Below are positions 1-64,000 of a stretch of 64,000 nucleotides of DNA, one piece after another. How positions within the stretch are numbered: the first letter of the stretch is position 1; every line of letters begins with the position of its first letter. The position numbers were made by a program, and so were the translations under genes. Below the pieces are notes generated by a model. The model was not told the DNA's origin, searched no databases, and saw only the letters and a list, made by a program, of their open reading frames with translations. Source of the DNA: Flavisolibacter longurius (lineage in GTDB: Bacteria > Bacteroidota > Bacteroidia > Chitinophagales > Chitinophagaceae); contig JACJGO010000012.1 in assembly GCA_014163555.1 (NCBI GenBank), forward strand, positions 62,001 through 126,000, read 5' to 3'.

Positions 1-375
1 GGTACGGATAAACGGAGCTGTGTCATTTTTCAACTGCCGGCAAATGCGCTGCGCAATGCGGTTCATTACATCAGTGCCGGGTTGTTCTTTCTTACCCTGG
101 CCTTTATTGCCTGGTTTTTGTTCACCAGGGGCGATGATTTTCCGACACAGGAAAAACGGCTACGCAATCGCATTTATCGTATGTGCAGTCTTGTCATTCT
201 GGTTTGTGTGTTGTTGATTGGCGCCTATGGAATTTGGGGCGAAAGAGAAGGGCCGGTCAGCCGGCTGAAGCCCGTCTTTTTTCTGGAATGGATAGCCTTG
301 CTTGCTTTTGGAATATCGTGGCTGATAAAAGGTGAGTTGTTTTTAAAAGACAGTAATCCTGCTAAGGACAGGTAG
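1..375 (+). CDS. C-terminal part of an integral membrane protein (truncated at window edge)
   Basis: The reading frame is open from base 1 to the TAG at 373-375, giving about 124 residues with no stop, so the real start lies outside the window; the internal TTG at 82 is not needed as a start. Three hydrophobic segments are visible: one around ISAGLFFLTLAFIAWFLF, one around SLVILVCVLLIGAYGIW, and one around FFLEWIALLAFGISWL, followed by a charged tail. The layout (helix, basic cytoplasmic loop rich in R and K, helix, short loop, helix) fits an inner-membrane protein. I recall similar unannotated Bacteroidota membrane proteins ending in a 'WLIKGE' stretch but cannot name a function. Confidence 0.7.
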   Translation, partial: GTDKRSCVIFQLPANALRNAVHYISAGLFFLTLAFIAWFLFTRGDDFPTQEKRLRNRIYRMCSLVILVCVLLIGAYGIWGEREGPVSRLKPVFFLEWIALLAFGISWLIKGELFLKDSNPAKDR

Positions 376-414
376 CCACTGTAAGCGTTCATTAAACTTG
401 TAAATACAGTTAAA

Positions 415-591
415 TTATTTTGCCGTTTCGATCCGTGCACAATACAGGGATGTGGCCAAAGTGATTTCTTCTTCGGTGCAGGTGCAGGTGATGCGCTTTT
501 TGAAAATGTTCGTATGAATAGGCCTTTTGTGCAGGATCTGCTTAAAGCTCCACAGCTTGAGAATAGACGGAAAGGCAATGGTGACTTTCAT
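415..591 (-). CDS. small conserved-type hypothetical protein, 58 aa
   Basis: A 58-codon ORF starts with ATG at 591-589 and stops with TAA at 417-415. The product begins MKVTIAFPSILKLWSF, continues with two short basic and cysteine-containing stretches (CTCTEEEITLATSLY) and ends in ETAK. It has no signal peptide or membrane segment and looks like a small soluble alpha/beta protein. The pattern (a beta strand, a short helix, a strand with Cys, an acidic helix ending in a conserved Tyr-x-Ala) resembles tiny hypothetical proteins I know from Bacteroidota genomes, but this is recall, not a search. It is encoded opposite to both neighbours. An overlapping minus-strand frame (225-578) is longer but its protein is low-complexity and unconvincing. 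Confidence 0.55.
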   Translation of the reverse strand: MKVTIAFPSILKLWSFKQILHKRPIHTNIFKKRITCTCTEEEITLATSLYCARIETAK

Positions 592-795
592 ATGGAAAAC
601 CTGTTCTCATTTTAGGGGCAGGAGGGAAAAGAAATTTGCCTGAACGTTTTCAAAAAAAAACGATTGAATCTGTAAACGCTATGGTTTTTTGATTATTGTA
701 TCAATGCTGGTAAAAAATCGGCTTTCTTACCATTGTAAAAACATGTATATTGTTGGTAGCTGCTGACGTTTTTTTTGACCACCTAACCGCACATT
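592..795. other. divergent intergenic region between the 58-aa ORF and the phosphoesterase
   Basis: About 200 bases, AT-rich with several A and T runs, lying between two divergent starts, so it should hold both promoters. A TATATTGTTG stretch at about 748-757 is only a loose match to the Bacteroidota -7 element. I see no other gene or convincing terminator. Confidence 0.4.
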
Positions 796-2094
796 ATGGG
801 TACGCAAAAAAACACACCCGAACAGAATGCGCCCAAGCGCACCAATGCTGACTATTTAGGCCCATCCCGTTGGGAGTCGGTCAGCCACCTGAAGACCGAA
901 CTTAAAAAGAAACCTACGTATACGGCGAAAGATTTCCTGGGCAAGATGGTCTGGAACTGGATCTATCATTACGTCAAAAGCCGGTTCGGTAAAAAATATC
1001 CCTACCCGGCTTATGGTGCCGGTGATAGTGGTGTATATGAACTGGCGCCGGCGGAAGGAGAAGCCATCCGCGTAGCCATTGCAAGCGACTGGGCCACCGA
1101 TACTGATGAATCCTTTGCCATTGCCGAACGCATGGCGTCTCATGATCCGAATTTTACCATTCATGTTGGCGATACGTATTATGTGGGAGCACCACACGAA
1201 GTGCGCAGCAACTTTACTGATGCGGGAGCTCCCTGGCCCAAGGGGAGTGCCGGCAGTTTTGCGGTGCTGGGCAATCATGAAATGTATGCCAAAGGAGATG
1301 CCTTTTTTGAAACCCTGCTACCGGCAATGGGTATCCGAAATGGCGATGGCAACTATACCGGCCAGAAGGCTGGTTATTTCTGCCTGGAGACAAAATACTG
1401 GCGCATCCTTGGCCTGGATACCGGTTACCATTCGGTGGGAAAACCAATACTGGAATTCCTGCCTTTTTTTAAACCCGATTGCAAGTTTGACGATACGTTG
1501 ATGGATTGGTTGAAGCAAACCGTTCGGCTGAATGATGCCAACGACAAACGGGGCATCGTAATTCTGACACACCACCAGTTTATCAGTGCATTTAATAAGG
1601 AGTCGGAGTATATGAAACCAGCCTCGCAACTGGGTTCCCTGCTTGGAAAGGAGCGAAAAATATTATGGCTTTGGGGACATGAACATAAACTGAGTTTTTT
1701 TTCCAGAACGCAGTTAAAGGACAGCCCACAGGTTTATGGCCGTTGCATTGGCTTTGGCGGAACGCCGGTAGAGATTGCCGGTAAAAGTTTCCAGCTAAGC
1801 AGCAAGCTAAAAGGTTATGATAAGCTGGTGGCGGTTGATCGTCGCCGCAACAAAAAGGTAGAAGACGTGGAAGTTGGGTTTAATGGCTATGCGGTGATGA
1901 AACTGAAAGAAGATTTGCTGACGATTGAATACCACGACAGCGATGCCAACGACAAAGACAATCCCGGTGCTTTGGTGGTAGAAACCTGGAAGGCTGATCT
2001 TGCTACCGGTGATATCCAGGGAAGCATTTTGGAGTGCAAAAAAGGCTTGCTCACGTTCGCCGAAGGCAAAAGGCTGGACGATGCCGTTAAGTAA
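796..2094 (+). CDS. calcineurin-like metallophosphoesterase
   Basis: The 432-residue product carries the metallophosphoesterase signature blocks in order: an Asp-containing strand (VAIASDWATD, D98), the GD motif (HVGDTYY, residues 125-126), the GNHE motif (159-162), a histidine pair after a hydrophobic strand (ILTHH, 259-260) and the GHEH motif (294-297). These residues build the di-metal site of the family. There is no signal peptide, so the enzyme is probably cytoplasmic. The first 70 residues are basic and rich in aromatic residues, and a beta-rich extension follows the GHEH block, making it longer than minimal family members. The substrate cannot be read from sequence. It is followed at about 100 bases by the nitrilase gene in the same direction. 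Confidence 0.9.
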   Translation: MGTQKNTPEQNAPKRTNADYLGPSRWESVSHLKTELKKKPTYTAKDFLGKMVWNWIYHYVKSRFGKKYPYPAYGAGDSGVYELAPAEGEAIRVAIASDWATDTDESFAIAERMASHDPNFTIHVGDTYYVGAPHEVRSNFTDAGAPWPKGSAGSFAVLGNHEMYAKGDAFFETLLPAMGIRNGDGNYTGQKAGYFCLETKYWRILGLDTGYHSVGKPILEFLPFFKPDCKFDDTLMDWLKQTVRLNDANDKRGIVILTHHQFISAFNKESEYMKPASQLGSLLGKERKILWLWGHEHKLSFFSRTQLKDSPQVYGRCIGFGGTPVEIAGKSFQLSSKLKGYDKLVAVDRRRNKKVEDVEVGFNGYAVMKLKEDLLTIEYHDSDANDKDNPGALVVETWKADLATGDIQGSILECKKGLLTFAEGKRLDDAVK

Positions 2095-2160
2095 GAGGGA
2101 AGGTTGAGCTTTAGGTTAAGGTTTAGTTTTAATCAGAGTAGGCAGTCCACGAATCGGTAA
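2095..2160. repeat. short word-repeat tract rich in GGTTNA-like units
   Basis: The spacer after the phosphoesterase contains imperfect repeats of AGGTT / TTTAG words (AGGTTGAGC, TTTAGGTT, AAGGTTTAG). It is one of several intergenic low-complexity word tracts in this window. Confidence 0.3.
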
Positions 2161-2201
2161 TAGTCGTTAGATTATTGCCATTGGCTGTATCTTACAGAAT
2201 C

Positions 2202-3206
2202 ATGAAAAATATAAAAATTGCCACGGCCCAATTTGAAAACAGGAGCGGTGACAAAACGTATAATCTCTCGATCATCGATCAGTTAAGTGGCCGCGCTGCC
2301 GCAGAAGGCGCTCAGGCCATCGCCTTTCATGAATGTTCCATTACAGGCTATTCCTTTGCCCGTAAACTGTCGAAGGAAGCCTTGCTGGAAGTGGCCGAAC
2401 CGGTTCCCGACGGCGAGAGTATTCAGCAGTTGATCCGCATTGCACAAAAAAATAAAATCGCCATTCTTGCCGGGCTGTTTGAAAAGGATGAAGCAGATAA
2501 GATCTACAAATGTTATGTCTGTGTGAGTGAAAACGGTCTTGTCGCCAAATACCACAAGCTGCACCCGTTTATTAACCCGCACATTACCCCTGGCAACAGC
2601 TATTGTGTGTTTGAGTTGCATGGCTGGAAGTGCGGCATCCTGATCTGCTATGACAATAATATCATTGAAAACGTTAGGGCCACAGCCCTTTTGGGCGCAG
2701 ATATCATCTTCATGCCCCATGTAACCATGTGCACACCGTCCACCCGTCCGGGTGCAGGTTTTGTCGATCCTAAACTTTGGGAGACCCGGGAGGCTGACCC
2801 AACCTCATTGCGGATAGAATTCGATGGGTTGAAAGGCCGTGAGTGGCTGATGAAATGGCTGCCAGCAAGAGCGTATGACAATGCCATTTATGCCGTGTTT
2901 TCCAATCCCATCGGGATGGATGACGACCAGTTGAAGAACGGTTGTTCCATGATACTGGATCCGTTTGGCGATGTGATTACCGAATGCCGCAAACTGGATA
3001 ATGATTTTGTTATCGCCACCCTCACACCGGAAAAGCTAACCCAAGCCGGAGGGCATCGTTACCGAAATGCACGGCGCCCAGACTTGTACAGGGAAATCGT
3101 GGGTCAGCCGCATACGCCGGAGCAAAAGGTTGTTTGGCTGCACGGGCCCGAACAAGAGGAAGGGGAAAGCCAAAAAGAAACCCCTGTAAAAACAGGGGTT
3201 GTTTAA
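2202..3206 (+). CDS. nitrilase superfamily carbon-nitrogen hydrolase
   Basis: A 334-residue enzyme of the carbon-nitrogen hydrolase family, which cleaves amides, ureas or nitriles through a Glu-Lys-Cys triad. The triad is visible: Glu44 in AFHECSITGY, Lys119 in KYHKLHPF and Cys149 in CGILICYDNN. I chose the ATG at 2202 (MKNIKIATAQF) because family members begin with exactly this first beta strand; the in-frame TTG at 2175 would add nine residues with no counterpart. There is no signal peptide, so it is cytoplasmic. After residue ~290 there is a polar tail ending KETPVKTGVV. That tail is encoded by the stem of an intrinsic terminator, so the gene runs directly into its own transcription stop. 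The substrate is unknown. Confidence 0.9.
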   Translation: MKNIKIATAQFENRSGDKTYNLSIIDQLSGRAAAEGAQAIAFHECSITGYSFARKLSKEALLEVAEPVPDGESIQQLIRIAQKNKIAILAGLFEKDEADKIYKCYVCVSENGLVAKYHKLHPFINPHITPGNSYCVFELHGWKCGILICYDNNIIENVRATALLGADIIFMPHVTMCTPSTRPGAGFVDPKLWETREADPTSLRIEFDGLKGREWLMKWLPARAYDNAIYAVFSNPIGMDDDQLKNGCSMILDPFGDVITECRKLDNDFVIATLTPEKLTQAGGHRYRNARRPDLYREIVGQPHTPEQKVVWLHGPEQEEGESQKETPVKTGVV

Positions 3207-3210
3207 AAAA
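3179..3210. terminator. intrinsic terminator inside the 3' end of the nitrilase gene
   Basis: The arms aacccctg (3179-3186) and caggggtt (3193-3200) form a perfect 8-bp stem around the loop taaaaa. A short T run follows on the plus strand, and an A-rich stretch precedes it, so it could work in both directions. The stop codon lies at 3204-3206, so the hairpin is coding. Confidence 0.7.
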
Positions 3211-3362
3211 TCAATTTTCTGCTATATGAGAACTTTAAATTACGCTATTTTATGAAAAATCAAAAATAGAATGCAACGGTATTGTGTTGATTAGCCATCA
3301 TCACAAATTCCGATTGCAACAAAAACAATATCTTGACCTCCTTCTCCTGAAATACAAACCTT

Positions 3363-5303
3363 ATGGCTATGCTGAAAAATCTGTTCTTGACTTCTGCATT
3401 TTTACTGATTTTAACCGTATGCTGGGCACAAACGTCCAGGCCATTGCCTGTGGCTATTATACCCGAACCTGTCTCTCTACAAACCAAAACCGGCAGTTTT
3501 GTGCTGCCAAAAACAGTTACCATCCAGGCGCCGGCTGGTGAATCCATGGGTGCTACCGTTTCTTTCCTGAAGGAGCGACTTTCGGTGCCAACGGGCTACA
3601 AAGTAACTGTGGCTGCGTCTGCGCCGGCAGCCGCCATTAAACTGCTGCTTAATCAAACGGCCGATCCCGGAATTGGTGAAGAAGGCTATCGCCTCGCGGT
3701 TACTCCCAAAGCCATAACCATTAAAGCCAATAAGCCTGCAGGTCTTTTTTACGGCGTGCAAACGCTTTTGCAACTTTTTCCCAAAGACATTGAGAATGAT
3801 TCTTTACAAGTCGGAGTACGATGGGAAGCGCCGGCAGTTGAGATCACCGACTATCCGCGGTTTGGCTGGCGGGGGTTGATGTTTGATGTAAGCCGGCATT
3901 TTTTTACCAAAGAGCAAGTGAAGGATTTTATTGATAAGATGGTGCGGTACAAGTACAACCTGCTGCACTGGCACCTGACCGATGATGAAGGCTGGCGCAT
4001 TGAGATTGCAGGCCTTCCCAACCTGACAAAAGTGGGGGCATGGAATGTAAAAAAAGAAGGGTATTTCGGAACCTTTTCGGCACCGGGACCGGATGAACCA
4101 CGCAACTATGGCGGCTTTTATACGCAGGATGATATCAGGGAAGTAGTGCAATACGCCAAAGAGCGGTTTGTGGATGTGTTGCCCGAGGTTGACGTGCCGG
4201 GACACAGTCTTGCAGCTATTGCCGCCTACCCCGAGTTGTCCTGTACCGAAGGTGCTGATAAATACGTGGTGCGTTCAGGTGAGCCCATTATGGACTGGAG
4301 CCGAGGTGCTCCGCCCATTGCCCTTGTGGACAATACACTTTGCCCGGCCAACGAAAAGGTGTACGAGTTCATGGACAAAGTAATCACGCAACTGGCGCAG
4401 TTGTTTCCGTTCGAATACATTCACCTGGGTGGCGATGAAGCACCGCATAATTTCTGGGAAAAGAACCCGCAGGTAAAAGCCCTGATGGAAAAGGAAGGGC
4501 TGAAAACCATTCCACAGGTGCAGGAATATTTTACCCGCCGGATGGAAAAGATCGTGGCGTCCAAAGGAAAAAAGCTGATTGGCTGGGATGAGATCCTGGA
4601 AGGCGGCGACCTGCCGAAATCAACCGCGGTTATGAGCTGGCGCGGCATGAAGCATGGCATTGAAGCGGCCAAAAAAGGCCACGAAGTGGTGATGAGTCCT
4701 ACCACCTATGCCTACCTCGATTATATGCAGGGTGACCCCATCGTGGAGCCGCGTATTTATGCCAGCCTGCGCCTGAGCAAGACCTATGAATTTGATCCTT
4801 TGCCGGAAGGTGTGGATAAAAAATACATCAAGGGCGGACAAGGTAACCTGTGGACGGAACAGGTGTACAACATGCGGCATGCGGAATATATGATTTGGCC
4901 ACGAGGCTGGGCCCTGGCCGAGTCGTTATGGTCGCCCAAAGCAAAAAAGAACTGGAAGGACTTTTTTGGCCGCGCTGAAAAACATTTTGCCCGCTATGAT
5001 GAAGCCGACATTAACTATGCGCCATCGGTGTACGATCCTATCTTCAAAGCCACCCGCGGAAAAGATAGTACGCTCCGTATAGAACTGGCAACCGAACTGG
5101 AAGACCTGACCATTCATTACTCTTTCGATAATACGTTTCCGGATCATCATTCGCCGAAGTATACCGGTGTACTGACACCTCCCAAAGACGCCGTGCAACT
5201 AAAAGTGGTAACGTATCGCGGACGGGAACAGATGGGCCGCATGATTGCCATACCTATCGATGAACTGAAAAAGCGTGCCGATACAAAACGGAATTATGAA
5301 TAA
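3363..5303 (+). CDS. secreted beta-N-acetylhexosaminidase, GH20
   Basis: The 646-residue product has a signal peptide (residues 1-23, cut after CWAQ), an N-terminal GH20b-type alpha/beta domain (~30-160), the GH20 TIM barrel (~165-520) and a C-terminal beta domain typical of bacterial and chitobiase-like members. Barrel hallmarks are GLMFDVSRHF, WHLTDDEGWRIEI, the PEVDVPGH block and the catalytic pair Asp358-Glu359 in YIHLGGDEAP; the Asp positions the substrate acetamido group and the Glu is the acid. GH20 enzymes release terminal GlcNAc/GalNAc from glycans or chitin oligomers by substrate-assisted catalysis. It is probably periplasmic and stands as a single-gene unit bounded by terminators on both sides. 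It pairs functionally with the downstream fucosidase in trimming host- or plant-type glycans. Confidence 0.95.
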   Translation: MAMLKNLFLTSAFLLILTVCWAQTSRPLPVAIIPEPVSLQTKTGSFVLPKTVTIQAPAGESMGATVSFLKERLSVPTGYKVTVAASAPAAAIKLLLNQTADPGIGEEGYRLAVTPKAITIKANKPAGLFYGVQTLLQLFPKDIENDSLQVGVRWEAPAVEITDYPRFGWRGLMFDVSRHFFTKEQVKDFIDKMVRYKYNLLHWHLTDDEGWRIEIAGLPNLTKVGAWNVKKEGYFGTFSAPGPDEPRNYGGFYTQDDIREVVQYAKERFVDVLPEVDVPGHSLAAIAAYPELSCTEGADKYVVRSGEPIMDWSRGAPPIALVDNTLCPANEKVYEFMDKVITQLAQLFPFEYIHLGGDEAPHNFWEKNPQVKALMEKEGLKTIPQVQEYFTRRMEKIVASKGKKLIGWDEILEGGDLPKSTAVMSWRGMKHGIEAAKKGHEVVMSPTTYAYLDYMQGDPIVEPRIYASLRLSKTYEFDPLPEGVDKKYIKGGQGNLWTEQVYNMRHAEYMIWPRGWALAESLWSPKAKKNWKDFFGRAEKHFARYDEADINYAPSVYDPIFKATRGKDSTLRIELATELEDLTIHYSFDNTFPDHHSPKYTGVLTPPKDAVQLKVVTYRGREQMGRMIAIPIDELKKRADTKRNYE

Positions 5304-5322
5304 ACGTTTGCTGCTACGAATT

Positions 5323-5351
5323 AAGCCACCTGGAAACAGGTGGCTTTTTTT
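5323..5351 (+). terminator. strong intrinsic terminator after the GH20 gene
   Basis: The arms AAGCCACCTG (5323-5332) and CAGGTGGCTT (5337-5346) pair perfectly around a GAAA tetraloop, and a T tract runs to 5351. Confidence 0.92.
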
Positions 5352-5478
5352 ATGCGGTATGCCTTAATGCAAGGAATCAAACGGCAAGGAATAAACGTAT
5401 TATGGTTGGTTGGAATTCTTGTTCTGCCAGCAGAAGCCTGTCGCAGATTTTTGTACCTTACCCTTCATTGAAGCCGGT

Positions 5479-6867
5479 ATGAAAAAACTTTTTACACTGA
5501 ACCTGATTTTGTTGTTTTCGGGTTTTCTGTTTGCACAGAAAAAATATGAGGCAAACTGGGCCTCCCTTGACAGCCGGCCGGTGCCGCAATGGTTTACGGA
5601 TGCCAAGTTTGGCATTTTCATTCATTGGGGTGTTTACTCGGTGCCAGCCTGGGCACCTACCGGAAACGAATGGCCGCTGTATTCGAAATATGCGGAATGG
5701 TACTGGTACCGGTTGCAAAGCGACAGTTCGAAAGTGGGAGATGCCTTTCGTGCTTTTCATACAAAAACCTACGGGCCGCAGGTCCGCTACCCGGATTTTG
5801 CGCAGCAGTTCAAAGCTGAATTGTTTCATCCTGACCAGTGGGCTGACCTGTTTTTGCAGTCCGGTGCCAGATATGTTGTGCTGACCTCGAAACACCACGA
5901 GGGGTTTACCCTTTGGCCCAGCCAGCATGCCAACGGTTGGAATGCGCAGGACATAGGGCCTCGCCGCGACCTTGCCGGTGACCTTTCCAGGGCAGTGAAA
6001 GCAAAAGGCCTGAAGATGGGCTACTACTATTCTCTTTATGAATGGTACAACGACCTGTATCGTACGGATGTCAACCGCTATGTGGATGCGCACATGTTGC
6101 CGCAGTTAAAAGACCTTGTCATGCGTTATCAACCGGATATTGTTTGGCCCGATGGTGAGTGGGAGCACCCCAGCAAGGTATGGCGAAGCGAAGAATTTCT
6201 GGCCTGGCTGTACAACGAAAGTCCGGTGAAAGAAACGGTAGCCGTTAACGATCGCTGGGGAAAAGAAACCCGCAGCAAGCATGGTGGCTATTACACCACG
6301 GAGTACGACCATGTGCACGAAGCGGTGGGCAAAGATGTAAAGATGGCAAAACCTTGGGAAGAGTGCCGGGGCATTGGCGGCTCATTTGGCTTCAACAGAG
6401 GCGAGAACCTGTCTGATTATGCAAGCGGTAAAGCGTTGGTTCACCTCCTGATTGAAAAAGTAGCCAGAGGCGGCAACCTGCTGCTGGATATCGGTCCTGC
6501 TGCCGACGGTACCATTCCGGTGATCATGCAGGAGCGATTGCTTGAAGTGGGTACCTGGCTTAAGCGTAATGGAGATGCTATTTATGGAAGTGATGTGTGG
6601 GAATCAGCGCCACCGGTAACGGCCGAAACAACGCACTATTTTACAAGGAAAGGAAAAGACCTCTATATCTTGAGCACAGCCTTCCCCGATCAACCCATCA
6701 CCGTTCAACTACCGGGAAAGCCAAAAAAAGTAATGCTGCTGGGAAGCAAATTGGCGGTACAAAGTAAAACGGCTGATGGAAATATCGTGATTGTGCCGCC
6801 AGGCTTATCATCGGTTGAACTGGCGAAGCAGCCGGCCTGGGTGTTTAAGCTGGAGGGTGTGTTGTAA
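5479..6867 (+). CDS. secreted alpha-L-fucosidase, GH29
   Basis: The 462-residue product is an exported GH29 enzyme that removes alpha-linked L-fucose from glycans with a retaining mechanism. The ATG at 5479 is preferred over the upstream in-frame start at 5410 because it puts a clean signal peptide first (MKKLFTLNLILLFSGFLFAQ). GH29 marks are the FGIFIHWGVYSVPAW block at ~44-58, the YVVLTSKHHEGFTLW block with the active-site histidines 139-140, and Asp225 in PDIVWPDGEWE, which fits the catalytic nucleophile. A C-terminal beta domain (from ~385) follows. The gene is alone in its transcript, between the GH20 terminator and a bidirectional terminator shared with the convergent GMC operon. Confidence 0.94.
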   Translation: MKKLFTLNLILLFSGFLFAQKKYEANWASLDSRPVPQWFTDAKFGIFIHWGVYSVPAWAPTGNEWPLYSKYAEWYWYRLQSDSSKVGDAFRAFHTKTYGPQVRYPDFAQQFKAELFHPDQWADLFLQSGARYVVLTSKHHEGFTLWPSQHANGWNAQDIGPRRDLAGDLSRAVKAKGLKMGYYYSLYEWYNDLYRTDVNRYVDAHMLPQLKDLVMRYQPDIVWPDGEWEHPSKVWRSEEFLAWLYNESPVKETVAVNDRWGKETRSKHGGYYTTEYDHVHEAVGKDVKMAKPWEECRGIGGSFGFNRGENLSDYASGKALVHLLIEKVARGGNLLLDIGPAADGTIPVIMQERLLEVGTWLKRNGDAIYGSDVWESAPPVTAETTHYFTRKGKDLYILSTAFPDQPITVQLPGKPKKVMLLGSKLAVQSKTADGNIVIVPPGLSSVELAKQPAWVFKLEGVL

Positions 6868-6929
6868 GAATGCGAAGAGTTCATTTTATCAGGTAGAATA
6901 TTTTTCTTTTTAAGAAAGTAAACTAAAAT

Positions 6930-6972
6930 AAAGCACAAACGCCTGATCCAATAAGACCAGGCGTTTGCTTTA
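6930..6972. terminator. bidirectional terminator between the fucosidase and GMC operon 1
   Basis: The perfect 10-bp arms CAAACGCCTG (6936-6945) and CAGGCGTTTG (6958-6967) enclose a 12-base loop. AAAG on the left and CTTT on the right extend the pairing and give short U tracts to both convergent transcripts. Confidence 0.8.
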
Positions 6973-7020
6973 CAAATGCCTCGAAAGAGCACTTGAAGTA
7001 TGCTGCTGTATGTAACGCAG

Positions 7021-8718
7021 TTACAAGTTGCCTTTCTTTAATTCGCTCACCGCAAAATCGGCTGCCCGGGCCGACAGTGCCATGTAAGTAAGAGAAGGAT
7101 TTTGGGTAGCCGTAGACGTCATACAGGCTCCATCGGTAACAAATACATTTTTGCACAGGTGCATCTGGTTCCAGCCATTTAACAACGAGGTTTTAGGATC
7201 GTGTCCCATGCGTACGCCACCCATTTCGTGTATGTCAAGTCCCGGAGCCTGTTTGGAATCTGTTGTTTTGATATTGGTGAAACCGGCTTTTTCAAACATC
7301 TGGGTCATCTGATCAAGGTAATCAGCCACCATTTTCTCATCGTTGTCGTCGTAGTCCATACTAATTTTCAGTAGCGGCATGTCCCAACTGTCTTTTTTGC
7401 CATCCAGCGCCACATAGTTGGAAGCTTTCGGAATGGTTTCGCCCATCATGTGTGAGCCTACTTTCCAGGTTTGGATCTTAGGATTGAGAAGGCTTTGCTT
7501 CAACGGCAGGCCAAAGCCTTCCTTGCTGCTTTCCACATTGCGGCTGGCGCCAAAGCCGGCAGCATATCCGCGTAAAAAATCAGTTTCCTGTTTGGTAATA
7601 TTGCGAAACCGGGGAATATAACCCGAGGTAGGCCGGCGGCCTTCGGTGGTCCATTCACTCAGCCCTTCGTATTCGCCGGAAACGCGAGCCCGGTAATTAT
7701 GAAAGGCCACGTATTTGCCTAACAGGCCATTGTCATTGCCCAGGCCATCCGGAAAGCGGGATGATTTTGAATTCAGCAAAATAAGGTTGGTGTTCAGTGC
7801 TGCGGCATTGACAAAAATCACCTTTGCATAAAAGTCAATCGCATCTTTTGTTTTGTTGTCAATAACCCGTACGCCGGATGCTTTGCCCTTATTCTCATCG
7901 TATAAAACAGAATGCACAACCGAGTCGGGTCGGAGAGTCAGATTGCCGGTTTTGGCTGCCCAGGGAATGGTGCTGGCGTTGGAACTGAAATAACCGCCAA
8001 ACGGACAACCTCTTTCGCAAATGGTACGGTTCTGGCATTTGCCGCGGCCCTGGTCCAAATGAACCTGTTGCGGCTCCGAAAGGTGTGCACAGCGACCACT
8101 GATCACATAGCGTCCGGGGTATTCTTTTTCTATTGTTTGCTTAAAATGTTTTTCCAGAATGTTCAACGGAAAACCGGGTAGCGACTCGCTGTCGGGTAAC
8201 TGCGGAATGCCATCCCTGTCACCGGCAATACCGGCAAACGTTTCCACATGGCTGTACCAGGGCGCAAGGTCTTTGTAGCGGATCGGCCAGTCTACCGCAA
8301 AACCATCGCGGGCCGGTCCTTCAAAATCAAAATCGCTCCAGCGCTGCGTTTGCCGTGCCCACAAAAGGGATTTTCCACCCACCTGGTAGCCACGTATCCA
8401 GTCGAATGGTTTTTCCTGTACATAGGGATGTTCATTGTCCTTTACAAAAAAATGATCGGTGGCTTCGCCAAAAGCATAACACTTGCTCACCACAGGATTG
8501 GCTTTGGTGACTTCCAGCGGCAACCGGCCGCGGTGCTCCAGTTCCCAGGGCAATTTTGAGGTTGTAGGATAATCCTGGATGTGTTTTACATCGCGGCCCC
8601 TTTCGAGCACCAATGTTTTCAGACCCTTTTCGCAAAACTCTTTGGCTGCCCAGCCGCCGCTGATGCCCGAACCAATGACAATGACATCAAATGTTCTGTC
8701 TTTAATCGTATCGCTCAT
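7021..8718 (-). CDS. GMC-family FAD-dependent sugar dehydrogenase (gluconate/glucose dehydrogenase large-subunit type)
   Basis: A 565-residue GMC oxidoreductase. The FAD-binding Rossmann motif is VIGSGISGGWAAKEF (13-28), a YQVGGKSLLW block follows at ~111-120, and the GMC C-terminal domain ends with HEMGGVRMG (His497, the expected catalytic base) and NPSLT (Asn540). Cys228, Cys234 and Cys238 (C-x5-C-x3-C followed by PFGG) resemble the iron-sulphur-binding segment known in FAD-glucose dehydrogenase large subunits, which suggests electron transfer out of the flavin rather than to oxygen. There is no signal peptide; export would depend on the Tat signal of the subunit encoded just upstream (6-base gap). 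Its paralogue at 53988-55670 shares all these motifs and the C-terminal ELKKGNL. Expected products are 3-keto sugars or sugar lactones; the exact substrate is unknown. Confidence 0.9.
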   Translation of the reverse strand: MSDTIKDRTFDVIVIGSGISGGWAAKEFCEKGLKTLVLERGRDVKHIQDYPTTSKLPWELEHRGRLPLEVTKANPVVSKCYAFGEATDHFFVKDNEHPYVQEKPFDWIRGYQVGGKSLLWARQTQRWSDFDFEGPARDGFAVDWPIRYKDLAPWYSHVETFAGIAGDRDGIPQLPDSESLPGFPLNILEKHFKQTIEKEYPGRYVISGRCAHLSEPQQVHLDQGRGKCQNRTICERGCPFGGYFSSNASTIPWAAKTGNLTLRPDSVVHSVLYDENKGKASGVRVIDNKTKDAIDFYAKVIFVNAAALNTNLILLNSKSSRFPDGLGNDNGLLGKYVAFHNYRARVSGEYEGLSEWTTEGRRPTSGYIPRFRNITKQETDFLRGYAAGFGASRNVESSKEGFGLPLKQSLLNPKIQTWKVGSHMMGETIPKASNYVALDGKKDSWDMPLLKISMDYDDNDEKMVADYLDQMTQMFEKAGFTNIKTTDSKQAPGLDIHEMGGVRMGHDPKTSLLNGWNQMHLCKNVFVTDGACMTSTATQNPSLTYMALSARAADFAVSELKKGNL

Positions 8719-8724
8719 AGTTGA

Positions 8725-9264
8725 TTATGCTTGAAGAATAACCGTTTTCACCGGAGTTGCGCCAAGGTAGCGGCCCGGAACCAGTTCATAATGAAAAATA
8801 TCGCCCATTACCGGTTTAGAGGTCAGGTAGCCCTGGATGGTAAGGTTTTTCGCCAGTTTGTAAAAGGCCAGTACATCTTCCGGCGCCTGTTTGTTTTCCA
8901 GTGCTGTCAGTACCTGCGCTCTTTGCGCAGCGGAAGCTTTTAGAAAGGTTGTCCCGTGTTTTTCTTTTACCAGGTCATCGAGTGCTTTGAGTCCTTTGGT
9001 AAAGGTTTGCTGGTCTTCTTTTTCGTAACAGTCGTCCAGCATGCGCAGCGCAAATAGATGCGCATAGGTGTCTTTTGCTCCCGGAGTGGCTGAAGCGGGT
9101 AGAATGGTTTCGGCCAGTTCGGCCAGCGTTTTTTCCGCTTCCAGGGAAAGTTTCATGTTTTTTAGCAGAAAAGAAGATTTGCTCTCCTGTTCCCCGCAGG
9201 AGGGTAGGATTGCTGTTCCTGCTGCCATGACAAAAAGGTATTTTAAAGCACGTCTGCGTTCCAT
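8725..9264 (-). CDS. Tat-exported lipoprotein, gluconate 2-dehydrogenase subunit 3 family
   Basis: A 179-residue small subunit that accompanies GMC dehydrogenases. I set the start at the ATG at 9264 (MERRRALKYLFVMAAGT), rejecting the upstream frame to 9369, because it places a twin-arginine motif and hydrophobic stretch at the N terminus, followed by a lipobox-like LPSC. The mature part has the family pattern LAELAETILPASATPGAKD, an internal helical region with Cys/Tyr (DDCYE) and a C-terminal 'PVPGRY'-like block (ELVPGRYLG). In known complexes this subunit carries the GMC partner through the Tat system and holds it at the membrane. It is first in a two-gene operon with the GMC gene. Confidence 0.88.
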   Translation of the reverse strand: MERRRALKYLFVMAAGTAILPSCGEQESKSSFLLKNMKLSLEAEKTLAELAETILPASATPGAKDTYAHLFALRMLDDCYEKEDQQTFTKGLKALDDLVKEKHGTTFLKASAAQRAQVLTALENKQAPEDVLAFYKLAKNLTIQGYLTSKPVMGDIFHYELVPGRYLGATPVKTVILQA

Positions 9265-9592
9265 ATCAGTTTTCGAATAAAGTGGATGAACAGGTTCGAT
9301 GATAAACGATACCGATGAATGTAAGAATTCTTTGCAATACTGTTTTGCTATACAATTTCGCGTTGGCAAGCTAAGGCAACGAAAAATTTGCTGCTGGTAT
9401 TTTTTTCACCGACTTCAATATTTTTTTAGTTTGTATGCAGCAACTAATAGCTCATTTTTGTCCATTTCTTTATATGTGGATAAAACTTTAAAGCTTTTTT
9501 TTGAAAAATCTTTGTTAAATAAAAAATGAGTTTTACCTTTTTTCTGGTTTTGGTTCACATTCCTCCATTCAATTAATTAAAAACGATTGTTT
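9265..9592. other. divergent promoter region between GMC operon 1 and susCD operon 1
   Basis: About 330 AT-rich bases separate divergent starts. It holds the promoter motif of susC 1 (9457-9490, listed separately). A 76-codon frame at 9299-9529 overlaps that promoter and encodes an unconvincing protein, so I do not call it. Confidence 0.6.
9457..9490 (+). promoter_or_regulatory. putative promoter of susC 1 (TTTG-N20-TAAAACTTTA)
   Basis: TTTG (9457-9460) is followed after 20 bases by TAAAACTTTA (from 9481), about 110 bases before the ATG. The stretch GTGGATAAAA (9476-9485) recurs upstream of the second susC gene in the same relation to a TTG element, which argues that it is functional rather than chance. 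Confidence 0.45.
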
Positions 9593-12500
9593 ATGCACTT
9601 CAAGCCAACTGCTCCGCGGTTATGGTTGACAATGTCCCTTCTTTTTCTAAGTTCTCTATTGCTTGCACAACAAAAACGGGTAACGGGTAAAATCCTGGGT
9701 GAAGACGGGAGGCCTGTTGCCGGTGCAACTGTAACGGTAAAAGGAACAACCAGTTCTACAATTACAAGTGAAGACGGAAATTTCGCTTTCACGGTTCCGG
9801 CCACGGCTACAACCCTTGTAGTTACCTCTGTAGGATTTGATGTTCAGGAAATACCGATTGGTTCCGGTGAAAACCTAAGCGTTTATCTGCGTCAAGGGGC
9901 CGGAGCGCTGAATGAAGTAGTTGTAACGGGTTACACCAGTCAGCAACGCAGAAGCATTACCGGTGCGGTATCGTCCATCAAGGGTACACAGCTACAGGCT
10001 GTGCAAACCGGTAACGTAGAACAACAGTTCCAGGGCCGTGCACCAGGTGTGGTGGTGATTACTTCCGGTCAGCCGGGTACCGGCAGCCAGGTACGGATCA
10101 GGGGCTTTAGTTCCTTTACCGATAACTCCCCGCTCTACATTGTAGATGGTGTTCCCATCTTTACGTCCGAGCACCTGAGTGCTTTTGATATTGAATCGGT
10201 GACGGTGCTGAAAGATGCCGCTTCGGCTTCCATCTACGGGGCCCGTGCTTCGGCTGGCGTCATCCTGATTACGACGAAAAAGGGAAAGGCCAGCAATAAA
10301 GTAAATGTGAGCTATGATATGTCCTACGGCCTTACCGTGCCGGGCAAAGGCATTGACCTGTTAACGCCCCAACAGCAGGCTGACCTTACGTGGCAAGCCA
10401 TGCGGGCAGCCGGCCAAACACCAACCCATGAACAATATGGCTCCGGGGCAAATCCCGTATTACCGGATTACCTGGTGGTGGGTTCGTCAAATGGTTTATC
10501 CGGATTGTCGCCGAACGATCCCCGTTTGAATCCTGCACTTTTTAATACCAATTTTGATAATGGCCCCATCTACCAGGTAATCCGTGCTAACAAAGCCGGT
10601 ACCGATTGGTACGATGAAATGACGTCCACAAGGCCCATTCAGAACCATACGCTTGGTTTTAGCGGAGGTACGGACAATTCAAAGTATTACACCAGTTTTA
10701 GTTATTACAATGAGCAAGGCCCGGTGATCGGAACATTTCTGAAGAAATACATCTTCCGCGCCAATACCGAATTCAAGATCAAAAACCGGGTGCGCATTGG
10801 TGAGAACTTCCAGTTTTCCAACCGGCAGAATCCCAATATTGGCGGACCGGCCGGCGAAAATGATATCATGTTTGCGCTGACCATCAACCCCCTGATCCCT
10901 GTGTACGATGAAGGGGGTGGATTTGCCGGTACAGTTGCCAAAGGATTCAACAACTCTACCCAACCGGTTGCCCGTCGTCTGCTTTCCCGCGACAACAAAG
11001 GTTCCGCCAATTTTATTTTTGGTAATGCGTATGCGGAAGTGGATATCATCGACAAACTTGTATTCCGTTCCAGCTTTGGCGGTTACCTGGGGAATGGAAT
11101 GAGTCGCTTTATTAACTACCGCACTTACTGGAATTCAGAAAATGTGGGGAACACAACATTTGGAGAGAGTGCAAATGAATTCTCGGGTTGGACATGGACC
11201 AACAACGTGCGTTATGAAAGAGATTTTGGTGTGCACAACGTAAAGGCTTTGGCTGGTATTGAAGCCGTGGCGGATGGGAGCTTCCGGGGTCTGGGAGGTC
11301 AGGGATTGAACCCATTCACTAATAGCTTCAACTTTCTAACTATTACCAATACAGCCAACAGCGGCAGGGATGTTCAAAGCAATGGTAGGCCAATGACGAA
11401 GCTCTATTCGCAATATGCCAAAGTAGATTATGACTATAACAACAAGTACCTGTTCAGCGGTACTATCCGCCGCGACGGTGCCTCTGTGTTTGGCGAGGAT
11501 AACAAGTACGGTATTTTCCCGGCCTTTTCCCTCGGATGGCGGGTAACGGCAGAGGAGTTTATGAAATCCGCTACCTGGATCACCGATCTGAAAATCCGTG
11601 GCGGCTGGGGTAAAATGGGGAACTCCCGCCCGGTAACACCCAACAACCTCTTTAACACCATCGGTAGCACGGCTACGTATGGGTATGACTTGGGTGGAGC
11701 CAATACATCCACTTCTCCTGGTATAGCCATTGGTGGTATTGGCAACCCGGCGGCAAAATGGGAAGCTAAAACCACCACCAACATTGGCTTTGATGGTACC
11801 TTCTTTAATAGTCACCTGGATGTGATTTTCGACTGGTACACGGCTGAAACATCCGACCTGCTGTTTCGCCAGGAACTGCCCGCAACGGTGGGTATGGCAA
11901 GCTCGCCGCTGGTAAACATTGGCGCCATGAAGAATACAGGTATTGATGTAATGCTCACCTATCGCAACAGGGGTGGACGGAATTTCCGTTACGAAGCTGA
12001 CCTGATCTTCACCAAATACAATAATGAAATCACCAAGGTCTCCGACATTGTTGATTATTTCGATGTGCAGTTTTCCGGCCGTCTACCGGGCGCCATTGCC
12101 CGCAATGCCATCGGAAATCCCGTCTCGGCTTACTACGGTTATCAGGTAGTAGGCCTGTTTCAGGATGCTGCCGATGTTACCCGTTCGGCCACGCAGGATG
12201 GTGCAGCCCCCGGTCGTTTCAAGTATGCTGATATCAATAACGATGGCAGAATCACACCGGATGATCGTACCTATCTGGGAAGCCCGAACCCTGATTTTAC
12301 CTATGGATTTAATACAAGGGTATTCTTTGGCGCCTTTGATTTTGAAGCCCTTTTTTATGGCGTGCAGGGAGGCGAAGTATTCAACCTGACAAGATGGTTC
12401 ACTGACTTTTATTCTTCCTTTACAGGTATTGGAAAATCATCACGGGTGTTGAATGCATGGACCCCGACAAATACCAATACAGATATACCACGTTTTGAAG

Positions 12501-12790
12501 CCGTTTCGAACTTCAGTACCAATGGTGCTTCCAACTCGTACTATGTAGAGGATGCCTCTTATTTACGCATGCGCAGTGCCAAACTGGGATATACGCTCCC
12601 CTCATCGCTGACCAGCAAGGCCGGTATCGACAGGCTGCGGGTGTTTTTCCAGGCAACCAACCTGTTCACCATTTCTAAGTACACCGGTACCGATCCTGAG
12701 GTAAGTGGCGTGGATACAAACTTTGGTATTGACGTGGGTAACTATCCGGCCAATCGCCAGTTTTTGGTGGGTGTCAGCTTAGGTTTATAA
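9593..12790 (+). CDS. susC: SusC/RagA-family TonB-linked outer-membrane transporter 1
   Basis: A 1065-residue outer-membrane receptor. Order: signal peptide (to ~22, LLLAQQ), carboxypeptidase-regulatory-like beta domain (~24-100: GKILGEDGRPVAGATVTVKG), the family linker LNEVVVTGY (~108-117), a plug domain with the VRIRG and PLYIVDGVP blocks, then a 22-strand barrel to the C terminus, which ends in a hydrophobic strand (FLVGVSLGL). SusC proteins import oligosaccharides with energy from TonB, under a SusD lid. The ATG at 9593 is preferred to the TTG at 9587. The SusD partner follows after 31 bases. The cargo cannot be read from sequence. No FecI/FecR regulator lies nearby, so control is likely elsewhere. 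Confidence 0.96.
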   Translation: MHFKPTAPRLWLTMSLLFLSSLLLAQQKRVTGKILGEDGRPVAGATVTVKGTTSSTITSEDGNFAFTVPATATTLVVTSVGFDVQEIPIGSGENLSVYLRQGAGALNEVVVTGYTSQQRRSITGAVSSIKGTQLQAVQTGNVEQQFQGRAPGVVVITSGQPGTGSQVRIRGFSSFTDNSPLYIVDGVPIFTSEHLSAFDIESVTVLKDAASASIYGARASAGVILITTKKGKASNKVNVSYDMSYGLTVPGKGIDLLTPQQQADLTWQAMRAAGQTPTHEQYGSGANPVLPDYLVVGSSNGLSGLSPNDPRLNPALFNTNFDNGPIYQVIRANKAGTDWYDEMTSTRPIQNHTLGFSGGTDNSKYYTSFSYYNEQGPVIGTFLKKYIFRANTEFKIKNRVRIGENFQFSNRQNPNIGGPAGENDIMFALTINPLIPVYDEGGGFAGTVAKGFNNSTQPVARRLLSRDNKGSANFIFGNAYAEVDIIDKLVFRSSFGGYLGNGMSRFINYRTYWNSENVGNTTFGESANEFSGWTWTNNVRYERDFGVHNVKALAGIEAVADGSFRGLGGQGLNPFTNSFNFLTITNTANSGRDVQSNGRPMTKLYSQYAKVDYDYNNKYLFSGTIRRDGASVFGEDNKYGIFPAFSLGWRVTAEEFMKSATWITDLKIRGGWGKMGNSRPVTPNNLFNTIGSTATYGYDLGGANTSTSPGIAIGGIGNPAAKWEAKTTTNIGFDGTFFNSHLDVIFDWYTAETSDLLFRQELPATVGMASSPLVNIGAMKNTGIDVMLTYRNRGGRNFRYEADLIFTKYNNEITKVSDIVDYFDVQFSGRLPGAIARNAIGNPVSAYYGYQVVGLFQDAADVTRSATQDGAAPGRFKYADINNDGRITPDDRTYLGSPNPDFTYGFNTRVFFGAFDFEALFYGVQGGEVFNLTRWFTDFYSSFTGIGKSSRVLNAWTPTNTNTDIPRFEAVSNFSTNGASNSYYVEDASYLRMRSAKLGYTLPSSLTSKAGIDRLRVFFQATNLFTISKYTGTDPEVSGVDTNFGIDVGNYPANRQFLVGVSLGL

Positions 12791-12821
12791 TATTCCTGGA
12801 TAACAATTTAAAAAAAGAAAA

Positions 12822-14579
12822 ATGTCAAATAAAAGAATAAAATATGTAGGTTTCATTTTAGGCGTTCCGCTGGCGGCTTCACTCATTTTTGTGGCCTGTA
12901 AGCGGGATTTCCTGAACCAGGAAACCATCGGTGTGCTGACCGAAGCGGAAGCACAAAGTGCCAAAGGTGCACGTCAATTTTTAACCAGTACCTACGCGGC
13001 CCTGAAAGGCTCGGGTTGGGAAGGCGGCGTGAGCAACTGGGTTTACGGTAGCATTGTTGGTGGTGATGCCAACAAAGGCTCCGATGCCGGTGACCAGGCG
13101 GATATTGTACCGATTCAGCAATTGACGGCCACACCAACCAATAACTATTTTAACGTCAAATGGCGGTCGCTGTATGAAGGCATTGCCCGTGCCAATGCCA
13201 CTATCCGTGTGACGTCTAAACTTACGGATAAGGACATCTCCGCTGCAGAGAAAACGCAGATCCTGGCACAGGCACGGTTCCTTCGCGGGTTCTATCATTT
13301 TGAAGCCAAAAAAATGTGGGATAACATTCCATATGTGGATGAAACCATCGAAGCCGCCAATGCAAAAGTGGGCAACTCCAAAGACTGGACACGCATTATG
13401 GAAGACCTGGACTTTGCCCGCAAAAATCTGAATGCGGTACAGGACCAGGTTGGCAAAGTGAACAAGTGGGCTGGTGAGGCGTATTATGCCAAAGCACTGC
13501 TTTTCCAAGGTAAATATGCAGAGGCTTTGCCAATACTTACCGATGTAGTCAACAACGGCAAAACTTCCCGTGATTTGAAATATAATTTGGCCCCGGCGTT
13601 TCATGATCTGTTTAATGCCGATAAGGACAATGATCCTACGGTACGGGCAGAGAGTGTGTTTGCTTACGAAGCTTCTATCAATGACGGCTCTGGCGGTTTG
13701 AATGCTAACTACGAACACATTCTCAACTTTCCTTACAATGGAGGCCCGGGTGGCTGCTGTGGATTTTTTCAGCCAACGTTTGAACTGGTCAACTCCTTCC
13801 GCACAAGTGCAACCGGTTTACCGCTATTGGATGGTTCCTATAACGTGGGTGCCAACCAGGTAAAAAATGACCAGGGCCTTGAATCTTCCAGTACGGGATA
13901 TACACCGGATGGCGGTAACCTGGACCCGCGCCTCGATTGGACTGTTGGTCGAAGGGGAATTCCTTATTTGGATTGGGGGCTTCATCCGGGTAAGTCCTGG
14001 ATACGCGACCAGGGATTTGGCGGTCCATTTGCTCCTAAAAAGAATGTTTATTACAAAGCCCAGGAAGGCAAGCTTACCGATGGCACCAACTGGACCAGCG
14101 GTTTGACAGCTACCAATTACAAGATCATGCGCTTTGCAGATGTATTGTTGATGGCCGCTGAAGCTGAAGTGGAAGCCGGTAGCCTGGAAAAGGCACGTGA
14201 ATATGTGAACCGCGTTCGTACAAGAGCTGCTGTAGGTCGCGTAAAGGATGCTGCAGGAAATGATGCCGCCAATTATGTGATTAGCAATTATACTACTGCA
14301 TGGACCAATAAAGATGTAGCCAGACAAGCGGTTCGTTTTGAAAGAAAATTGGAACTGGCCATGGAAGGGCATCGCTTCTTTGACCTGGTACGGTGGGGCG
14401 TAGCCGATCAGGCTATCAATGCCTTCTTAACGTATGAAAAAACGAAGCTTCCAACACCTTATGGGGCTGCTACGTTTACAAAGGGGAAACACGAATATTT
14501 CCCGATTCCGCAACGGCAGATTGATTTGTCAAGCACAGGAGGACAGTCAACCCTAACCCAAAATCCAGGATATCAATAA
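12822..14579 (+). CDS. susD: SusD/RagB-family nutrient-binding lipoprotein 1
   Basis: A 585-residue surface lipoprotein with a lipobox ending at Cys26 (LIFVACKRDFLNQ) and the SusD alpha-helical TPR-like fold. Typical blocks are the N-terminal LTSTYAALKG region, RFLRGFYHFEAKKMWDNIPYV and the C-terminal RFERKLELAMEGHRFFDLVRWG, followed by the usual ending YFPIPQRQIDLS...LTQNPGY. It caps the SusC barrel and captures the glycan. It is co-transcribed with susC and is followed by a strong terminator before the FG-GAP/ASPIC gene. Confidence 0.96.
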   Translation: MSNKRIKYVGFILGVPLAASLIFVACKRDFLNQETIGVLTEAEAQSAKGARQFLTSTYAALKGSGWEGGVSNWVYGSIVGGDANKGSDAGDQADIVPIQQLTATPTNNYFNVKWRSLYEGIARANATIRVTSKLTDKDISAAEKTQILAQARFLRGFYHFEAKKMWDNIPYVDETIEAANAKVGNSKDWTRIMEDLDFARKNLNAVQDQVGKVNKWAGEAYYAKALLFQGKYAEALPILTDVVNNGKTSRDLKYNLAPAFHDLFNADKDNDPTVRAESVFAYEASINDGSGGLNANYEHILNFPYNGGPGGCCGFFQPTFELVNSFRTSATGLPLLDGSYNVGANQVKNDQGLESSSTGYTPDGGNLDPRLDWTVGRRGIPYLDWGLHPGKSWIRDQGFGGPFAPKKNVYYKAQEGKLTDGTNWTSGLTATNYKIMRFADVLLMAAEAEVEAGSLEKAREYVNRVRTRAAVGRVKDAAGNDAANYVISNYTTAWTNKDVARQAVRFERKLELAMEGHRFFDLVRWGVADQAINAFLTYEKTKLPTPYGAATFTKGKHEYFPIPQRQIDLSSTGGQSTLTQNPGYQ

Positions 14580-14599
14580 CAGGTTTTCTCTCTTAATTA

Positions 14600-14642
14600 G
14601 AACAAAGAGACTGCGCAAGCCGTCTCTTTGTTCTTTAAATTT
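14600..14642 (+). terminator. intrinsic terminator between susD 1 and the ASPIC lipoprotein gene
   Basis: Perfect 12-bp arms GAACAAAGAGAC (14600-14611) and GTCTCTTTGTTC (14622-14633) enclose a 10-base loop. The T-rich stretch tttaaattt follows. It lies only 24 bases before the next start, so it probably lowers rather than abolishes ASPIC transcription, or the ASPIC gene has its own promoter. Confidence 0.85.
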
Positions 14643-14665
14643 ATAGCAGTCAAGCACCGGATTAC

Positions 14666-17600
14666 ATGAAAAAGGCCACCACCATTTTTACGCTAGCCAT
14701 CTTGTTTCTTTCCTGCACCACTAAAACATTTAAAAAGCTGGATGGAGACGACACAGGTATCCGATTTGCCAACACCATCACCGAAAACGATTCCATTAAT
14801 ATTCTCAACCTGGAATATGTGTATAACGGAGGCGGGGTGGCCATCTCCGATTTTAACAACGACGGTCTGCAGGATGTATTTTTTACGGGCAATATCGTTG
14901 GCAACCGTATTTACCTGAATAAGGGTGATATGAAATTTAGCGATGTGACGGAAGCTGCTGGCATTGCTGCAGAGGACCGGTGGAATACCGGCGTCGCCAC
15001 GGTTGACGTCAATAACGACGGGTGGATGGATATCTATGTCTGTGCTTCCATCAAAAAAGATTCTGCCAAACGGGCCAATATGCTTTTCGTCAACAAAGGC
15101 CTGGATAAAAAAGGGTCCCCGGTGTTTAAAGACGAAGCGGAAGCATATGGCGTAGCTGATAAGGGTTATTCAACCATGGCCGCTTTTTTTGATTACGACA
15201 ATGACGGCGACCTTGATCTTTATGTGCTGACCAATAAAATGGCGGAAAGGGATATGTATCCCAATCAATATCACAAAAAAATAAGTGACGGGTCTTCGCC
15301 TACTACCGACCGGCTGTACCGCAACGACTGGGATACGGCTGCCGGACGTGCGGTGTTTAAAAATGTTTCGGCGCAGGCCGGCATCCTGATGGAGGGCTTT
15401 GGGCTTGGTTTAAATATTTGCGACATCAACAAAGACGGGTGGAAGGATATTTATGTTACCAACGATTTTCTGACCAACGACCTGTTGTGGATCAACAACC
15501 GGAACGGAACCTTTACCAATAAGGCTGCAGAAAGCTTTAAGCATACGTCTTATTCGGCGATGGGCAACGATGTTGCCGACATCAACAACGATGGTTTGCC
15601 GGATGTGATTGCGGTAGACATGCTGCCTGCCGACAATGTGCGAAAGAAAATGATGATGCCGGCCAATTCGTATCAAACCTATATGAACAACGAGGCCTTC
15701 CAATACGAATACCAGTATGGTCGCAATACCCTGCAGCTAAACATGGGAAGCCTTCCTGTAAAAGACAGTATTCAGGTGCCCCTGTTTGGCGATATTGCTT
15801 TTTTTGCCGGCATTGCCGAAACCGACTGGAGCTGGACGCCGATGGTTGCCGATTTTGACAACGATGGCTACCGCGACCTGATTATCACCAACGGTTTTCC
15901 CAAAGACATTACCGACCGCGATTTTATGACCTATCGCGTGAATGCCACCAGCGTGGCGTCGAAAGAAGAGATCCTGGAGCAGATACCGGAAGTCAAGCTT
16001 CACAATTATGTATTCCGTAACGAAGGAAACCTGCGGTTTGCAGACAAAACCGTGGACTGGGGCCTGGAAGAACCGAGTTTTTCCAATGGCGGCGCTTACG
16101 GTGACCTGGACAACGATGGTGACCTTGACCTGGTGATCAACAACATCAACGATGAAGCGTTTGTATATGAAAACACATCACACGGCAGGGAGAAAGGCCA
16201 CCATTACCTGCAGGTGAAATTTGTCGGAGAGGGGCAGAATAGGGAAGGTATCGGTGCCTGGGCTGAGATCTATTATGGCGATGGCCTGCAGCAGGTGTAT
16301 GAAAATTCACCTTACAGAGGATTTTTGTCCACCGTACAATCGCTGGCGCATTTTGGCCTGAAGGATGTTGAAAAAATTGATTCCCTGGTGATACGTTGGC
16401 CGAATGGAAAAAAACAGGTATTGCAGGACGTTAGTGTTGATCAGGTGATCACAGCCAATATGAAAGATGCGACGCTTGCCGGAGGTTTTGATGTACCGGT
16501 TGTGCAGCCTTTGTTTGCCGATCTTACCGATACACTCCGCATTCCTTATGTTCACAAAGAGCTTGATTTCCCTGATTTTACCGTGCAGAAATTACTTCCA
16601 CATAAACTATCGGAATACGGTCCCGGCATGGCAGTAGGCGATGTGGATAACAATGGTTTGGACGACATTGTATGTGGTGGTTCATATTCGTATAGTCCTG
16701 TTGTTTTGCTGCAACAGAATGGCGGCAAATTTGTTCCGAAAGAGTTATTGCCGGGGGCAAACAACCAAACCAAAACGTCGGAAGACCTGGGCCTCCTGTT
16801 GTTTGATGCCGATGGCGACACCGACCTGGATCTTTACATTGCCAGCGGCAGTTATGAAAACAAACCCAATACGGCTTCGTATGCAGACCGGTTTTTTCTG
16901 AACGATGGAAAGGGAAATTTTTTACAGGACAGTGCTGCGCTGCCACAAAACTTCACCAGCAAATCCTGTGTACGGGCAGTGGACTATGACAAGGATGGCG
17001 ACCTTGACCTTTTTTTGGCCGGCCGGGTGGAGCCCTGGAATTATCCCAGGCCGGTTTCCAGTTTTCTCTACCGCAACGATAGCCGGAACGGGAAGGTGCA
17101 GTTCACCGATGTAACAAAACAGGCTGCATCGGCACTGATCAATAAAGGCCTTGTTTGTGATGCGGTATGGACCGATTTTGATAATGACGGCTGGACAGAC
17201 CTGGTGCTTTCCGGCGAGTGGATGAGCATTACGTTTTTAAAAAATGAAAAAGGCCGTTTCAGCGATGTAACACAAAGCACCGGGTTAGCCGGCGAAACGG
17301 GCTGGTGGAACAGTATTGCCCCGGGTGATTTTGACAACGATGGCGATATAGATTACATCGTAGGCAATGTGGGACAGAATACATTTTACCGTGCCGATGC
17401 ACAACACCCAGCCCGGATCTATGCCAAAGATTTTGACAACAACGGCGATTATGATGCCATACCAACACTTTACCTGGCCGGCCAGGACGGGCAGCGTAGG
17501 GAATACCCGGCCCAAACCCGCGATGACCTGATCAAGCAAATGATCTCCATGCGGGCAAAGTTTCACACCTACCGTGCCTTTGCCTTTGCTACCATTGACA

Positions 17601-18220
17601 GCGTACTTTCAAAAGAAGACCGCAAAGATGCATTGATATTGCAGGCGAATCGCTTGCAGTCTTCCTTTGTTCGCAACAAGGGCAATGGCCAGTTTGAGCT
17701 GGTTCCACTTCCGGTTCCGGCACAGCTTTCTGCCATCAACGGCATGGTGGTGGATGATTTTAACGGCGATGGCAACCTGGATGTAGTGATGAATACAAAC
17801 GATTATGGCACCGAAGTTTCTGTTGGCCGTTACGATGCCCTGAATGGTTTGTTGCTGTTGGGCGATGGAAACGGTGGATTTGCAGCCGCGTCTATGGCAA
17901 GGAGCGGCATTTGCATACCGGGAAATGGAAAAGCAATGGTGAAGATGCAGATGGGTGAAAACAAGCCTGTGATTGTTGCAGCGCAAAATCGTGGCGCACT
18001 TAAAGTTTTTTCTCCCCATACGGCTGTTAAACTGGTTCCGGCTACGCCCGGGGATGTTAGTGCTCACCTACGATTGAAAGATGGGCGGGTGCAAAAGCAG
18101 GAGTTTTATTATGGGGCATCGTTTTTATCACAATCGGGGCGGTTTATACCGGTTGGTGCTGCCGTTCAATCTATTGAAATTCGAAATAACAAAGGGCAAA
18201 CAAGAACAGTCAGCTTATAG
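14666..18220 (+). CDS. giant FG-GAP/VCBS-repeat lipoprotein with ASPIC/UnbV domain 1
   Basis: A 1184-residue lipoprotein (lipobox LFLSC, Cys17). Residues ~45-490 hold repeated Ca-binding loops of the form D-x-N/D-x-D-G-x-x-D (DFNNDGLQD, DVNNDGWMD, DYDNDGDLD, DINKDGWKD, DLDNDGDLD), the mark of beta-propeller FG-GAP/VCBS repeats. An ASPIC/UnbV domain lies at ~530-595 (GAWAEIYYGDG ... SLVIRWPNGKKQ). A second propeller follows (DVDNNGLDD, DADGDTDLD, DFDNDGWTD, DFNGDGNLD). The family is often mislabelled after cartilage acidic proteins or as RNA-binding; its function is unknown, but the location with SusCD suggests a cell-surface glycan-binding or scaffold role. Two paralogues lie at 29888-36614. 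Confidence 0.9.
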   Translation: MKKATTIFTLAILFLSCTTKTFKKLDGDDTGIRFANTITENDSINILNLEYVYNGGGVAISDFNNDGLQDVFFTGNIVGNRIYLNKGDMKFSDVTEAAGIAAEDRWNTGVATVDVNNDGWMDIYVCASIKKDSAKRANMLFVNKGLDKKGSPVFKDEAEAYGVADKGYSTMAAFFDYDNDGDLDLYVLTNKMAERDMYPNQYHKKISDGSSPTTDRLYRNDWDTAAGRAVFKNVSAQAGILMEGFGLGLNICDINKDGWKDIYVTNDFLTNDLLWINNRNGTFTNKAAESFKHTSYSAMGNDVADINNDGLPDVIAVDMLPADNVRKKMMMPANSYQTYMNNEAFQYEYQYGRNTLQLNMGSLPVKDSIQVPLFGDIAFFAGIAETDWSWTPMVADFDNDGYRDLIITNGFPKDITDRDFMTYRVNATSVASKEEILEQIPEVKLHNYVFRNEGNLRFADKTVDWGLEEPSFSNGGAYGDLDNDGDLDLVINNINDEAFVYENTSHGREKGHHYLQVKFVGEGQNREGIGAWAEIYYGDGLQQVYENSPYRGFLSTVQSLAHFGLKDVEKIDSLVIRWPNGKKQVLQDVSVDQVITANMKDATLAGGFDVPVVQPLFADLTDTLRIPYVHKELDFPDFTVQKLLPHKLSEYGPGMAVGDVDNNGLDDIVCGGSYSYSPVVLLQQNGGKFVPKELLPGANNQTKTSEDLGLLLFDADGDTDLDLYIASGSYENKPNTASYADRFFLNDGKGNFLQDSAALPQNFTSKSCVRAVDYDKDGDLDLFLAGRVEPWNYPRPVSSFLYRNDSRNGKVQFTDVTKQAASALINKGLVCDAVWTDFDNDGWTDLVLSGEWMSITFLKNEKGRFSDVTQSTGLAGETGWWNSIAPGDFDNDGDIDYIVGNVGQNTFYRADAQHPARIYAKDFDNNGDYDAIPTLYLAGQDGQRREYPAQTRDDLIKQMISMRAKFHTYRAFAFATIDSVLSKEDRKDALILQANRLQSSFVRNKGNGQFELVPLPVPAQLSAINGMVVDDFNGDGNLDVVMNTNDYGTEVSVGRYDALNGLLLLGDGNGGFAAASMARSGICIPGNGKAMVKMQMGENKPVIVAAQNRGALKVFSPHTAVKLVPATPGDVSAHLRLKDGRVQKQEFYYGASFLSQSGRFIPVGAAVQSIEIRNNKGQTRTVSL

Positions 18221-18291
18221 GGAATGGGAGAATCCGGTATAAACAATTGCCAATTCTTCAATACCTTGAGCGGAACTGCAGACCCGTTGAA

Positions 18292-19776
18292 ATGAAACGA
18301 ATGAAGAAAATTGCTGCCCTGCTGGTATTGTTATCCGCAGGTGCCTTTTACTGGAGCGGATGTACGAATGGTGAGGAGGAAGGATATACCCTGGCGAAAA
18401 CACACTGTCAATCCTGTCACCTTTTACCGGAACCCAGTCTGCTGAATAAAAAAACCTGGTTCAATCATGTTTTACCAAAGATGGGTGGACTTTTGGGATT
18501 TGAACGCTTTGACAACAGCGCCTATTTTGAAAGTGGCCGGACACATGGAGCAATGTCGCTCACTGACTGGAACAAGATCGTTTCGTATTATGTTGAAAAT
18601 GCCCCTGACTCTCTCAAGGGTGAAAAGCCGGAAGCCATAACTGTAGGAATACAAGGCATGTCCGTTTCTGCACCACAGTTTGCCGTTAAAGATCCTGCCA
18701 CAACATTTGTAGGAATAAATTCCAACACAAAACTCTTGTTTGCCGATGGGGTTTCCCAAAATTTGTACAGGCTATCAACAGAGAGAACGTTGATGGATTC
18801 TGTCAAGGGAGAAAAAGGGATTGTACATGTGCGGGAGAAAGATTCAATTGTAGCTATACTTTCCATGGGTGTGCTTTATCCTTCGGATGAAAAAAGCGGT
18901 AAGCTCATTGTACATGACCTTCGAGCCGGTGATTCACGCACCTTGCTCGACAGCCTTCAACGGCCGGTATTTGCGGAGTACAGTGACTTGAATACTGATG
19001 GACAGGAAGATATTATTCTCTGCGAATTTGGAAACTTGTCCGGCCAGTTAAGCTGGTACCAGAACAAGGGCAATACTACCTACCAAAAACATGTACTCAG
19101 GGCCTTGCCAGGCGCCATCCGTACACAGGTGGTAGATTGGAACAAGGATAATCGTCCCGACATTGTGGCCATGCTGGCCCAAGGAGATGAAGGCATCTTT
19201 ATCTATGAAAACAAGGGCGGAGGTAAATTTGCAGAAAGCCGCTTACTGCGCTTGCATCCTTCCTACGGCTCCAACTATTTTGAGTTGGCTGACTTTAACG
19301 GTGACGGACACTCGGATATTTTGGCCACAAACGGTGATAATGGCGATTACCCGCCTATATTAAAGCCTTACCATGGCATCCGCATATACCTGAATGATGG
19401 AAAAAACCGTTTTCAGGAAGCCGTTTTTTTACCGGTAAATGGCGCCAGCAAAGCCGTTGCGAGGGATTTTGACGGCGATGGCGATCTTGATATCGCCTCC
19501 ATATCTTATTTTCCTGATTACGATTCCCGGCCTTCGGAAAGTTTCTTATATTGGGAGAACAAAGGTGGATTGTCCTTCCGGCCGTTTACCATAAAGGAAG
19601 CCACTGCCGGCCGCTGGCTGACCATGGAAGCCGGTGATGTGGACGGAGATGGAGATTTAGACATTTTGTTGGGCAATGCCAAATTTACATTGGGATATAT
19701 ACCAGACTGGCTGATGAAACAGTGGAATACTTCTGCTCCTTCTTTGCTTGTTATAAAAAATTTACGCAAAGGCTGA
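18292..19776 (+). CDS. surface lipoprotein combining a CxxCH haem motif with FG-GAP repeats
   Basis: A 494-residue lipoprotein (lipobox YWSGC, Cys24). Directly after the lipid anchor comes a single cytochrome-c-type haem motif, CQSCH (39-43), in the context KTHCQSCHLLPEPSLL. Residues ~220-480 carry FG-GAP/VCBS Ca-binding loops (DLNTDGQED, DWNKDNRPD, DFNGDGHSD, DFDGDGDLD, DVDGDGDLD). I chose ATG 18292 because the upstream frame from 18247 adds a non-signal leader. The combination suggests a surface electron-transfer or peroxidase-partner protein on a beta-propeller scaffold. It lies 71 bases after ASPIC lipoprotein 1 and 35 bases before the haloperoxidase-like gene, so the three are probably one transcript. 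Confidence 0.85.
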   Translation: MKRMKKIAALLVLLSAGAFYWSGCTNGEEEGYTLAKTHCQSCHLLPEPSLLNKKTWFNHVLPKMGGLLGFERFDNSAYFESGRTHGAMSLTDWNKIVSYYVENAPDSLKGEKPEAITVGIQGMSVSAPQFAVKDPATTFVGINSNTKLLFADGVSQNLYRLSTERTLMDSVKGEKGIVHVREKDSIVAILSMGVLYPSDEKSGKLIVHDLRAGDSRTLLDSLQRPVFAEYSDLNTDGQEDIILCEFGNLSGQLSWYQNKGNTTYQKHVLRALPGAIRTQVVDWNKDNRPDIVAMLAQGDEGIFIYENKGGGKFAESRLLRLHPSYGSNYFELADFNGDGHSDILATNGDNGDYPPILKPYHGIRIYLNDGKNRFQEAVFLPVNGASKAVARDFDGDGDLDIASISYFPDYDSRPSESFLYWENKGGLSFRPFTIKEATAGRWLTMEAGDVDGDGDLDILLGNAKFTLGYIPDWLMKQWNTSAPSLLVIKNLRKG

Positions 19777-19811
19777 CGGTCTGCGTCGGTCCCAACGCCA
19801 AATGGATTCAT

Positions 19812-21152
19812 ATGAAGCATGTTTTTTTACTGGGCCTGCTATCGCTGACACTTTTCAGTTGCACCGAAAAGAAAACCGCAGATCCGGCTCTGGCTACCGA
19901 TGTGGATCTCCTGCACCGGAATGAAGACCAGCTCACAAAAGTGATCATATACGATGTGTTTTCGCCACCGGTTTCCAGCCGGATATATGCCTATACCTCA
20001 TTGGCGGCCTATGAGGCTATTCGCCACCAGGACCCGCAGAGTGAATCCATCGCTGGCCGCATGCAAGGTTTTGATGCCATGCCGCTGCCGGAGAAAAACA
20101 AGACCTATAATTACCTGCTGGCGGCAACAAGGGCCTATTTTACCGTGGCCGAAAAAGTGACGTTTTCCATTGATAGTTTAAAGCGGTACCAAAACGGCGT
20201 CTATAGGAATTTTAAAGCTTTGCTGGATGAACAGACCTTTCAAAATTCCCTGGCATTTGGCGAAAGCATCGGGAAAAAAGTACTGGAACGCAGCACCAAA
20301 GACATGTACAAGCAAACCCGTGGCATGCCGAAATTTATCGGCAGTCATGAAGCGGGAAAATGGCGGCCAACACCTCCTGACTATATGGATGCTGCCGAAC
20401 CGCATTGGGCCCTGATCAAGCCGATGTTGCTTGATTCTGCAGCGCAGGTTCGTTGTCCTTTGCCTCCGGCTTTCAGTAGCGACAATAAAAGTGCATTTGC
20501 TAAATCGGTCGCAGAGGTATATACCATCACCACCAGCTTAACAGAAGAGCAGAAACAGATTGCCAAATACTGGGATGACAATCCGTTTGTGGTGGAGCAT
20601 TCCGGCCACATGATGTTTGCCAATAAAAAGATCACACCTGTTGGCCATTGGATGGGCATTACCAACATTGCCAGCCGTTTGAAAAAAGCCGACGCCGTGG
20701 AAACTGCCAGGGCGTATGCCTTAACAGCTGCCGCTATTTTTGATGCCATCATTACATGCTGGAAAACAAAATTTGAGCTACAACATATTCGCCCCATCAC
20801 TGTTATCAACGAAACTATCGACCCGGTTTGGCAGCCCTTTCTGCAAACGCCACCGTTTCCCGAACATCCGAGCGGACACAGTGCCATTTCCGCAGCCGCT
20901 GCTACAGTGCTGACTGAATTGTATGGAGAATTTCCTTTTGAAGATACAAGCGATCTCCCCTACATCGGAATGAAGCGATCCTTCCCATCCTTCAATAAAG
21001 CAGCGGAGGAAGCATCTATCAGCCGTGTGTATGGCGGTATTCACTATAAGGACGGGGTAGATGCCGGTGCCACCATCGGTCGGGAAGTAGGAACGCATGC
21101 TATTAAATTGTTCCTGGAAAAAGATGCGCAAAAGGCCGTGGTGGCGAAATAG
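19812..21152 (+). CDS. vanadium-dependent haloperoxidase / PAP2-type lipoprotein 1
   Basis: A 446-residue lipoprotein (lipobox LTLFSC, Cys17) of the PAP2/haloperoxidase superfamily. The cofactor-site residues of vanadium haloperoxidases and acid phosphatases are all present: Lys320 and Arg327 (WKTKFELQHIRP), Ser-Gly-His 354-356 (HPSGHS), Arg405 (SISR) and His411 (GGIHY). Vanadate-loaded members oxidise halides with hydrogen peroxide; phosphate-handling members hydrolyse phosphoesters, and sequence alone does not separate them. The start at 19812 is chosen because it gives the lipoprotein signal; the frame upstream overlaps the previous gene. The neighbours (haem-FG-GAP lipoprotein, thioredoxin-like protein) favour a redox role. 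Paralogues lie at 42555 and 46120. Confidence 0.87.
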   Translation: MKHVFLLGLLSLTLFSCTEKKTADPALATDVDLLHRNEDQLTKVIIYDVFSPPVSSRIYAYTSLAAYEAIRHQDPQSESIAGRMQGFDAMPLPEKNKTYNYLLAATRAYFTVAEKVTFSIDSLKRYQNGVYRNFKALLDEQTFQNSLAFGESIGKKVLERSTKDMYKQTRGMPKFIGSHEAGKWRPTPPDYMDAAEPHWALIKPMLLDSAAQVRCPLPPAFSSDNKSAFAKSVAEVYTITTSLTEEQKQIAKYWDDNPFVVEHSGHMMFANKKITPVGHWMGITNIASRLKKADAVETARAYALTAAAIFDAIITCWKTKFELQHIRPITVINETIDPVWQPFLQTPPFPEHPSGHSAISAAAATVLTELYGEFPFEDTSDLPYIGMKRSFPSFNKAAEEASISRVYGGIHYKDGVDAGATIGREVGTHAIKLFLEKDAQKAVVAK

Positions 21153-21236
21153 AATCCAACTTTTTTGGAACAAATGCCAGCGCTAATTGTGAACCAAAAA
21201 GAAAACACCGTAACCTACGTTACATACCAAAAGCTG

Positions 21237-21731
21237 ATGAAAGAAATAGCACGGTGGGGCAGTTTGTTCTGTTTTTTCTTTCTTCTGGGATCAACGGAAT
21301 TGAAGGCACAAACCAAGGATACACTTCCCCTATTTGGCATGACGCTTTCCAATGGCCGCTATTTTCAAAGCAATGCGATTCCCAAAAATAAGCCGGTGGT
21401 ACTAATTTATTTTGCGCCGGACTGCGACCATTGTCACACACTGATGAACGCATTCTTTCAAAGGGCCAGCGACTTTCAAACTGCTACCGTAGTGATGGTA
21501 ACCTTCAAGCCAGTGAACGAATTGATCGCTTTTGAACGGTCCTACCAAACCAATCAATATCCGCATGTGATTGTTGGTACGGAAGGTGCCGCCCAATGGC
21601 TTCGACGATATTATAGGTTGCAGAGCACACCGTTTACTGCCCTTTATGATAAGGAGGGAAAGCTTGTTGTCAGCTATCGCAAAGACACGCCAGTAGCTAA
21701 ATTGCTGCAGCAGTTAAACAAGCTGTCTTAA
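21237..21731 (+). CDS. exported thioredoxin-fold protein with CxxC
   Basis: A 164-residue product starting at ATG 21237, which gives a hydrophobic signal segment (SLFCFFFLLGSTELKAQ); the earlier TTG/ATG at 21165/21174 would bury it. A thioredoxin fold follows with the redox motif CDHC (63-66) in IYFAPDCDHCHTLM and the cis-Pro block STPFTALYDKEGK. It most resembles periplasmic thiol-disulphide oxidoreductases of the TlpA/ResA type. As the last gene of the susCD 1 / haloperoxidase set, it could keep the CxxCH cysteines of the haem lipoprotein reduced for haem attachment, or handle oxidative damage from haloperoxidase products. This role is inference. Confidence 0.8.
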   Translation: MKEIARWGSLFCFFFLLGSTELKAQTKDTLPLFGMTLSNGRYFQSNAIPKNKPVVLIYFAPDCDHCHTLMNAFFQRASDFQTATVVMVTFKPVNELIAFERSYQTNQYPHVIVGTEGAAQWLRRYYRLQSTPFTALYDKEGKLVVSYRKDTPVAKLLQQLNKLS

Positions 21732-21772
21732 AAAAACGTTTTGATAAGTATAGCTGATTACAACAATGGTTG

Positions 21773-21806
21773 TTTGGCGCTGATCCAATCCGGTATTTTA
21801 TCTTTC
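21773..21806 (+). promoter_or_regulatory. putative promoter of the VOC gene, start-proximal
   Basis: TTTG (21773-21776), a 22-base spacer and TATCTTTC (21799-21806; one mismatch to TAnnTTTG). The ATG follows only 4 bases later, so the transcript would be leaderless or nearly so. Confidence 0.4.
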
Positions 21807-21810
21807 AGAA

Positions 21811-22212
21811 ATGTTACACCTGCAAAACGTTCATCACATTGCCATCATTTGCTCCGATTACCTGCGATCGAAAGCTTTTTATACGGAAGTGATGGGATTG
21901 CAGATCATCCGTGAAGTGTATAGAAAAGAAAGGGACTCTTATAAGCTGGACCTGTCCCTGAACGGAAACTATATCATTGAACTATTTTCATTCCCCCATC
22001 CGCCACCACGGCCTTCACGGCCCGAAGCGGCAGGATTGCGTCACCTTGCATTTGCTGTAGAAAATATTGAGGAAACAATTTTTGCCTTGAGCGAAAAAGG
22101 CATAACGGCGGAGCCTATCCGTACTGATGAATATACCGGAAGGCGCTTTAGTTTTTTTGCCGATCCTGATGGCTTGCCGCTAGAATTGTACGAAGTGGAA
22201 ATGCTTCCGTAA
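21811..22212 (+). CDS. VOC-superfamily (glyoxalase I-like, YaeR/GloA2 type) metalloprotein
   Basis: A 133-residue single-domain vicinal-oxygen-chelate protein made of two beta-alpha-beta-beta-beta units. The expected metal ligands are visible: His8/9 (NVHHIAIIC), Glu57 (YIIELFSF), His78 (GLRHLAFAV) and Glu125 (LPLELYEVE). This layout fits the small glyoxalase-like proteins related to E. coli YaeR, whose substrate is unsettled. It has no signal peptide and should be cytoplasmic. It lies 43 bases before gluconokinase in the same direction and may be co-transcribed with the gluconate genes, which would suggest detoxifying a reactive carbonyl made during sugar oxidation. Confidence 0.88.
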   Translation: MLHLQNVHHIAIICSDYLRSKAFYTEVMGLQIIREVYRKERDSYKLDLSLNGNYIIELFSFPHPPPRPSRPEAAGLRHLAFAVENIEETIFALSEKGITAEPIRTDEYTGRRFSFFADPDGLPLELYEVEMLP

Positions 22213-22255
22213 AAAGAAAACAGTTTGCGTACATTTAATCCCTACACACCCTGGC

Positions 22256-23734
22256 ATGCAGCAATCCTATGTACTTGGCCTTGATATCGGGACCGGCAGT
22301 GTAAAAGCGGTAGCCCTGACCCCTGCGGGGAAGGTGCTTCACAGCGGACAGGTGTTTTATACAACCCCCGGGAAAACAGAACAGGATGTGGAACTGATCT
22401 GGCAGGCTTTTCTGCAGTGTATCCGCGAAATGGTAACTACAATACAAACTGCACCCCAGGCAATAGGCCTGAGCAGTGCAATGCACAGCATCCTGGGGGT
22501 GGGTAAAGAAGGGCAGCCTCTGACAAAGGCTATTCTTTGGTCAGATACCCGCAGCACCGAAATTGCCCAGGGACTACGCGGCACGCTTCTCGGCGAACAA
22601 CTTTACCTGGCAACGGGTACACCCATTCACTCCATGTCTCCGCTATGCAAGATCCGGTGGTGGCAGGAAAATGATCCGGCAACATTTTCGGCCGCCTATA
22701 AATTCATCTCCATCAAAGAAGCCATCTGGTACCGGCTGTTGGGTGAATACGTGATTGACTATTCCCTGGCCACGGCAACCGGAATGTTTAATCACCGGCA
22801 GCTCCGTTGGGATGATGCTGCGCTTTCCTTTGCCGGTATAACACCTGATAAACTATCGCATCCGGTACCGGCAACCTATCAAAAAACTAATCTATCATCT
22901 GAAGCGGCCACGTTGTTGGGTATTCCAACCGGTACACCTTTTTTTATGGGTGCCAGCGATGGTTGTTTGGCCAACCTGGGTAGCCTTTGTCTTTCTTCTG
23001 ACGTAGCGGCCGTCACTATCGGAACCAGTGCAGCCGTACGGATCACGACAAAGAACCCGGTGCAGAAACCGGAGCAAATGATTTTTAATTACCTGATGGA
23101 AGAAGGCACATATGTAAGTGGCGGTGGCATCAACAATGGCGGAAATGTATTTCAATGGCTGCTGAACAACCTGTTTATAGGGCATGCATCGGTGAAAACC
23201 TATGACGATCTTTTTGAGCTGCTGGCATCGGTAAAGGCAGGCAGTGAGGGTTTGTTGTTTCTTCCGTACCTGCACGGCGAACGGGCACCCATCTGGGATG
23301 AAAAGAGTTGCGGTGTTTATTTTGGACTAAAGGCCCGTCATGGCCTTGCACACATGGCCAGAGCCGCGGCAGAAGGTGTGGGCTTCGCTTTGTACCAGAT
23401 TCTTTCTCTCCTGGAGGAAGCCTGCGGCCCGGTGCGGCAACTCAGGGTAAGTGGAGGTCTGGTGGAAGCTTCCGCTGTTATGCAGCTTCTTGCCGACGTT
23501 ACAAACAAAGAAGTAGTGGTGCAGCAAACCGATGATGCTTCGGCTATCGGTGCTGCCATGCTGGTACTCAAGGAGTGTGGAATGATTGCTGACTATAACG
23601 CTATTCATTGGGAAGATGGTCAGGTTTATCTGCCGGACGCACATCATGCGGACCGTTATCAAAAATTGTTTACTGTTTATAAAAAGCTGTATCCTCTTCT
23701 GAAAGACGCCATGCATTCCATTCCCCAATTTTAA
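22256..23734 (+). CDS. gntK: gluconokinase, FGGY carbohydrate kinase family
   Basis: A 492-residue FGGY kinase with the N-terminal phosphate-binding block LGLDIGTGSVKAVAL (~8-22), the SSAMHSILGV loop, and the C-terminal ATP-binding FGGY region (RVSGGLVEASAVMQLLAD; later DASAIGAAMLV). The short N-terminal half and the SAMHSIL block fit Bacillus-type GntK gluconokinases more than xylulo- or glycerol kinases. Gluconate to 6-phosphogluconate is therefore the likely reaction. The next gene, 9 bases on, is a GntP-type gluconate permease, which supports that assignment strongly. The pair would take up and phosphorylate gluconate formed by periplasmic sugar dehydrogenases such as the GMC systems in this window. 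Confidence 0.9.
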   Translation: MQQSYVLGLDIGTGSVKAVALTPAGKVLHSGQVFYTTPGKTEQDVELIWQAFLQCIREMVTTIQTAPQAIGLSSAMHSILGVGKEGQPLTKAILWSDTRSTEIAQGLRGTLLGEQLYLATGTPIHSMSPLCKIRWWQENDPATFSAAYKFISIKEAIWYRLLGEYVIDYSLATATGMFNHRQLRWDDAALSFAGITPDKLSHPVPATYQKTNLSSEAATLLGIPTGTPFFMGASDGCLANLGSLCLSSDVAAVTIGTSAAVRITTKNPVQKPEQMIFNYLMEEGTYVSGGGINNGGNVFQWLLNNLFIGHASVKTYDDLFELLASVKAGSEGLLFLPYLHGERAPIWDEKSCGVYFGLKARHGLAHMARAAAEGVGFALYQILSLLEEACGPVRQLRVSGGLVEASAVMQLLADVTNKEVVVQQTDDASAIGAAMLVLKECGMIADYNAIHWEDGQVYLPDAHHADRYQKLFTVYKKLYPLLKDAMHSIPQF

Positions 23735-23743
23735 AACGATTTC

Positions 23744-25033
23744 ATGCAACTGCTTGTTCTTGGAGCGGCCATCCTTTTGCTGGTTATCCTCATCATAAAA
23801 AAATTGAATCCCATGCTGGCTCTTTTGCTGGTGTCGGTGTTCACAGGCCTGTCCCTAGGCATGCCGGTAGGGAAGGCGATCGCATCCATCAACAGCGGTA
23901 TAGGAGGTACGCTGGGAAGTATCGTTATGGTGCTGGCCCTTGGGGCAATGATCGGCAAACTGGCGGAAGAAAGCGGGGCGGCGCAAAAGCTTGTTTTTGT
24001 ACTAACGGAATGGTTTGGCATCCGGCACATTCAGTGGGCCATACTTTGCACAGGCCTGCTGGCAGGCATTCCACTGTTTTACAACGCCGGTTTTGTAGTG
24101 CTGATACCGTTGGTGTTTGCCCTGGCTAAAACAACAAAGTTGCCGCTCCTGTATGTGGGATTGCCGATGGTGGCGCCGCTTTCGGTTACCCATGGTTTTC
24201 TGCCACCACACCCGGGGCCTGTGGCCCTTGCGGGGATCCTGGGTGCCAACATCGGGCAGCTATTGCTTTATGGATTTATTTTGACGGTACCGGTTTCCAT
24301 CCTGGCCGGAATTGTTTATCCCCGTTTGGTTACAGGTCGTGGTGACGCAACAACAGGCGAATTGTCGCTTCCCCCTACGGAAGAAAAGGTACTTCCTTCC
24401 ACCGAAAAAAGTTTTATGGTCGTTCTTTCTCCGGTAGTGTTGATTGCTGCCGGAACGATTGGTGCCTATGCTACAACCGGCGTTGCCCGTTCGGCTTTCC
24501 AGTTTATTGAAGAACCCACGTTTGCTCTTTTGCTTTCTCTTTTACTGACGATTGGTTTGTTGCGCATACCGCTGTCCACAGCAATGGTGCATTGCATTGA
24601 AGGTGTGAAAAGTATTGCCATCATTATTCTTATCATCGCAGCCGGCGGTGCCTTCAAGCAGATCCTGGTTGACAGCAATATCGGGGAAACCATCAAAACC
24701 GGAACCGCTTCGCTCCATCTTTCTCCCCTGATTCTGGGATGGCTCATCGCAGCCCTGTTCCGGATAACATTGGGATCGGCAACAGTGGCTGCTCTCACAG
24801 CCTCCGGGCTGGTGCTCCCGTTGATTACCACCGGCGTATCGCCGGAACTGATGGTGCTTTCAGTAGGTGCCGGCAGTCTTTTTTGTTCCCACGTAAATGA
24901 TACGGGCTTTTGGATGTTCAAAGAATATTTCGGGCTTACTATTCAGCAAACCTTTCGCACCTGGACGGTCATGGAAAGCCTGATCTCACTGCTTGGGCTC
25001 GTTGGTGTCTTACTGCTTGATTATGTTGTTTAA
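23744..25033 (+). CDS. gntP: gluconate:H+ symporter, GntP family
   Basis: A 429-residue integral membrane protein made almost entirely of hydrophobic helices, with about a dozen transmembrane segments. Family blocks visible are the N-terminal LVILIIKKLNPMLALLLVSV, the glycine-rich LGSIVMVLALGAMIGKLAEESG, the TKLPLLYVGLPMVAPLSVTHGFLPPHPGP loop and the C-terminal GAGSLFCSHVNDTGFWMFKEYF block. GntP carriers import gluconate or related sugar acids with protons. It is the second gene of the gluconate operon, directly after gluconokinase. Confidence 0.93.
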   Translation: MQLLVLGAAILLLVILIIKKLNPMLALLLVSVFTGLSLGMPVGKAIASINSGIGGTLGSIVMVLALGAMIGKLAEESGAAQKLVFVLTEWFGIRHIQWAILCTGLLAGIPLFYNAGFVVLIPLVFALAKTTKLPLLYVGLPMVAPLSVTHGFLPPHPGPVALAGILGANIGQLLLYGFILTVPVSILAGIVYPRLVTGRGDATTGELSLPPTEEKVLPSTEKSFMVVLSPVVLIAAGTIGAYATTGVARSAFQFIEEPTFALLLSLLLTIGLLRIPLSTAMVHCIEGVKSIAIIILIIAAGGAFKQILVDSNIGETIKTGTASLHLSPLILGWLIAALFRITLGSATVAALTASGLVLPLITTGVSPELMVLSVGAGSLFCSHVNDTGFWMFKEYFGLTIQQTFRTWTVMESLISLLGLVGVLLLDYVV

Positions 25034-25300
25034 GACGCTTTCGGGCTCTTATTCTTCCCTTTCCGGAATAATTTTTCAAAAACTTGTTTTTCGTATAGCC
25101 ATGTTGGTTATGCCACTCTAAATCTGTGATAGCGAATAGGATGCAGAATAAAGAGATCATCCATTTTGTTTAATGTTTTATTCGAAATGGATACTATGTG
25201 TTGAAAAAACACGAAGAGTGGATAAAATGGCTTTAAAATAATTTTTCAAGCTTCAAAAAAACCCTAATTTAACACCTCAATAACAAAATCATTTGCTGCT
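25034..25300. promoter_or_regulatory. promoter region of susCD operon 2
   Basis: In this 267-base AT-rich spacer, TTG (25201-25203) is followed after 19 bases by TAAAATGG (25223-25230). GTGGATAAAA (25219-25228) matches the susC 1 promoter region. The short inverted repeat GTGTT-gaaaa-AACAC (25197-25211) overlaps the upstream element, and an imperfect palindrome around AAGCTT lies at 25244-25260. No gene is visible. Confidence 0.45.
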
Positions 25301-28264
25301 ATGCGAAAATTGTCAATGCTTCGATTGGCTACGCTATTGGCCACATTGTTCCTATTTTCCCTCCATCTTTTTGCACAAAACCGCGTTACCGGTACGGTGA
25401 CAGATGCAACGGGGAAAGGCATTCCTGGTGTGACCGTGACCGTTAAAGGTACCAACACAGCTACACAAACAAATGAAACTGGATCGTTTGCCATCAATGC
25501 TCCGACCAATGCTACCCTGGTGTTGTCGGCGGTTGGCTATACCGTTACGGAAATTGCGGTGGGTGGTCAATCCAGTGTTTCTGTACGCATGAACACACAG
25601 GAGTCCTCACTCAATGAAGTTGTTGTCACTGGGTACGGAACGCAAAGAAGACGCGACCTCACCGGTTCTGTAGCATCTGTTTCGGCCCGCAACTTCAACA
25701 AAGGTGTGGTTACTGCTCCTGATCAGTTGATTCAGGGCAAAGTGGCCGGTGTACAGATTGTAAACTCCAGCGGGCAGCCTGGCGCCGCAGCTTCTGTACG
25801 TATCCGCGGTGTGGCCTCCATCAGGGCCGGTACGCAGCCGCTTTATGTATTGGATGGTGTTCAGTTACCAGGTGTAGATGCCCGTCCGGGTTCAAACCTG
25901 GGGATTGGCACCAGCCCTTCTACCAACCCGCTGAACTTTTTGAATCCCAATGACATTGCATCTATTGAGGTGTTAAAAGATGCCTCGGCAACTGCCATTT
26001 ATGGTTCCCGTGGTGCCAATGGTGTGGTGATCATCACAACCCGCCGGGGCCAGACAGGAGTACCTACGCTGGAACTTAGTACATCGGGAGGTATCAGTAC
26101 AGTAATGAAGCGCCTGGAAGTGTTGGACGGAAATGAATACCGGGCCGCTCTTACCAAGTATAGTCTTACCAGTGGAAATTTTCAAGGCAATGAAGACGCC
26201 TTTGATGCCATTACCCGTAATGCTTATACACAGAATCACAACTTTGGCATTAGTGGCGGTACCGAGGGTGCCCGCTACCGCTTTTCTGGTGGTTACCAGG
26301 ACATTGAAGGTGTTGTTCGCAGCTCGCAAATGCGCAAATTCACCGGTAATTTCAGCGGATCCTTTACATTCATGGAAAACAAGCGCCTTGGAGTTGATAT
26401 CAACTTGCTGGGTACAGGCATTCAGGAAAACATTGCTCCCATCTCTGAAGATGCCGGTTTCCAGGGCAGTGTAATCGGACAAGCCTTGCAATGGAATCCA
26501 ACACACCCTTTGCGCAAGGCAAATGACAGTATCTGGAGAGATCACGGACTCGGCGCCACTACGGTTAACCCCTTGGCGTTATTAGAAGACTGGAATGACC
26601 GGGCCATTACCAGTACGCTGATCGGTAGCCTTTCTCCTTATTTTAATATCGTTAACGGGTTACAGTTCCGCACTCTGATCAGTTTGAACAAAGGGTTTGG
26701 TAACCGCCGAACAATGTTGAGCTCTCGAACCAATATTCAGGGCCTGGAAGGCATCGGTGCCGCTGGCATCTCTAATAATGAGCTGACAACAGTTCAGTTT
26801 ACCAATACTTTGAACTATAATAAGCAGGTAACATCCGCTGTTTATTTAAATGCGGTTGCAGGTTATGAATATTACAGCACCAATGCCCGAAATTTCAATG
26901 TTTTCGGACGCAGGTTCCCCAATGATGTCAACCTGAATTATACCAACTTTATGCAGTATACCGAACAGAGCTCAAGAGCCATTGGTTCGTACGAGTCGCC
27001 TGTTACGGAGTTACAGTCATATTTCATCCGGGCCAATGCCAATTTTAAAGACCGTTATGCCATTACCGCAACGTTCCGCGCTGATGGTTCTACCCGGTTT
27101 GGTGAAAATAACAAATATGGGTACTTCCCCTCCGTTGGTTTTGCCTGGACGCTTTCCAATGAAGATTTCCTGCAGGGCAATGCCACGGTCAGCAACCTGA
27201 AACTGCGTCTTGGTTATGGTGCAGTAGGTAACCAGGATTTCACCTCGGGTGCTTCTCTTAACCGGATTGTGTTTGGTCAGCAGTCAAGATCGCAGCCGCA
27301 GTTCGGTAACCCGGACCTGAAATGGGAAACTTCTGTTACGACTAACGTAGGGTTGGATTTTGGCTTGTTGCGTGATCGGATTACCGGTACCGTAGAATAT
27401 TTTATCCGCAGAACAGAAGATGCATTGTACGACCAGGAAATTGCCCGTCCGGGCCCTCCCGGCCGTACCTGGATCAACCTCCCCGGTAATATCGAGAACA
27501 AAGGAGTCGAAGTATCATTAAATGGGGCCATTGCAAGGGGCGCAAATTTCAACTGGAATGTTGGTGTAAACGGTGCTTTCATAAAAAACAAGATCACCGG
27601 CCTTGGCCAGCAATTCTTTGAAACCGGTGCCTTGAGAGGACAGGGTATCTCGGGTGCCACTTCGCAGCGAATTGTGGAAAACCAGCCGCTGAATGTATTC
27701 TACCTGGCACGCTATATTGGTATCAACAAAACCACCGGACAAAGCGATTACGAGGGTGGTGATCCTTCGATCAACAAATTTTATGTGGGTAGCCCAAATC
27801 CGACAGCCGTCGTGGGCTTTTCTACAGATCTTAGTTACAAAAGGTTGAGTCTGGCCGTAAACATGAACGGTGCATTTGGACACTATCTCTATAACAACAC
27901 GGCAAACACCGTATTGCCCATCGGAAACATTGGTACCCGCAATATCGCGAAGAGCCTTATCGAGGGTGATGTGGTTGAAAATACAGCCAACCCGGTTGCA
28001 CCCTCTACACGTTACCTGGAGAAAGGCGACTACATGAAACTGGCAAACGCTACGCTTTCATATCGCATCGGAAACTTCGGTGTCTTCCGCAATGTACTTG
28101 TATCACTGACAGGGCAAAACCTGTTTGTTATCACAGGCTTCAGCGGTTTCGATCCGGAAGTAAATACCAATGCAGCCGTTGGTGGCATTACCTCTTTCGG
28201 TCTGGAGTACACGCCGTTTCCAACAGCCAGAACAATTTTACTCGGTCTCAACTTTTCACTGTAA
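25301..28264 (+). CDS. susC: SusC/RagA-family TonB-linked outer-membrane transporter 2
   Basis: A 987-residue SusC homologue with a signal peptide (cut near HLFAQ, ~26), a carboxypeptidase-regulatory-like domain (VTGTVTDATGKGIPGVTVTV), the LNEVVVTGYGTQRRRDLTGS linker, a plug domain (VRIRGVASI, PLYVLDGVQ, IEVLKDASATAIYGSRG) and a TonB-dependent barrel. It clearly differs in sequence from SusC 1, so a different cargo is likely. SusD 2 follows after 31 bases, the same spacing as in operon 1. The ATG at 25301 is the natural start with a good export signal. Confidence 0.96.
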   Translation: MRKLSMLRLATLLATLFLFSLHLFAQNRVTGTVTDATGKGIPGVTVTVKGTNTATQTNETGSFAINAPTNATLVLSAVGYTVTEIAVGGQSSVSVRMNTQESSLNEVVVTGYGTQRRRDLTGSVASVSARNFNKGVVTAPDQLIQGKVAGVQIVNSSGQPGAAASVRIRGVASIRAGTQPLYVLDGVQLPGVDARPGSNLGIGTSPSTNPLNFLNPNDIASIEVLKDASATAIYGSRGANGVVIITTRRGQTGVPTLELSTSGGISTVMKRLEVLDGNEYRAALTKYSLTSGNFQGNEDAFDAITRNAYTQNHNFGISGGTEGARYRFSGGYQDIEGVVRSSQMRKFTGNFSGSFTFMENKRLGVDINLLGTGIQENIAPISEDAGFQGSVIGQALQWNPTHPLRKANDSIWRDHGLGATTVNPLALLEDWNDRAITSTLIGSLSPYFNIVNGLQFRTLISLNKGFGNRRTMLSSRTNIQGLEGIGAAGISNNELTTVQFTNTLNYNKQVTSAVYLNAVAGYEYYSTNARNFNVFGRRFPNDVNLNYTNFMQYTEQSSRAIGSYESPVTELQSYFIRANANFKDRYAITATFRADGSTRFGENNKYGYFPSVGFAWTLSNEDFLQGNATVSNLKLRLGYGAVGNQDFTSGASLNRIVFGQQSRSQPQFGNPDLKWETSVTTNVGLDFGLLRDRITGTVEYFIRRTEDALYDQEIARPGPPGRTWINLPGNIENKGVEVSLNGAIARGANFNWNVGVNGAFIKNKITGLGQQFFETGALRGQGISGATSQRIVENQPLNVFYLARYIGINKTTGQSDYEGGDPSINKFYVGSPNPTAVVGFSTDLSYKRLSLAVNMNGAFGHYLYNNTANTVLPIGNIGTRNIAKSLIEGDVVENTANPVAPSTRYLEKGDYMKLANATLSYRIGNFGVFRNVLVSLTGQNLFVITGFSGFDPEVNTNAAVGGITSFGLEYTPFPTARTILLGLNFSL

Positions 28265-28295
28265 CGAATTGTCATAAAAAAGAAAAGCATTAAAG

Positions 28296-29828
28296 ATGAA
28301 ACACGTTAAACGAATATTCTTTCTTTCCACGGCGCTGTTTCTTTTTTCCTGTACCAAACTGGATGAAAGATTCAGAAGCGAACTGGAAAGTGTGCCTGGC
28401 GGCGCGGCGCTCAATCCTGCTGACCTGCTGCTGAACGCATACAACACCATGTACAACCCGTACACCGATCAGTCGCGTTTCTGGGCGGCCCAGCAACACA
28501 CCTCTGACGAAACAGTAGGCCCGACAAGAGGACCAGACTGGGATGATAACGGTGTATGGCGGGTGCTCCATGCGCATACCTGGAATGCCGATCATGGTTT
28601 TCTGCGGGATACGTATAACGAACTGCTGGGAATCCAGTTTGCGGCCTCACAGGTGCTGACAGCTAATCCTTCAGCCCGCCAGGCTGCAGAAGCCCGGTTT
28701 ATCAGAGCCCTTTCCATGTTCTCGGTTCTGGATGGTTGGGACCAGGTGCCTTACCGTGAAAACCTGACCGATTTCCGTGTACTGCCAAAAACGCTGAAAG
28801 GAACGGAAGCGGCTGATTTTATCATCACCGAATTAAAAGCAATTATCGATGCTCTGCCGGATACCGGTCCTACGGCAGCTGCAGGTGCCAACCGCAATGC
28901 GGCAAAAGCACTGCTGATGAAAGTGTATCTCAACAAAGGTGTATTTGCCAACCGGGCCAACCCGACATTTGCTCCCGCCGATATGCAGGAAGTGATTCGT
29001 CTCGGCACTGAAATTATGGGCAGCAACAAGTACTCACTGAGTGCCCCCACCGTAGTGGGTTATTTCGGAAATTTTGCACCGAACAACGACGCCATCTCCA
29101 CAGAAAACATCTATACATTGTACTCCAGCAATGCCGATCGCCGTGGCGGAAACGTTCGCTCCAGATGGTATCTTGGCTTACATTATAACCAAACCCCCAG
29201 TGGATGGAATGGCTTTGCTACTCTGTCTGATTTCTACGATAAGTTTTCGGCAACTGATGTTCGCCGCGGTGGATCGTATCCCGGTGTAACGGACCGTACT
29301 GGCCTTCGTGTAGGCTTTGCTGTGGGACAGCAATTTGGTCCAAACAATACGGCGCTAAAAGACCGGAAAGGAAACAACCTGGCCTTTACACGTGAAGTAA
29401 AGCTTAAAGAAGATGGAAACGACCTGGAAATTACCGGTATCCGTGTTTTTAAATATCCGCCGGACCTGGATGGCGAAGATCCTTCGGATAACGACTATGT
29501 AATCCTCCGGTATGCTGATGTGATGCTCATGCTGGCAGAGGCATATATGCGCAACAACCAGACTGCCCTGGCTACGCCGCTGGTAACTGCTGTTCGTGCC
29601 GCTCGTGGCCTGGTACCACTTGCCCCTCTTACACTCGATGCATTGATTGACGAAAGAGGTCGTGAACTCTATTGGGAAGGCTGGAGAAGGCAGGACCTGG
29701 TCCGTTTTGGCAAGTTCCTGCAGCCTACACAACTGCGTAGTCAGTCAGACGCCACCCGCCTGTTGTTCCCGATACCGAACCAGCAATTGGCGGTAAACCC
29801 CAATTTAACGCAGAATCCCGGCTATTAA
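28296..29828 (+). CDS. susD: SusD/RagB-family nutrient-binding lipoprotein 2
   Basis: A 510-residue lipoprotein with lipobox LFLFSC (Cys18) followed by TKLDERFRSELE. It keeps the SusD blocks: a helical N-terminal region, ARFIRALSMFSVLDGWDQVPYRE, YVILRYADVMLMLAEAYMRN and the C-terminal ERGRELYWEGWRRQDLVRFGKF, and it ends LLFPIPNQQLAVNPNLTQNPGY-like. It acts as the glycan-capturing lid of SusC 2. A terminator follows before the tandem ASPIC genes. Confidence 0.96.
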   Translation: MKHVKRIFFLSTALFLFSCTKLDERFRSELESVPGGAALNPADLLLNAYNTMYNPYTDQSRFWAAQQHTSDETVGPTRGPDWDDNGVWRVLHAHTWNADHGFLRDTYNELLGIQFAASQVLTANPSARQAAEARFIRALSMFSVLDGWDQVPYRENLTDFRVLPKTLKGTEAADFIITELKAIIDALPDTGPTAAAGANRNAAKALLMKVYLNKGVFANRANPTFAPADMQEVIRLGTEIMGSNKYSLSAPTVVGYFGNFAPNNDAISTENIYTLYSSNADRRGGNVRSRWYLGLHYNQTPSGWNGFATLSDFYDKFSATDVRRGGSYPGVTDRTGLRVGFAVGQQFGPNNTALKDRKGNNLAFTREVKLKEDGNDLEITGIRVFKYPPDLDGEDPSDNDYVILRYADVMLMLAEAYMRNNQTALATPLVTAVRAARGLVPLAPLTLDALIDERGRELYWEGWRRQDLVRFGKFLQPTQLRSQSDATRLLFPIPNQQLAVNPNLTQNPGY

Positions 29829-29851
29829 GTTTATCAAATTCCTATCTTAGT

Positions 29852-29884
29852 GAAAGGTCATTTTACAATGACCTTTCTTTTTTT
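29852..29884 (+). terminator. intrinsic terminator between susD 2 and ASPIC lipoprotein 2
   Basis: Perfect 10-bp arms GAAAGGTCAT (29852-29861) and ATGACCTTTC (29868-29877) are followed by seven T. The next ATG lies 3 bases after the T tract, so the hairpin also covers any ribosome-binding region of the ASPIC gene. Confidence 0.9.
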
Positions 29885-29887
29885 ACC

Positions 29888-32800
29888 ATGAGAGCCACCA
29901 CCATTGTTGTACTGCTGCTTGTTAGCTGCTCTTTTTTCATTTCCTGCAAGCAAGATGCGATTGTCAATAGCAAAGGGGCGTCGCCGCTTTTTCAACTACA
30001 GGAAGGCACGGGCATCGACTTTATTAACACCGTTCAGAATACAAAGGATTTCAACATTCTTACGTATCGCAACTTTTACAATGGTGGCGGTGTGGCTACC
30101 GGCGATATCAATAACGATGGCCTTCCGGATGTATTTTTTACCTCTAATATGGGCCCAAACAAATTGTACCTGAACAAGGGAGGTTTTCAGTTTGAAGACA
30201 TCACTGAAAAATCCGGTATAAAAAATGGCGGCAAATGGGGTACTGGTGTTGTGTTTGTTGATATCAACAGCGATGGCTGGCTCGATATCTATGTCTGTAA
30301 TGCCGGTTACCAACCCGGCGTAAGTAATGAAAATGAGTTGTACATCAACAAGGGTAAAACAGCATTCGCTGATGGAAAGACTGGTAGAACTGTTCAATTT
30401 ACGGAGGCAGCAAAAGAGTATGGTTTGAATGAAAGCGGTTATACCACCCATGCCGCCTTTTTCGACTATGATACCGACGGTGATCTGGACTGCTATGTCT
30501 TGAAGAACAGCTTTATGCCCGTGAACACTTTGAATTATGCGAACAAGCGGGAGTTGCGTGCCGAAGACTGGCCGGTCGCTGATTTTTTGAAGGGTGGTGG
30601 CGACAAACTTCTTCGTAACGATGGTGGACGGTTCACGGATGTAAGTGAAGAAGCGGGTATCTATGGGAGTCTAATTGGTTTTGGACTTGGTGTAACCATC
30701 AGTGATGTAAACGGCGACCATTGGCCCGACATCTACATCAGTAATGATTTTTTTGAGAAAGATTATCTCTATCTCAACCAGAAGAATGGTTCCTTCAAAG
30801 AAGACCTGGAAGGTTGGATTCAGCATGTAAGTCATTCTTCCATGGGTGCTGATATTGGTGACATTAATAACGATGGCCACCCGGATATTTTTACCACCGA
30901 TATGCTTCCTGATGATGATTATCGACTGAAGACCACCACATCTTTTGAAAGCATCGATGTCAATCGCCTGAAAGTTTCCAACGGCTTTTACAACCAGTTT
31001 ATGCAAAATTGCCTGCAGGTTAACAACGGCAATGGCAAATTTCTGGAGACAGCTTTTTACAGCGGTGTGGCTTCGTCCGACTGGAGCTGGGGAGCACTCA
31101 TGTTTGACGCCGACAACGACGGGCTGAATGATATCTATGTCTGTAACGGCATCTACCATGACGTAACAGACCAGGACTTTATTGACTTTTTTGCCAATGA
31201 TTTGATCCAGCGAATGGTGATGACCGGTAAAAAAGAAGAAGTGGATCAGGTGATCAATAAAATGCCGTCTAACCCTATTCCGAACAAAGCTTTCCGGAAT
31301 ATGGGCAACCTGAAGTTTAAGGATGAAGGAAGGGTTTGGGGTTTTTCGCAGCCCTCATTTTCTAATGGTGCCGCCTACGCCGACCTGGATGCCGATGGTG
31401 ACCTTGACCTGGTAATTAATAATGTTAACCAGAAAGCCTTTGTGTACAGGAACACGGCAAGAGAAACGGACGGAAACCATTATCTCGCCATCACGCTGGA
31501 GGGCAAGCATCCAAACACCATGGCCATTGGCAGCCAGATAAAACTATTTGCCGGGGGCGAGGTGCTGACCCGCGAAGTATTTCCCGGAAGGGGGTTTCAG
31601 TCTTCGGTGGAGTACCGACAGCATATAGGGTTGGGTAAAAAAAAGATTGACTCCCTGATGGTGATCTGGCCCGACAGAACCTATTCAAAACTGGTGGCAC
31701 CACCAGTAGACACTGTCTTGCGTGTTGTACAAAAGGAGGCACAAAAACTGCCTGCCGAAAAGGAGGGCACCACTTCGCCAATGCTTTTGGCACTAAAACA
31801 AAACTTCGACAAACACACGGAAGACGATCATATTGATTTCTACTACGAACGAAATGTACCGGTGATGCTTAGCCGCGAAGGCCCGAAAGCAGCGCAGGGT
31901 GATGTGGATGGCGACGGCTTGCCCGACTTTTACATTTGCGGGGCCGCCGGTCAGGCCGGCCAACTTTACCTGCAAAAGGGCGAGGGCTTCGTCAAAAAAG
32001 AAAACGATGTTTTTAAGCGCTTTGCGCCACTGGAGGAAGTGGCTGCCCATTTTTTTGACGCCGATGGCGATAAGGACCTTGATTTATTTGTAGGCACCGG
32101 TGGGAACAATACAGCCCTTCCGTATGAATTGCAAAACCGTCTGTACCTGAATGATGGCAAAGGAGGTTTTACCCTGTCGCCACATCCCTTGCCACCCAGC
32201 GGCGTCAATGTTTCGGTAGTAACATCCCATGATGTTGATGAAGACGGCGATTTGGACCTTTTTGTGGGAGGACGAAACGTACCCCAGAATTATGGCCTTA
32301 CACCGCAAAGTTTTCTTTTGGTCAACAGCGGCAAAGGTGCATTTAGTGATGCATCGGCTTCATTTCCGCAAATCACAAAGGCCGGTATGATCACCGGTGC
32401 CGCCTGGGCCGATATTACAGGAGATGGCAGGAAAGATTTGGTGATAGCAGGTGAATGGATGGCACCGAGAGTGTTTGCTGTTGACCGGGGCCGCTTTTCG
32501 GAAGTAAAAACAAGCCTTGCCAACCTGCAGGGCTGGTGGCAAAGCCTGGCCGTGGCCGATATGGATGGTGATGGCCGGGAAGACCTTGTGCTGGGCAACA
32601 TCGGCGAAAACTTTTACCTGCGGCCGGGGGAAGAAAATCCTGTAAAAATGTGGGTGGCCGATTTCGACAACAACGGTACTACCGAAAAAATAATTGCTCA
32701 GACGATGGAAGGGAAAGACCGGCCAGTATTCATGAAGCGTGATATGATTGACCAGGTAGTATCAATTCGCAAACAAAACCTGAAGAATGTGGATTATGCC

Positions 32801-33265
32801 CGAAAAACGGTGCAGGATCTTTTTTCAAAAGAGGCCCTGGAAAAAGCACAGGTAAGCCTTTTTACCTACGCCAGTTCCTGTATAGCATACAACAAAGGCA
32901 ATGGAAACTTTGCCTTGCAAAAACTACCGGTACCTGTGCAGCTTTCTTCAGTTAATGCCATCTTGCCTGCCGATGTAAATGGCGATGGCAAACCGGATCT
33001 GGTAATGGGAGGTAATCGTTTCGGACTGCTGCCGCAGTTTTGCCGGCTCGATGCCAGCTATGGCCATGTGCTGCTGAATAGGGGAGGACAGGCATTTACC
33101 TATCTTTCCTCCAAAGAATCAGGTGTAGCCCTGCCGGGTGAAATAAGGGATATCGTTCCCATCCGGCTGCAAGCCAAATCCTGCCTTTTGTTTTTGCAGA
33201 ACAACGAAGCGCCGGTTCTGTTTGAAATAAAATCAACTAACCTACTCATCGCCAAAAAAGGATAA
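29888..33265 (+). CDS. giant FG-GAP/VCBS-repeat lipoprotein with ASPIC/UnbV domain 2
   Basis: An 1125-residue lipoprotein (signal with FFISC, Cys20) built like the copy at 14666. The N-terminal propeller has loops such as DINNDGLPD, DINSDGWLD, DYDTDGDLD, DADNDGLND and DLDADGDLD. The ASPIC/UnbV domain is at ~547-610 (GSQIKLFAGGEV ... SLMVIWPDRTYSK). The C-terminal propeller has DVDGDGLPD, DVDEDGDLD, DMDGDGRED and DVNGDGKPD. These loops are calcium-binding in FG-GAP/integrin-type repeats. It starts right after the susD 2 terminator and ends 4 bases before the next paralogue, so ASPIC 2 and 3 form a unit. A surface glycan-binding or scaffold role is inferred only from the company of SusCD. Confidence 0.9.
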   Translation: MRATTIVVLLLVSCSFFISCKQDAIVNSKGASPLFQLQEGTGIDFINTVQNTKDFNILTYRNFYNGGGVATGDINNDGLPDVFFTSNMGPNKLYLNKGGFQFEDITEKSGIKNGGKWGTGVVFVDINSDGWLDIYVCNAGYQPGVSNENELYINKGKTAFADGKTGRTVQFTEAAKEYGLNESGYTTHAAFFDYDTDGDLDCYVLKNSFMPVNTLNYANKRELRAEDWPVADFLKGGGDKLLRNDGGRFTDVSEEAGIYGSLIGFGLGVTISDVNGDHWPDIYISNDFFEKDYLYLNQKNGSFKEDLEGWIQHVSHSSMGADIGDINNDGHPDIFTTDMLPDDDYRLKTTTSFESIDVNRLKVSNGFYNQFMQNCLQVNNGNGKFLETAFYSGVASSDWSWGALMFDADNDGLNDIYVCNGIYHDVTDQDFIDFFANDLIQRMVMTGKKEEVDQVINKMPSNPIPNKAFRNMGNLKFKDEGRVWGFSQPSFSNGAAYADLDADGDLDLVINNVNQKAFVYRNTARETDGNHYLAITLEGKHPNTMAIGSQIKLFAGGEVLTREVFPGRGFQSSVEYRQHIGLGKKKIDSLMVIWPDRTYSKLVAPPVDTVLRVVQKEAQKLPAEKEGTTSPMLLALKQNFDKHTEDDHIDFYYERNVPVMLSREGPKAAQGDVDGDGLPDFYICGAAGQAGQLYLQKGEGFVKKENDVFKRFAPLEEVAAHFFDADGDKDLDLFVGTGGNNTALPYELQNRLYLNDGKGGFTLSPHPLPPSGVNVSVVTSHDVDEDGDLDLFVGGRNVPQNYGLTPQSFLLVNSGKGAFSDASASFPQITKAGMITGAAWADITGDGRKDLVIAGEWMAPRVFAVDRGRFSEVKTSLANLQGWWQSLAVADMDGDGREDLVLGNIGENFYLRPGEENPVKMWVADFDNNGTTEKIIAQTMEGKDRPVFMKRDMIDQVVSIRKQNLKNVDYARKTVQDLFSKEALEKAQVSLFTYASSCIAYNKGNGNFALQKLPVPVQLSSVNAILPADVNGDGKPDLVMGGNRFGLLPQFCRLDASYGHVLLNRGGQAFTYLSSKESGVALPGEIRDIVPIRLQAKSCLLFLQNNEAPVLFEIKSTNLLIAKKG

Positions 33266-33269
33266 AGCA

Positions 33270-36200
33270 GTGTATTGTTCAAAGACCAGATTTTTCTTTT
33301 CATTTCTTGTTCTGCTGGCTGCTTTGCTCTTGGTCCGGTGTGGTAGCAAACAAACGTCGGAAGCTCCTTTTCAGGTTCTCAATCATGAGCGTACCGGGCT
33401 GAGTTTTGTCAACAAGCTTACCCCGTCGGATACCTTCAATGTATTTAAGTACATGTACTTTTACAATGGTGCGGGCATTGGTTGTGGTGATTTTAACGGC
33501 GACAGTTTGCCGGATCTTTTCTTTGCCGCCAACCAGGAAAAGAACCGGCTGTACCTGAACAAGGGAAACCTGAATTTTACAGACGTTACGGACAACGCAA
33601 GAGTGCCACATGACGGCGGCTGGTCAACAGGTGTGTCCGTGGTTGACATCAATGGCGACGGCCTGTTGGATATCTACGTCTGCCGTGTTGGAAATTATGA
33701 AGGATTAAAAAGTAAAAACCAGTTCCTGATCAACAAGGGAATTGGTCAGGACGGCATTCCGGAGTTTGAAGACGAGGCGCAAAAATGGGGCGTGGATTTT
33801 TCAGGTTTCAGTACGCAGGCTGCTTTTTTTGATTATGACAACGATGGCGACCTTGATCTGTTTTTGCTGAATCATTCCATTCACCAAAACGGCACCTTTG
33901 CCGAGCGGAGCCGGTTTTTGGGAACCTATCATCCGCTTTCCGGCGACCGGTTGTATCGCAATGAAGGTGATTATTTTACTGATGTTACCAAAGAGTCCGC
34001 CATTCACAGTTCTGCCATCGGCTATGGCCTGGGCATTGCGGTCTCCGATATCAATCTCGATGGTTACCCGGACCTGTATATCGGCAACGATTTTCACGAA
34101 AACGATTACCTCTATCTCAATCAGCGCAACGGAACCTTTCGCGACGAAGCCAGTGAACGGCTGATGCACACCAGCCAGTTTTCAATGGGCGTGGATGTAG
34201 CAGATATCACAAATGATGGTTTCCCAGAGATTATTTCGGTGGACATGCTGCCTGCCGACCCTTACATCCTGAAACGTTCATTAGGCGAAGACGAATACAA
34301 TACGTTTTACATGAAGATCGGGTATGGGTATCATTACCAATACACTCGCAACAACCTGCAATTGAATTGCCGTAGTGGCGTTTTTAGCGAAGGGGGCCTG
34401 TATGCCGGGGTGGCTGCAACCGACTGGAGTTGGGCGCCGCTGTGGATGGATTTTGATAATGACGGGGCAAAAGACCTTTTTATTTCCAACGGTATTCCCA
34501 AGCGCTTGAACGATATTGATTATGTGAACCATGTTTCCAACGAAGAAGTGCAGCGGCGCATCAATATGCGGAGCGTGGATGCAAAGGAGTTGGGCATGAT
34601 TGAAAAGTTCCCGCAGATAAAACTGCCCAATTATTTTTTCCGTAATAAAGGCGATGCAACCTTTGAAGACCTCTCACAAAGCGTTGAAGGAACAATGCCT
34701 ACATTTTCAAATGGCGCTGTGTATGCCGACCTTGACTTGGATGGGGACCTGGATGTAGTGGTCAATAATATTGACGATCCGGTACTGGTGTACCAAAACA
34801 ACACCAATACTGCCGGAACAAAGCCCTCGGTAAGTATTCAGTTAACCGGGCCTGCCAAAAACCGCAATGCCATCGGGGCCAAAGTGGTACTTTTTTCAGG
34901 GGCGGCAGTTCGCACCTATGAAAAAACACCTGTTCACGGCTTTTTATCCAGTATGGAAGTGCCCCTGCACATTGGGCTTGATAAAACAACCGTGGATTCC
35001 TGCTTTTTAATCTGGCCCGACAATACCTATATGTCCTTGCCATTGGACAGTACCAAAAAGGTTTTGTCTGTAAGCTACCGGGAAGGGCTACCTGTTTTTG
35101 ATTACACGCTCCTTACCAATCGGTATCCCAATACCACCACACCTATCCAGGATGTAACGGCACAAGCGGGACTGCAGTTTCTGCACAGGGAAAATGCCTT
35201 CAACGAATTCGACCGCGAACCCCTGATTCCCTTTATGGTTTCCCGGGAAGGGCCTGCACTGGCGATTGGCGATGTCAATGGCGACGGGCTGGATGATTTT
35301 TTTATGGGTTCCGCCAAACGGGAAAAAAGTGCAGTCTTTTTGCAGGAGCCTGGAGGAAAGTTTTCCAGAATAATGATTCCGGCACTGGAGGCCGACAGCA
35401 CTTATGAAGACGTTGCCGCCTGTTGGGTAGATGTAAACGGCGATAAAAGGCTTGACTTGGTAGTGGCCAGCGGTGGCAACGAGTATTACAATGAAGATGA
35501 GCACCTGGTACCGAGAGTTTATCTTAACAGGGGTTTGGATGGTTTTCAAAAGGCGCCGGATGCCTTTCGGAATATTTTTATGACAGCATCCTGCGTAGTG
35601 CCGGCCGATATTAACGGTGATGGCTATGCTGATCTTTTTATCGGCGGCAGGGCAGTTCCCTGGGAGTATGGAAAAACACCACGTTCTTATCTTTTACTGA
35701 ACGATGGCACCGGAAGGTTTACGGATGTGACGGATCGCTACAGCAACGAACTGGCGGAAGTTGGACTTGTGAAAGCAGCCCAATGGCTTGACCTTGATAA
35801 AAACGGCAAGCCAGACCTGGTGGTAACCACCGAATGGGGCGGTATTTACAGCTTCCTGCATAACGGAGATGGCTTTGTGCGCAAAAGCATCACTGAGGAA
35901 AAGGGTTGGTGGAATTTTGCCCTTCCCTGCGATATTAACGGTGATGGCTGGACAGATTTCGTAGCAGGTAACCTGGGCCTGAACAGCCGCCTGAAGGGAA
36001 GCAAAGAAGAGCCGGTGCGACTTTACTTCAACGACTTTGACGGCAACGGGAAGAAAGAACAGGTAATGACCTATTACCTCAATGGCAAGGAATTGCCATT
36101 TGCCAACAAAGACGAATTGCAAAAACAATTGCCGGTACTGAAAAAGCAGTTTTTGTATGCTGAGGATTTTGCCAAAGCCTCCCTGCCGGATATTTTTTCA

Positions 36201-36614
36201 CGATCCACCTTATCCGGCGCAGAGGTGCTGACAGCCACCAATTTCACCAATGCCGTTTTTATCAATGATGGTAAGGGAAATTTTACTATGCAGCCGCTGC
36301 CCTGGCAGGCACAACTTTCATCCTACCGCGACGGCGCTGTTATAGATGCCAATGGCGATGCCTTGCCGGATATTTTGCTCACCGGAAATTTTTATGAAAA
36401 CAACATTCAAATGGGACGTTACGATGCCGATTACGGCATGTTGTTGCTGAACGACGGAGGGGGTAAATTTTCCTGCAGCCCGTTGAATGGTCTTGCGCTG
36501 AAAGGGCAGGTGCGACAAATGAAAAAAATAAGGCTGGGGAATCAGGATGCCTTTTTACTGGCTAAAAATAATGACAGTGCCAGGATCGTGCAGTTTCAGC
36601 CGGTAAAAAACTAA
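33270..36614 (+). CDS. giant FG-GAP/VCBS-repeat lipoprotein with ASPIC/UnbV domain 3 (GTG start)
   Basis: An 1114-residue lipoprotein (lipobox LLLVRC, Cys24). The only start consistent with the signal peptide is GTG at 33270; AAGGA lies 9 bases upstream, one of the few Shine-Dalgarno-like sites in this window. Calcium-binding loops occur on both sides of the ASPIC/UnbV domain (~537-600, GAKVVLFSGAA ... SCFLIWPDNTYMS): DFNGDSLPD, DINGDGLLD, DYDNDGDLD, DLDLDGDLD, then DVNGDGLDD, DVNGDKRLD, DINGDGYAD, DINGDGWTD. The 4-base gap to ASPIC 2 implies translational coupling. The three paralogues share order and length but differ clearly in sequence, so they are old duplicates. Confidence 0.9.
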   Translation: MYCSKTRFFFSFLVLLAALLLVRCGSKQTSEAPFQVLNHERTGLSFVNKLTPSDTFNVFKYMYFYNGAGIGCGDFNGDSLPDLFFAANQEKNRLYLNKGNLNFTDVTDNARVPHDGGWSTGVSVVDINGDGLLDIYVCRVGNYEGLKSKNQFLINKGIGQDGIPEFEDEAQKWGVDFSGFSTQAAFFDYDNDGDLDLFLLNHSIHQNGTFAERSRFLGTYHPLSGDRLYRNEGDYFTDVTKESAIHSSAIGYGLGIAVSDINLDGYPDLYIGNDFHENDYLYLNQRNGTFRDEASERLMHTSQFSMGVDVADITNDGFPEIISVDMLPADPYILKRSLGEDEYNTFYMKIGYGYHYQYTRNNLQLNCRSGVFSEGGLYAGVAATDWSWAPLWMDFDNDGAKDLFISNGIPKRLNDIDYVNHVSNEEVQRRINMRSVDAKELGMIEKFPQIKLPNYFFRNKGDATFEDLSQSVEGTMPTFSNGAVYADLDLDGDLDVVVNNIDDPVLVYQNNTNTAGTKPSVSIQLTGPAKNRNAIGAKVVLFSGAAVRTYEKTPVHGFLSSMEVPLHIGLDKTTVDSCFLIWPDNTYMSLPLDSTKKVLSVSYREGLPVFDYTLLTNRYPNTTTPIQDVTAQAGLQFLHRENAFNEFDREPLIPFMVSREGPALAIGDVNGDGLDDFFMGSAKREKSAVFLQEPGGKFSRIMIPALEADSTYEDVAACWVDVNGDKRLDLVVASGGNEYYNEDEHLVPRVYLNRGLDGFQKAPDAFRNIFMTASCVVPADINGDGYADLFIGGRAVPWEYGKTPRSYLLLNDGTGRFTDVTDRYSNELAEVGLVKAAQWLDLDKNGKPDLVVTTEWGGIYSFLHNGDGFVRKSITEEKGWWNFALPCDINGDGWTDFVAGNLGLNSRLKGSKEEPVRLYFNDFDGNGKKEQVMTYYLNGKELPFANKDELQKQLPVLKKQFLYAEDFAKASLPDIFSRSTLSGAEVLTATNFTNAVFINDGKGNFTMQPLPWQAQLSSYRDGAVIDANGDALPDILLTGNFYENNIQMGRYDADYGMLLLNDGGGKFSCSPLNGLALKGQVRQMKKIRLGNQDAFLLAKNNDSARIVQFQPVKN

Positions 36615-36661
36615 GCATTCAATCTTTTTAAGTTGCCTTAATTCCTTACAAACGTTCCGGT

Positions 36662-38743
36662 TTATCGCACAAGGGTAACTGTTCCCTTTTGTTGTCGTTT
36701 TCTTCCGTCAAGCGTTTCCATTTCCAACATGTAAACATAACTGTCAACCGGTTGAAGCGTACCGTTTAATTTACCATTCCAACCTCTTGCCGCTTCCCGG
36801 GTTTCAAACAATTTTTCTCCCCACCGGTTAAAGATGGTCAGCCTGATAAGTTTATTTTTTGCTAATGGCGGATACCGGAAAACATCGTTTTTCCCATCAC
36901 CATTCGGCGTAAAGGCATTGGGCATATAGACAGGAAAATCGCAGTCCTGGTAAACCTGTACCGTATCTTTTGCCAGGCCGCACTGATTAGCAACACTCAC
37001 CCAATAAAGTCCTGGCGTTCGTACTGTATACGTCGAATCAAAACCTTGGATGTTTTGCCAGTTGTACCGATCAAAGCCGGATGTTGCGGTCAAGACAAGG
37101 GAGTCTTTTCCTTCCAAGCAAAGATCTTCACCTAAGCTTACGCTTGGCGATTGATCCAATTGTACAGCGTAATACGAAATGCTGTCGCACCCGTTAGCCG
37201 TTTTGTGCCGCTGATAGTAAAGACCAGATTCCACTGCGCTGGATCCATCCGGTAATTGATAAGAAAATTGGTTGCAAAAAGCAACCCGGGTGGTATCGGA
37301 ACCAATGTTTGTGCAGCAAGAAACAACACAGGAGGTAGTAATGGTATGGGAATAGGGCCGCTGGTTCAGGCCCAGCAAAGTGGTTTCAAATAATTTCATG
37401 TTTTCGGGCTCGGTGGTGATGCCGGCTGCTTCCTCGGTAAACTGGTCGCTGACATTACTACTCAGCATTTGGGAAGTTGTTTCCATACAGGCCAGTTCCC
37501 CCTTACTTTCTGTTTGCAAAAGGTTTGACATGGCCACCTCACCTTTGCCCGAAGCATAGATCTGCAATTGATCGGGCCGTACAAATACCGAAGCACCCCT
37601 TAGGTTACCGTTAACGGCACCATAGCCTCTGTTCCAGGCAATCGTTCCTTCTTTGTCTATTTCCGCCAGCAGGGGCATATCGGTATCATTTAAAAGCAAT
37701 AAATGCTTGTCGCCAGCGAGGCGTTTCACATCGGCAATTGCACAACCGGGTTTTCCATTTTCAAAGCCAACGGCCCTGCGAAACATACCACCAGGAAAAG
37801 TGGTAAGCATTAGTGCTTTTCTTGTATACGGCGGAAGGATAAAACTTTCGGTATCGGAGTAAGAGGAGAACAACGCAATGTCATCGTTGTCCATTTCGCT
37901 AATAAAGGGCACAGAAGCCGTTGAAAGAAAACCGGCTTGTAGTTTTGTGGTGAAAAAATAAGACTGGCTCCAGACCGTACGACCATTATCAGGATTGAGA
38001 CTCATCAAGTAAAAACCCTGGGCATTGATCAGCGGATTGTCAAGGCTGGATTTATACGCCCAACCCGAAACAAGCAGTTGCCCGTTACGCCGCTCTTTAA
38101 ACGTGACGGAACCGGTTTTGATATTGCTGACCTTCTGTTGGGTACACCATTTTACATTCGCCTCCTGGTCCATGCGGAAAAATAAGCGACCGCTAAAGTT
38201 GGTGCCGAAAACGTCTAACGTCCCAACAATATCACCGTTGCTGGTAAGGGTAAGAGAATTTACGGTAGAAAAATACGTTCGGTAGGGGACCAGCATTTTC
38301 ATCCAGACAAGATTACCGTAAGCATCCAGTTTTCCTATCATCGTCAGGCTGTAAATGGTTTCTATCTGGTTATCAGGGAACCGTCTTTTCTGGTAAGAAA
38401 AAAGTCCCGAAACCAGGAAGCCGCCATCGGGGAGTGCTACGATTGAATTGAAGTTGCCGGAGTTATACCCGGATGGCATGTACCGCTTGGCCCAAAGTAC
38501 AGTGCCGCGTGACGAAAGTTTGTACGCCCACGCATCATACGAAAATCCACCATCCACCTGCAACACGCTGCCTACTGAAACAATATCGTTTTGAGCCGTT
38601 TCAACCGTTTGAAAATTATTGTAAGCCGCATTGCCTTCGTACAAAACGGAAAAAACATCCGGCTTGCAAACCTGGGCGTATGCCATCAGGTTTCCGCAAA
38701 AGAGCAGAAGGGTGCAGCAAACGTTCTTCCATGCGGTTGGCAT
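36662..38743 (-). CDS. T9SS-exported protein with gliding-motility-type (type B) C-terminal domain
   Basis: A 693-residue secreted protein: a signal peptide (to ~24, MAYAQ), a long beta-rich region resembling kelch-like or beta-propeller strands with repeated 'G-x-x-V-W' turns (~30-420), an Ig-like region with 'VSLGEDLCLEGKDSLVLT' character, and a C-terminal sorting domain starting at VYMPNAFTPNGDGKND (~615) with IFNRWGEKLFE and an ending TVTLVR. This C-terminal domain directs type IX secretion and is also called gliding-motility-associated, although cargo need not take part in motility. The function of the cargo is unknown. It is convergent with ASPIC 3, 47 bases apart, with no visible terminator between. 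Confidence 0.85.
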   Translation of the reverse strand: MPTAWKNVCCTLLLFCGNLMAYAQVCKPDVFSVLYEGNAAYNNFQTVETAQNDIVSVGSVLQVDGGFSYDAWAYKLSSRGTVLWAKRYMPSGYNSGNFNSIVALPDGGFLVSGLFSYQKRRFPDNQIETIYSLTMIGKLDAYGNLVWMKMLVPYRTYFSTVNSLTLTSNGDIVGTLDVFGTNFSGRLFFRMDQEANVKWCTQQKVSNIKTGSVTFKERRNGQLLVSGWAYKSSLDNPLINAQGFYLMSLNPDNGRTVWSQSYFFTTKLQAGFLSTASVPFISEMDNDDIALFSSYSDTESFILPPYTRKALMLTTFPGGMFRRAVGFENGKPGCAIADVKRLAGDKHLLLLNDTDMPLLAEIDKEGTIAWNRGYGAVNGNLRGASVFVRPDQLQIYASGKGEVAMSNLLQTESKGELACMETTSQMLSSNVSDQFTEEAAGITTEPENMKLFETTLLGLNQRPYSHTITTSCVVSCCTNIGSDTTRVAFCNQFSYQLPDGSSAVESGLYYQRHKTANGCDSISYYAVQLDQSPSVSLGEDLCLEGKDSLVLTATSGFDRYNWQNIQGFDSTYTVRTPGLYWVSVANQCGLAKDTVQVYQDCDFPVYMPNAFTPNGDGKNDVFRYPPLAKNKLIRLTIFNRWGEKLFETREAARGWNGKLNGTLQPVDSYVYMLEMETLDGRKRQQKGTVTLVR

Positions 38744-38863
38744 AGATTGAAATTAAATTAAATTAGCTTTCTCCTGCTCGAAGAATGAACTAGTGATAAA
38801 GAGAGTCCTGTAAAAATTTATGCTCTCCTTGGTTACGAAAAAGCAAGAGGCTGTAACGAGTAA

Positions 38864-39784
38864 CTAGAGCACTGGGTAATACAACCGGGTTATCCAGTTG
38901 CTGGTGTCCCGTTCCTGCAGCCGGTTGGTAATAAGGCTTTCAAATGGAATAGCCGGGGAGGTGCGCCGGTGATCCATTACATATTGCTCAAATTCCTGCA
39001 TGGCTTTTTGTACGGTGTATGGACCACCCCTTACTTCCGTCACCAAAATTTTTCCCCGTATCATGCGCTTGGGTTGTATGGTGCTATTTCCTTGCAGCAC
39101 ACGGTCAACGGGCAGTGCCACCATTACCTTATAAGATCCGTTTTCTGCTGCTTCAGCATTCACCATAGGCGAGCCGGTTTCCCTGGCGCCTTCCGAAGTA
39201 ATGTATCGACGCAGTTCTTCTACAGCGCTGTACAGGCGGGTAGGGTCAGGATAAGCCGGGCTTTCAAAACGGGTGGCCACAAAGGCCGTATCCTTTACAA
39301 TTTCCTGTGTAATTGCAAAGCCATAAATGTTTTCTTCTTTTTCTGCAAATGCTTTCAGACGCTGTAGTATGGATTCTGCGGCGGAACCAATCTTCCTGCT
39401 TGCAAAGTAGTTGCTGATTTTTTGAAACGGATTGGATGAAGGCGGTAGTGCCAGTTGGAAAATAACACCGGCAGAATCGGCCCGGTACATCACTGTATTC
39501 AATTGCGCCGTAAGGCTTGAATCCTGCATAGGAAAGTGGATAACCGCTGCTTTCAGCATTTGTTGTGTGTACGAAAAATTGCCGCTGTCGTATACGATAT
39601 CCTTTTGTGAAGCGGGCCACCACTGCTGCCATTTATTTTCCTGCGTCAGAAGTTTTACAATACCGTCCTGCGAAGCCGGCAGGTATACCTTCCGGTAAAC
39701 GACAGGCTGGGAAGGAAGAAAAAAAATAACAACAGCAAGCAGGAAAAGAAAGGCCACAGGCACTATCCAGATCAGTTTTTTCAT
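38864..39784 (-). CDS. membrane-anchored SRPBCC/GyrI-like effector-binding protein
   Basis: A 306-residue protein with one N-terminal transmembrane helix (residues ~4-23, WIVPVAFLFLLAVVIFF). Next comes a region with the SRPBCC pattern (VYRKVYLPASQDGIVKLLTQENKWQQWWP) and a C-terminal half resembling bacterial transcription-activator effector-binding (GyrI-like) folds. I recall this arrangement as a Bacteroidota family of unknown role in ligand binding. It stands alone, divergent from the GH65-like gene. Confidence 0.6.
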   Translation of the reverse strand: MKKLIWIVPVAFLFLLAVVIFFLPSQPVVYRKVYLPASQDGIVKLLTQENKWQQWWPASQKDIVYDSGNFSYTQQMLKAAVIHFPMQDSSLTAQLNTVMYRADSAGVIFQLALPPSSNPFQKISNYFASRKIGSAAESILQRLKAFAEKEENIYGFAITQEIVKDTAFVATRFESPAYPDPTRLYSAVEELRRYITSEGARETGSPMVNAEAAENGSYKVMVALPVDRVLQGNSTIQPKRMIRGKILVTEVRGGPYTVQKAMQEFEQYVMDHRRTSPAIPFESLITNRLQERDTSNWITRLYYPVL

Positions 39785-39851
39785 TGGCAGTCGAATACCT
39801 GCAAAATAAACAATCTGGCGACGGAAAGGAAAACTTTATAACATTCGGTCC

Positions 39852-39882
39852 TTTGCGCTTAAATTAGGTTCTGATACAATTG
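39852..39882 (+). promoter_or_regulatory. putative promoter of the GH65-like gene, start-proximal
   Basis: TTTG (39852-39855), a 19-base spacer and TACAATTG (39875-39882; one mismatch to TAnnTTTG). The ATG at 39889 follows after 6 bases, implying a leaderless or very short-leader mRNA. Confidence 0.5.
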
Positions 39883-39888
39883 TCTGCT

Positions 39889-41919
39889 ATGCGAAATGTC
39901 ATTCTGCTTTTTTTACTGGTTGCCCAATTCTTGTTGAGTGCCAAGGCCCAGGACCCCTGGAAACTGGAAGCCTCCATCATCAATCCTGCCAACTATTACG
40001 GCGTTACAGTTGCCAATGGCATGATCGGCATTGTGTCGTCACCAGAGCCGTTTAAAGTGAAAGACGTGGTGCTGGCCGGTGCTTACGATCTCTATGGACG
40101 CGGACGGGTAAGCAATTTCATTCGCAGTTTTAACCTGCTTAATATGTACCTGGACATTGACGGCCGGCGGATTGCTGCCGGTGATGTTTCCAACATGAAG
40201 CAAACCCTGGACATGCGGAGTGCTTCGTTCACCACAACCTTTGATCATGCCGATAAAGCCTCCGTCAGTTATACATATTACTCGCTGCGGCATCTTCCGT
40301 TCACCGTTTTAATGGACGTGACCATCACACCTAAAAAAGACATAACCATCGCCGGTAGCAGCGTGATGGAAGCACCTGACGCCTTGCGGGATGTACAGAA
40401 TTATTACAACGAGATTGACCGGCCGCATGTGGTTATCAGCCTGCTGACATCCAGTGCCAAATCACCCACCGGCAAGTTGTTGATGTGCGCATCCAATACC
40501 TTTCTTTTTTCAGAACATCATGGCGATGAGCCGCGGGTGATCCACGAAATGTGGGACAATAACATGCACCTGATGAAGTTCACCAAAAAGTTGAAAGCAG
40601 GGCAGGCCTACCGGTTCTCCATTGCCGGGTCTTCTATTACATCAGCACATCACGACGACCCGCTGAACGAAGCCGAACGCCTGACGGTCTATGCCAAATT
40701 GGAGGGCCGCGACAGGTTGCTGCAGTTTCACCGCAGGGACTGGGAGGAGCTCTGGACGAGTGATATAAAAATTGACGGCGATCCGCAGGCACAGCAGGAT
40801 GTACACAGCATGTTGTATCACCTTTATTCATTTGTACGGGAAGGCACAGCGCTTTCCCCATCACCGATGGGATTGAGCGGATTGGGATACAATGGCCATG
40901 TGTTCTGGGACACTGAACTGTGGATGTATCCTGCCTTGTTGGTAATGAAACCCGAACTGGCCAGGAGCATGATGGAGTACCGCTTTCAGCGCCTGGATGC
41001 TGCCAGGCGCAATGCCTTTTCGAAAGGTTTTAAAGGGGCGATGTTTCCCTGGGAGAGTGCTGATACCGGCGTAGAGGAAACACCGGTGTGGGCCCTGAGC
41101 GGTCCGTTTGAGCACCACATTACTGCCGATGTAGCCATTGCCGCCTGGAACTATTATGCGGTGACGCAGGACAAGGACTGGCTACGGGAGAAGGGCTGGC
41201 CCATTCTTTCTGCTACCGCCGATTTCTGGGCGTCGAGAGTGGAGCGCAACGGTGCGGGCCAATATGAAATTAAAAACGTTGTAGCGGCGGATGAATGGGC
41301 GGAGAATGTTGACAACAATGCCTTCACCAATGCCGCTGCCAAAGCCAACCTGCAATTTGCGACACAGGCAGCAACACTTCTGGGCATCACACCCAATCCT
41401 GACTGGCTGCACGTCGCCCAAAATATCCCGATCCTGAAGATGGAAAACGGCGTGACCCGTGAACATGCCACCTACAAAGGCGAAGGCATCAAGCAGGCCG
41501 ATGTCAACCTGCTGGCCTATCCGCTCAAAGTAGTAGCGGATCCAAAACAGGTGCAAAAGGATCTTGAATATTATGAAACCCGGGTGCCCAATGAAGGTAC
41601 TCCCGCCATGACACAAGGGGTTTTTTCGCTCCTCTATGCCCGCCTGGGCAACCGCGAAAAGGCACGGCATTGGTTTCGGGATGCCTACCTGCCAAACCTG
41701 TTGCCACCCTTTCGGGTGATAGCCGAAACCAAGGGCGGCACCAATCCTTATTTTGCCACCGGTGCCGGCGGTATCCTGCAGGCGGTGATCATGGGTTTTG
41801 GTGGCATTGAGATCACGCCAACCGGCCTGACACAAATCAAAACCGTTCTCCCAAAGGGCTGGACGGGCATTACGCTAACCGGCGTTGGTCCCCAAAAGAA
41901 AACATTTACAAATAAATAA
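39889..41919 (+). CDS. secreted GH65-like alpha-glucoside hydrolase/phosphorylase
   Basis: A 676-residue enzyme of the GH65 clan with a signal peptide (residues 1-20, LLSAKA). Order: N-terminal beta-sandwich (~25-270), a linker helix, then the (alpha/alpha)6 barrel (~290-640) and a small C-terminal beta domain. Barrel hallmarks are GHVFWDTELWMYPALL (Trp340, Asp341), GAMFPWESADTGVEETP and AADEWAENVDNNAFTN with Glu469 in the general-acid position. GH65 members act on trehalose, kojibiose, maltose or glucosyl-galactose; hydrolases and phosphorylases share the fold, and an exported protein is more likely a hydrolase. The ATG at 39889 is chosen over TTG 39880. The periplasmic trehalase 6 kb on suggests alpha-glucosides. 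Confidence 0.85.
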   Translation: MRNVILLFLLVAQFLLSAKAQDPWKLEASIINPANYYGVTVANGMIGIVSSPEPFKVKDVVLAGAYDLYGRGRVSNFIRSFNLLNMYLDIDGRRIAAGDVSNMKQTLDMRSASFTTTFDHADKASVSYTYYSLRHLPFTVLMDVTITPKKDITIAGSSVMEAPDALRDVQNYYNEIDRPHVVISLLTSSAKSPTGKLLMCASNTFLFSEHHGDEPRVIHEMWDNNMHLMKFTKKLKAGQAYRFSIAGSSITSAHHDDPLNEAERLTVYAKLEGRDRLLQFHRRDWEELWTSDIKIDGDPQAQQDVHSMLYHLYSFVREGTALSPSPMGLSGLGYNGHVFWDTELWMYPALLVMKPELARSMMEYRFQRLDAARRNAFSKGFKGAMFPWESADTGVEETPVWALSGPFEHHITADVAIAAWNYYAVTQDKDWLREKGWPILSATADFWASRVERNGAGQYEIKNVVAADEWAENVDNNAFTNAAAKANLQFATQAATLLGITPNPDWLHVAQNIPILKMENGVTREHATYKGEGIKQADVNLLAYPLKVVADPKQVQKDLEYYETRVPNEGTPAMTQGVFSLLYARLGNREKARHWFRDAYLPNLLPPFRVIAETKGGTNPYFATGAGGILQAVIMGFGGIEITPTGLTQIKTVLPKGWTGITLTGVGPQKKTFTNK

Positions 41920-41952
41920 TTTTCCTATCTTGAACTTGCTTTTGAGACCTGC

Positions 41953-42510
41953 TTGAGACGTTTGCCTGCCATATTGTTTCTGCTCATCCTTGTATTCAAT
42001 CTTTACGGATACCGGGTAGTGCTTGCCTACATTGAAAGAAGTGGCGATGTTGCCATGGAGCAAAAGCTTGATAACAACGATTACAACAACGAGGAACTTA
42101 TCTCCATCAAAACCGTTCTCAATCTTCCTTATTATTCCAGCTCACCTGAATTTGAACGTACCTATGGTTCGGTGAATATCGAAGGTGTGGTATATGAATA
42201 CGTAAAAAAGCGGGTGTACAACGATACGCTGGAACTGCTTTGTTTGCCCAACAAAACCAAAACAAAGCTGCACGATATTAAAAACGACATCACCAAATCA
42301 ACTGCGGATGCTGATGCTTCCTTACCCCTGAAAAAGGGCAGCACCACGCTGAAGATTTCTCTGCCCGATTACTGCCAGCAACTGGAAGCATTTCCTTCTT
42401 TTGCAACCAATCCACATACACAACATTTGTTGTTAAACGAAACACTCTTCCTTACCGGATACAGTGAACAACAGGAACGGCCTCCCCAGCCTTTTGCTTT
42501 TCTATCCTGA
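41953..42510 (+). CDS. membrane-anchored hypothetical protein, Bacteroidota type
   Basis: A 185-residue protein with one N-terminal hydrophobic segment (AILFLLILVFNLYGYRVVL) and an exported polar remainder containing a pattern I recall from small Bacteroidota proteins: acidic EQKLDNNDYNNEELISIKT, then LNLPYYSSSPEFERTYGS, then VYEYVKKRVYNDTLELLCL. No catalytic motif is visible. No ATG is available in frame; TTG at 41953 or 41962 must be used. It sits 33 bases after the GH65-like gene and 44 bases before haloperoxidase 2. Confidence 0.65.
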   Translation: MRRLPAILFLLILVFNLYGYRVVLAYIERSGDVAMEQKLDNNDYNNEELISIKTVLNLPYYSSSPEFERTYGSVNIEGVVYEYVKKRVYNDTLELLCLPNKTKTKLHDIKNDITKSTADADASLPLKKGSTTLKISLPDYCQQLEAFPSFATNPHTQHLLLNETLFLTGYSEQQERPPQPFAFLS

Positions 42511-42554
42511 TTTTTGTTATTCCCATTTTTCTTATCCGAACCAGATATTTCTGT

Positions 42555-43901
42555 ATGAAAAAATTTGTTTTCATGCTGGCGGTTGCAGCATGCTTCTTTT
42601 CCTGTGGTGAAAAGGATTATACCAAATACACAAACGATCCCCTGCTTTTTTGCAAAACCGTAAAAAAGCTGAACGACGTTGTGCTATATAACAACTTTTC
42701 GCCTGTAGTGGCCTCCCGTAATTATGCCTATGCCAACATAGCGGCCTATGAATGTGTGGCGGCCGGCGACAGTTCGTACCAATCGCTGAGCGGACAAATT
42801 CGCCACCTTCCAACCATGCCCAAACCGGAAGCCGGGAAAAAGATCGATTACCGGCTGGCCTCCCTTCTTTCCTTTGTGAAAGTGGGCAATGCCGTTACGT
42901 TCCCGGAAGGGGTGCTGATGGACTACTACAATGAATTGAAAAATGGTGCCGACAGCGCCGGCATGCCGGATGATGTATTGCAGGCTACCGTTGCGTTTAG
43001 TGATACCATTGTGGCTACCGTTATGAAGTGGAGCAAGGGTGATAATTATGCACAAACCCGCAGTTCCGAAAAGTTTACCGTGCGCCAGGAAGACGGCCGC
43101 TGGATTCCCACACCGCCCATGTATTCGCAGGCACTGGAACCGCACTGGTGTACTATTCGTCCGCTGATGCTGGATTCGGCCACACAGTTTCTGCCGGCTG
43201 CACCCCCGACCTTTGACATGAAGGATAGTACATCGGCCTATTGCCGCGAAGTCATGGAGGTAAAGCGGACCATCGAAAACCTGACGGATGAGCAAAAGCA
43301 CATCGCCGATTTTTTTGACGACAATCCGTTTAACCTGCATGTCACCGGCCACGTAATGTATGCCACCAAAAAGTTTTCGCCCCCCGGCCACTGGATGAAT
43401 ATCGTGGGCATTGCCGCACAAAAATCAGGAGCCGACTTTAACAGGACCGTTGCTGCCTACACCGAAACCGCTATTGCCTTATTCGACGGCTTTATTGCCT
43501 GTTGGAAAGCCAAATACCAGTTCAATACGGTACGACCCGAAACAGTCATCAACAAAGTGCTGGATCCCTCCTGGCAGCCTTACCTGCAAACGCCGCCGTT
43601 CCCGTCCTATGTCAGCGGGCACTCGGTGATTTCCAATGCGGCTGCCGAAGTGATGAGCCGCCATTTTGGTGACAACTTCGCGTTTACCGACAGTTCGGAA
43701 CGGGAATTTGGCATCTCTGACCGCTCGTTTAAATCGTTCCGGGAAGCTGCCCTGGAAGCCTCCATGTCTCGTTTGTATGGTGGCATCCATTTCCGCAGCG
43801 ACCTGGAACGGGGCAATGAAGTTGGCCAGCGAATCGGGCAACACATTGTACAGAACCTCCGTATCCGCACAGAGGAAACGCCACTAACTACACATCGTTA
43901 A
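42555..43901 (+). CDS. vanadium-dependent haloperoxidase / PAP2-type lipoprotein 2
   Basis: A 448-residue lipoprotein (lipobox CFFSC, Cys17) closely like the copy at 19812. The site residues sit at nearly the same numbers: Lys320 and Arg327 (WKAKYQFNTVRP), Ser-Gly-His 354-356 (YVSGHS), Arg406 (SMSR) and His412 (GGIHF). Shared N-terminal blocks (FSPVVASRNYAYANIAAYE; DNPFNLHVTGHVMYATKKFSPPGHW) show the two belong to one family. The outer-membrane barrel gene follows after 11 bases, so they are co-transcribed. Whether it binds vanadate or phosphate cannot be decided here. Confidence 0.86.
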   Translation: MKKFVFMLAVAACFFSCGEKDYTKYTNDPLLFCKTVKKLNDVVLYNNFSPVVASRNYAYANIAAYECVAAGDSSYQSLSGQIRHLPTMPKPEAGKKIDYRLASLLSFVKVGNAVTFPEGVLMDYYNELKNGADSAGMPDDVLQATVAFSDTIVATVMKWSKGDNYAQTRSSEKFTVRQEDGRWIPTPPMYSQALEPHWCTIRPLMLDSATQFLPAAPPTFDMKDSTSAYCREVMEVKRTIENLTDEQKHIADFFDDNPFNLHVTGHVMYATKKFSPPGHWMNIVGIAAQKSGADFNRTVAAYTETAIALFDGFIACWKAKYQFNTVRPETVINKVLDPSWQPYLQTPPFPSYVSGHSVISNAAAEVMSRHFGDNFAFTDSSEREFGISDRSFKSFREAALEASMSRLYGGIHFRSDLERGNEVGQRIGQHIVQNLRIRTEETPLTTHR

Positions 43902-43912
43902 ACGAAAAAAAC

Positions 43913-45028
43913 ATGAAACAACTGCTCTTTATACTAACGCTGACTTTTTTCATTCAGCAGAATGCTTCTGCACAAGGTTGTGTGGCCATTCGAAGCAATG
44001 GCGCCACCTGCACCATGATGGGGTATCATCCAGACAATGACCACTCGGCCATGCAAAGCTCCGGTTGGAACCTGAGTGTCAACAGCCGCTACTTTCGGTC
44101 GTACAAACATTTTGTGGGTAACGAAGAACAACACGAAAGAGTGGAGAACGGCACAGAGGTGATCAACCATTTTACGTCGGTGGAATTCGGGCTTACCCGG
44201 CAACTGAACAACCGCTGGTCATTGGCATTCTATGCACCCATCATCAACAACATACGCTCCTCTATGTACGAGCACTATGGCAATACCAGCAAAAGCCCAC
44301 GGGCCCGGAATACCACCCGATCTTTTGGGCTGGGCGATGTACGCCTGGCAGCGTATTACTGGGTAGCGGATCCCGCCAAAGCCAGTAAAGTCAACCTGCA
44401 ACTGGGTGCCGGCATCAAATTGCCTACCGGTGATTACCGGGTGCAGGATTATTTCTACCGCAACGATTCCACTAAGGTATTGGGCTTTGTTGACCAATCC
44501 ATTCAATTGGGTGATGGCGGCACGGGCCTGACACTGGAAGCCAACACTTTCCTGAATCTTTCCCGCCACATGAGTATTTATGCCAATGGGTTTTACCTCT
44601 TGAATCCCCGTGAGCACAACGGCATCAATACGGCCAGGGGTGGTACGCCATCGCCGGCACAAATTGCCTATGGCAGCGATGTTATGAGTGTGCCCGACCA
44701 GTTTATGGCCCGCATTGGTGCTTCGTATACAAACGGTGCATTGAGTCTTTCCGGTGGTTTCCGCATCGAAGGTCTTCCCGCGGAGGATGTATTTGGCGGC
44801 AGCAATGGATTTCGCCGTCCGGGTTATGTGATCGCTGCCGAACCGGTGGCTGCCTACCGCGTTAAGCATGCGCAGTTCTACCTGTCAGTACCGGTAGCGC
44901 TGGAGCGAAACCGTATCCAAAGTGTACCGGATAAGATTCGCACGGAAAAGACAGGAACCTATTTTAAAGGCGATGCTGCCTTTGCCGATTACAGCGTCAA
45001 TTTCGGGGTGTCGTTTGCTTTAAAATAG
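43913..45028 (+). CDS. outer-membrane beta-barrel, transporter-like (phenol-MetA type)
   Basis: A 371-residue exported protein: a signal peptide (QQNASAQ, ~21), a short Cys-containing N-terminal stretch (QGCVAIRSNGATC), then alternating amphipathic strands with terminal aromatic residues that fit a beta-barrel. The pattern 'SVEFGLTRQLNNRWSLAFYAP' and 'AGIKLPTGDYRVQDYF' resembles the family of putative outer-membrane transporters annotated with phenol degradation. It sits between two haloperoxidase-like genes and another barrel and may pass their substrate or product across the outer membrane. The specific role is unknown. Confidence 0.65.
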   Translation: MKQLLFILTLTFFIQQNASAQGCVAIRSNGATCTMMGYHPDNDHSAMQSSGWNLSVNSRYFRSYKHFVGNEEQHERVENGTEVINHFTSVEFGLTRQLNNRWSLAFYAPIINNIRSSMYEHYGNTSKSPRARNTTRSFGLGDVRLAAYYWVADPAKASKVNLQLGAGIKLPTGDYRVQDYFYRNDSTKVLGFVDQSIQLGDGGTGLTLEANTFLNLSRHMSIYANGFYLLNPREHNGINTARGGTPSPAQIAYGSDVMSVPDQFMARIGASYTNGALSLSGGFRIEGLPAEDVFGGSNGFRRPGYVIAAEPVAAYRVKHAQFYLSVPVALERNRIQSVPDKIRTEKTGTYFKGDAAFADYSVNFGVSFALK

Positions 45029-45074
45029 AGGCTTCAACGATTCTATTTCGCATTTCGAAACTGGCTTAGCGTGC

Positions 45075-45098
45075 TGAGGGGCAGAATGCTGCCCCTCA
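45075..45098 (+). other. perfect hairpin between the two barrel genes, without a T tract
   Basis: Arms TGAGGGGCAG (45075-45084) and CTGCCCCTCA (45089-45098) pair perfectly around AATG. No T run follows, so it is not a typical terminator. It may be a processing, stabilising or translational control element in the operon. Confidence 0.55.
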
Positions 45099-45169
45099 TA
45101 TTGGCTAGTACTGCCCATTATTGCGAATTACTCCTTTTAACGAACCTGCTTACACGTAAAGACAAGATT

Positions 45170-46114
45170 ATGCAATCCTCTCAAAAAGGCAAGCCTTGCC
45201 GGCTGCTCCTGGCGATAGCCATGCTTTTATCAATCGCTTCCCGTGCACAAACGGACCTTGATGCCATCATGATGAACAAAGGCCAGTTTTGCAACGGATT
45301 TCAGTATACTCATTCTTCCTGGGATCACTACTGGGAAGGCACACGTAAACGTACCAACGAAAACATCGGTACGATTACCACGCAGTCGGTGATGTATATG
45401 GCCAACTATGGAATCACCGACAAACTCAACCTGATGGCCGGGGCGCCCTACGTATGGACGAAGGCATCGGCCGGCACGCTTGCAGGCATGAAAGGCATCC
45501 AGGACCTGTCAGTGTTTTTGAAATGGATCCCGTTGCAGCAACGCATCGGCAAGGGCACTTTTACCGCCTTCGCCATTGGCGGTGTTTCGACTCCACTGGC
45601 CAATTACGTAATTGACCACTTGCCGCTTTCCCTTGGACTGGGTTCCACCAACCTGATAGGCCGGGCCATGGTGGATTACAATTACAACCGGTTTACCCTC
45701 ACCGGCTCGGCGGCTTATGTGAGAAGAAGCAACGTAAAACTTGACCGCACGTCGTACTACGATACGGAACTGCACCATACCAATGAGGTGCATATGCCCG
45801 ATGCCGCCAACTATCAGTTGCGGGCTGGCTATCGCGGAAAACAACTTATTGTGGAAGGCCTGCTCACGAACTGGACAACGTTGGGCGGATTTGATATTAC
45901 CCGGCAAAACATGCCCTTTCCCAGCAACCGTATGAATGCCACCTCGGCGGGTATTTATTTCAAGTATACAGTGCCTGCGCTTGGGAATAACCTGGACCTG
46001 TTGGGAAGCGCCACCACCACACTTAACGGCCGCAACATGGGCGACGCCACAGCCTACAGTGTAGGTGCTTTTTATGCTTTCTACTTCAACAAAAAATCCA
46101 CCACTAAAAAATAA
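45170..46114 (+). CDS. second outer-membrane beta-barrel of the haloperoxidase cluster
   Basis: A 314-residue exported protein starting at ATG 45170 (MQSSQKGKPCRLLLAIAMLLSIASRAQ is the signal); an earlier in-frame start (45071) would place ordinary residues before the signal and run through the hairpin. The mature part alternates hydrophobic and polar residues with aromatic girdles (VMYMANYGITDKLNLMAGAPYVW; FAIGGVSTPLANYVI). It keeps the same 'low-strand transporter' look as the barrel at 43913 but differs in length. Function unknown; it precedes haloperoxidase 3 by 5 bases, so the two are coupled. Confidence 0.65.
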   Translation: MQSSQKGKPCRLLLAIAMLLSIASRAQTDLDAIMMNKGQFCNGFQYTHSSWDHYWEGTRKRTNENIGTITTQSVMYMANYGITDKLNLMAGAPYVWTKASAGTLAGMKGIQDLSVFLKWIPLQQRIGKGTFTAFAIGGVSTPLANYVIDHLPLSLGLGSTNLIGRAMVDYNYNRFTLTGSAAYVRRSNVKLDRTSYYDTELHHTNEVHMPDAANYQLRAGYRGKQLIVEGLLTNWTTLGGFDITRQNMPFPSNRMNATSAGIYFKYTVPALGNNLDLLGSATTTLNGRNMGDATAYSVGAFYAFYFNKKSTTKK

Positions 46115-46119
46115 GCGCC

Positions 46120-47670
46120 ATGAAAAAGACTTTCCTTTTTTCAATTCTGGCACTCCTTCTTTCGGTTGTCATTACCTGGTCGTGCTCCAAATCATTCACC
46201 GAACGCACCGAAAATATTGCCCCGCTCAATCCGACCAATTTAGATCTTAATGCAGGCACCTGGAGCCCGATACTGCTTTCCGGTCCTACCGAATTTGCAG
46301 TGCCGGCGCCCATTGCCACCGGTACCCCTGAATACACCGCCCAGGTGGCTGAAATCAAAACCTGGCAAAGCGATTTAACAAGAGAAAAAAAAGACCTGGA
46401 GCGTTATTGGGCGGCCGGTGCTGTGTTGCGCTGGAACGAGATCCTGCGTGACCTGGTGGCCAAGCACAATCGTCCGCCCTACCAGAATCCAGATGGTACG
46501 TATCCTGCACCCAATGCAGCCAATCCGTTGGCTTATCCCACGTTTCCTTTTGCCAACCCGCCGTATGCGGCCAGGGCCTATGCTTACGTAGCAGCAGCGC
46601 AATATGATGCCCTGGTTTCTGCCTGGCATTACAAAAAGGCGTACAACCGTCCTGCCCCATATAAAGTGGACGCCAGCCTGAATGTACTGATCCCAAAGTC
46701 AGAGCTTCCTTCTTATCCTTCTGAAGATGCTGTGGTAATGGGTGCTGCGGTGGAATTGATGAAACTATTGTTCCCGGGTGACCAGGATTTTATCCAGCAA
46801 AAAGCGGAAGAGCACCGAAGAGCCAGGCTAATTGCCGGTGCCAACGTTCGCAGTGACCTGGAAGCCGGTGAAGCGCTGGGCAAAGCCGTTGCACAAAAAT
46901 TTGTTGCCAGGGCAAGGGGAGATAAGGCCGGAGCGGCCGGCGGCTCACTGGCCTTGTGGGGGCAAATGGAGGCCGATTGTATTGCGAAAGGAGAAACTCC
47001 CTGGTTGAGCCAGGAGACGCCCAAGCGGCCACCCATGCTGCCGGTGTTCGGCAAAGTAAAATCCTTGCTGCTCGATTCGCTGACCTGCGTGGCATTGCGT
47101 CCGCCGCCACCGCCGGCCACCAACAGCGACAAAATGAAAAAAGAGCTGGACGAAATTTACCAGATGTCGAAAAATCCAACACGGGAGCAAATCCGGATTG
47201 TTCAGTATTGGGCAGACGGCGTTGGCACCTACACCCCACCGGGGCATTGGGATGCCATTGCGGCTGAAGACTTCATTACAAAAAACTTCAGTGAAGTCCG
47301 GTGGGCCCGCAATATGGCGTTGCTGAACATTGCCATGATGGATGCTGCCATTGTTTGCTGGGACACAAAGTTTTATTACTACAATCCCCGGCCTTCGCAA
47401 TTAAACCCGGCTATCAAAACCACCACGGGTTTACCCAATTTTCCTTCCTATATCTCCGGCCATTCAACGTTCAGTGCGGCCGCAGCTACGGTTCTGGGTC
47501 ACCTGATCCCGGAAAAAAGGAGCCAGTATGAAGCGATGGCTTTGGAAGCTTCCATGTCACGCATGTATGGCGGCATTCATTACCGCAGCGATTGCGAAGT
47601 GGGGCTGGAGGTTGGGAAGAACATCGGCACACATGCTGTAGCCCGGGCAAAAACCGATGGAGCAGAATAA
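46120..47670 (+). CDS. two-domain PAP2/haloperoxidase-like lipoprotein 3 with degenerate first domain
   Basis: A 516-residue lipoprotein (ITWSC, Cys22) with two PAP2-like halves. The C-terminal half has the full site: Lys417 and Arg424 (WDTKFYYYNPRP), Ser-Gly-His 446-448 (SYISGHS), Arg481 and His487 (SRMYGGIHY). The N-terminal half copies the outline but is degenerate: PSYPSEDA (198-204) replaces PSGHS, and ARLIAGANVRSDLEAGEALG (235-254) parallels the final helix, without the histidine. The first domain has probably lost catalysis and kept a structural role. It is longer than its paralogues and closes the haloperoxidase/barrel cluster. Confidence 0.85.
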   Translation: MKKTFLFSILALLLSVVITWSCSKSFTERTENIAPLNPTNLDLNAGTWSPILLSGPTEFAVPAPIATGTPEYTAQVAEIKTWQSDLTREKKDLERYWAAGAVLRWNEILRDLVAKHNRPPYQNPDGTYPAPNAANPLAYPTFPFANPPYAARAYAYVAAAQYDALVSAWHYKKAYNRPAPYKVDASLNVLIPKSELPSYPSEDAVVMGAAVELMKLLFPGDQDFIQQKAEEHRRARLIAGANVRSDLEAGEALGKAVAQKFVARARGDKAGAAGGSLALWGQMEADCIAKGETPWLSQETPKRPPMLPVFGKVKSLLLDSLTCVALRPPPPPATNSDKMKKELDEIYQMSKNPTREQIRIVQYWADGVGTYTPPGHWDAIAAEDFITKNFSEVRWARNMALLNIAMMDAAIVCWDTKFYYYNPRPSQLNPAIKTTTGLPNFPSYISGHSTFSAAAATVLGHLIPEKRSQYEAMALEASMSRMYGGIHYRSDCEVGLEVGKNIGTHAVARAKTDGAE

Positions 47671-47719
47671 CAGCAGTGGCCACAAACAAGTACGATTTTC
47701 AAGTAGCATAAACAACAGG

Positions 47720-47748
47720 GCCCCGGTTTCGACCCGGGGCTTTCCTTT
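47720..47748 (+). terminator. intrinsic terminator after the haloperoxidase cluster
   Basis: Arms GCCCCGG (47720-47726) and CCGGGGC (47734-47740) enclose a 7-base loop and are followed by a T-rich run. Confidence 0.82.
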
Positions 47749-47799
47749 GTGCCTTTAGTGCAGCAGTTCTCCGTTTGATTTTGTATGCCATCAATGGAT

Positions 47800-47814
47800 G
47801 GTTTTAGTGCAAGA
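47800..47814. repeat. left copy of a 15-bp direct repeat flanking the trehalase gene
   Basis: GGTTTTAGTGCAAGA occurs here and at 49430-49444, across the trehalase stop codon. A partial copy (TTTAGTGCA) lies near 47755. Confidence 0.6.
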
Positions 47815-47871
47815 CGTTTGTTCCGGGTTTAACTTTAAGGAGAGGCATTTATCAAACATCAAATTGCTTGC

Positions 47872-49437
47872 ATGAAAAAGCCGCTGACGTTTATCGCTAT
47901 TCTTCTCTTTATTTCGGAAGGTTTTGCCCAGGTTACACCCACGCCAGACAGCCTGTGGGGAAAGCTTTTCAAGGATGTGCAGACCACCCGCGCCTTTGGC
48001 GACAACAAAACCTTTGTGGATATGGTCCCGCATCAGTCGCCGCAGGTGATCCTGCAGAAATATGCGGGCCTGCGAAAGCGGGATTCTGCTTCACTGCGGC
48101 AGTTTGTGCAGGCAAATTTCTACCTGCCGGCCAATCCCGAAACAAAGATTCAAAAAGGCATTTCGTTGCGGCAGCACCTGGCCAGCCTCTGGACTACACT
48201 GACAAGGCCCAAAGATTCGGTACGGCAAAACAGTTCGCTTTTACCATTACCGGGAGCCTACGTCGTTCCGGGTGGCCGTTTTCGTGAGATTTATTACTGG
48301 GACAGCTATTTTACCATGCAAGGACTTGCCGTCAGCAATCGCTTCGACCTGATAGAAGATATGCTGGAAAACTTTCAGCACCTGATCCAAACCTATGGGC
48401 ATATCCCCAACGGAAACCGCAACTATTATCTCAGCCGTTCGCAGCCGCCTTTTTTTGCCCTGATGGTTGAACTGCTGGCCACGAAACAGGGCGATACGGT
48501 GTACAAAAAATACCTGCCGGCCCTGGAAAAAGAATACGCTTTTTGGATGGAAGGCAGCGACACCCTGCAAGCAGGGCAGGCGCATCGCCGTGTGGTAAAG
48601 CTGGAAGACGGCACTGTGCTGAACCGTTATTTTGATGACCGCAATGCACCGCGGCAGGAATCGTATGCGGAAGACCTGCACACGGCAAAGCAGTATCGCA
48701 ACAAAGATTCGCTTGTTTACACCAATCTGCGGGCCGGAGCCGAAAGCGGCTGGGATTTCAGTAGCCGCTGGTTTGCCGATACCCTGCACCTGGCAACGAT
48801 TGAAACCACCAACATCATTCCTGTCGATTTGAATGCCCTTCTGTTTTCTTACGAAACAATCCTGAGTAAAGCCGCTGCCGCCGCGGGGCAAAATGAGAAA
48901 GCAGCATCATTTAAAGAAAAGGCAGAACGCCGGCAAAAAGCGGTTTTGCGGTATTGCTGGAATGCGGACTTGCAGTTTTTCTTCGACTATGATTTTAAGG
49001 AAAAGACAACGACCAACAAATGGTCTGCCGCCGGCGCCATGCCGCTGTTTACGGAACTGGCAACGCCGCACCATGCCATGTTTGTAGAGAAAACACTCCG
49101 CAACAAATTTTTAAAAGACGGTGGCATCGTTACAAGTTTGTACAAAACCGGCCAGCAATGGGATGCGCCCAACGGCTGGGCACCGCTGCAGTTTGTTGCA
49201 GTAAAAGGCCTGATGAATTATGGCTTTTACGAACTGCCCAAAACCATTGCCGAGCGGTGGATGGCTATCAACGAAAAAGTATTTACGGCAACCGGTAAGA
49301 TGATGGAAAAGTACAATGTCGAAAACACGTCGCTGATCAGCGGGGGCGGTGAGTATCCCACCCAGGACGGCTTTGGCTGGACCAATGGTGTGTACCTGAA
49401 GTTTTTCGAGATGTTTAAATCCACAACAGGGTTTTAG
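47872..49437 (+). CDS. treA: periplasmic trehalase, GH37
   Basis: A 521-residue enzyme with a signal peptide (residues 1-20, SEGFAQ). Both trehalase signatures are present: PGGRFREIYYWDSY (133-146) and QWDAPNGWAP. Catalytic candidates are Asp295 (ESGWDFSSRW) and Glu494 (GGGEYPTQDG), matching the acid/base pair of GH37. Trehalase splits trehalose into two glucose molecules with inversion. It is exported and monocistronic, with its own promoter region and a terminator upstream. The glucose formed outside could feed the GMC/gluconate system nearby. Two copies of a 15-bp repeat flank the gene. Confidence 0.95.
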   Translation: MKKPLTFIAILLFISEGFAQVTPTPDSLWGKLFKDVQTTRAFGDNKTFVDMVPHQSPQVILQKYAGLRKRDSASLRQFVQANFYLPANPETKIQKGISLRQHLASLWTTLTRPKDSVRQNSSLLPLPGAYVVPGGRFREIYYWDSYFTMQGLAVSNRFDLIEDMLENFQHLIQTYGHIPNGNRNYYLSRSQPPFFALMVELLATKQGDTVYKKYLPALEKEYAFWMEGSDTLQAGQAHRRVVKLEDGTVLNRYFDDRNAPRQESYAEDLHTAKQYRNKDSLVYTNLRAGAESGWDFSSRWFADTLHLATIETTNIIPVDLNALLFSYETILSKAAAAAGQNEKAASFKEKAERRQKAVLRYCWNADLQFFFDYDFKEKTTTNKWSAAGAMPLFTELATPHHAMFVEKTLRNKFLKDGGIVTSLYKTGQQWDAPNGWAPLQFVAVKGLMNYGFYELPKTIAERWMAINEKVFTATGKMMEKYNVENTSLISGGGEYPTQDGFGWTNGVYLKFFEMFKSTTGF

Positions 49438-49444
49438 TGCAAGA
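49430..49444. repeat. right copy of the 15-bp direct repeat flanking trehalase
   Basis: GGTTTTAGTGCAAGA, identical to the copy at 47800-47814 and overlapping the trehalase stop codon TAG. Confidence 0.6.
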
Positions 49445-49497
49445 GGATTTAAAGCAAAGATCAGTTTTGACTTGTTGTTTCGCTAAAAAAATCGTTT

Positions 49498-50397
49498 ATG
49501 GATTTTGGACATGTGCCTCTCCGTGAGTTGGATCAAATTGATTTTACACTGGCGGCAGAACCGCTGCTGAATGCTGATGTGCTTACCGGTAGGAGGGTGG
49601 CGGATCCAGGCGTTTATATTGGCTGTCCGCGCTGGGGTGTGAAAGAGTGGGTGGGCAAACTCTTCCCAAAGGGAACCAGGGACGCCAGCTTCCTGGAGGA
49701 ATATGTAAAGCAATTCAACTGCATTGAGCTGAATGCTACGTTTTACAATCTTTACAACGAGGCAGTAATCGAAAAATGGGCGCAAAAGGCCGGTGATCGG
49801 GAGTTTCTTTTTCTGCCAAAAATCTTTCAGGGCATTAGTCATGAAGGAACACTGCAGGATAAGATGGCGATGACGCATGCTTTTGAGAAATCAGTTACAG
49901 CGTTTGGCGAACACTTGGGACCAGCGTTTTTGCAATTGAGCGACCGCTTTTCTCCGGTACGCAAACAGGAACTGGCGACGTATGTAAAATCGTTTTCTTC
50001 CTCCCTGTCGCTTTTTGTGGAAGTGCGTCACCCTGATTGGTTTGCGAAAACAGAAATGGAATGGCTGGTGAAATTGCTTCGGGAAACGGGCAAAGGACTG
50101 ATTATTACTGACACGGCCGGGCGGCGGGATTGCTGTCACATGCACCTTGCACAGGCCAGCGTGATGGTGCGTTTTGTAGCCAACAATCTTCACCCTACCG
50201 ATTACCAGCGGCTGAATGACTGGGTCGACCGGATTACTCATTGGATCGAGATGGGTCTGCAACGGCTTTATTTTATCATTCACATGGACCAGGAAAAACA
50301 TTCTCCTGAACTGGCCGGTTACCTGGTGGACAAGCTGAATGAAGCTGGCGGCCTTACCATAAAGAAGCCGGTGCTTTTGCAGCAGGAACTTTTCTAA
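49498..50397 (+). CDS. DUF72 (YecE-like) protein
   Basis: A 299-residue cytoplasmic protein of the DUF72 family, a TIM-barrel-like fold of unknown function. The family start 'YIGCPRWGVKEWVGKLFPKG' is at ~40-59, followed by FNCIELNATFYNL, FLPKIFQGISHE and the LFVEVRHPDWF block. It carries a ~38-residue N-terminal extension before the usual first strand. A strong terminator lies just downstream. It is co-directional with trehalase but not tightly linked. Confidence 0.85.
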   Translation: MDFGHVPLRELDQIDFTLAAEPLLNADVLTGRRVADPGVYIGCPRWGVKEWVGKLFPKGTRDASFLEEYVKQFNCIELNATFYNLYNEAVIEKWAQKAGDREFLFLPKIFQGISHEGTLQDKMAMTHAFEKSVTAFGEHLGPAFLQLSDRFSPVRKQELATYVKSFSSSLSLFVEVRHPDWFAKTEMEWLVKLLRETGKGLIITDTAGRRDCCHMHLAQASVMVRFVANNLHPTDYQRLNDWVDRITHWIEMGLQRLYFIIHMDQEKHSPELAGYLVDKLNEAGGLTIKKPVLLQQELF

Positions 50398-50415
50398 TCA
50401 AAAAAAGTAATGATA

Positions 50416-50452
50416 AAAAAAGCTCCGGTTCTTCACCGGAGCTTTTTGTTTT
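50416..50452 (+). terminator. intrinsic terminator after the DUF72 gene
   Basis: Long arms ending in GCTCCGGT and ACCGGAGC (to 50442), extended by A and T runs on each side, around the loop TCTTC; a T tract follows. Confidence 0.9.
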
Positions 50453-50515
50453 CTATTTCTCTGCCTTGGTAGGATAATTGTATAACCAAGGATTGAAAGG
50501 CTTAAATCAGGACAG

Positions 50516-50740
50516 ATGAAAAAGATTCTATCGATCGTTCTGCTGGCAGGTTTTGTTGCCTGTAACAGCGACAGTACAACCACCGAAGAAGGAGCATCCA
50601 GCGCTCCTGTAACACCGGGTATCGACAATGTCAATGGCAATGTTCCAGACACTAGTGAAACCATTCGCCTGAACAGGCCGCTTCCAACGGATTCGGTAAC
50701 CGGCACTACGGATAGCACGGATACGTCTGGCCGCCGTTAA
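50516..50740 (+). CDS. small lipoprotein of unknown function
   Basis: A 74-residue product: a lipoprotein signal (GFVACN, Cys16) followed by a Ser/Thr- and Asp-rich tail (DSTTTEEGASSAPV ... PTDSVTGTTDSTDTSG). It looks like a flexible, possibly glycosylated surface tether. It ends convergently on the last gene of the 3-keto operon, sharing the 4-base TTAA, so both genes use the same palindrome for their stop codons. Confidence 0.7.
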   Translation: MKKILSIVLLAGFVACNSDSTTTEEGASSAPVTPGIDNVNGNVPDTSETIRLNRPLPTDSVTGTTDSTDTSGRR

Positions 50741-51615
50741 GCCAGCCGGAAGGCCTTCATGTAGTCGGCATTGGCCTTTACGGCAGCAAGCGGTGTGGTG
50801 CCCTCGTAGGCTTCCTGCTCTACCATAAAGTGCTTCACACCATTTTCAGCCCCTGTTTTCAGGATCTGCGGAAAATTAATGGAACCGGTGCCTAAAACCA
50901 CAGAAACGTTTTGGCTGGTTTCGCCAACACCTCGTTGCCGGTCTTTTACATGTACCAGGCGGAAGCGGTCTTTGTACTTTCGAAACCAGGCTTCGGGATC
51001 CTGCCCGGCGTTCACTACCCAATAAATATCCATTTCAAAATCCACCAGGTCTTTGTCGGTGGCCTGCATCATTACATCCTGCGGCAACTGTCCATCCATA
51101 GGCTTGAAACTGTAGTCGTGATTGTGGTAGGCAAAACGAAGCCCGTTTCTTTTACAAATCTCACCGAGTTGATTAAAGCGTTCTGCTGCCCGCTTGTAAT
51201 CGTCCAGCGATTTCTGCGCACCCAGGTAAGGCTCGATCAGGTAGCTAACACCAATGGCGGCCGCTTCGGCTGCTTTGCGTTCAAAATCCTGACGGGTGTT
51301 GCAATGGCTGGCAACAAACTTCATTCCCAGGCCATCTAAAAAGCTTTTAAACTCTGTATTGCTCATGCCCCAGAAAAGTCCCTTTGGGCCTTCATAACCT
51401 TCCAGTTCTTTGTAGCCGAAGGAGGCAATCTGCGTAAGTACACCTTTGGGGTCTTTGGGCAGATCATCGCGAAGCGTATAAAGCTGCAGGCCAAAATTAT
51501 TGTTGATGGTGGACTGCGCTTTACCCGTTGCGCTGCAGCCGGTAAGTGGTCCAAAGGCCAACCCGGCGCCTAAAGCGGCCGTAAACTTTAAAAAATCCCT
51601 GCGTTGATAATTCAT
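50737..51615 (-). CDS. Tat-exported TIM-barrel sugar isomerase/epimerase
   Basis: A 292-residue protein of the xylose-isomerase-like TIM-barrel (sugar phosphate isomerase/epimerase) superfamily. It carries a twin-arginine signal (QRRDFLKFTAALGAG) and a lipobox-like LTGC, so it acts outside the cytoplasm. Metal-binding residues of the fold are visible in FAYHNHDYSF (Asn-His-Asp), FEMDIYWV (Asp) and the final MVEQEAYEG (Glu). It is the last gene of the minus-strand operon and shares its TTAA stop with the convergent lipoprotein gene. In known pathways such enzymes isomerise or cleave 3-keto sugars; its exact substrate is unknown. Confidence 0.85.
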   Translation of the reverse strand: MNYQRRDFLKFTAALGAGLAFGPLTGCSATGKAQSTINNNFGLQLYTLRDDLPKDPKGVLTQIASFGYKELEGYEGPKGLFWGMSNTEFKSFLDGLGMKFVASHCNTRQDFERKAAEAAAIGVSYLIEPYLGAQKSLDDYKRAAERFNQLGEICKRNGLRFAYHNHDYSFKPMDGQLPQDVMMQATDKDLVDFEMDIYWVVNAGQDPEAWFRKYKDRFRLVHVKDRQRGVGETSQNVSVVLGTGSINFPQILKTGAENGVKHFMVEQEAYEGTTPLAAVKANADYMKAFRLA

Positions 51616-51632
51616 GTACGGGTTTGATGGAG

Positions 51633-52262
51633 TTAAACAATGACTTTATCACCTTTTTTGTACGGTACGCACCCTTCGTAGCGGCCTGGCACCGGCAGGT
51701 AACGAACGGCTTTTGTCATGCCTTGCTCCGAGGTAAAGAAGCCCAGCAGGGTAAGTTGCTTCATCATGGTGAAATAATGCGGCGCCATGTGCTGCTTCAC
51801 ATAATTCTTGTTGCCTTTGGCAACCTCGTCTTTTTCTTTTTTGTTTTCGGCGTTGTTGAATTCACCCACTTTTTTCTGGTATTCTTTGGCTTCCCGGTCG
51901 ATTTCCGTGAGCAATTCCGTACGCTGTTGCGGTGTGATGCTCATGAAATTCTTGCTGAACTTTTTATCGCTGGCATCGTTTAACTTATCCAGGCCTTCGC
52001 GGAAAGCTTTTTGATCGGCCTCCACATAACAGTCATTCACCATGACGGTCATAAATTGACCAACGTTGGCATCTTTTGCACCCGGCGTGCTGGTACGGGG
52101 CAGAATGGTTTCGCCAATTTCATTCAGGTAGGCGACATCTTCCGTCGTCCAGTCGGTGGTACTGCCGGTTTTGGTTTTACAACCGCTTAAAAAGGCATCG
52201 GCGCCAATAACAGCACCTCCCAAAAGAATGCTGATGTATTTAACGGCTTCTCTGCGTTCCAT
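51633..52262 (-). CDS. Tat-exported gluconate 2-dehydrogenase subunit 3 family protein 2
   Basis: A 209-residue paralogue of the protein at 8725. It has the twin-arginine start MERREAVKYI and a lipobox (LSGC), then LNEIGETILPRTSTPGAKDANVGQF, a Cys-Tyr pair (NDCYVEAD) and the C-terminal LPVPGRYEG block. It should partner the GMC dehydrogenase at 53988 by carrying it through the Tat pathway. Unlike operon 1, the two genes are not adjacent here: an oxidoreductase gene lies between them. A heptad word repeat follows upstream at 52269-52320. Confidence 0.86.
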   Translation of the reverse strand: MERREAVKYISILLGGAVIGADAFLSGCKTKTGSTTDWTTEDVAYLNEIGETILPRTSTPGAKDANVGQFMTVMVNDCYVEADQKAFREGLDKLNDASDKKFSKNFMSITPQQRTELLTEIDREAKEYQKKVGEFNNAENKKEKDEVAKGNKNYVKQHMAPHYFTMMKQLTLLGFFTSEQGMTKAVRYLPVPGRYEGCVPYKKGDKVIV

Positions 52263-52268
52263 ATAAAA

Positions 52269-52320
52269 GTTTGTAGTTTGAAGTTTGATGTTTGTGGTTG
52301 TTCAATGTTTGAAGTTGGTT
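52269..52320. repeat. period-7 GTTTGNN word tract
   Basis: Four consecutive heptads GTTTGTA, GTTTGAA, GTTTGAT, GTTTGTG (52269-52296) are followed after 10 bases by another GTTTGAA. It fills the spacer between the subunit-3 and oxidoreductase genes. Confidence 0.6.
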
Positions 52321-52350
52321 ACATAACCTGTACTTCCGTTTCACTATGCC

Positions 52351-53889
52351 TTAGGTCCATTTCAGCTCGAAGCCTTCCCTGTAATTCCGTTTTACAAACT
52401 GGTTCACATCGTCAAAGTTGGTCACTTTCATGTTCTTATTGTCCCATACCAGTTTGATGTTGCGGCCAGGGAAGTTATAACCCTGGCGGCCATCAGTACG
52501 GGGCACGCGGATGTCGTGTGCACGGATGGCAAGATTGGCCATCAGCAGTAATTCAGTCAGGGGACCGGCTACTTCAAACGGAGAGCTTACTTCCATCTTG
52601 CCATAACCTGCCTGGCAGGCTTCCACCCATTGTGCATAGTGGCCTTCCGCACCACCCGGTACGCGGGGAAGTGAATTCTTCACACCAGGATAAGGATAGG
52701 CTACTTCTTCTCTTTCCACCGCTGGTTGATTCGGGTTGTTGGAAGGACGTTTCACCTTTTGCATTTTCGTCAACTTGGTGGGCAGCAGCCTTGGGTTGGT
52801 ACCGTAAGTGCCGCACATCATTTTGCCTTTGGTGCCGATAAACAGGGTTCCGTTTCCACCATCGCCAAACACTTCATTGGGTTCCAGTTCTTCCGGACGA
52901 ACGGGCTGAATACCGCCATCCATCCAATGCACTTTTACAGGCCCTTTGGTTTTCGCCGTTTTGGGGAAAGTAAGCGTTACGTGGCTCGAAGGAGGACAGC
53001 TTTCAGGAAAATAACCGCGTCTGAATTCATCCACATACACCGAACCCACACTGGCCTGCACATCAGTAGCATACCGCAGGTCCAATACGCGGAAAGCTAC
53101 TTCCAGCATGTGTGCACCCATATCGCCAAGAGCGCCGGTACCATAATCCCACCAGCCACGCCAATTGAACGGATGGATCTTCTCTACATAATCTTTATAG
53201 GGTGCTGTTCCCAGCCATAAGTTCCAATCCAGCTCTTTGGGGACATCGGCCTTTTTTGTTGGCCAGGCAATACCTTGGGGCCATACCGGGCGGTCGGTCC
53301 AGGCATAAATAGTATGCACATCACCGATCATGCCGGCATCAAACCATTCCTTCATGGCTCGTGTACCGTCGCTGGAGGCACCCTGGTTTCCCATCTGGGT
53401 AACCACTTTGTAGCGTTTGGCGGCATCTGTCAGCACACGGGCTTCGTAAATATCATGCGTGAGTGGCTTTTGCACATATACATGTTTGCCAAGTTGCATG
53501 GCTGCCAGTGCCTGCACGGCATGCATGTGATCGGGTGTTGACACCGAAACAGCATCAATATTCTTTGCTTCCTTGTCAAGCATTTCGCGGTAGTCCTTGT
53601 AGTATTTCGCTTTCGGGAATGCTTTGACGGAAGTAGCAGCCCGTCTGTCGTCCACATCGCAGAGAAAAGCAATGTCTGCTTTTCCGCTTTTGAAAAAGCT
53701 CATGATATCGCTTTCGCCTTTACCGCCCACGCCAATGCCGGCTACCTGGAGACGATCGCTTGGGGCAACATAGCCTTTACCACCCAATACAAAACGGGGT
53801 ACAATAAAAAATCCTGCTGCGGTAACAGCGGTGTTCCGGATAAAATCCCTCCTGGAGTTGGAAGGCAGCGTGTTCTTGTTTTCGGACAT
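52351..53889 (-). CDS. Tat-exported Gfo/Idh/MocA-family oxidoreductase
   Basis: A 512-residue oxidoreductase with a twin-arginine signal (SRRDFIRNTAVTAAG) in its N terminus. The Rossmann domain has GIGVGGKG (51-58), FLCDVDDR, VSTPDHMHA and the catalytic Lys141 in YVQKPLTHD. C-terminal Gfo/Idh/MocA domain blocks include NWRGWWDYGTGALGDMGAHML. These enzymes move hydride between NAD(P) and sugars; exported members are known to carry a tightly bound cofactor. It lies between the GMC and subunit-3 genes of the operon and is probably part of the 3-keto-sugar pathway. Confidence 0.88.
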   Translation of the reverse strand: MSENKNTLPSNSRRDFIRNTAVTAAGFFIVPRFVLGGKGYVAPSDRLQVAGIGVGGKGESDIMSFFKSGKADIAFLCDVDDRRAATSVKAFPKAKYYKDYREMLDKEAKNIDAVSVSTPDHMHAVQALAAMQLGKHVYVQKPLTHDIYEARVLTDAAKRYKVVTQMGNQGASSDGTRAMKEWFDAGMIGDVHTIYAWTDRPVWPQGIAWPTKKADVPKELDWNLWLGTAPYKDYVEKIHPFNWRGWWDYGTGALGDMGAHMLEVAFRVLDLRYATDVQASVGSVYVDEFRRGYFPESCPPSSHVTLTFPKTAKTKGPVKVHWMDGGIQPVRPEELEPNEVFGDGGNGTLFIGTKGKMMCGTYGTNPRLLPTKLTKMQKVKRPSNNPNQPAVEREEVAYPYPGVKNSLPRVPGGAEGHYAQWVEACQAGYGKMEVSSPFEVAGPLTELLLMANLAIRAHDIRVPRTDGRQGYNFPGRNIKLVWDNKNMKVTNFDDVNQFVKRNYREGFELKWT

Positions 53890-53987
53890 GATATAAGTTT
53901 TGGTGAAGTGTCAGATGTCAAACGTGAAACCAAAGTGTTTTTGCATCTGCGGTTCACTGTTTGCTATTTGCCGTTTCACGATTAACA

Positions 53988-55670
53988 TTAAAGATTTCCT
54001 TTTTTCAGTTCCTTCACGGCATAATCGGCGGCTCTTGCCGTCAGTGCCATATAGGTGAGGGAAGGGTTTACACAAGATGCCGAAGTCATGCAGGCGCCAT
54101 CCGTTACAAATACGTTGGGCGCATCCCATACCTGGTTGTAGGCATTCAGCACCGATGTTTTCGGGTCGCGGCCCATCCTGGCAGTTCCCATTTCATGGAT
54201 ACCCATGCCCGGCGCATAATCGGAGTCGTAGGTGCTGACATCTTTGAGGCCGGCTGCCGTCAGCATTTCGGCGGCGTCGGCTGCCATATCCACCCGCATT
54301 TTGCGTTCGTTGTCTTTGATCTCCACATCAAACGCCAGCACTGGCAGTCCCCACTTGTCTTTTTTCGTTTTATCGAGGTAAATCCTGTTCTCGTGATAAG
54401 GCAACATTTCACCAAATGCTGTCATGCCCATGCGCCATTCACCAGGTTCGCACAAAGCGTCCTTGTAGTCGGCGCCAATTGTCATTTCGGCCACATCGCG
54501 GCCCCAGCCCTGGCGGCTGGCACTGCCCTGGTAACCAAAACCACGCAGGTAGTCGCGTTTGTCATCACCAATGTTGCGATAACGAATTACGTAGATACCG
54601 TTTGGCCGCTTGCCATATACATATTTGTCCTCGTAGCCTTCGGCCCGGCCGTTGGCACCCACGCGGAAGTGGTGATCCATTACGTTATGACCCAACTCAC
54701 CGCTGCTGCTGCCTAATCCGTCAGGCCATACATCCGTCGCAGAGTTCATCAGCACCCAGGCAGAGTTCAGTGCCGACGCATTGAGGAAAACAATTTTGGA
54801 GAAATAATCGTAAGTCTGGTTATTCTGCGCATCCAGGATGCGAACACCGGTAGCCTTTTTGGTGTTTTTATCGTAGATGATTTCTTTTACGATTGAGAAG
54901 GGACGAACCGTAAGATTGCCGGTTTTCATGGCCGCAGGCAAAGTAGCCGATTGGGTGCTGAAGTAGCCGCCGAATGTGCAGCCCAGCCAGCATTTGTCGC
55001 GGTACTGGCACTGGCGGTTTTGTTCGGGGCGTGCCTCTGTCAGGTTGGCTACACGGCCAATGGTCATCACCCGCTTGCCGCCAAAATTTTGCTTGATACG
55101 GGCCGCCACGTCTTTTTCCACGCAGTTCATTTCCATGGGAGGCAGGAAATTGCCATCCGGCAATTGCGGCAACCCATCTTTGTTGCCGCTGATACCGGCA
55201 AAGCCTTCTACGTAGGTGTACCAGGGTGCAATCTCATTGTAGCGGATCGGCCAGTCGATGGCGATGCCTTCTTTGGCGTTGGCTTCAAAATCGATAGGGC
55301 TGAGGCGGTAGCTCTGGCGGCCCCACATCAATGAACGGCCACCTACATGATAGCCGCGATACCAATCGAAGCGTTTGACTTCTGTGTATGGATTGTCTTT
55401 GTCGCTGGCCCAGTAGTGGAGGTTCCGTTCGTTCAGCGGGTAGTCACGCTTTAGCACAGGGTAATTGTTGATCATTTCCTGTGTTCGGCCACCACGGTGC
55501 GGCATTTCCCATAATTCACGGTTGGCTTTTTCGTAACCGGGACCGTGCGGAATGTCTTCGCCGCGTTCCAGCATTAAAACTTTCAATCCTTTTTCAGTCA
55601 ATTCTTTTGCCGCCCAGCCTCCGCTGATACCGGAGCCAACGACAATCGCATCGTACATATTCTCTGCCAT
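53988..55670 (-). CDS. GMC-family FAD-dependent sugar dehydrogenase 2
   Basis: A 560-residue paralogue of the enzyme at 7021. Rossmann motif VGSGISGGWAAKEL (11-24), GGRSLMWGRQSY, Cys221, Cys227 and Cys231 (C-x5-C-x3-C), the base in HEMGTARMG and NPSLT near the end. The start at 55670 (MAENMYDAIVVG) is chosen because the longer frame upstream adds a low-quality leader. No signal is present; export would depend on the Tat-borne subunit 3. In this operon it most likely oxidises the 3-OH of glucosides, disaccharides or trehalose, with electrons passing to the nearby cytochrome c. Confidence 0.9.
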   Translation of the reverse strand: MAENMYDAIVVGSGISGGWAAKELTEKGLKVLMLERGEDIPHGPGYEKANRELWEMPHRGGRTQEMINNYPVLKRDYPLNERNLHYWASDKDNPYTEVKRFDWYRGYHVGGRSLMWGRQSYRLSPIDFEANAKEGIAIDWPIRYNEIAPWYTYVEGFAGISGNKDGLPQLPDGNFLPPMEMNCVEKDVAARIKQNFGGKRVMTIGRVANLTEARPEQNRQCQYRDKCWLGCTFGGYFSTQSATLPAAMKTGNLTVRPFSIVKEIIYDKNTKKATGVRILDAQNNQTYDYFSKIVFLNASALNSAWVLMNSATDVWPDGLGSSSGELGHNVMDHHFRVGANGRAEGYEDKYVYGKRPNGIYVIRYRNIGDDKRDYLRGFGYQGSASRQGWGRDVAEMTIGADYKDALCEPGEWRMGMTAFGEMLPYHENRIYLDKTKKDKWGLPVLAFDVEIKDNERKMRVDMAADAAEMLTAAGLKDVSTYDSDYAPGMGIHEMGTARMGRDPKTSVLNAYNQVWDAPNVFVTDGACMTSASCVNPSLTYMALTARAADYAVKELKKGNL

Positions 55671-55699
55671 TTGTTGCTTATTTGTTTTAGTTGTTTTAT

Positions 55700-55770
55700 G
55701 GTGCGTTGTGCGTGGCCAGTGCTGAGTGAAGAATTTCAAACCTCACCATTCACCACTGACCCCTCACGGT
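55700..55770. repeat. GTG/TGA word tract before the GMC 2 gene
   Basis: The spacer carries overlapping words GTGCGTTGTGCGTGG, GTGCTGAGTGAAG and CACCATTCACCACTG, one more low-complexity word tract of the operon. Confidence 0.4.
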
Positions 55771-56655
55771 TTATACATCGCAGCGTTGCACGGCATCTTT
55801 CAGTGCGGCCACTTTGCTTTCCTGGTCTTTCCCGGTTGGAATGAATTCCTGCGCCACATACCCTTTGAATCCCGTGGCGGCAATGGCCCGCATAATGGCC
55901 GGGTAAAACAGTTCCTGCGTTTCGTTGATCTCATGCCGGCCAGGTACACCGGCCGTGTGGTAATGACCAAAGTACGGGTGGTTGTTCTGGATGGTGCGAA
56001 TCACATCGCCTTCATCAATCTGCATATGATAAATATCGTACAGCAGTTTGAAGTTTTGCGATCCGAGGCGTTTGCACAATTCCACTCCCCAGGCACTTTT
56101 ATCGCACATATAATCTTTGTGATCGACCTTGCTGTTCAGCAGTTCCATGGTGATGGTAACACCGCGTTTTTCAGCCTGCGCAAGAATTTGTTTTAAACCA
56201 TCGACACAATTTTTCAAACCGGTTTCATCATCCATGCCTCTCCGGTTTCCGCTGAAGCAAATCAGGTTTTTATACCCTGCATCGGCCACCAGGTCGATAT
56301 GCGTTGTATAATTTTTTATTAACTGCGGGTGGTATTGTTTGTTGTTCCAGCCTTCCGTGAGGCTGATTTCGGCGCCATTGCACATGGAGGAGTCGATACC
56401 ATGTTTTTTGAGGGTAGGCCAATCTTTCGGACCCACCAGGTCAATGGCCGCAAAGCCAATGCTTTTTACGGTTTGGCACAACGCTTCCAGCGACATGAAG
56501 TTATACGTCCAGTAACAGACGGAGTGGTGAATGGTTCCTTTCAAACGTTGGTTTTTTGCGGCATCGTTGGTACAGCTTTTTAGCGCCATGGCCGGGGAGG
56601 CCATCGCAGCGGTTCCTGAAAGCAACATGCCTTTTATCATTTTTCTTCTTTCCAT
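55771..56655 (-). CDS. Tat-exported hydroxypyruvate-isomerase-like TIM-barrel enzyme
   Basis: A 294-residue protein with a twin-arginine-like start (MERRKMIKGMLLSG) and a signal ending near KSC. The body is a xylose-isomerase-like TIM barrel with blocks GFAAIDLVGPKDW, DAGYKNLICFSGNRRG, ITMELLNSK (Glu), LLYDIYHMQIDEGD (Asp/His) and YVAQEFIPTG (Glu), resembling hydroxypyruvate isomerase. It sits between the MFS permease (13 bases away) and GMC 2. Role in the 3-keto pathway is likely an isomerisation outside the cytoplasm, but unproven. Confidence 0.85.
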   Translation of the reverse strand: MERRKMIKGMLLSGTAAMASPAMALKSCTNDAAKNQRLKGTIHHSVCYWTYNFMSLEALCQTVKSIGFAAIDLVGPKDWPTLKKHGIDSSMCNGAEISLTEGWNNKQYHPQLIKNYTTHIDLVADAGYKNLICFSGNRRGMDDETGLKNCVDGLKQILAQAEKRGVTITMELLNSKVDHKDYMCDKSAWGVELCKRLGSQNFKLLYDIYHMQIDEGDVIRTIQNNHPYFGHYHTAGVPGRHEINETQELFYPAIMRAIAATGFKGYVAQEFIPTGKDQESKVAALKDAVQRCDV

Positions 56656-56668
56656 CAGGTGGTGATTG

Positions 56669-57940
56669 CTAGGTTAAACGGGTTTCCGACAAGCTTTTTT
56701 CCGCTTCGGGTTCAGTTACAATTTTCTTTTTTTCATCACGGAAGAAAAGCATAAACAGCAGGAACACGGCAAACGCAATGGCTGCTGGTATCAGCCAAAC
56801 CATCTTATAGTTCAAACTTCCGTCATCCATTTTATACGCATCGGAAATGACGCCTGCGGCCGCATAGCCCAACAACATTCCCACGCCGTAGGTGGCCAAT
56901 GTGATCAAACCCTGGGCAGCACTTTTATAGCTTTCCCCGGCTTTGGTATTGGTATAAATCTGTCCGGAGACGAAAAAGAAATCGTAACAAATGCCATGCA
57001 ACGCAATGCCCATGAGGAGCATAAACGTAACGTTGGGATTGTAGCCATAAGCAAACAGCACATACCGCAGGCCCCAGGCTGCCATGCCAACAAGGATGGT
57101 TTTTTTAAAACCAAAGCGGGTGAAGAAAACCGGCAGCAGCAGCAGGAACAACACTTCGGAAATCTGTCCGATGGTCATTTTCCCGGTTGGATTATCTACA
57201 CCAATGTTGGTTAAAAACGGGTGCGCTGTGGAATAATAAAAGGCCAGCGGAATACAGATCAGGATCGAAGAAATAAAGAACACGGCAAAGTTCCGGTCCT
57301 TTAAAAGTTTGAGGGCATCCAGGCCTATGATTTCATTAAAAGAAACTTTGCCACCGCCACGGTTTTTTGGTGGCGTTTTAGGCAGCGTAAAACTATACAC
57401 ACCCAATACAAGCGAAGCAATGCTGGCCATCAAAAACGTGTTTCGCAACAGGCCGTTGTTGGCGTTTTCGGTGCTGTCCCAATGAAAGAAATAACTAATC
57501 AGCAATCCGGCTGCAATCCAGCCAATGGTGCCCCAAACACGAATGCCCGAAAAATCTTTTTCGGGGTTGTTCATCTGGTTAAACGAAACAGAGTTGACCA
57601 GGGCCAGTGTTGGCATGAACAGGATCATGTACACCAGCACATAAGGATAAAACACACCAATGTCGGAAGCATTGTACATCTGGTACATTAAAACAGCGCC
57701 GGCCAGGTGTAAAGCACCCAAAATCCGTTCGGCATTAATGTAACGGTCGGCAATCAAGCCAATAATAAACGGTGCGATAATGGCGCCCCAGGATTGCGTG
57801 GAAAATACATTTCCGCTCTGCACGCCGGTGGCTTGCAGGTTTTTATCCAGGTACGTACCCAGGGTTACAAACCAGGCGCCCCAGATAAAGAAATTCAAAA
57901 ACATCATTAACGACAACTGCACACGTGTAGTGGCTCTCAT
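56669..57940 (-). CDS. MFS sugar/nucleoside-type permease
   Basis: A 423-residue integral membrane protein with about 12 hydrophobic helices and the nucleoside:H+-symporter-like MFS look (SLMMFLNFFIWGAWFVTLGTYLD start; FSGIRVWGTIGWIAAGLL; IYTNTKAGESYKSAAQGLITLATYG). It is the first gene of the minus-strand operon and has a divergent promoter region upstream. In this gene set it most likely imports a keto-sugar or deglycosylated product into the cytoplasm; family membership alone does not fix the substrate. The C terminus is charged (RDEKKKIVTEPEAEKS). Confidence 0.88.
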   Translation of the reverse strand: MRATTRVQLSLMMFLNFFIWGAWFVTLGTYLDKNLQATGVQSGNVFSTQSWGAIIAPFIIGLIADRYINAERILGALHLAGAVLMYQMYNASDIGVFYPYVLVYMILFMPTLALVNSVSFNQMNNPEKDFSGIRVWGTIGWIAAGLLISYFFHWDSTENANNGLLRNTFLMASIASLVLGVYSFTLPKTPPKNRGGGKVSFNEIIGLDALKLLKDRNFAVFFISSILICIPLAFYYSTAHPFLTNIGVDNPTGKMTIGQISEVLFLLLLPVFFTRFGFKKTILVGMAAWGLRYVLFAYGYNPNVTFMLLMGIALHGICYDFFFVSGQIYTNTKAGESYKSAAQGLITLATYGVGMLLGYAAAGVISDAYKMDDGSLNYKMVWLIPAAIAFAVFLLFMLFFRDEKKKIVTEPEAEKSLSETRLT

Positions 57941-58242
57941 GAACGAAGGGGTTTACGGGTGAAAAAGGATGGTAGCGCCTTGTATAGCAAGTGGGTCGTA
58001 AGCATGAATAGATTCTCTATGAAACAACAAACAAGTGGTTTTAAATGTACAGCTTTTTGAAACGGTGAAAATTTTTTTTTCGGACAAGAAATACACATCG
58101 AAAAAATTTTTCCTCTATGAAAAACAGCATTGCAACCAATATTGGTCTTAAATTTATTCGCTTTTCAAACAGGCGAAAACGCACAACTGCAACCGCGATT
58201 GCTTAACATCATCAAAAACCTTTTTACTAACCTTTAGCAACT
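57941..58242. promoter_or_regulatory. divergent control region of the 3-keto-sugar gene set, with a 12-bp palindrome
   Basis: This 302-base region separates the two arms. It contains the perfect palindrome ACCAATATTGGT (58135-58146), immediately followed by TAAATTTA (58149-58156), a one-mismatch TAnnTTTG. An interrupted repeat TTCGC-N11-GCGAA lies at 58157-58177, and AT-rich A/T runs fill the rest. The palindrome next to the promoter looks like an operator for a dimeric regulator. No gene is visible. Confidence 0.5.
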
Positions 58243-59397
58243 ATGCGAAAATTAAGAATGGGCATGATTGGCGGCGGACCCGGAGCCTTTATCGGCGCCG
58301 TGCACCGCACGGCCGCTACAATGGATGGATTGATAGAACTGGTGTGTGGCGCTTTCAGTTCCAGTCCCGAAAAATCAAAAAGCATGGCTTCCGAACTGGC
58401 CCTGCCGGAAGAAAGAGTGTATGGTACCTGGGAAGAAATGATCGAAAAAGAAAAAAGCCTTCCTGCCGGTCAGCGCATGGAGATCGTCAGCATTGTTACA
58501 CCCAACCATGTGCATTTTGCTCCCGCCAAAGCCGCCATGGAAGCTGGCTTTGATGTGGTGATGGACAAGCCCATGACCTTTGATCTTGCCGAAGCCAAAG
58601 AATTGCAGAAAGTGGTAGAGGCCACCGGTCGCCTGTTTTGCCTGACGCATACCTACACGGGTTATCCCATGGTAAAAGAAGCCAGGGAACAGGTGCGCAA
58701 CGGCCGGATTGGAAAGGTGCGTAAAATTTTTGTTACTTATCCGCAGGGATGGCTGTCGCATTTTAAAGAAGGCACCGGTGATAAACAGGCTACCTGGCGT
58801 ACCGACCCGGCCCGTAGTGGTGCTGCCGGCGCTATGGGTGATATCGGCACACATGCATTTAATCTTACCGAATACGTAACGGGCCTGCAGGTAACAGCGC
58901 TGTGCGCCCAATTGAATATTGTGGTGGAAGGACGTAAGCTCGACGACGATGGCGCCGTGCTGCTACAATATAATAATGGGGCAACCGGTGTGCTGATGGC
59001 ATCGCAGATCATGGCCGGTGAAGAAAACAATCTTACTATTAAAGTATATGGTGAAAACGGTGGCCTGATGTGGCGCCATGCCGATGCAAACAGTCTTGAC
59101 CTGCGCCTGCTGGACCAGCCCTATCAAACCCTGCGTGCCGGTAACGATTATTTAAGCCTGATTGCACGGCACAATACCCGTACTCCCTGGGGCCATCCGG
59201 AAGGATTCTTTGAAGCCTTTGCCAACCATTACCGCAATTTTGCGCTGTGTGTAACAGCCCGCAACGAAGGCAAACAACCGGCGCCGGAATGGACGGATTT
59301 TCCGGGCATAGAAGACGGTGTGCGGGGCATGGCCTTTATTGAAAATGTGCTGCGCTCAGGGCAATCAGAGCAAAAATGGACAGCGTTTACAATTTAA
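58243..59397 (+). CDS. cytoplasmic Gfo/Idh/MocA-family oxidoreductase (3-keto-sugar type)
   Basis: A 384-residue oxidoreductase without a signal peptide, in contrast to the exported paralogue at 52351. The NAD(P)-binding GMIGGGPGAFIGAVHR is at ~7-22, the VTPNHVHFAPA block follows and Lys109 lies in VVMDKPMTFD. Members of this subfamily reduce 3-keto sugars or their products. Start ATG 58243 begins directly with the first strand. It is first of the plus-strand arm and precedes the TIM-barrel enzyme by 234 bases that contain an inverted word repeat. Confidence 0.9.
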   Translation: MRKLRMGMIGGGPGAFIGAVHRTAATMDGLIELVCGAFSSSPEKSKSMASELALPEERVYGTWEEMIEKEKSLPAGQRMEIVSIVTPNHVHFAPAKAAMEAGFDVVMDKPMTFDLAEAKELQKVVEATGRLFCLTHTYTGYPMVKEAREQVRNGRIGKVRKIFVTYPQGWLSHFKEGTGDKQATWRTDPARSGAAGAMGDIGTHAFNLTEYVTGLQVTALCAQLNIVVEGRKLDDDGAVLLQYNNGATGVLMASQIMAGEENNLTIKVYGENGGLMWRHADANSLDLRLLDQPYQTLRAGNDYLSLIARHNTRTPWGHPEGFFEAFANHYRNFALCVTARNEGKQPAPEWTDFPGIEDGVRGMAFIENVLRSGQSEQKWTAFTI

Positions 59398-59404
59398 TGG
59401 TCAT

Positions 59405-59598
59405 ATATGCGGAAGTGCAGATGTGCGGATAATTGAATACATCCGGAACCATTGGTGAGTGTACGTTCTTTTTAATTTTATTTTTTGGTTGCCGGCATTG
59501 GAATACAGATTAGGCTTCTGTTGCGTCGCACACGTGTACGTTCGGGAATGCTGATGAGCAAAAGAAAACTTTATCTGCATATTTGCACTTCTGCATAT
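59405..59598. repeat. long imperfect inverted repeat between the oxidoreductase and TIM-barrel genes
   Basis: A 28-base word block at 59405-59432 (begins ATATGCGGAAGTGCAG) reappears inverted at 59571-59598, matching at 24 of 28 positions. The arms enclose ~138 bases; GTGTACGTTC occurs twice in the loop. Confidence 0.6.
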
Positions 59599-59631
59599 CC
59601 GCGTTTCAATTAACCAGTATATTCACACAGT

Positions 59632-60687
59632 ATGAAGACAATAAAAGGACCTGGAATTTTTTTAGCGCAATTCTTAGGTGACAAGACACCCTTCAACGAT
59701 ATGCGGTCCATTTGCCAGTGGGCAAAAGACCTGGGTTATAAAGGTGTGCAGATTCCTACCTGGGACCCGCGCTGCATTGACCTGCAAAAAGCCGCCGAAA
59801 GCAAAACCTATGCAGATGAACTGAAAGGGATGCTGGCAGAAATAGGACTGGAGATAACGGAACTGTCCACACACCTGCAGGGACAATTGATTGCCGTTCA
59901 CCCGGCATACAACGACCTGTTTGATGCCTTTGCGCCCAAAGAAGTACATGGCAATCCGGCTGCACGAACCGAATGGGCCGTGCAGCAATTAAACTGGGCG
60001 GCAAAAGCCTCGCAGAACTTAGGCCTGACGGCACATGCCACATTCAGTGGGGCCTTGCTTTGGCCAACGGTATATCCCTGGCCGCAGCGTCCGGCCGGTT
60101 TGGTAGAAACCGGTTTCAAAGAACTGGCCCGTCGCTGGATGCCCATCCTGAATGTGTTTGACGAAAGTGGTGTGGATGTTTGTTACGAAGTGCATCCTGG
60201 TGAAGACCTGCACGATGGCATCAGCTACGAAATGTTTTTAAAAGAAGCGGGCAATCATCCCCGTGCCTGTTTGCTTTACGATCCTTCACACTTTGTGCTG
60301 CAAGGCCTGGATTATTTAGCCTACATTGATTTTTACCACGAACGCATCAAAGCGTTTCATGTTAAAGACGCTGAATTTAATCCTACCGGAAAGCAAGGTG
60401 TGTATGGCGGTTATCAGGGCTGGGTTGACCGTGCCGGACGTTTCCGTTCACCTGGTGACGGACAGGTTGATTTCAAAGGCATCTTCACCAAACTGACGCA
60501 ATACGGCTATGACAGTTGGGCGGTGATGGAGTGGGAATGTGCCATTAAATCGCCGGAGCAGGGTGCCCGGGAAGGCGCACCGTTTATCCAGCGTCACATT
60601 ATCCAAGCAACCGAAAAAACATTTGATGATTTTGCAGGCGTTGCCGCGGATGAAGCGTTCAATAAAAAAATCTTAGGAATTTCGTAA
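59632..60687 (+). CDS. TIM-barrel sugar isomerase/epimerase, 3-keto-sugar pathway
   Basis: A 351-residue cytoplasmic xylose-isomerase-like TIM-barrel protein, with no signal peptide. Metal-site residues of the fold are visible: Glu in VCYEVHPGED, Asp and His in LLYDPSHFV, His in AFHVKDAEFN and Glu in WAVMEWECA. The start MKTIKGPGIFLAQFLGDKTPFND matches the known sugar-metabolism subfamily that occurs with Gfo/Idh/MocA enzymes of the ThuB type. It lies 20 bases before the cytochrome c gene and is co-transcribed with the oxidoreductase. Confidence 0.88.
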   Translation: MKTIKGPGIFLAQFLGDKTPFNDMRSICQWAKDLGYKGVQIPTWDPRCIDLQKAAESKTYADELKGMLAEIGLEITELSTHLQGQLIAVHPAYNDLFDAFAPKEVHGNPAARTEWAVQQLNWAAKASQNLGLTAHATFSGALLWPTVYPWPQRPAGLVETGFKELARRWMPILNVFDESGVDVCYEVHPGEDLHDGISYEMFLKEAGNHPRACLLYDPSHFVLQGLDYLAYIDFYHERIKAFHVKDAEFNPTGKQGVYGGYQGWVDRAGRFRSPGDGQVDFKGIFTKLTQYGYDSWAVMEWECAIKSPEQGAREGAPFIQRHIIQATEKTFDDFAGVAADEAFNKKILGIS

Positions 60688-60707
60688 AAAACAAAAGTAC
60701 ATTCAAT

Positions 60708-61106
60708 ATGAAAAAGACAATTCTTGTACTGGGTATTGTACTGGCTATGATTGGCTGCGGCAGCAATGAAGAAAAAGCAGCCGGAGGCACAGATAGCGGC
60801 ACTACGGAGAAAAAAGCGTCAACCGATGTATCGCAGCATCCTGATTATAAAAAAGGTTTAGCCCTGATTGGCCAGAGCGATTGCCTTGGCTGTCATAAAG
60901 TGTCAGAAAAACTGAACGGTCCTTCTTACCAGGATGTGGCCGATAAGTATGCCGGACAACCGGGCATTGAAGACTCGCTGGCCAATAAAATCATCAAAGG
61001 CGGCTCCGGCGTTTGGGGCGAAGTGATGATGACGCCCCACCCTAACCTTTCACACGAAGATGCGGTTGCGATGGTGAAATACATTTTACTTTTAAAACAA
61101 CAATAA
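60708..61106 (+). CDS. monohaem cytochrome c lipoprotein
   Basis: A 132-residue class-I-type cytochrome c anchored by a lipobox (MIGC, Cys17) and a long Gly/Thr/Lys linker (~18-45). The haem motif CLGCH is at 59-63; Met107/108 in VMMTPHPNL is the likely axial ligand. In this gene set it is the natural electron acceptor for the exported GMC dehydrogenase, passing electrons to the respiratory chain. Its stop codon overlaps the next start by one base (TAATG). Confidence 0.92.
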   Translation: MKKTILVLGIVLAMIGCGSNEEKAAGGTDSGTTEKKASTDVSQHPDYKKGLALIGQSDCLGCHKVSEKLNGPSYQDVADKYAGQPGIEDSLANKIIKGGSGVWGEVMMTPHPNLSHEDAVAMVKYILLLKQQ

Positions 61107-61831
61107 TGCGCACCCTGTTTGTATACATGGCAGCTTCGGTGCTGCTGTCCTGCTCCACGCAAAATAGATCAACCATGCAAACGAGCGAAAACAACAACGC
61201 AGCCGCTGATGGCTGGATCTCACTTTTTGATGGGAAAACTACCAATGGCTGGCACACCTATAACAAGACCGGAATCGGCAGCGCCTGGAAAGTAGAAGAC
61301 GGAACCTTGCACCTGGATGCTGCCGCTAAAAAAGCGCCGCAATCGGCAACCGGTGGCGATATTGTTACTGACCAGGAATTTGAAGATTTTCACCTGAAGC
61401 TGGAATGGAAGCTCTCGCCCAAAGGCAATAGCGGGGTAATCTTTTATTCGAAAGAAGATCCGCAGTACGGCGCGATGTGGCATACTGGCCCGGAAATGCA
61501 GATCCTTGACAACGATGGTCATGCTGATGCGAAAATCCATAAGCACCGTGCCGGTGACCTGTACGACCTGATAGAGTCGAAGCAAAATACAAAGCCGGTT
61601 GGAGAGTGGAACCTGGCAGAAATTGTTTCCAAAGGGGGCAAGCTTCAGTTCTTCCTCAACGGGGAAAAAACGCTGGAGACAACCATGTGGGACGATAACT
61701 GGCGGAACATGATTGCCGGCAGTAAGTTCAAAGACATGAAAGCGTTTGGCACCATTAAAAAAGGGAAAATCGGTTTGCAGGACCACGGCGACGATGTATG
61801 GTTCCGCAACATCATGATCAAACCATTGTAA
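61106..61831 (+). CDS. 3-keto-disaccharide hydrolase (DUF1080 family) lipoprotein
   Basis: A 241-residue lipoprotein (LLSC, Cys16) of the DUF1080/3-keto-disaccharide hydrolase family, a beta-jelly-roll that cleaves the glycosidic bond of 3-keto glycosides. Family blocks: WISLFDGKTTNGWHTY, WKVEDGTLHLDAA, FHLKLEWKLSPKGNSGVIFY and DNDGHADAKIHKHRAGDLYDL. It overlaps the cytochrome c gene by one base, so translation is coupled. It ends the plus arm. With GMC 2, cytochrome c and the isomerases it makes a full oxidise-then-cleave pathway. A terminator follows. Confidence 0.93.
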   Translation: MRTLFVYMAASVLLSCSTQNRSTMQTSENNNAAADGWISLFDGKTTNGWHTYNKTGIGSAWKVEDGTLHLDAAAKKAPQSATGGDIVTDQEFEDFHLKLEWKLSPKGNSGVIFYSKEDPQYGAMWHTGPEMQILDNDGHADAKIHKHRAGDLYDLIESKQNTKPVGEWNLAEIVSKGGKLQFFLNGEKTLETTMWDDNWRNMIAGSKFKDMKAFGTIKKGKIGLQDHGDDVWFRNIMIKPL

Positions 61832-61850
61832 ATACACTCGATCACCTCAT

Positions 61851-61885
61851 AAAAAAAGCAGCACATCAACGTGCTGTTTTTTTTT
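61851..61885. terminator. bidirectional terminator after the DUF1080 gene
   Basis: Arms CAGCAC (61859-61864) and GTGCTG (61871-61876) are flanked by A and T runs on both sides, which serves the plus-strand transcript and the convergent minus-strand genes. Confidence 0.88.
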
Positions 61886-61934
61886 AAGAGTATGCAATGA
61901 ACCTAACCAATAATCAATAATTAAATTCTTCTCA

Positions 61935-62393
61935 CTACCAGTTATTCTTCTGCTCTTCATTCGTCCGTTCCGGTTCAACCGGCGCAATGTGTTCCCAATC
62001 GGGTTCGTAGGGTACAAAAAAAGAAAGCCAGAGACTGCGGGAAAACCGCATCAGCCAGGGCTGCAGAAGTAGCAGGAGAACAGAGTTGGCTGTGATCCAG
62101 ATAAGAAAACGGTTATCCTTAAACGAAAATCCAATGGTGAGGAACCAGATGAGCAAACTAACCAGCGTGATAACAATGCCCAGGAGATAGCTTACGTATC
62201 CCGTACCATAATAAAAACCCACTTCAATATCAGTTGCCTGTCCGCAAACAGGGCAACGGTCATACATCTCCAGGTTTTTTTTCAGGCACAGACTCAGAGG
62301 ATGACGGAACAGTTTTCCTTCACGGCACCGGGGGCACCAGCAGCCAAAGATGGTAGCCAGGTAACTTCTTCGTGGTTTTTCGGTAGCCGGCAT
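61935..62393 (-). CDS. DUF983 membrane protein with zinc-ribbon cysteines
   Basis: A 152-residue protein of the DUF983 family. Start ATG 62393 is chosen because it begins MPATEKPRRSYLATIFGCWC and overlaps the MurF stop by one base (TGATG). The N-terminal zinc-ribbon-like cysteines are Cys20-Cys23 (CPRC) and Cys47-Cys50 (CPVC). Two to three hydrophobic helices follow (VSYLLGIVITLVSLLIWFL; FLIWITANSVLLLLLQP). Function unknown; the coupling to MurF suggests envelope biogenesis. Confidence 0.85.
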   Translation of the reverse strand: MPATEKPRRSYLATIFGCWCPRCREGKLFRHPLSLCLKKNLEMYDRCPVCGQATDIEVGFYYGTGYVSYLLGIVITLVSLLIWFLTIGFSFKDNRFLIWITANSVLLLLLQPWLMRFSRSLWLSFFVPYEPDWEHIAPVEPERTNEEQKNNW

Positions 62394-63673
62394 CAGATGT
62401 AGTTCAGCACTTTTTCCATTTGCATGCTTCGTGATCCTTTTATTAGAAGGTAGGCGTCGGCTACGCCAGATTCTCTTAGCCATTCACCGGCGCTTTCCGG
62501 CGTGGAAAAAGAATGGTAGGGATGATCCGTTTTTAAAAAATCGCCGCCGACCAACAATACCTGTTGCCAGGGGTGACGGGAGATTTCGCCGACAATGGCC
62601 TTGTGTTCATCAAGACTTTCATCGCCCAGTTCGGCCATTGCACCCAGCACCAAAATTTTGTTTTTGCTTTCGGTCCGGGCAAAGTTTTCAATGGCCGCCT
62701 TCATGCTGCTGGGATTGGCATTGTAGGCATCCAGGATAATCTTGTTGGTACCTTTTTCCACCAACTGCGAACGGCTGTTGGAAGGAATATAATTTTCAAG
62801 AGCCATTTTTATGTTTTCTTCCGTCACGCCAAAGAAGCTGCCCACTGCAACCGAAGCCAGCACATTGGGTAAATTATAGCTGCCTACCAGTTGCGTTTTG
62901 ACCTTGCCGCTGATTCCCTGCTTGAAGGTTACTTCTAAAAACGGGTCGCTCTGCGAAACGGTACCACTCACTTTTGCATTGCCGGTGCCATAGGAGATCA
63001 CCTCCTGAATGCCCTGGCTCATTTGGTGGAGATAATCATAATCGGCCATGATAAAAGCGGTGCCGTTATGGCTACGCAAAAAGTCAAACAGCTCACCTTT
63101 GCCTTTGCGTACGCCTTCTTCGCCGCCAAACCCTTCCAGGTGTGCCTTCCCGCAATTGGTAATAAGGCCATGCGTGGGCAAGGCAATTCTGCAATAGGAT
63201 TCTATTTCTTTTTGGTGATTGGCACCCATTTCAATCACCGCCATTTCTGCGTCGCTTTTGATCTTCAACAGCGTCAGGGGCACGCCAATGTGGTTATTGA
63301 GATTGCCTTCTGTGGTGTAGGTTTTATACGTGGTGGAAAGAACCGCATGGATCAATTCCTTGGTGGTTGTTTTCCCGTTGCTGCCCGTAATAGCCAGGAA
63401 AGGTATAGTGAACTGTTGCCGGTGATAGAGAGCCAGGTCCTGTAACGTTTGCAGCACATCATCAACCAGTATCGTACGGTCCGATACGTGATACTGCGCT
63501 TCATCCACAATGGCATAAGCCGCACCTTTTTCCAGCGCCTGCGCAGCGAACGTGTTTCCGTTAAAACTGGGGCCTTGCAGCGCAAAATACAGGTCGCCAT
63601 TTTTCAGCTTGCGGGTGTCGGTTTGTACCAAAGGATATTGTTGGTAGATCTGGTACAGTTCTTCCATTTTCAT
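62393..63673 (-). CDS. murF: UDP-N-acetylmuramoyl-tripeptide--D-alanyl-D-alanine ligase
   Basis: A 426-residue Mur ligase, the last cytoplasmic amide-forming step of the peptidoglycan precursor (adds D-Ala-D-Ala to the UDP-MurNAc tripeptide). The N-terminal substrate-binding domain has DTRKLKNGDLYFALQG. The ATP P-loop is GSNGKTTT (97-104). Later blocks are VIEMGANHQKEIESY and the C-terminal DAYNANPSSMKAAIE and LGAMAELGDES. The start at 63673 follows a TACTTTTG element by 4 bases. The longer upstream frame has no matching N terminus. It is translationally coupled to DUF983. Confidence 0.95.
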   Translation of the reverse strand: MKMEELYQIYQQYPLVQTDTRKLKNGDLYFALQGPSFNGNTFAAQALEKGAAYAIVDEAQYHVSDRTILVDDVLQTLQDLALYHRQQFTIPFLAITGSNGKTTTKELIHAVLSTTYKTYTTEGNLNNHIGVPLTLLKIKSDAEMAVIEMGANHQKEIESYCRIALPTHGLITNCGKAHLEGFGGEEGVRKGKGELFDFLRSHNGTAFIMADYDYLHQMSQGIQEVISYGTGNAKVSGTVSQSDPFLEVTFKQGISGKVKTQLVGSYNLPNVLASVAVGSFFGVTEENIKMALENYIPSNSRSQLVEKGTNKIILDAYNANPSSMKAAIENFARTESKNKILVLGAMAELGDESLDEHKAIVGEISRHPWQQVLLVGGDFLKTDHPYHSFSTPESAGEWLRESGVADAYLLIKGSRSMQMEKVLNYI

Positions 63674-63677
63674 GGCG

Positions 63678-63710
63678 CAAAAGTAGGAAGGGAAGCGCCG
63701 ATTTACGAAA
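63678..63710 (-). promoter_or_regulatory. murF promoter, exact TAnnTTTG, start-proximal
   Basis: Reading the minus strand, TTTCG (63710-63706), a 20-base spacer and TACTTTTG (63685-63678), an exact match to the Bacteroidota -7 element, lie 4 bases before the murF ATG. The mRNA would be essentially leaderless. Confidence 0.6.
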
Positions 63711-63782
63711 AAACGGAAAGTATCGTTGTAAGATGGATCAAGCTGGGTCAATGATTAACATTCTGTACCCACCATTCACTAT

Positions 63783-64000
63783 TCAGGTTTTCTTTTTCAC
63801 CAGCTTGGTGATTTTTTCAATGACGTTGGAATTGCCTTTTTTGTTGTCGCCGATGAGCTGACCAAATGGTTTCAGCGGCTCAATATGGTCGCATACAATT
63901 TTGATAATACCCAAAAGGGGCAGGGCCAGTATCATGCCGCCTATGCCCCAAAGCAGTTCGCCGCCAACTAATCCTACAATGGTGAATACCGGGTTGATAC
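63783..64000 (-). CDS. C-terminal end of an AI-2E family transporter (truncated at window edge)
   Basis: On the minus strand a frame runs from the window edge to TGA at 63785-63783, 72 codons. The sequence INPVFTIVGLVGGELLWGIG, a hydrophobic ILALPLLGIIKIVC helix, then the DHIEPLKPFGQLIGD block and a basic tail KKKT match the C terminus of AI-2E/PerM-type permeases. The start lies beyond the window. It lies upstream of murF in transcription order. Confidence 0.85.
   Translation of the reverse strand, partial: INPVFTIVGLVGGELLWGIGGMILALPLLGIIKIVCDHIEPLKPFGQLIGDNKKGNSNVIEKITKLVKKKT

Follow-up and report, generated by a model that had tools for sequence, protein, structure and literature searches.

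Why should a peroxidase-type enzyme lie in a gene row headed by a SusCD importer, and does it work with that importer? In the window (the whole stretch of 64,000 nucleotides analysed, from the soil-type Bacteroidota genome of Flavisolibacter longurius), six genes follow one another on the + strand with gaps of 31-86 bp, as the first-pass annotation had claimed. This row, cassette 1, reads:

9593..12790, + strand: SusC/RagA TonB-linked outer-membrane transporter (TIGR04056, 8e-242, 806 bits; Plug; CarbopepD_reg_2)
12822..14579, + strand: SusD/RagB (SusD_RagB) surface lipoprotein (PF07980, 7e-53)
14666..18220, + strand: ASPIC/UnbV FG-GAP lipoprotein (FG-GAP_3 PF13517, UnbV_ASPIC PF07593; AF2, Foldseek and profile search)
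18292..19776, + strand: hFG, probable lipoprotein with a cytochrome c-like N-terminal domain with one CxxCH and an FG-GAP propeller (FG-GAP_3 PF13517)
19812..21152, + strand: VHPO1, vanadium iodoperoxidase-family (PAP2) lipoprotein (4cit, E 1.2e-118)
21237..21731, + strand: exported thioredoxin-like protein with a CDHC site (AhpC-TSA PF00578, thioredoxin PF13098)

Starts were shifted to the ATG preceding the signal-like sequence, which gives gaps of 31, 86, 71, 35 and 84 bp in order. The SusC-SusD tandem is the feature by which a SusCD polysaccharide utilisation locus is recognised and, as in such loci, it is accompanied by further surface lipoproteins. In contrast to them, however, Pfam finds no glycan-active enzyme, glycoside hydrolase or other CAZyme among the cassette-1 genes (0/6), and the enzyme present is a haloperoxidase-family protein.

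The PAP2 protein had been described as haloperoxidase-like with a complete vanadate/phosphate site, and both points hold: the motifs K-x6-RP, PSGH and SRxxxGxH are intact, with the vanadate-site K, R, H, R and H all present, and by sequence descent the protein is one of the vanadium iodoperoxidases (VIPO family) of Bacteroidota. Among solved structures it is closest to VIPO1 of Zobellia galactanivorans (PDB 4cit, 4usz), with residues 35-466 of 476 aligned and 47% identity to the 4cit fragment. The two share nearly full-length homology, the catalytic residues and a lipoprotein-type cysteine, and differ in that Y263 and D322 of VIPO1 are F and K in VHPO1. Relatives were drawn from a sample of 296 genomes, with 84 VIPO genes in 55 genomes (four of the 84 from the window's own genome), and from a close set holding the best 80 of at least 591 confirmed matches. 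Equivalents of K324, R331, H360, R410, H416, W321 and F353 occur in 84/84 sample sequences; these are VIPO1 residue numbers, and they agree with those of the chain once shifted by 8. The catalytic five (K, R, H, R, H) occur in 79/80 close-set sequences, the remaining one being cut off. The four close VIPO genes of the own genome all belong to SusCD-ASPIC loci. The genome also has seven more divergent PAP2 paralogues: one (46120-47670) is in cassette 2 of the window, listed below, and the other six are on contigs that yielded no ASPIC gene in the whole-genome search.

Is the association of VIPO with ASPIC and SusCD peculiar to this strain? An ASPIC/FG-GAP gene lies no more than 10 kb away from 63/84 sample VIPO genes, against about 2.2 expected from the 296 genomes, and from 59/80 when the four own-genome genes are left aside; the row is thus a recurrent module rather than a strain-specific one. 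ASPIC lies upstream on the same strand in 61/84, whereas 21/84 have no ASPIC within the analysed stretch. The median ASPIC-to-VIPO gap is 8 bp (45 close loci). All 55 VIPO genomes carry ASPIC, compared with 141/296 overall (p 2e-21, the genomes being related). ASPIC proteins found beside VIPO also group in clades (11 changes versus 35 shuffled), and a Mantel test gives r = 0.77 (n=60), confounded by species relatedness. A near-identical VIPO1 gene in a Zobellia-like genome is likewise directly 3' of ASPIC genes (ASPIC-ASPIC-ASPIC-VIPO), although the next gene there encodes a GyrI-like domain protein of 299 aa in place of the hFG and thioredoxin-like proteins of the window. The VIPO-ASPIC link therefore exceeds chance by far and persists as the sequences diverge; a tree used in this comparison comprised all 84 sample rows and 14 of the 80 close rows, chosen by hand.

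SusC, SusD and ASPIC occur together at 31/84 sample VIPO loci, an undercount because many analysed stretches end first: 25 sample loci have an upstream ASPIC without SusC, and in 19/25 the stretch ends before a possible SusC. The labelling profiles derive from sequences of the close set and the own genome, which makes the counts of remote SusC, SusD and thioredoxin-like genes too low as well; a second SusD profile was seeded by two proteins chosen by position, and both seeds and two of its matches are SusD-like by Pfam. Judged by these comparisons, the core module is SusC-SusD-ASPIC-VIPO and recurs in many Bacteroidota. The same core row in so many relatives suggests that VIPO peroxidases act jointly with the importer, and VIPO and SusCD-ASPIC very probably form one functional unit. 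Searches of open-licence literature gave no description of a module of this type, in keeping with its having been called a candidate undescribed one.

The comparison with ASPIC loci lacking VIPO adds a complication. Control loci (n=43) comprised 40 picked from the best-scoring ASPIC matches listed and three own-genome loci; three of the 43 have a VHPO match and were kept in the SusC/SusD counts and dropped from the ASPIC-clade test. SusC is present in 37/43 and SusD in 31/43 of them, and SusC, SusD and ASPIC together are commoner in controls (31/43) than at those sample VIPO loci for which 7.5 kb is available to either side (28/71; p 0.001), partly because the analysed stretches end before SusC. 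SusCD thus accompanies ASPIC without VIPO too, and it is possible that VIPO is cargo for a separate task.

The remaining families are less constant. All six occur in four genomes, namely the window's and those of Flavisolibacter nicotianae, Cnuella takakiae and Segetibacter aerophilus. Their predicted co-occurrence is therefore borne out in three further genomes, but the order varies: the thioredoxin-like gene precedes VIPO in F. nicotianae and S. aerophilus, and C. takakiae has an extra gene between ASPIC and hFG. Nor do the six form a fixed unit, as had been proposed, since only SusC-SusD-ASPIC-VIPO is core; hFG (28/80 close and 7/84 sample loci, window counted) and the thioredoxin-like gene (3/80 and 4/84 with a narrow profile) are accessory. 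A haem-haloperoxidase circuit, also suggested earlier, gains no specific support because haem ORFs are no commoner beside VIPO and ASPIC in the sample (13/57) than beside ASPIC without a high-scoring VIPO (14/40), and their higher share in the close set (22/44) does not amount to a clear excess (p 0.19).

The window ASPIC protein has a CRTAC1-like N-terminal half followed by another region rich in FG-GAP repeats, which probably forms a second propeller. Its AF2 model (pLDDT 90.8) best matches murine CRTAC1 (9etn; Foldseek E 2e-26, profile search 5e-29), and it is 55-57% identical to the ASPIC proteins of F. nicotianae, C. takakiae and S. aerophilus, compared with 37-39% for four other own-genome ASPICs. 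An ASPIC domain and an FG-GAP propeller are thus held in common with the CRTAC1/integrin alpha FG-GAP proteins, the second FG-GAP region setting the bacterial protein apart from CRTAC1. For hFG (AF2 pLDDT 89.6), CRTAC1 (9etn) is also the best Foldseek structure; by profile search it is closest, among solved structures, to a secreted esterase (9oee, 2.5e-13), followed by integrins, with CRTAC1 at 0.005. Differently from CRTAC1 and integrin alpha, it has an added N-terminal helical, cytochrome c-like domain. The single CxxCH noted at the outset is not a chance motif: together with Cys26, at the N-terminal lipoprotein position, it is invariant in 36/36 aligned sequences (the window protein and 35 homologues, one cut-off homologue excluded). 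Met66, suited as second haem ligand, is kept in 35/36, and 12/36 match the strict lipobox pattern. Pfam gives no cytochrome match at E 0.001; the conserved CxxCH, the distal ligand and the helical domain are those of a monohaem cytochrome c, and haem binding is predicted from alignment and model. In the thioredoxin-like protein the CDHC is followed by His; this CDHCH was rejected as a haem site because the Pfam matches are thioredoxin-type.

Further features flank cassette 1:

7021..8718, - strand: divergent GMC oxidoreductase (PF05199/PF00732), an optional neighbour and not core
8725..9369, - strand: gluconate 2-dehydrogenase subunit 3-like protein (PF13618, 1e-31), partner of the GMC oxidoreductase
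25301..36614, + strand: cassette 2, first part, a second SusC, SusD, ASPIC, ASPIC row
38864..49437, strands mixed or unstated: cassette 2, second part, with a 306-aa protein (- strand), GH65, a 185-aa protein, VHPO2 (42555-43901), 371-aa and 347-aa proteins, a second PAP2 protein (46120-47670) and a GH37 trehalase

The best PDB match of the GMC protein is the fructose dehydrogenase large subunit (5e-31), so by sequence it looks more like a dehydrogenase than a peroxide-making oxidase; homologues occur at 8/80 close and 1/84 sample loci, the window's own gene lying outside the stretch used. GH20 and GH29 genes are found at 3363-6867, upstream of cassette 1, and their homologues beside only 2/84 and 4/84 sample VIPO genes, respectively. 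Cassette 2, unlike cassette 1, contains GH65 and GH37, and VIPO with either or both recurs in other genomes: trehalase lies near 10/84 and GH65 near 11/84 VIPO genes, versus 0/43 controls (p 0.016 each).

What would the unit do? While the linkage of VIPO, ASPIC and SusCD is well supported, we infer its chemistry. The preferred reading, to which we give a probability of about 45%, is a SusCD-type import operon with its own surface haloperoxidase, the purpose of which is oxidative conditioning of the imported substrate. SusD, ASPIC, hFG and VIPO would sit on the outer membrane as lipoproteins, as their lipoprotein-type cysteines suggest. The large ASPIC propeller protein could bind substrate or dock the enzyme beside the transporter, and VIPO would turn hydrogen peroxide and halide (iodide or bromide) into hypohalous acid near the surface. 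This would oxidise or halogenate the captured substrate, which could then be released or imported via SusCD; the substrate may be a glycan-bound aromatic, phenolic or other electron-rich organic compound. In the branch to which cassette 1 belongs, the monohaem propeller and thioredoxin-like proteins may add electron transfer or redox protection. A weak point is that iodide and bromide are scarce in soil.

Alternatively, VIPO might oxidise iodide for iodine capture, or serve in defence, using up peroxide and making hypohalous acid to counter competitors or an oxidative burst from a host, the SusCD linkage only setting the surface niche. FG-GAP loops are candidate calcium sites, and the trehalase and GH65 genes near VIPO could supply glucose. 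Both points favour such a role, as does iodine accumulation in Arenibacter C-21, which depends on glucose, oxygen and calcium and for which a membrane glucose oxidase and a haloperoxidase were proposed (PMC5064120). That bacterium belongs to the same phylum and, like the window's genome, has multiple VIPO homologues (at least five), although the genes behind its iodine phenotype are not established in that paper (PMC5064120). Zobellia vIPO3, moreover, is higher on Ascophyllum than on alginate in the accessible part of PMC9296495. This reading nevertheless leaves the 61/84 VIPO genes 3' of ASPIC, often with SusCD, without explanation; GMC neighbours are rare (1/84 in the sample), the window's being dehydrogenase-like, and several carriers have soil or freshwater names. 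We regard it as rather unlikely.

An ordinary SusCD-ASPIC glycan utilisation locus, to which VIPO and haem proteins are attached only loosely, as passengers, would agree with the commonness of SusCD-ASPIC units without VIPO (three in the own genome carry GH16, GH3 or glucoamylase-like genes), with haem genes being as common where VIPO is missing, and with the GH20 and GH29 genes upstream. Set against the far-above-chance VIPO-ASPIC link, its persistence through divergence and ASPIC-VIPO gaps of about 8 bp, it is unlikely. The vanadate/phosphate site is common to VHPOs and PAP2 phosphatases, and the PAP2-fold enzyme might therefore be a surface phosphatase for phosphate scavenging. PusCD systems with phosphatases are described for Flavobacterium in the accessible part of PMC8115612 and, like the window, couple SusCD to non-CAZy chemistry. 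The window differs from them in having no typical phosphatase and a VIPO-family enzyme: VIPO descent and the conserved VIPO-type Trp and Phe speak against a phosphatase, cassette 1 has no phosphatase or phosphodiesterase Pfam match besides PAP2 that could act as phosphomonoesterase or phosphodiesterase partner, and neither PAP2 nor haloperoxidase appears in the main text of PMC8115612. Phosphate scavenging is thus very unlikely.

Oxidative conditioning could extend beyond this locus. Tentatively, and with rather more doubt than confidence, a Bacteroidota class of oxidative uptake systems may be proposed in which SusCD import is linked to exchangeable redox proteins by a CRTAC1-like ASPIC lipoprotein, the role of VIPO, Zobellia VIPO1 included, being nutrient acquisition and not defence or iodine storage. 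These redox proteins would be VIPO, a seven-CxxCH cytochrome, monohaem propellers and a monohaem protein whose C-terminal part gives a weak Cu-monooxygenase-like match. We know of no settled natural role for bacterial vanadium iodoperoxidases, despite one crystal structure. Since VIPO genes are often found downstream of SusCD-ASPIC genes, and this holds for the structurally known type too, the substrate that induces the adjacent SusCD offers a route to that role. Should nutrient uptake involve halide oxidation, halogen chemistry would be tied to the turnover of carbon in soils, fresh waters and the sea. Bacterial ASPIC/CRTAC1-like proteins are widespread, and the literature searched gave no function for them; the module also provides them with a context.

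One further element lies between SusD and ASPIC:

14600..14633, + strand: strong stem-loop (z -4.3 for 14580-14665)

It is a possible attenuator or RNA-stabilising hairpin and may uncouple expression of the cassette-1 genes. In close relatives, z is at or below -2 in 40/40 SusD-ASPIC gaps examined, these being the 40 of 44 close-set gaps that measure 50-165 bp.

The window lies within contig C3 of its source genome (5.66 Mb, 58 contigs, 99.8% complete). The six same-strand genes that the first-pass annotation had placed in one row with short gaps are present there, with intergenic gaps of 31, 86, 71, 35 and 84 bp.

Cassette 1, 9593-21731, + strand: SusC, SusD, ASPIC/UnbV FG-GAP lipoprotein (ASPIC), haem-FG-GAP protein (hFG), PAP2/haloperoxidase lipoprotein (VHPO1), thioredoxin-like protein

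Divergent genes for a GMC oxidoreductase and a gluconate 2-dehydrogenase subunit 3-like partner are located upstream. In a phmmer search of the PDB, the top match of VHPO1 is the vanadium-dependent haloperoxidase of Zobellia galactanivorans (4cit/4usz, E 1.2e-118), a vanadium iodoperoxidase (PMC5064120), and the next entry follows only at 4e-8. Sequence comparison places residues equivalent to the vanadate site of this enzyme (VIPO1) in VHPO1, so that the earlier view of a haloperoxidase-like protein with a complete site is borne out. At two positions in the pocket, VHPO1 departs from VIPO1 (Y to F and D to K). Across the Bacteroidota vanadium iodoperoxidase family (VIPO), the vanadate-site K, R, H, R and H are invariant in all 84 homologues from a sample of 296 Bacteroidota genomes, and 79 of 80 close homologues retain all five, the remaining row being cut off.

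The association of VIPO with SusCD and ASPIC is recurrent. The source genome carries eight ASPIC genes in seven loci, and in every one of these a SusC and a SusD-like gene precede ASPIC (the two remote SusD-like proteins were confirmed as such). Its four closest VIPO genes all lie within SusCD-ASPIC loci: cassette 1, cassette 2, C53 (L009) and C32 (L010). Seven more distant PAP2 paralogues comprise one in cassette 2 and six on contigs C9, C58, C21 and C43, where a genome-wide search found no ASPIC. In the close set, made up of the best 80 among 591 VIPO matches to named genomes, ASPIC lies within 10 kb of VIPO in 60 loci, SusC in 52, SusD in 49 and hFG in 28; SusC, SusD and ASPIC occur jointly in 47/80, and the order SusC-SusD-ASPIC-(0 to 3 genes)-VHPO was read in 41/79 with a simpler gene caller. 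A SusC-SusD-ASPIC-VIPO row (L083) is on a contig labelled as a Gemmatimonas MAG, which may reflect gene transfer or a binning error.

In the phylum sample, 84 VIPO genes (E <= 1e-60) were called in 55/296 genomes, four of them in the source genome. ASPIC is found within 10 kb of 63, against about 2.2 expected (59/80 with the source genome excluded). In 61 cases it precedes VIPO on the same strand, and in 48 it lies no more than 1.5 kb upstream. The row is thus not confined to one strain. All 55 VIPO genomes are among the 141/296 that carry ASPIC (hypergeometric 2e-21), which are not independent events because the genomes are related. SusC, SusD and ASPIC occur jointly at 31/84 loci, an undercount, since in 19 of the 25 loci with upstream ASPIC and no SusC the stretch ends before SusC could appear.

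Is VIPO the core of the unit or its cargo? As controls, three ASPIC loci of the source genome were added to 40 chosen at a distance from VIPO genes; 3/43 still had a VHPO match. SusC is present in 37/43 and SusD in 31/43; therefore SusCD-ASPIC forms the broader unit, with VIPO as a common cargo. In the ASPIC tree (60 proteins beside VIPO, 47 elsewhere), those beside VIPO cluster, with 11 changes; 100 shuffles averaged 34.8 and never gave fewer than 29. The window ASPIC is 55-57% identical to those of L019, L020 and L063, which have the same VIPO type, and 37-39% to four others of its own genome. The haem protein had been proposed as part of the haloperoxidase unit, a proposal that gained no specific support: CxxCH ORFs of >= 150 aa within about 8 kb occur in 14/40 control loci, 13/57 sample loci with VIPO and ASPIC and 22/44 close loci, and haem proteins are therefore not specific to VIPO.

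Several locus types can be distinguished. In a tree of 98 VIPO proteins, cassette 1 groups with L019 (Flavisolibacter nicotianae), L020 (Cnuella takakiae) and L063 (Segetibacter aerophilus; SH-aLRT 96), and all four have SusC, SusD, ASPIC, hFG and a thioredoxin-like gene. The six families thus occur together beyond this strain, with the last genes variably ordered. The L019 stretch also carries homologues of the glyoxalase-like and FGGY kinase genes that, with a GntP permease gene, lie between the window cassettes (21811-25033). A second clade (L009, L121, L122, L143) has SusCD and a monohaem protein upstream of ASPIC-VIPO, with a thioredoxin-like protein in 3/4. Cassette 2 is of a GH65/GH37 kind, also with both enzymes in L129, L149, L153 and L164; GH65 is near 11/84 and GH37 near 10/84 sample VIPO genes, each 0/43 in controls.

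Cassette 2, 25301-36614 and 38864-49437: second SusCD-ASPIC-ASPIC row, then GH65, VHPO2 (its VIPO), further PAP2 protein, GH37 trehalase
L009 8033-9370; L121 4932-6251; L122 4761-6092; L143 14227-15597: monohaem protein just upstream of ASPIC-VIPO
L015 7245-8495, and Mucilaginibacter loci such as L028, L033 and L091: seven-CxxCH cytochrome (profile matches in 10/80 close loci)

The cytochrome adjoins SusCD-ASPIC or, on the opposite strand, hFG and VIPO. For the monohaem protein, no significant solved relative was found; a Pfam run on L009 alone gave a weak Cu-monooxygenase-like C-terminal match below cut-off, and it is possible that the protein is a haem-copper surface enzyme. Elsewhere in the sample, VIPO is accompanied by ASPIC alone, or no ASPIC was found in the fetched stretch (21/84).

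The structurally known enzyme type belongs to the same context. Genome G236 encodes a VIPO nearly identical to 4cit along the whole chain (99% over a fragment), directly after ASPIC genes, of which two are complete and one is truncated by the stretch end, with gaps below 10 bp and followed by a gene for a 299-aa protein with a GyrI-like domain. Same-family relatives (L112, L114, L132, L134) show SusC-SusD-ASPIC-ASPIC-VIPO and then a GH37 trehalase; the structurally known type therefore sits in SusCD-ASPIC loci.

The ASPIC-VHPO gap (median 8 bp, 45 close loci) and the VHPO-hFG gap (median 17.5 bp, 20 loci) would, as expected, fit one transcript. Between SusD and ASPIC the gap is longer (median 88 bp, 44 close loci), and in the window it contains a strong hairpin (14600-14633, z -4.3). 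Folding reaches z <= -2 in 40/40 close-set gaps examined (median -4.6), with hairpin sequences that vary between the loci shown. The fold suggests, without proving either, that transcription partly terminates or the RNA is stabilised between SusCD and the genes that follow; the hairpin could also be a general attenuator of SusCD operons.

What are such loci for? For a row that combines a SusCD importer with large propeller proteins, the simplest reading is that a substrate would be oxidised or halogenated at the cell surface and then imported. Of this mechanism, the genes, their families, their recurrence and the residues are read from sequence; surface location, halide, peroxide source, substrate and import are steps that we infer. 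The main rival, iodine capture or defence, draws on work in Arenibacter (PMC5064120). That paper is also the only one in the open-licence literature searched in which 'haloperoxidase' and 'SusD' appear together, with SusD given as a count alone; peroxidase and ASPIC are both absent from PMC5613140. The open-licence literature searched gave no description of SusCD or ASPIC genes together with a haloperoxidase, in keeping with the module having been put forward as a candidate undescribed one, and subscription papers may say more. Within the literature searched, this is a real, conserved and undescribed operon type, a variant of the SusCD system around a known enzyme family.

Further along the window, 50737-57940 holds genes for a GMC oxidoreductase, a gluconate 2-dehydrogenase subunit 3-like protein, two xylose-isomerase-like proteins, a GFO/IDH/MocA protein and an MFS-type transporter, a set that we take to resemble a keto-sugar pathway.
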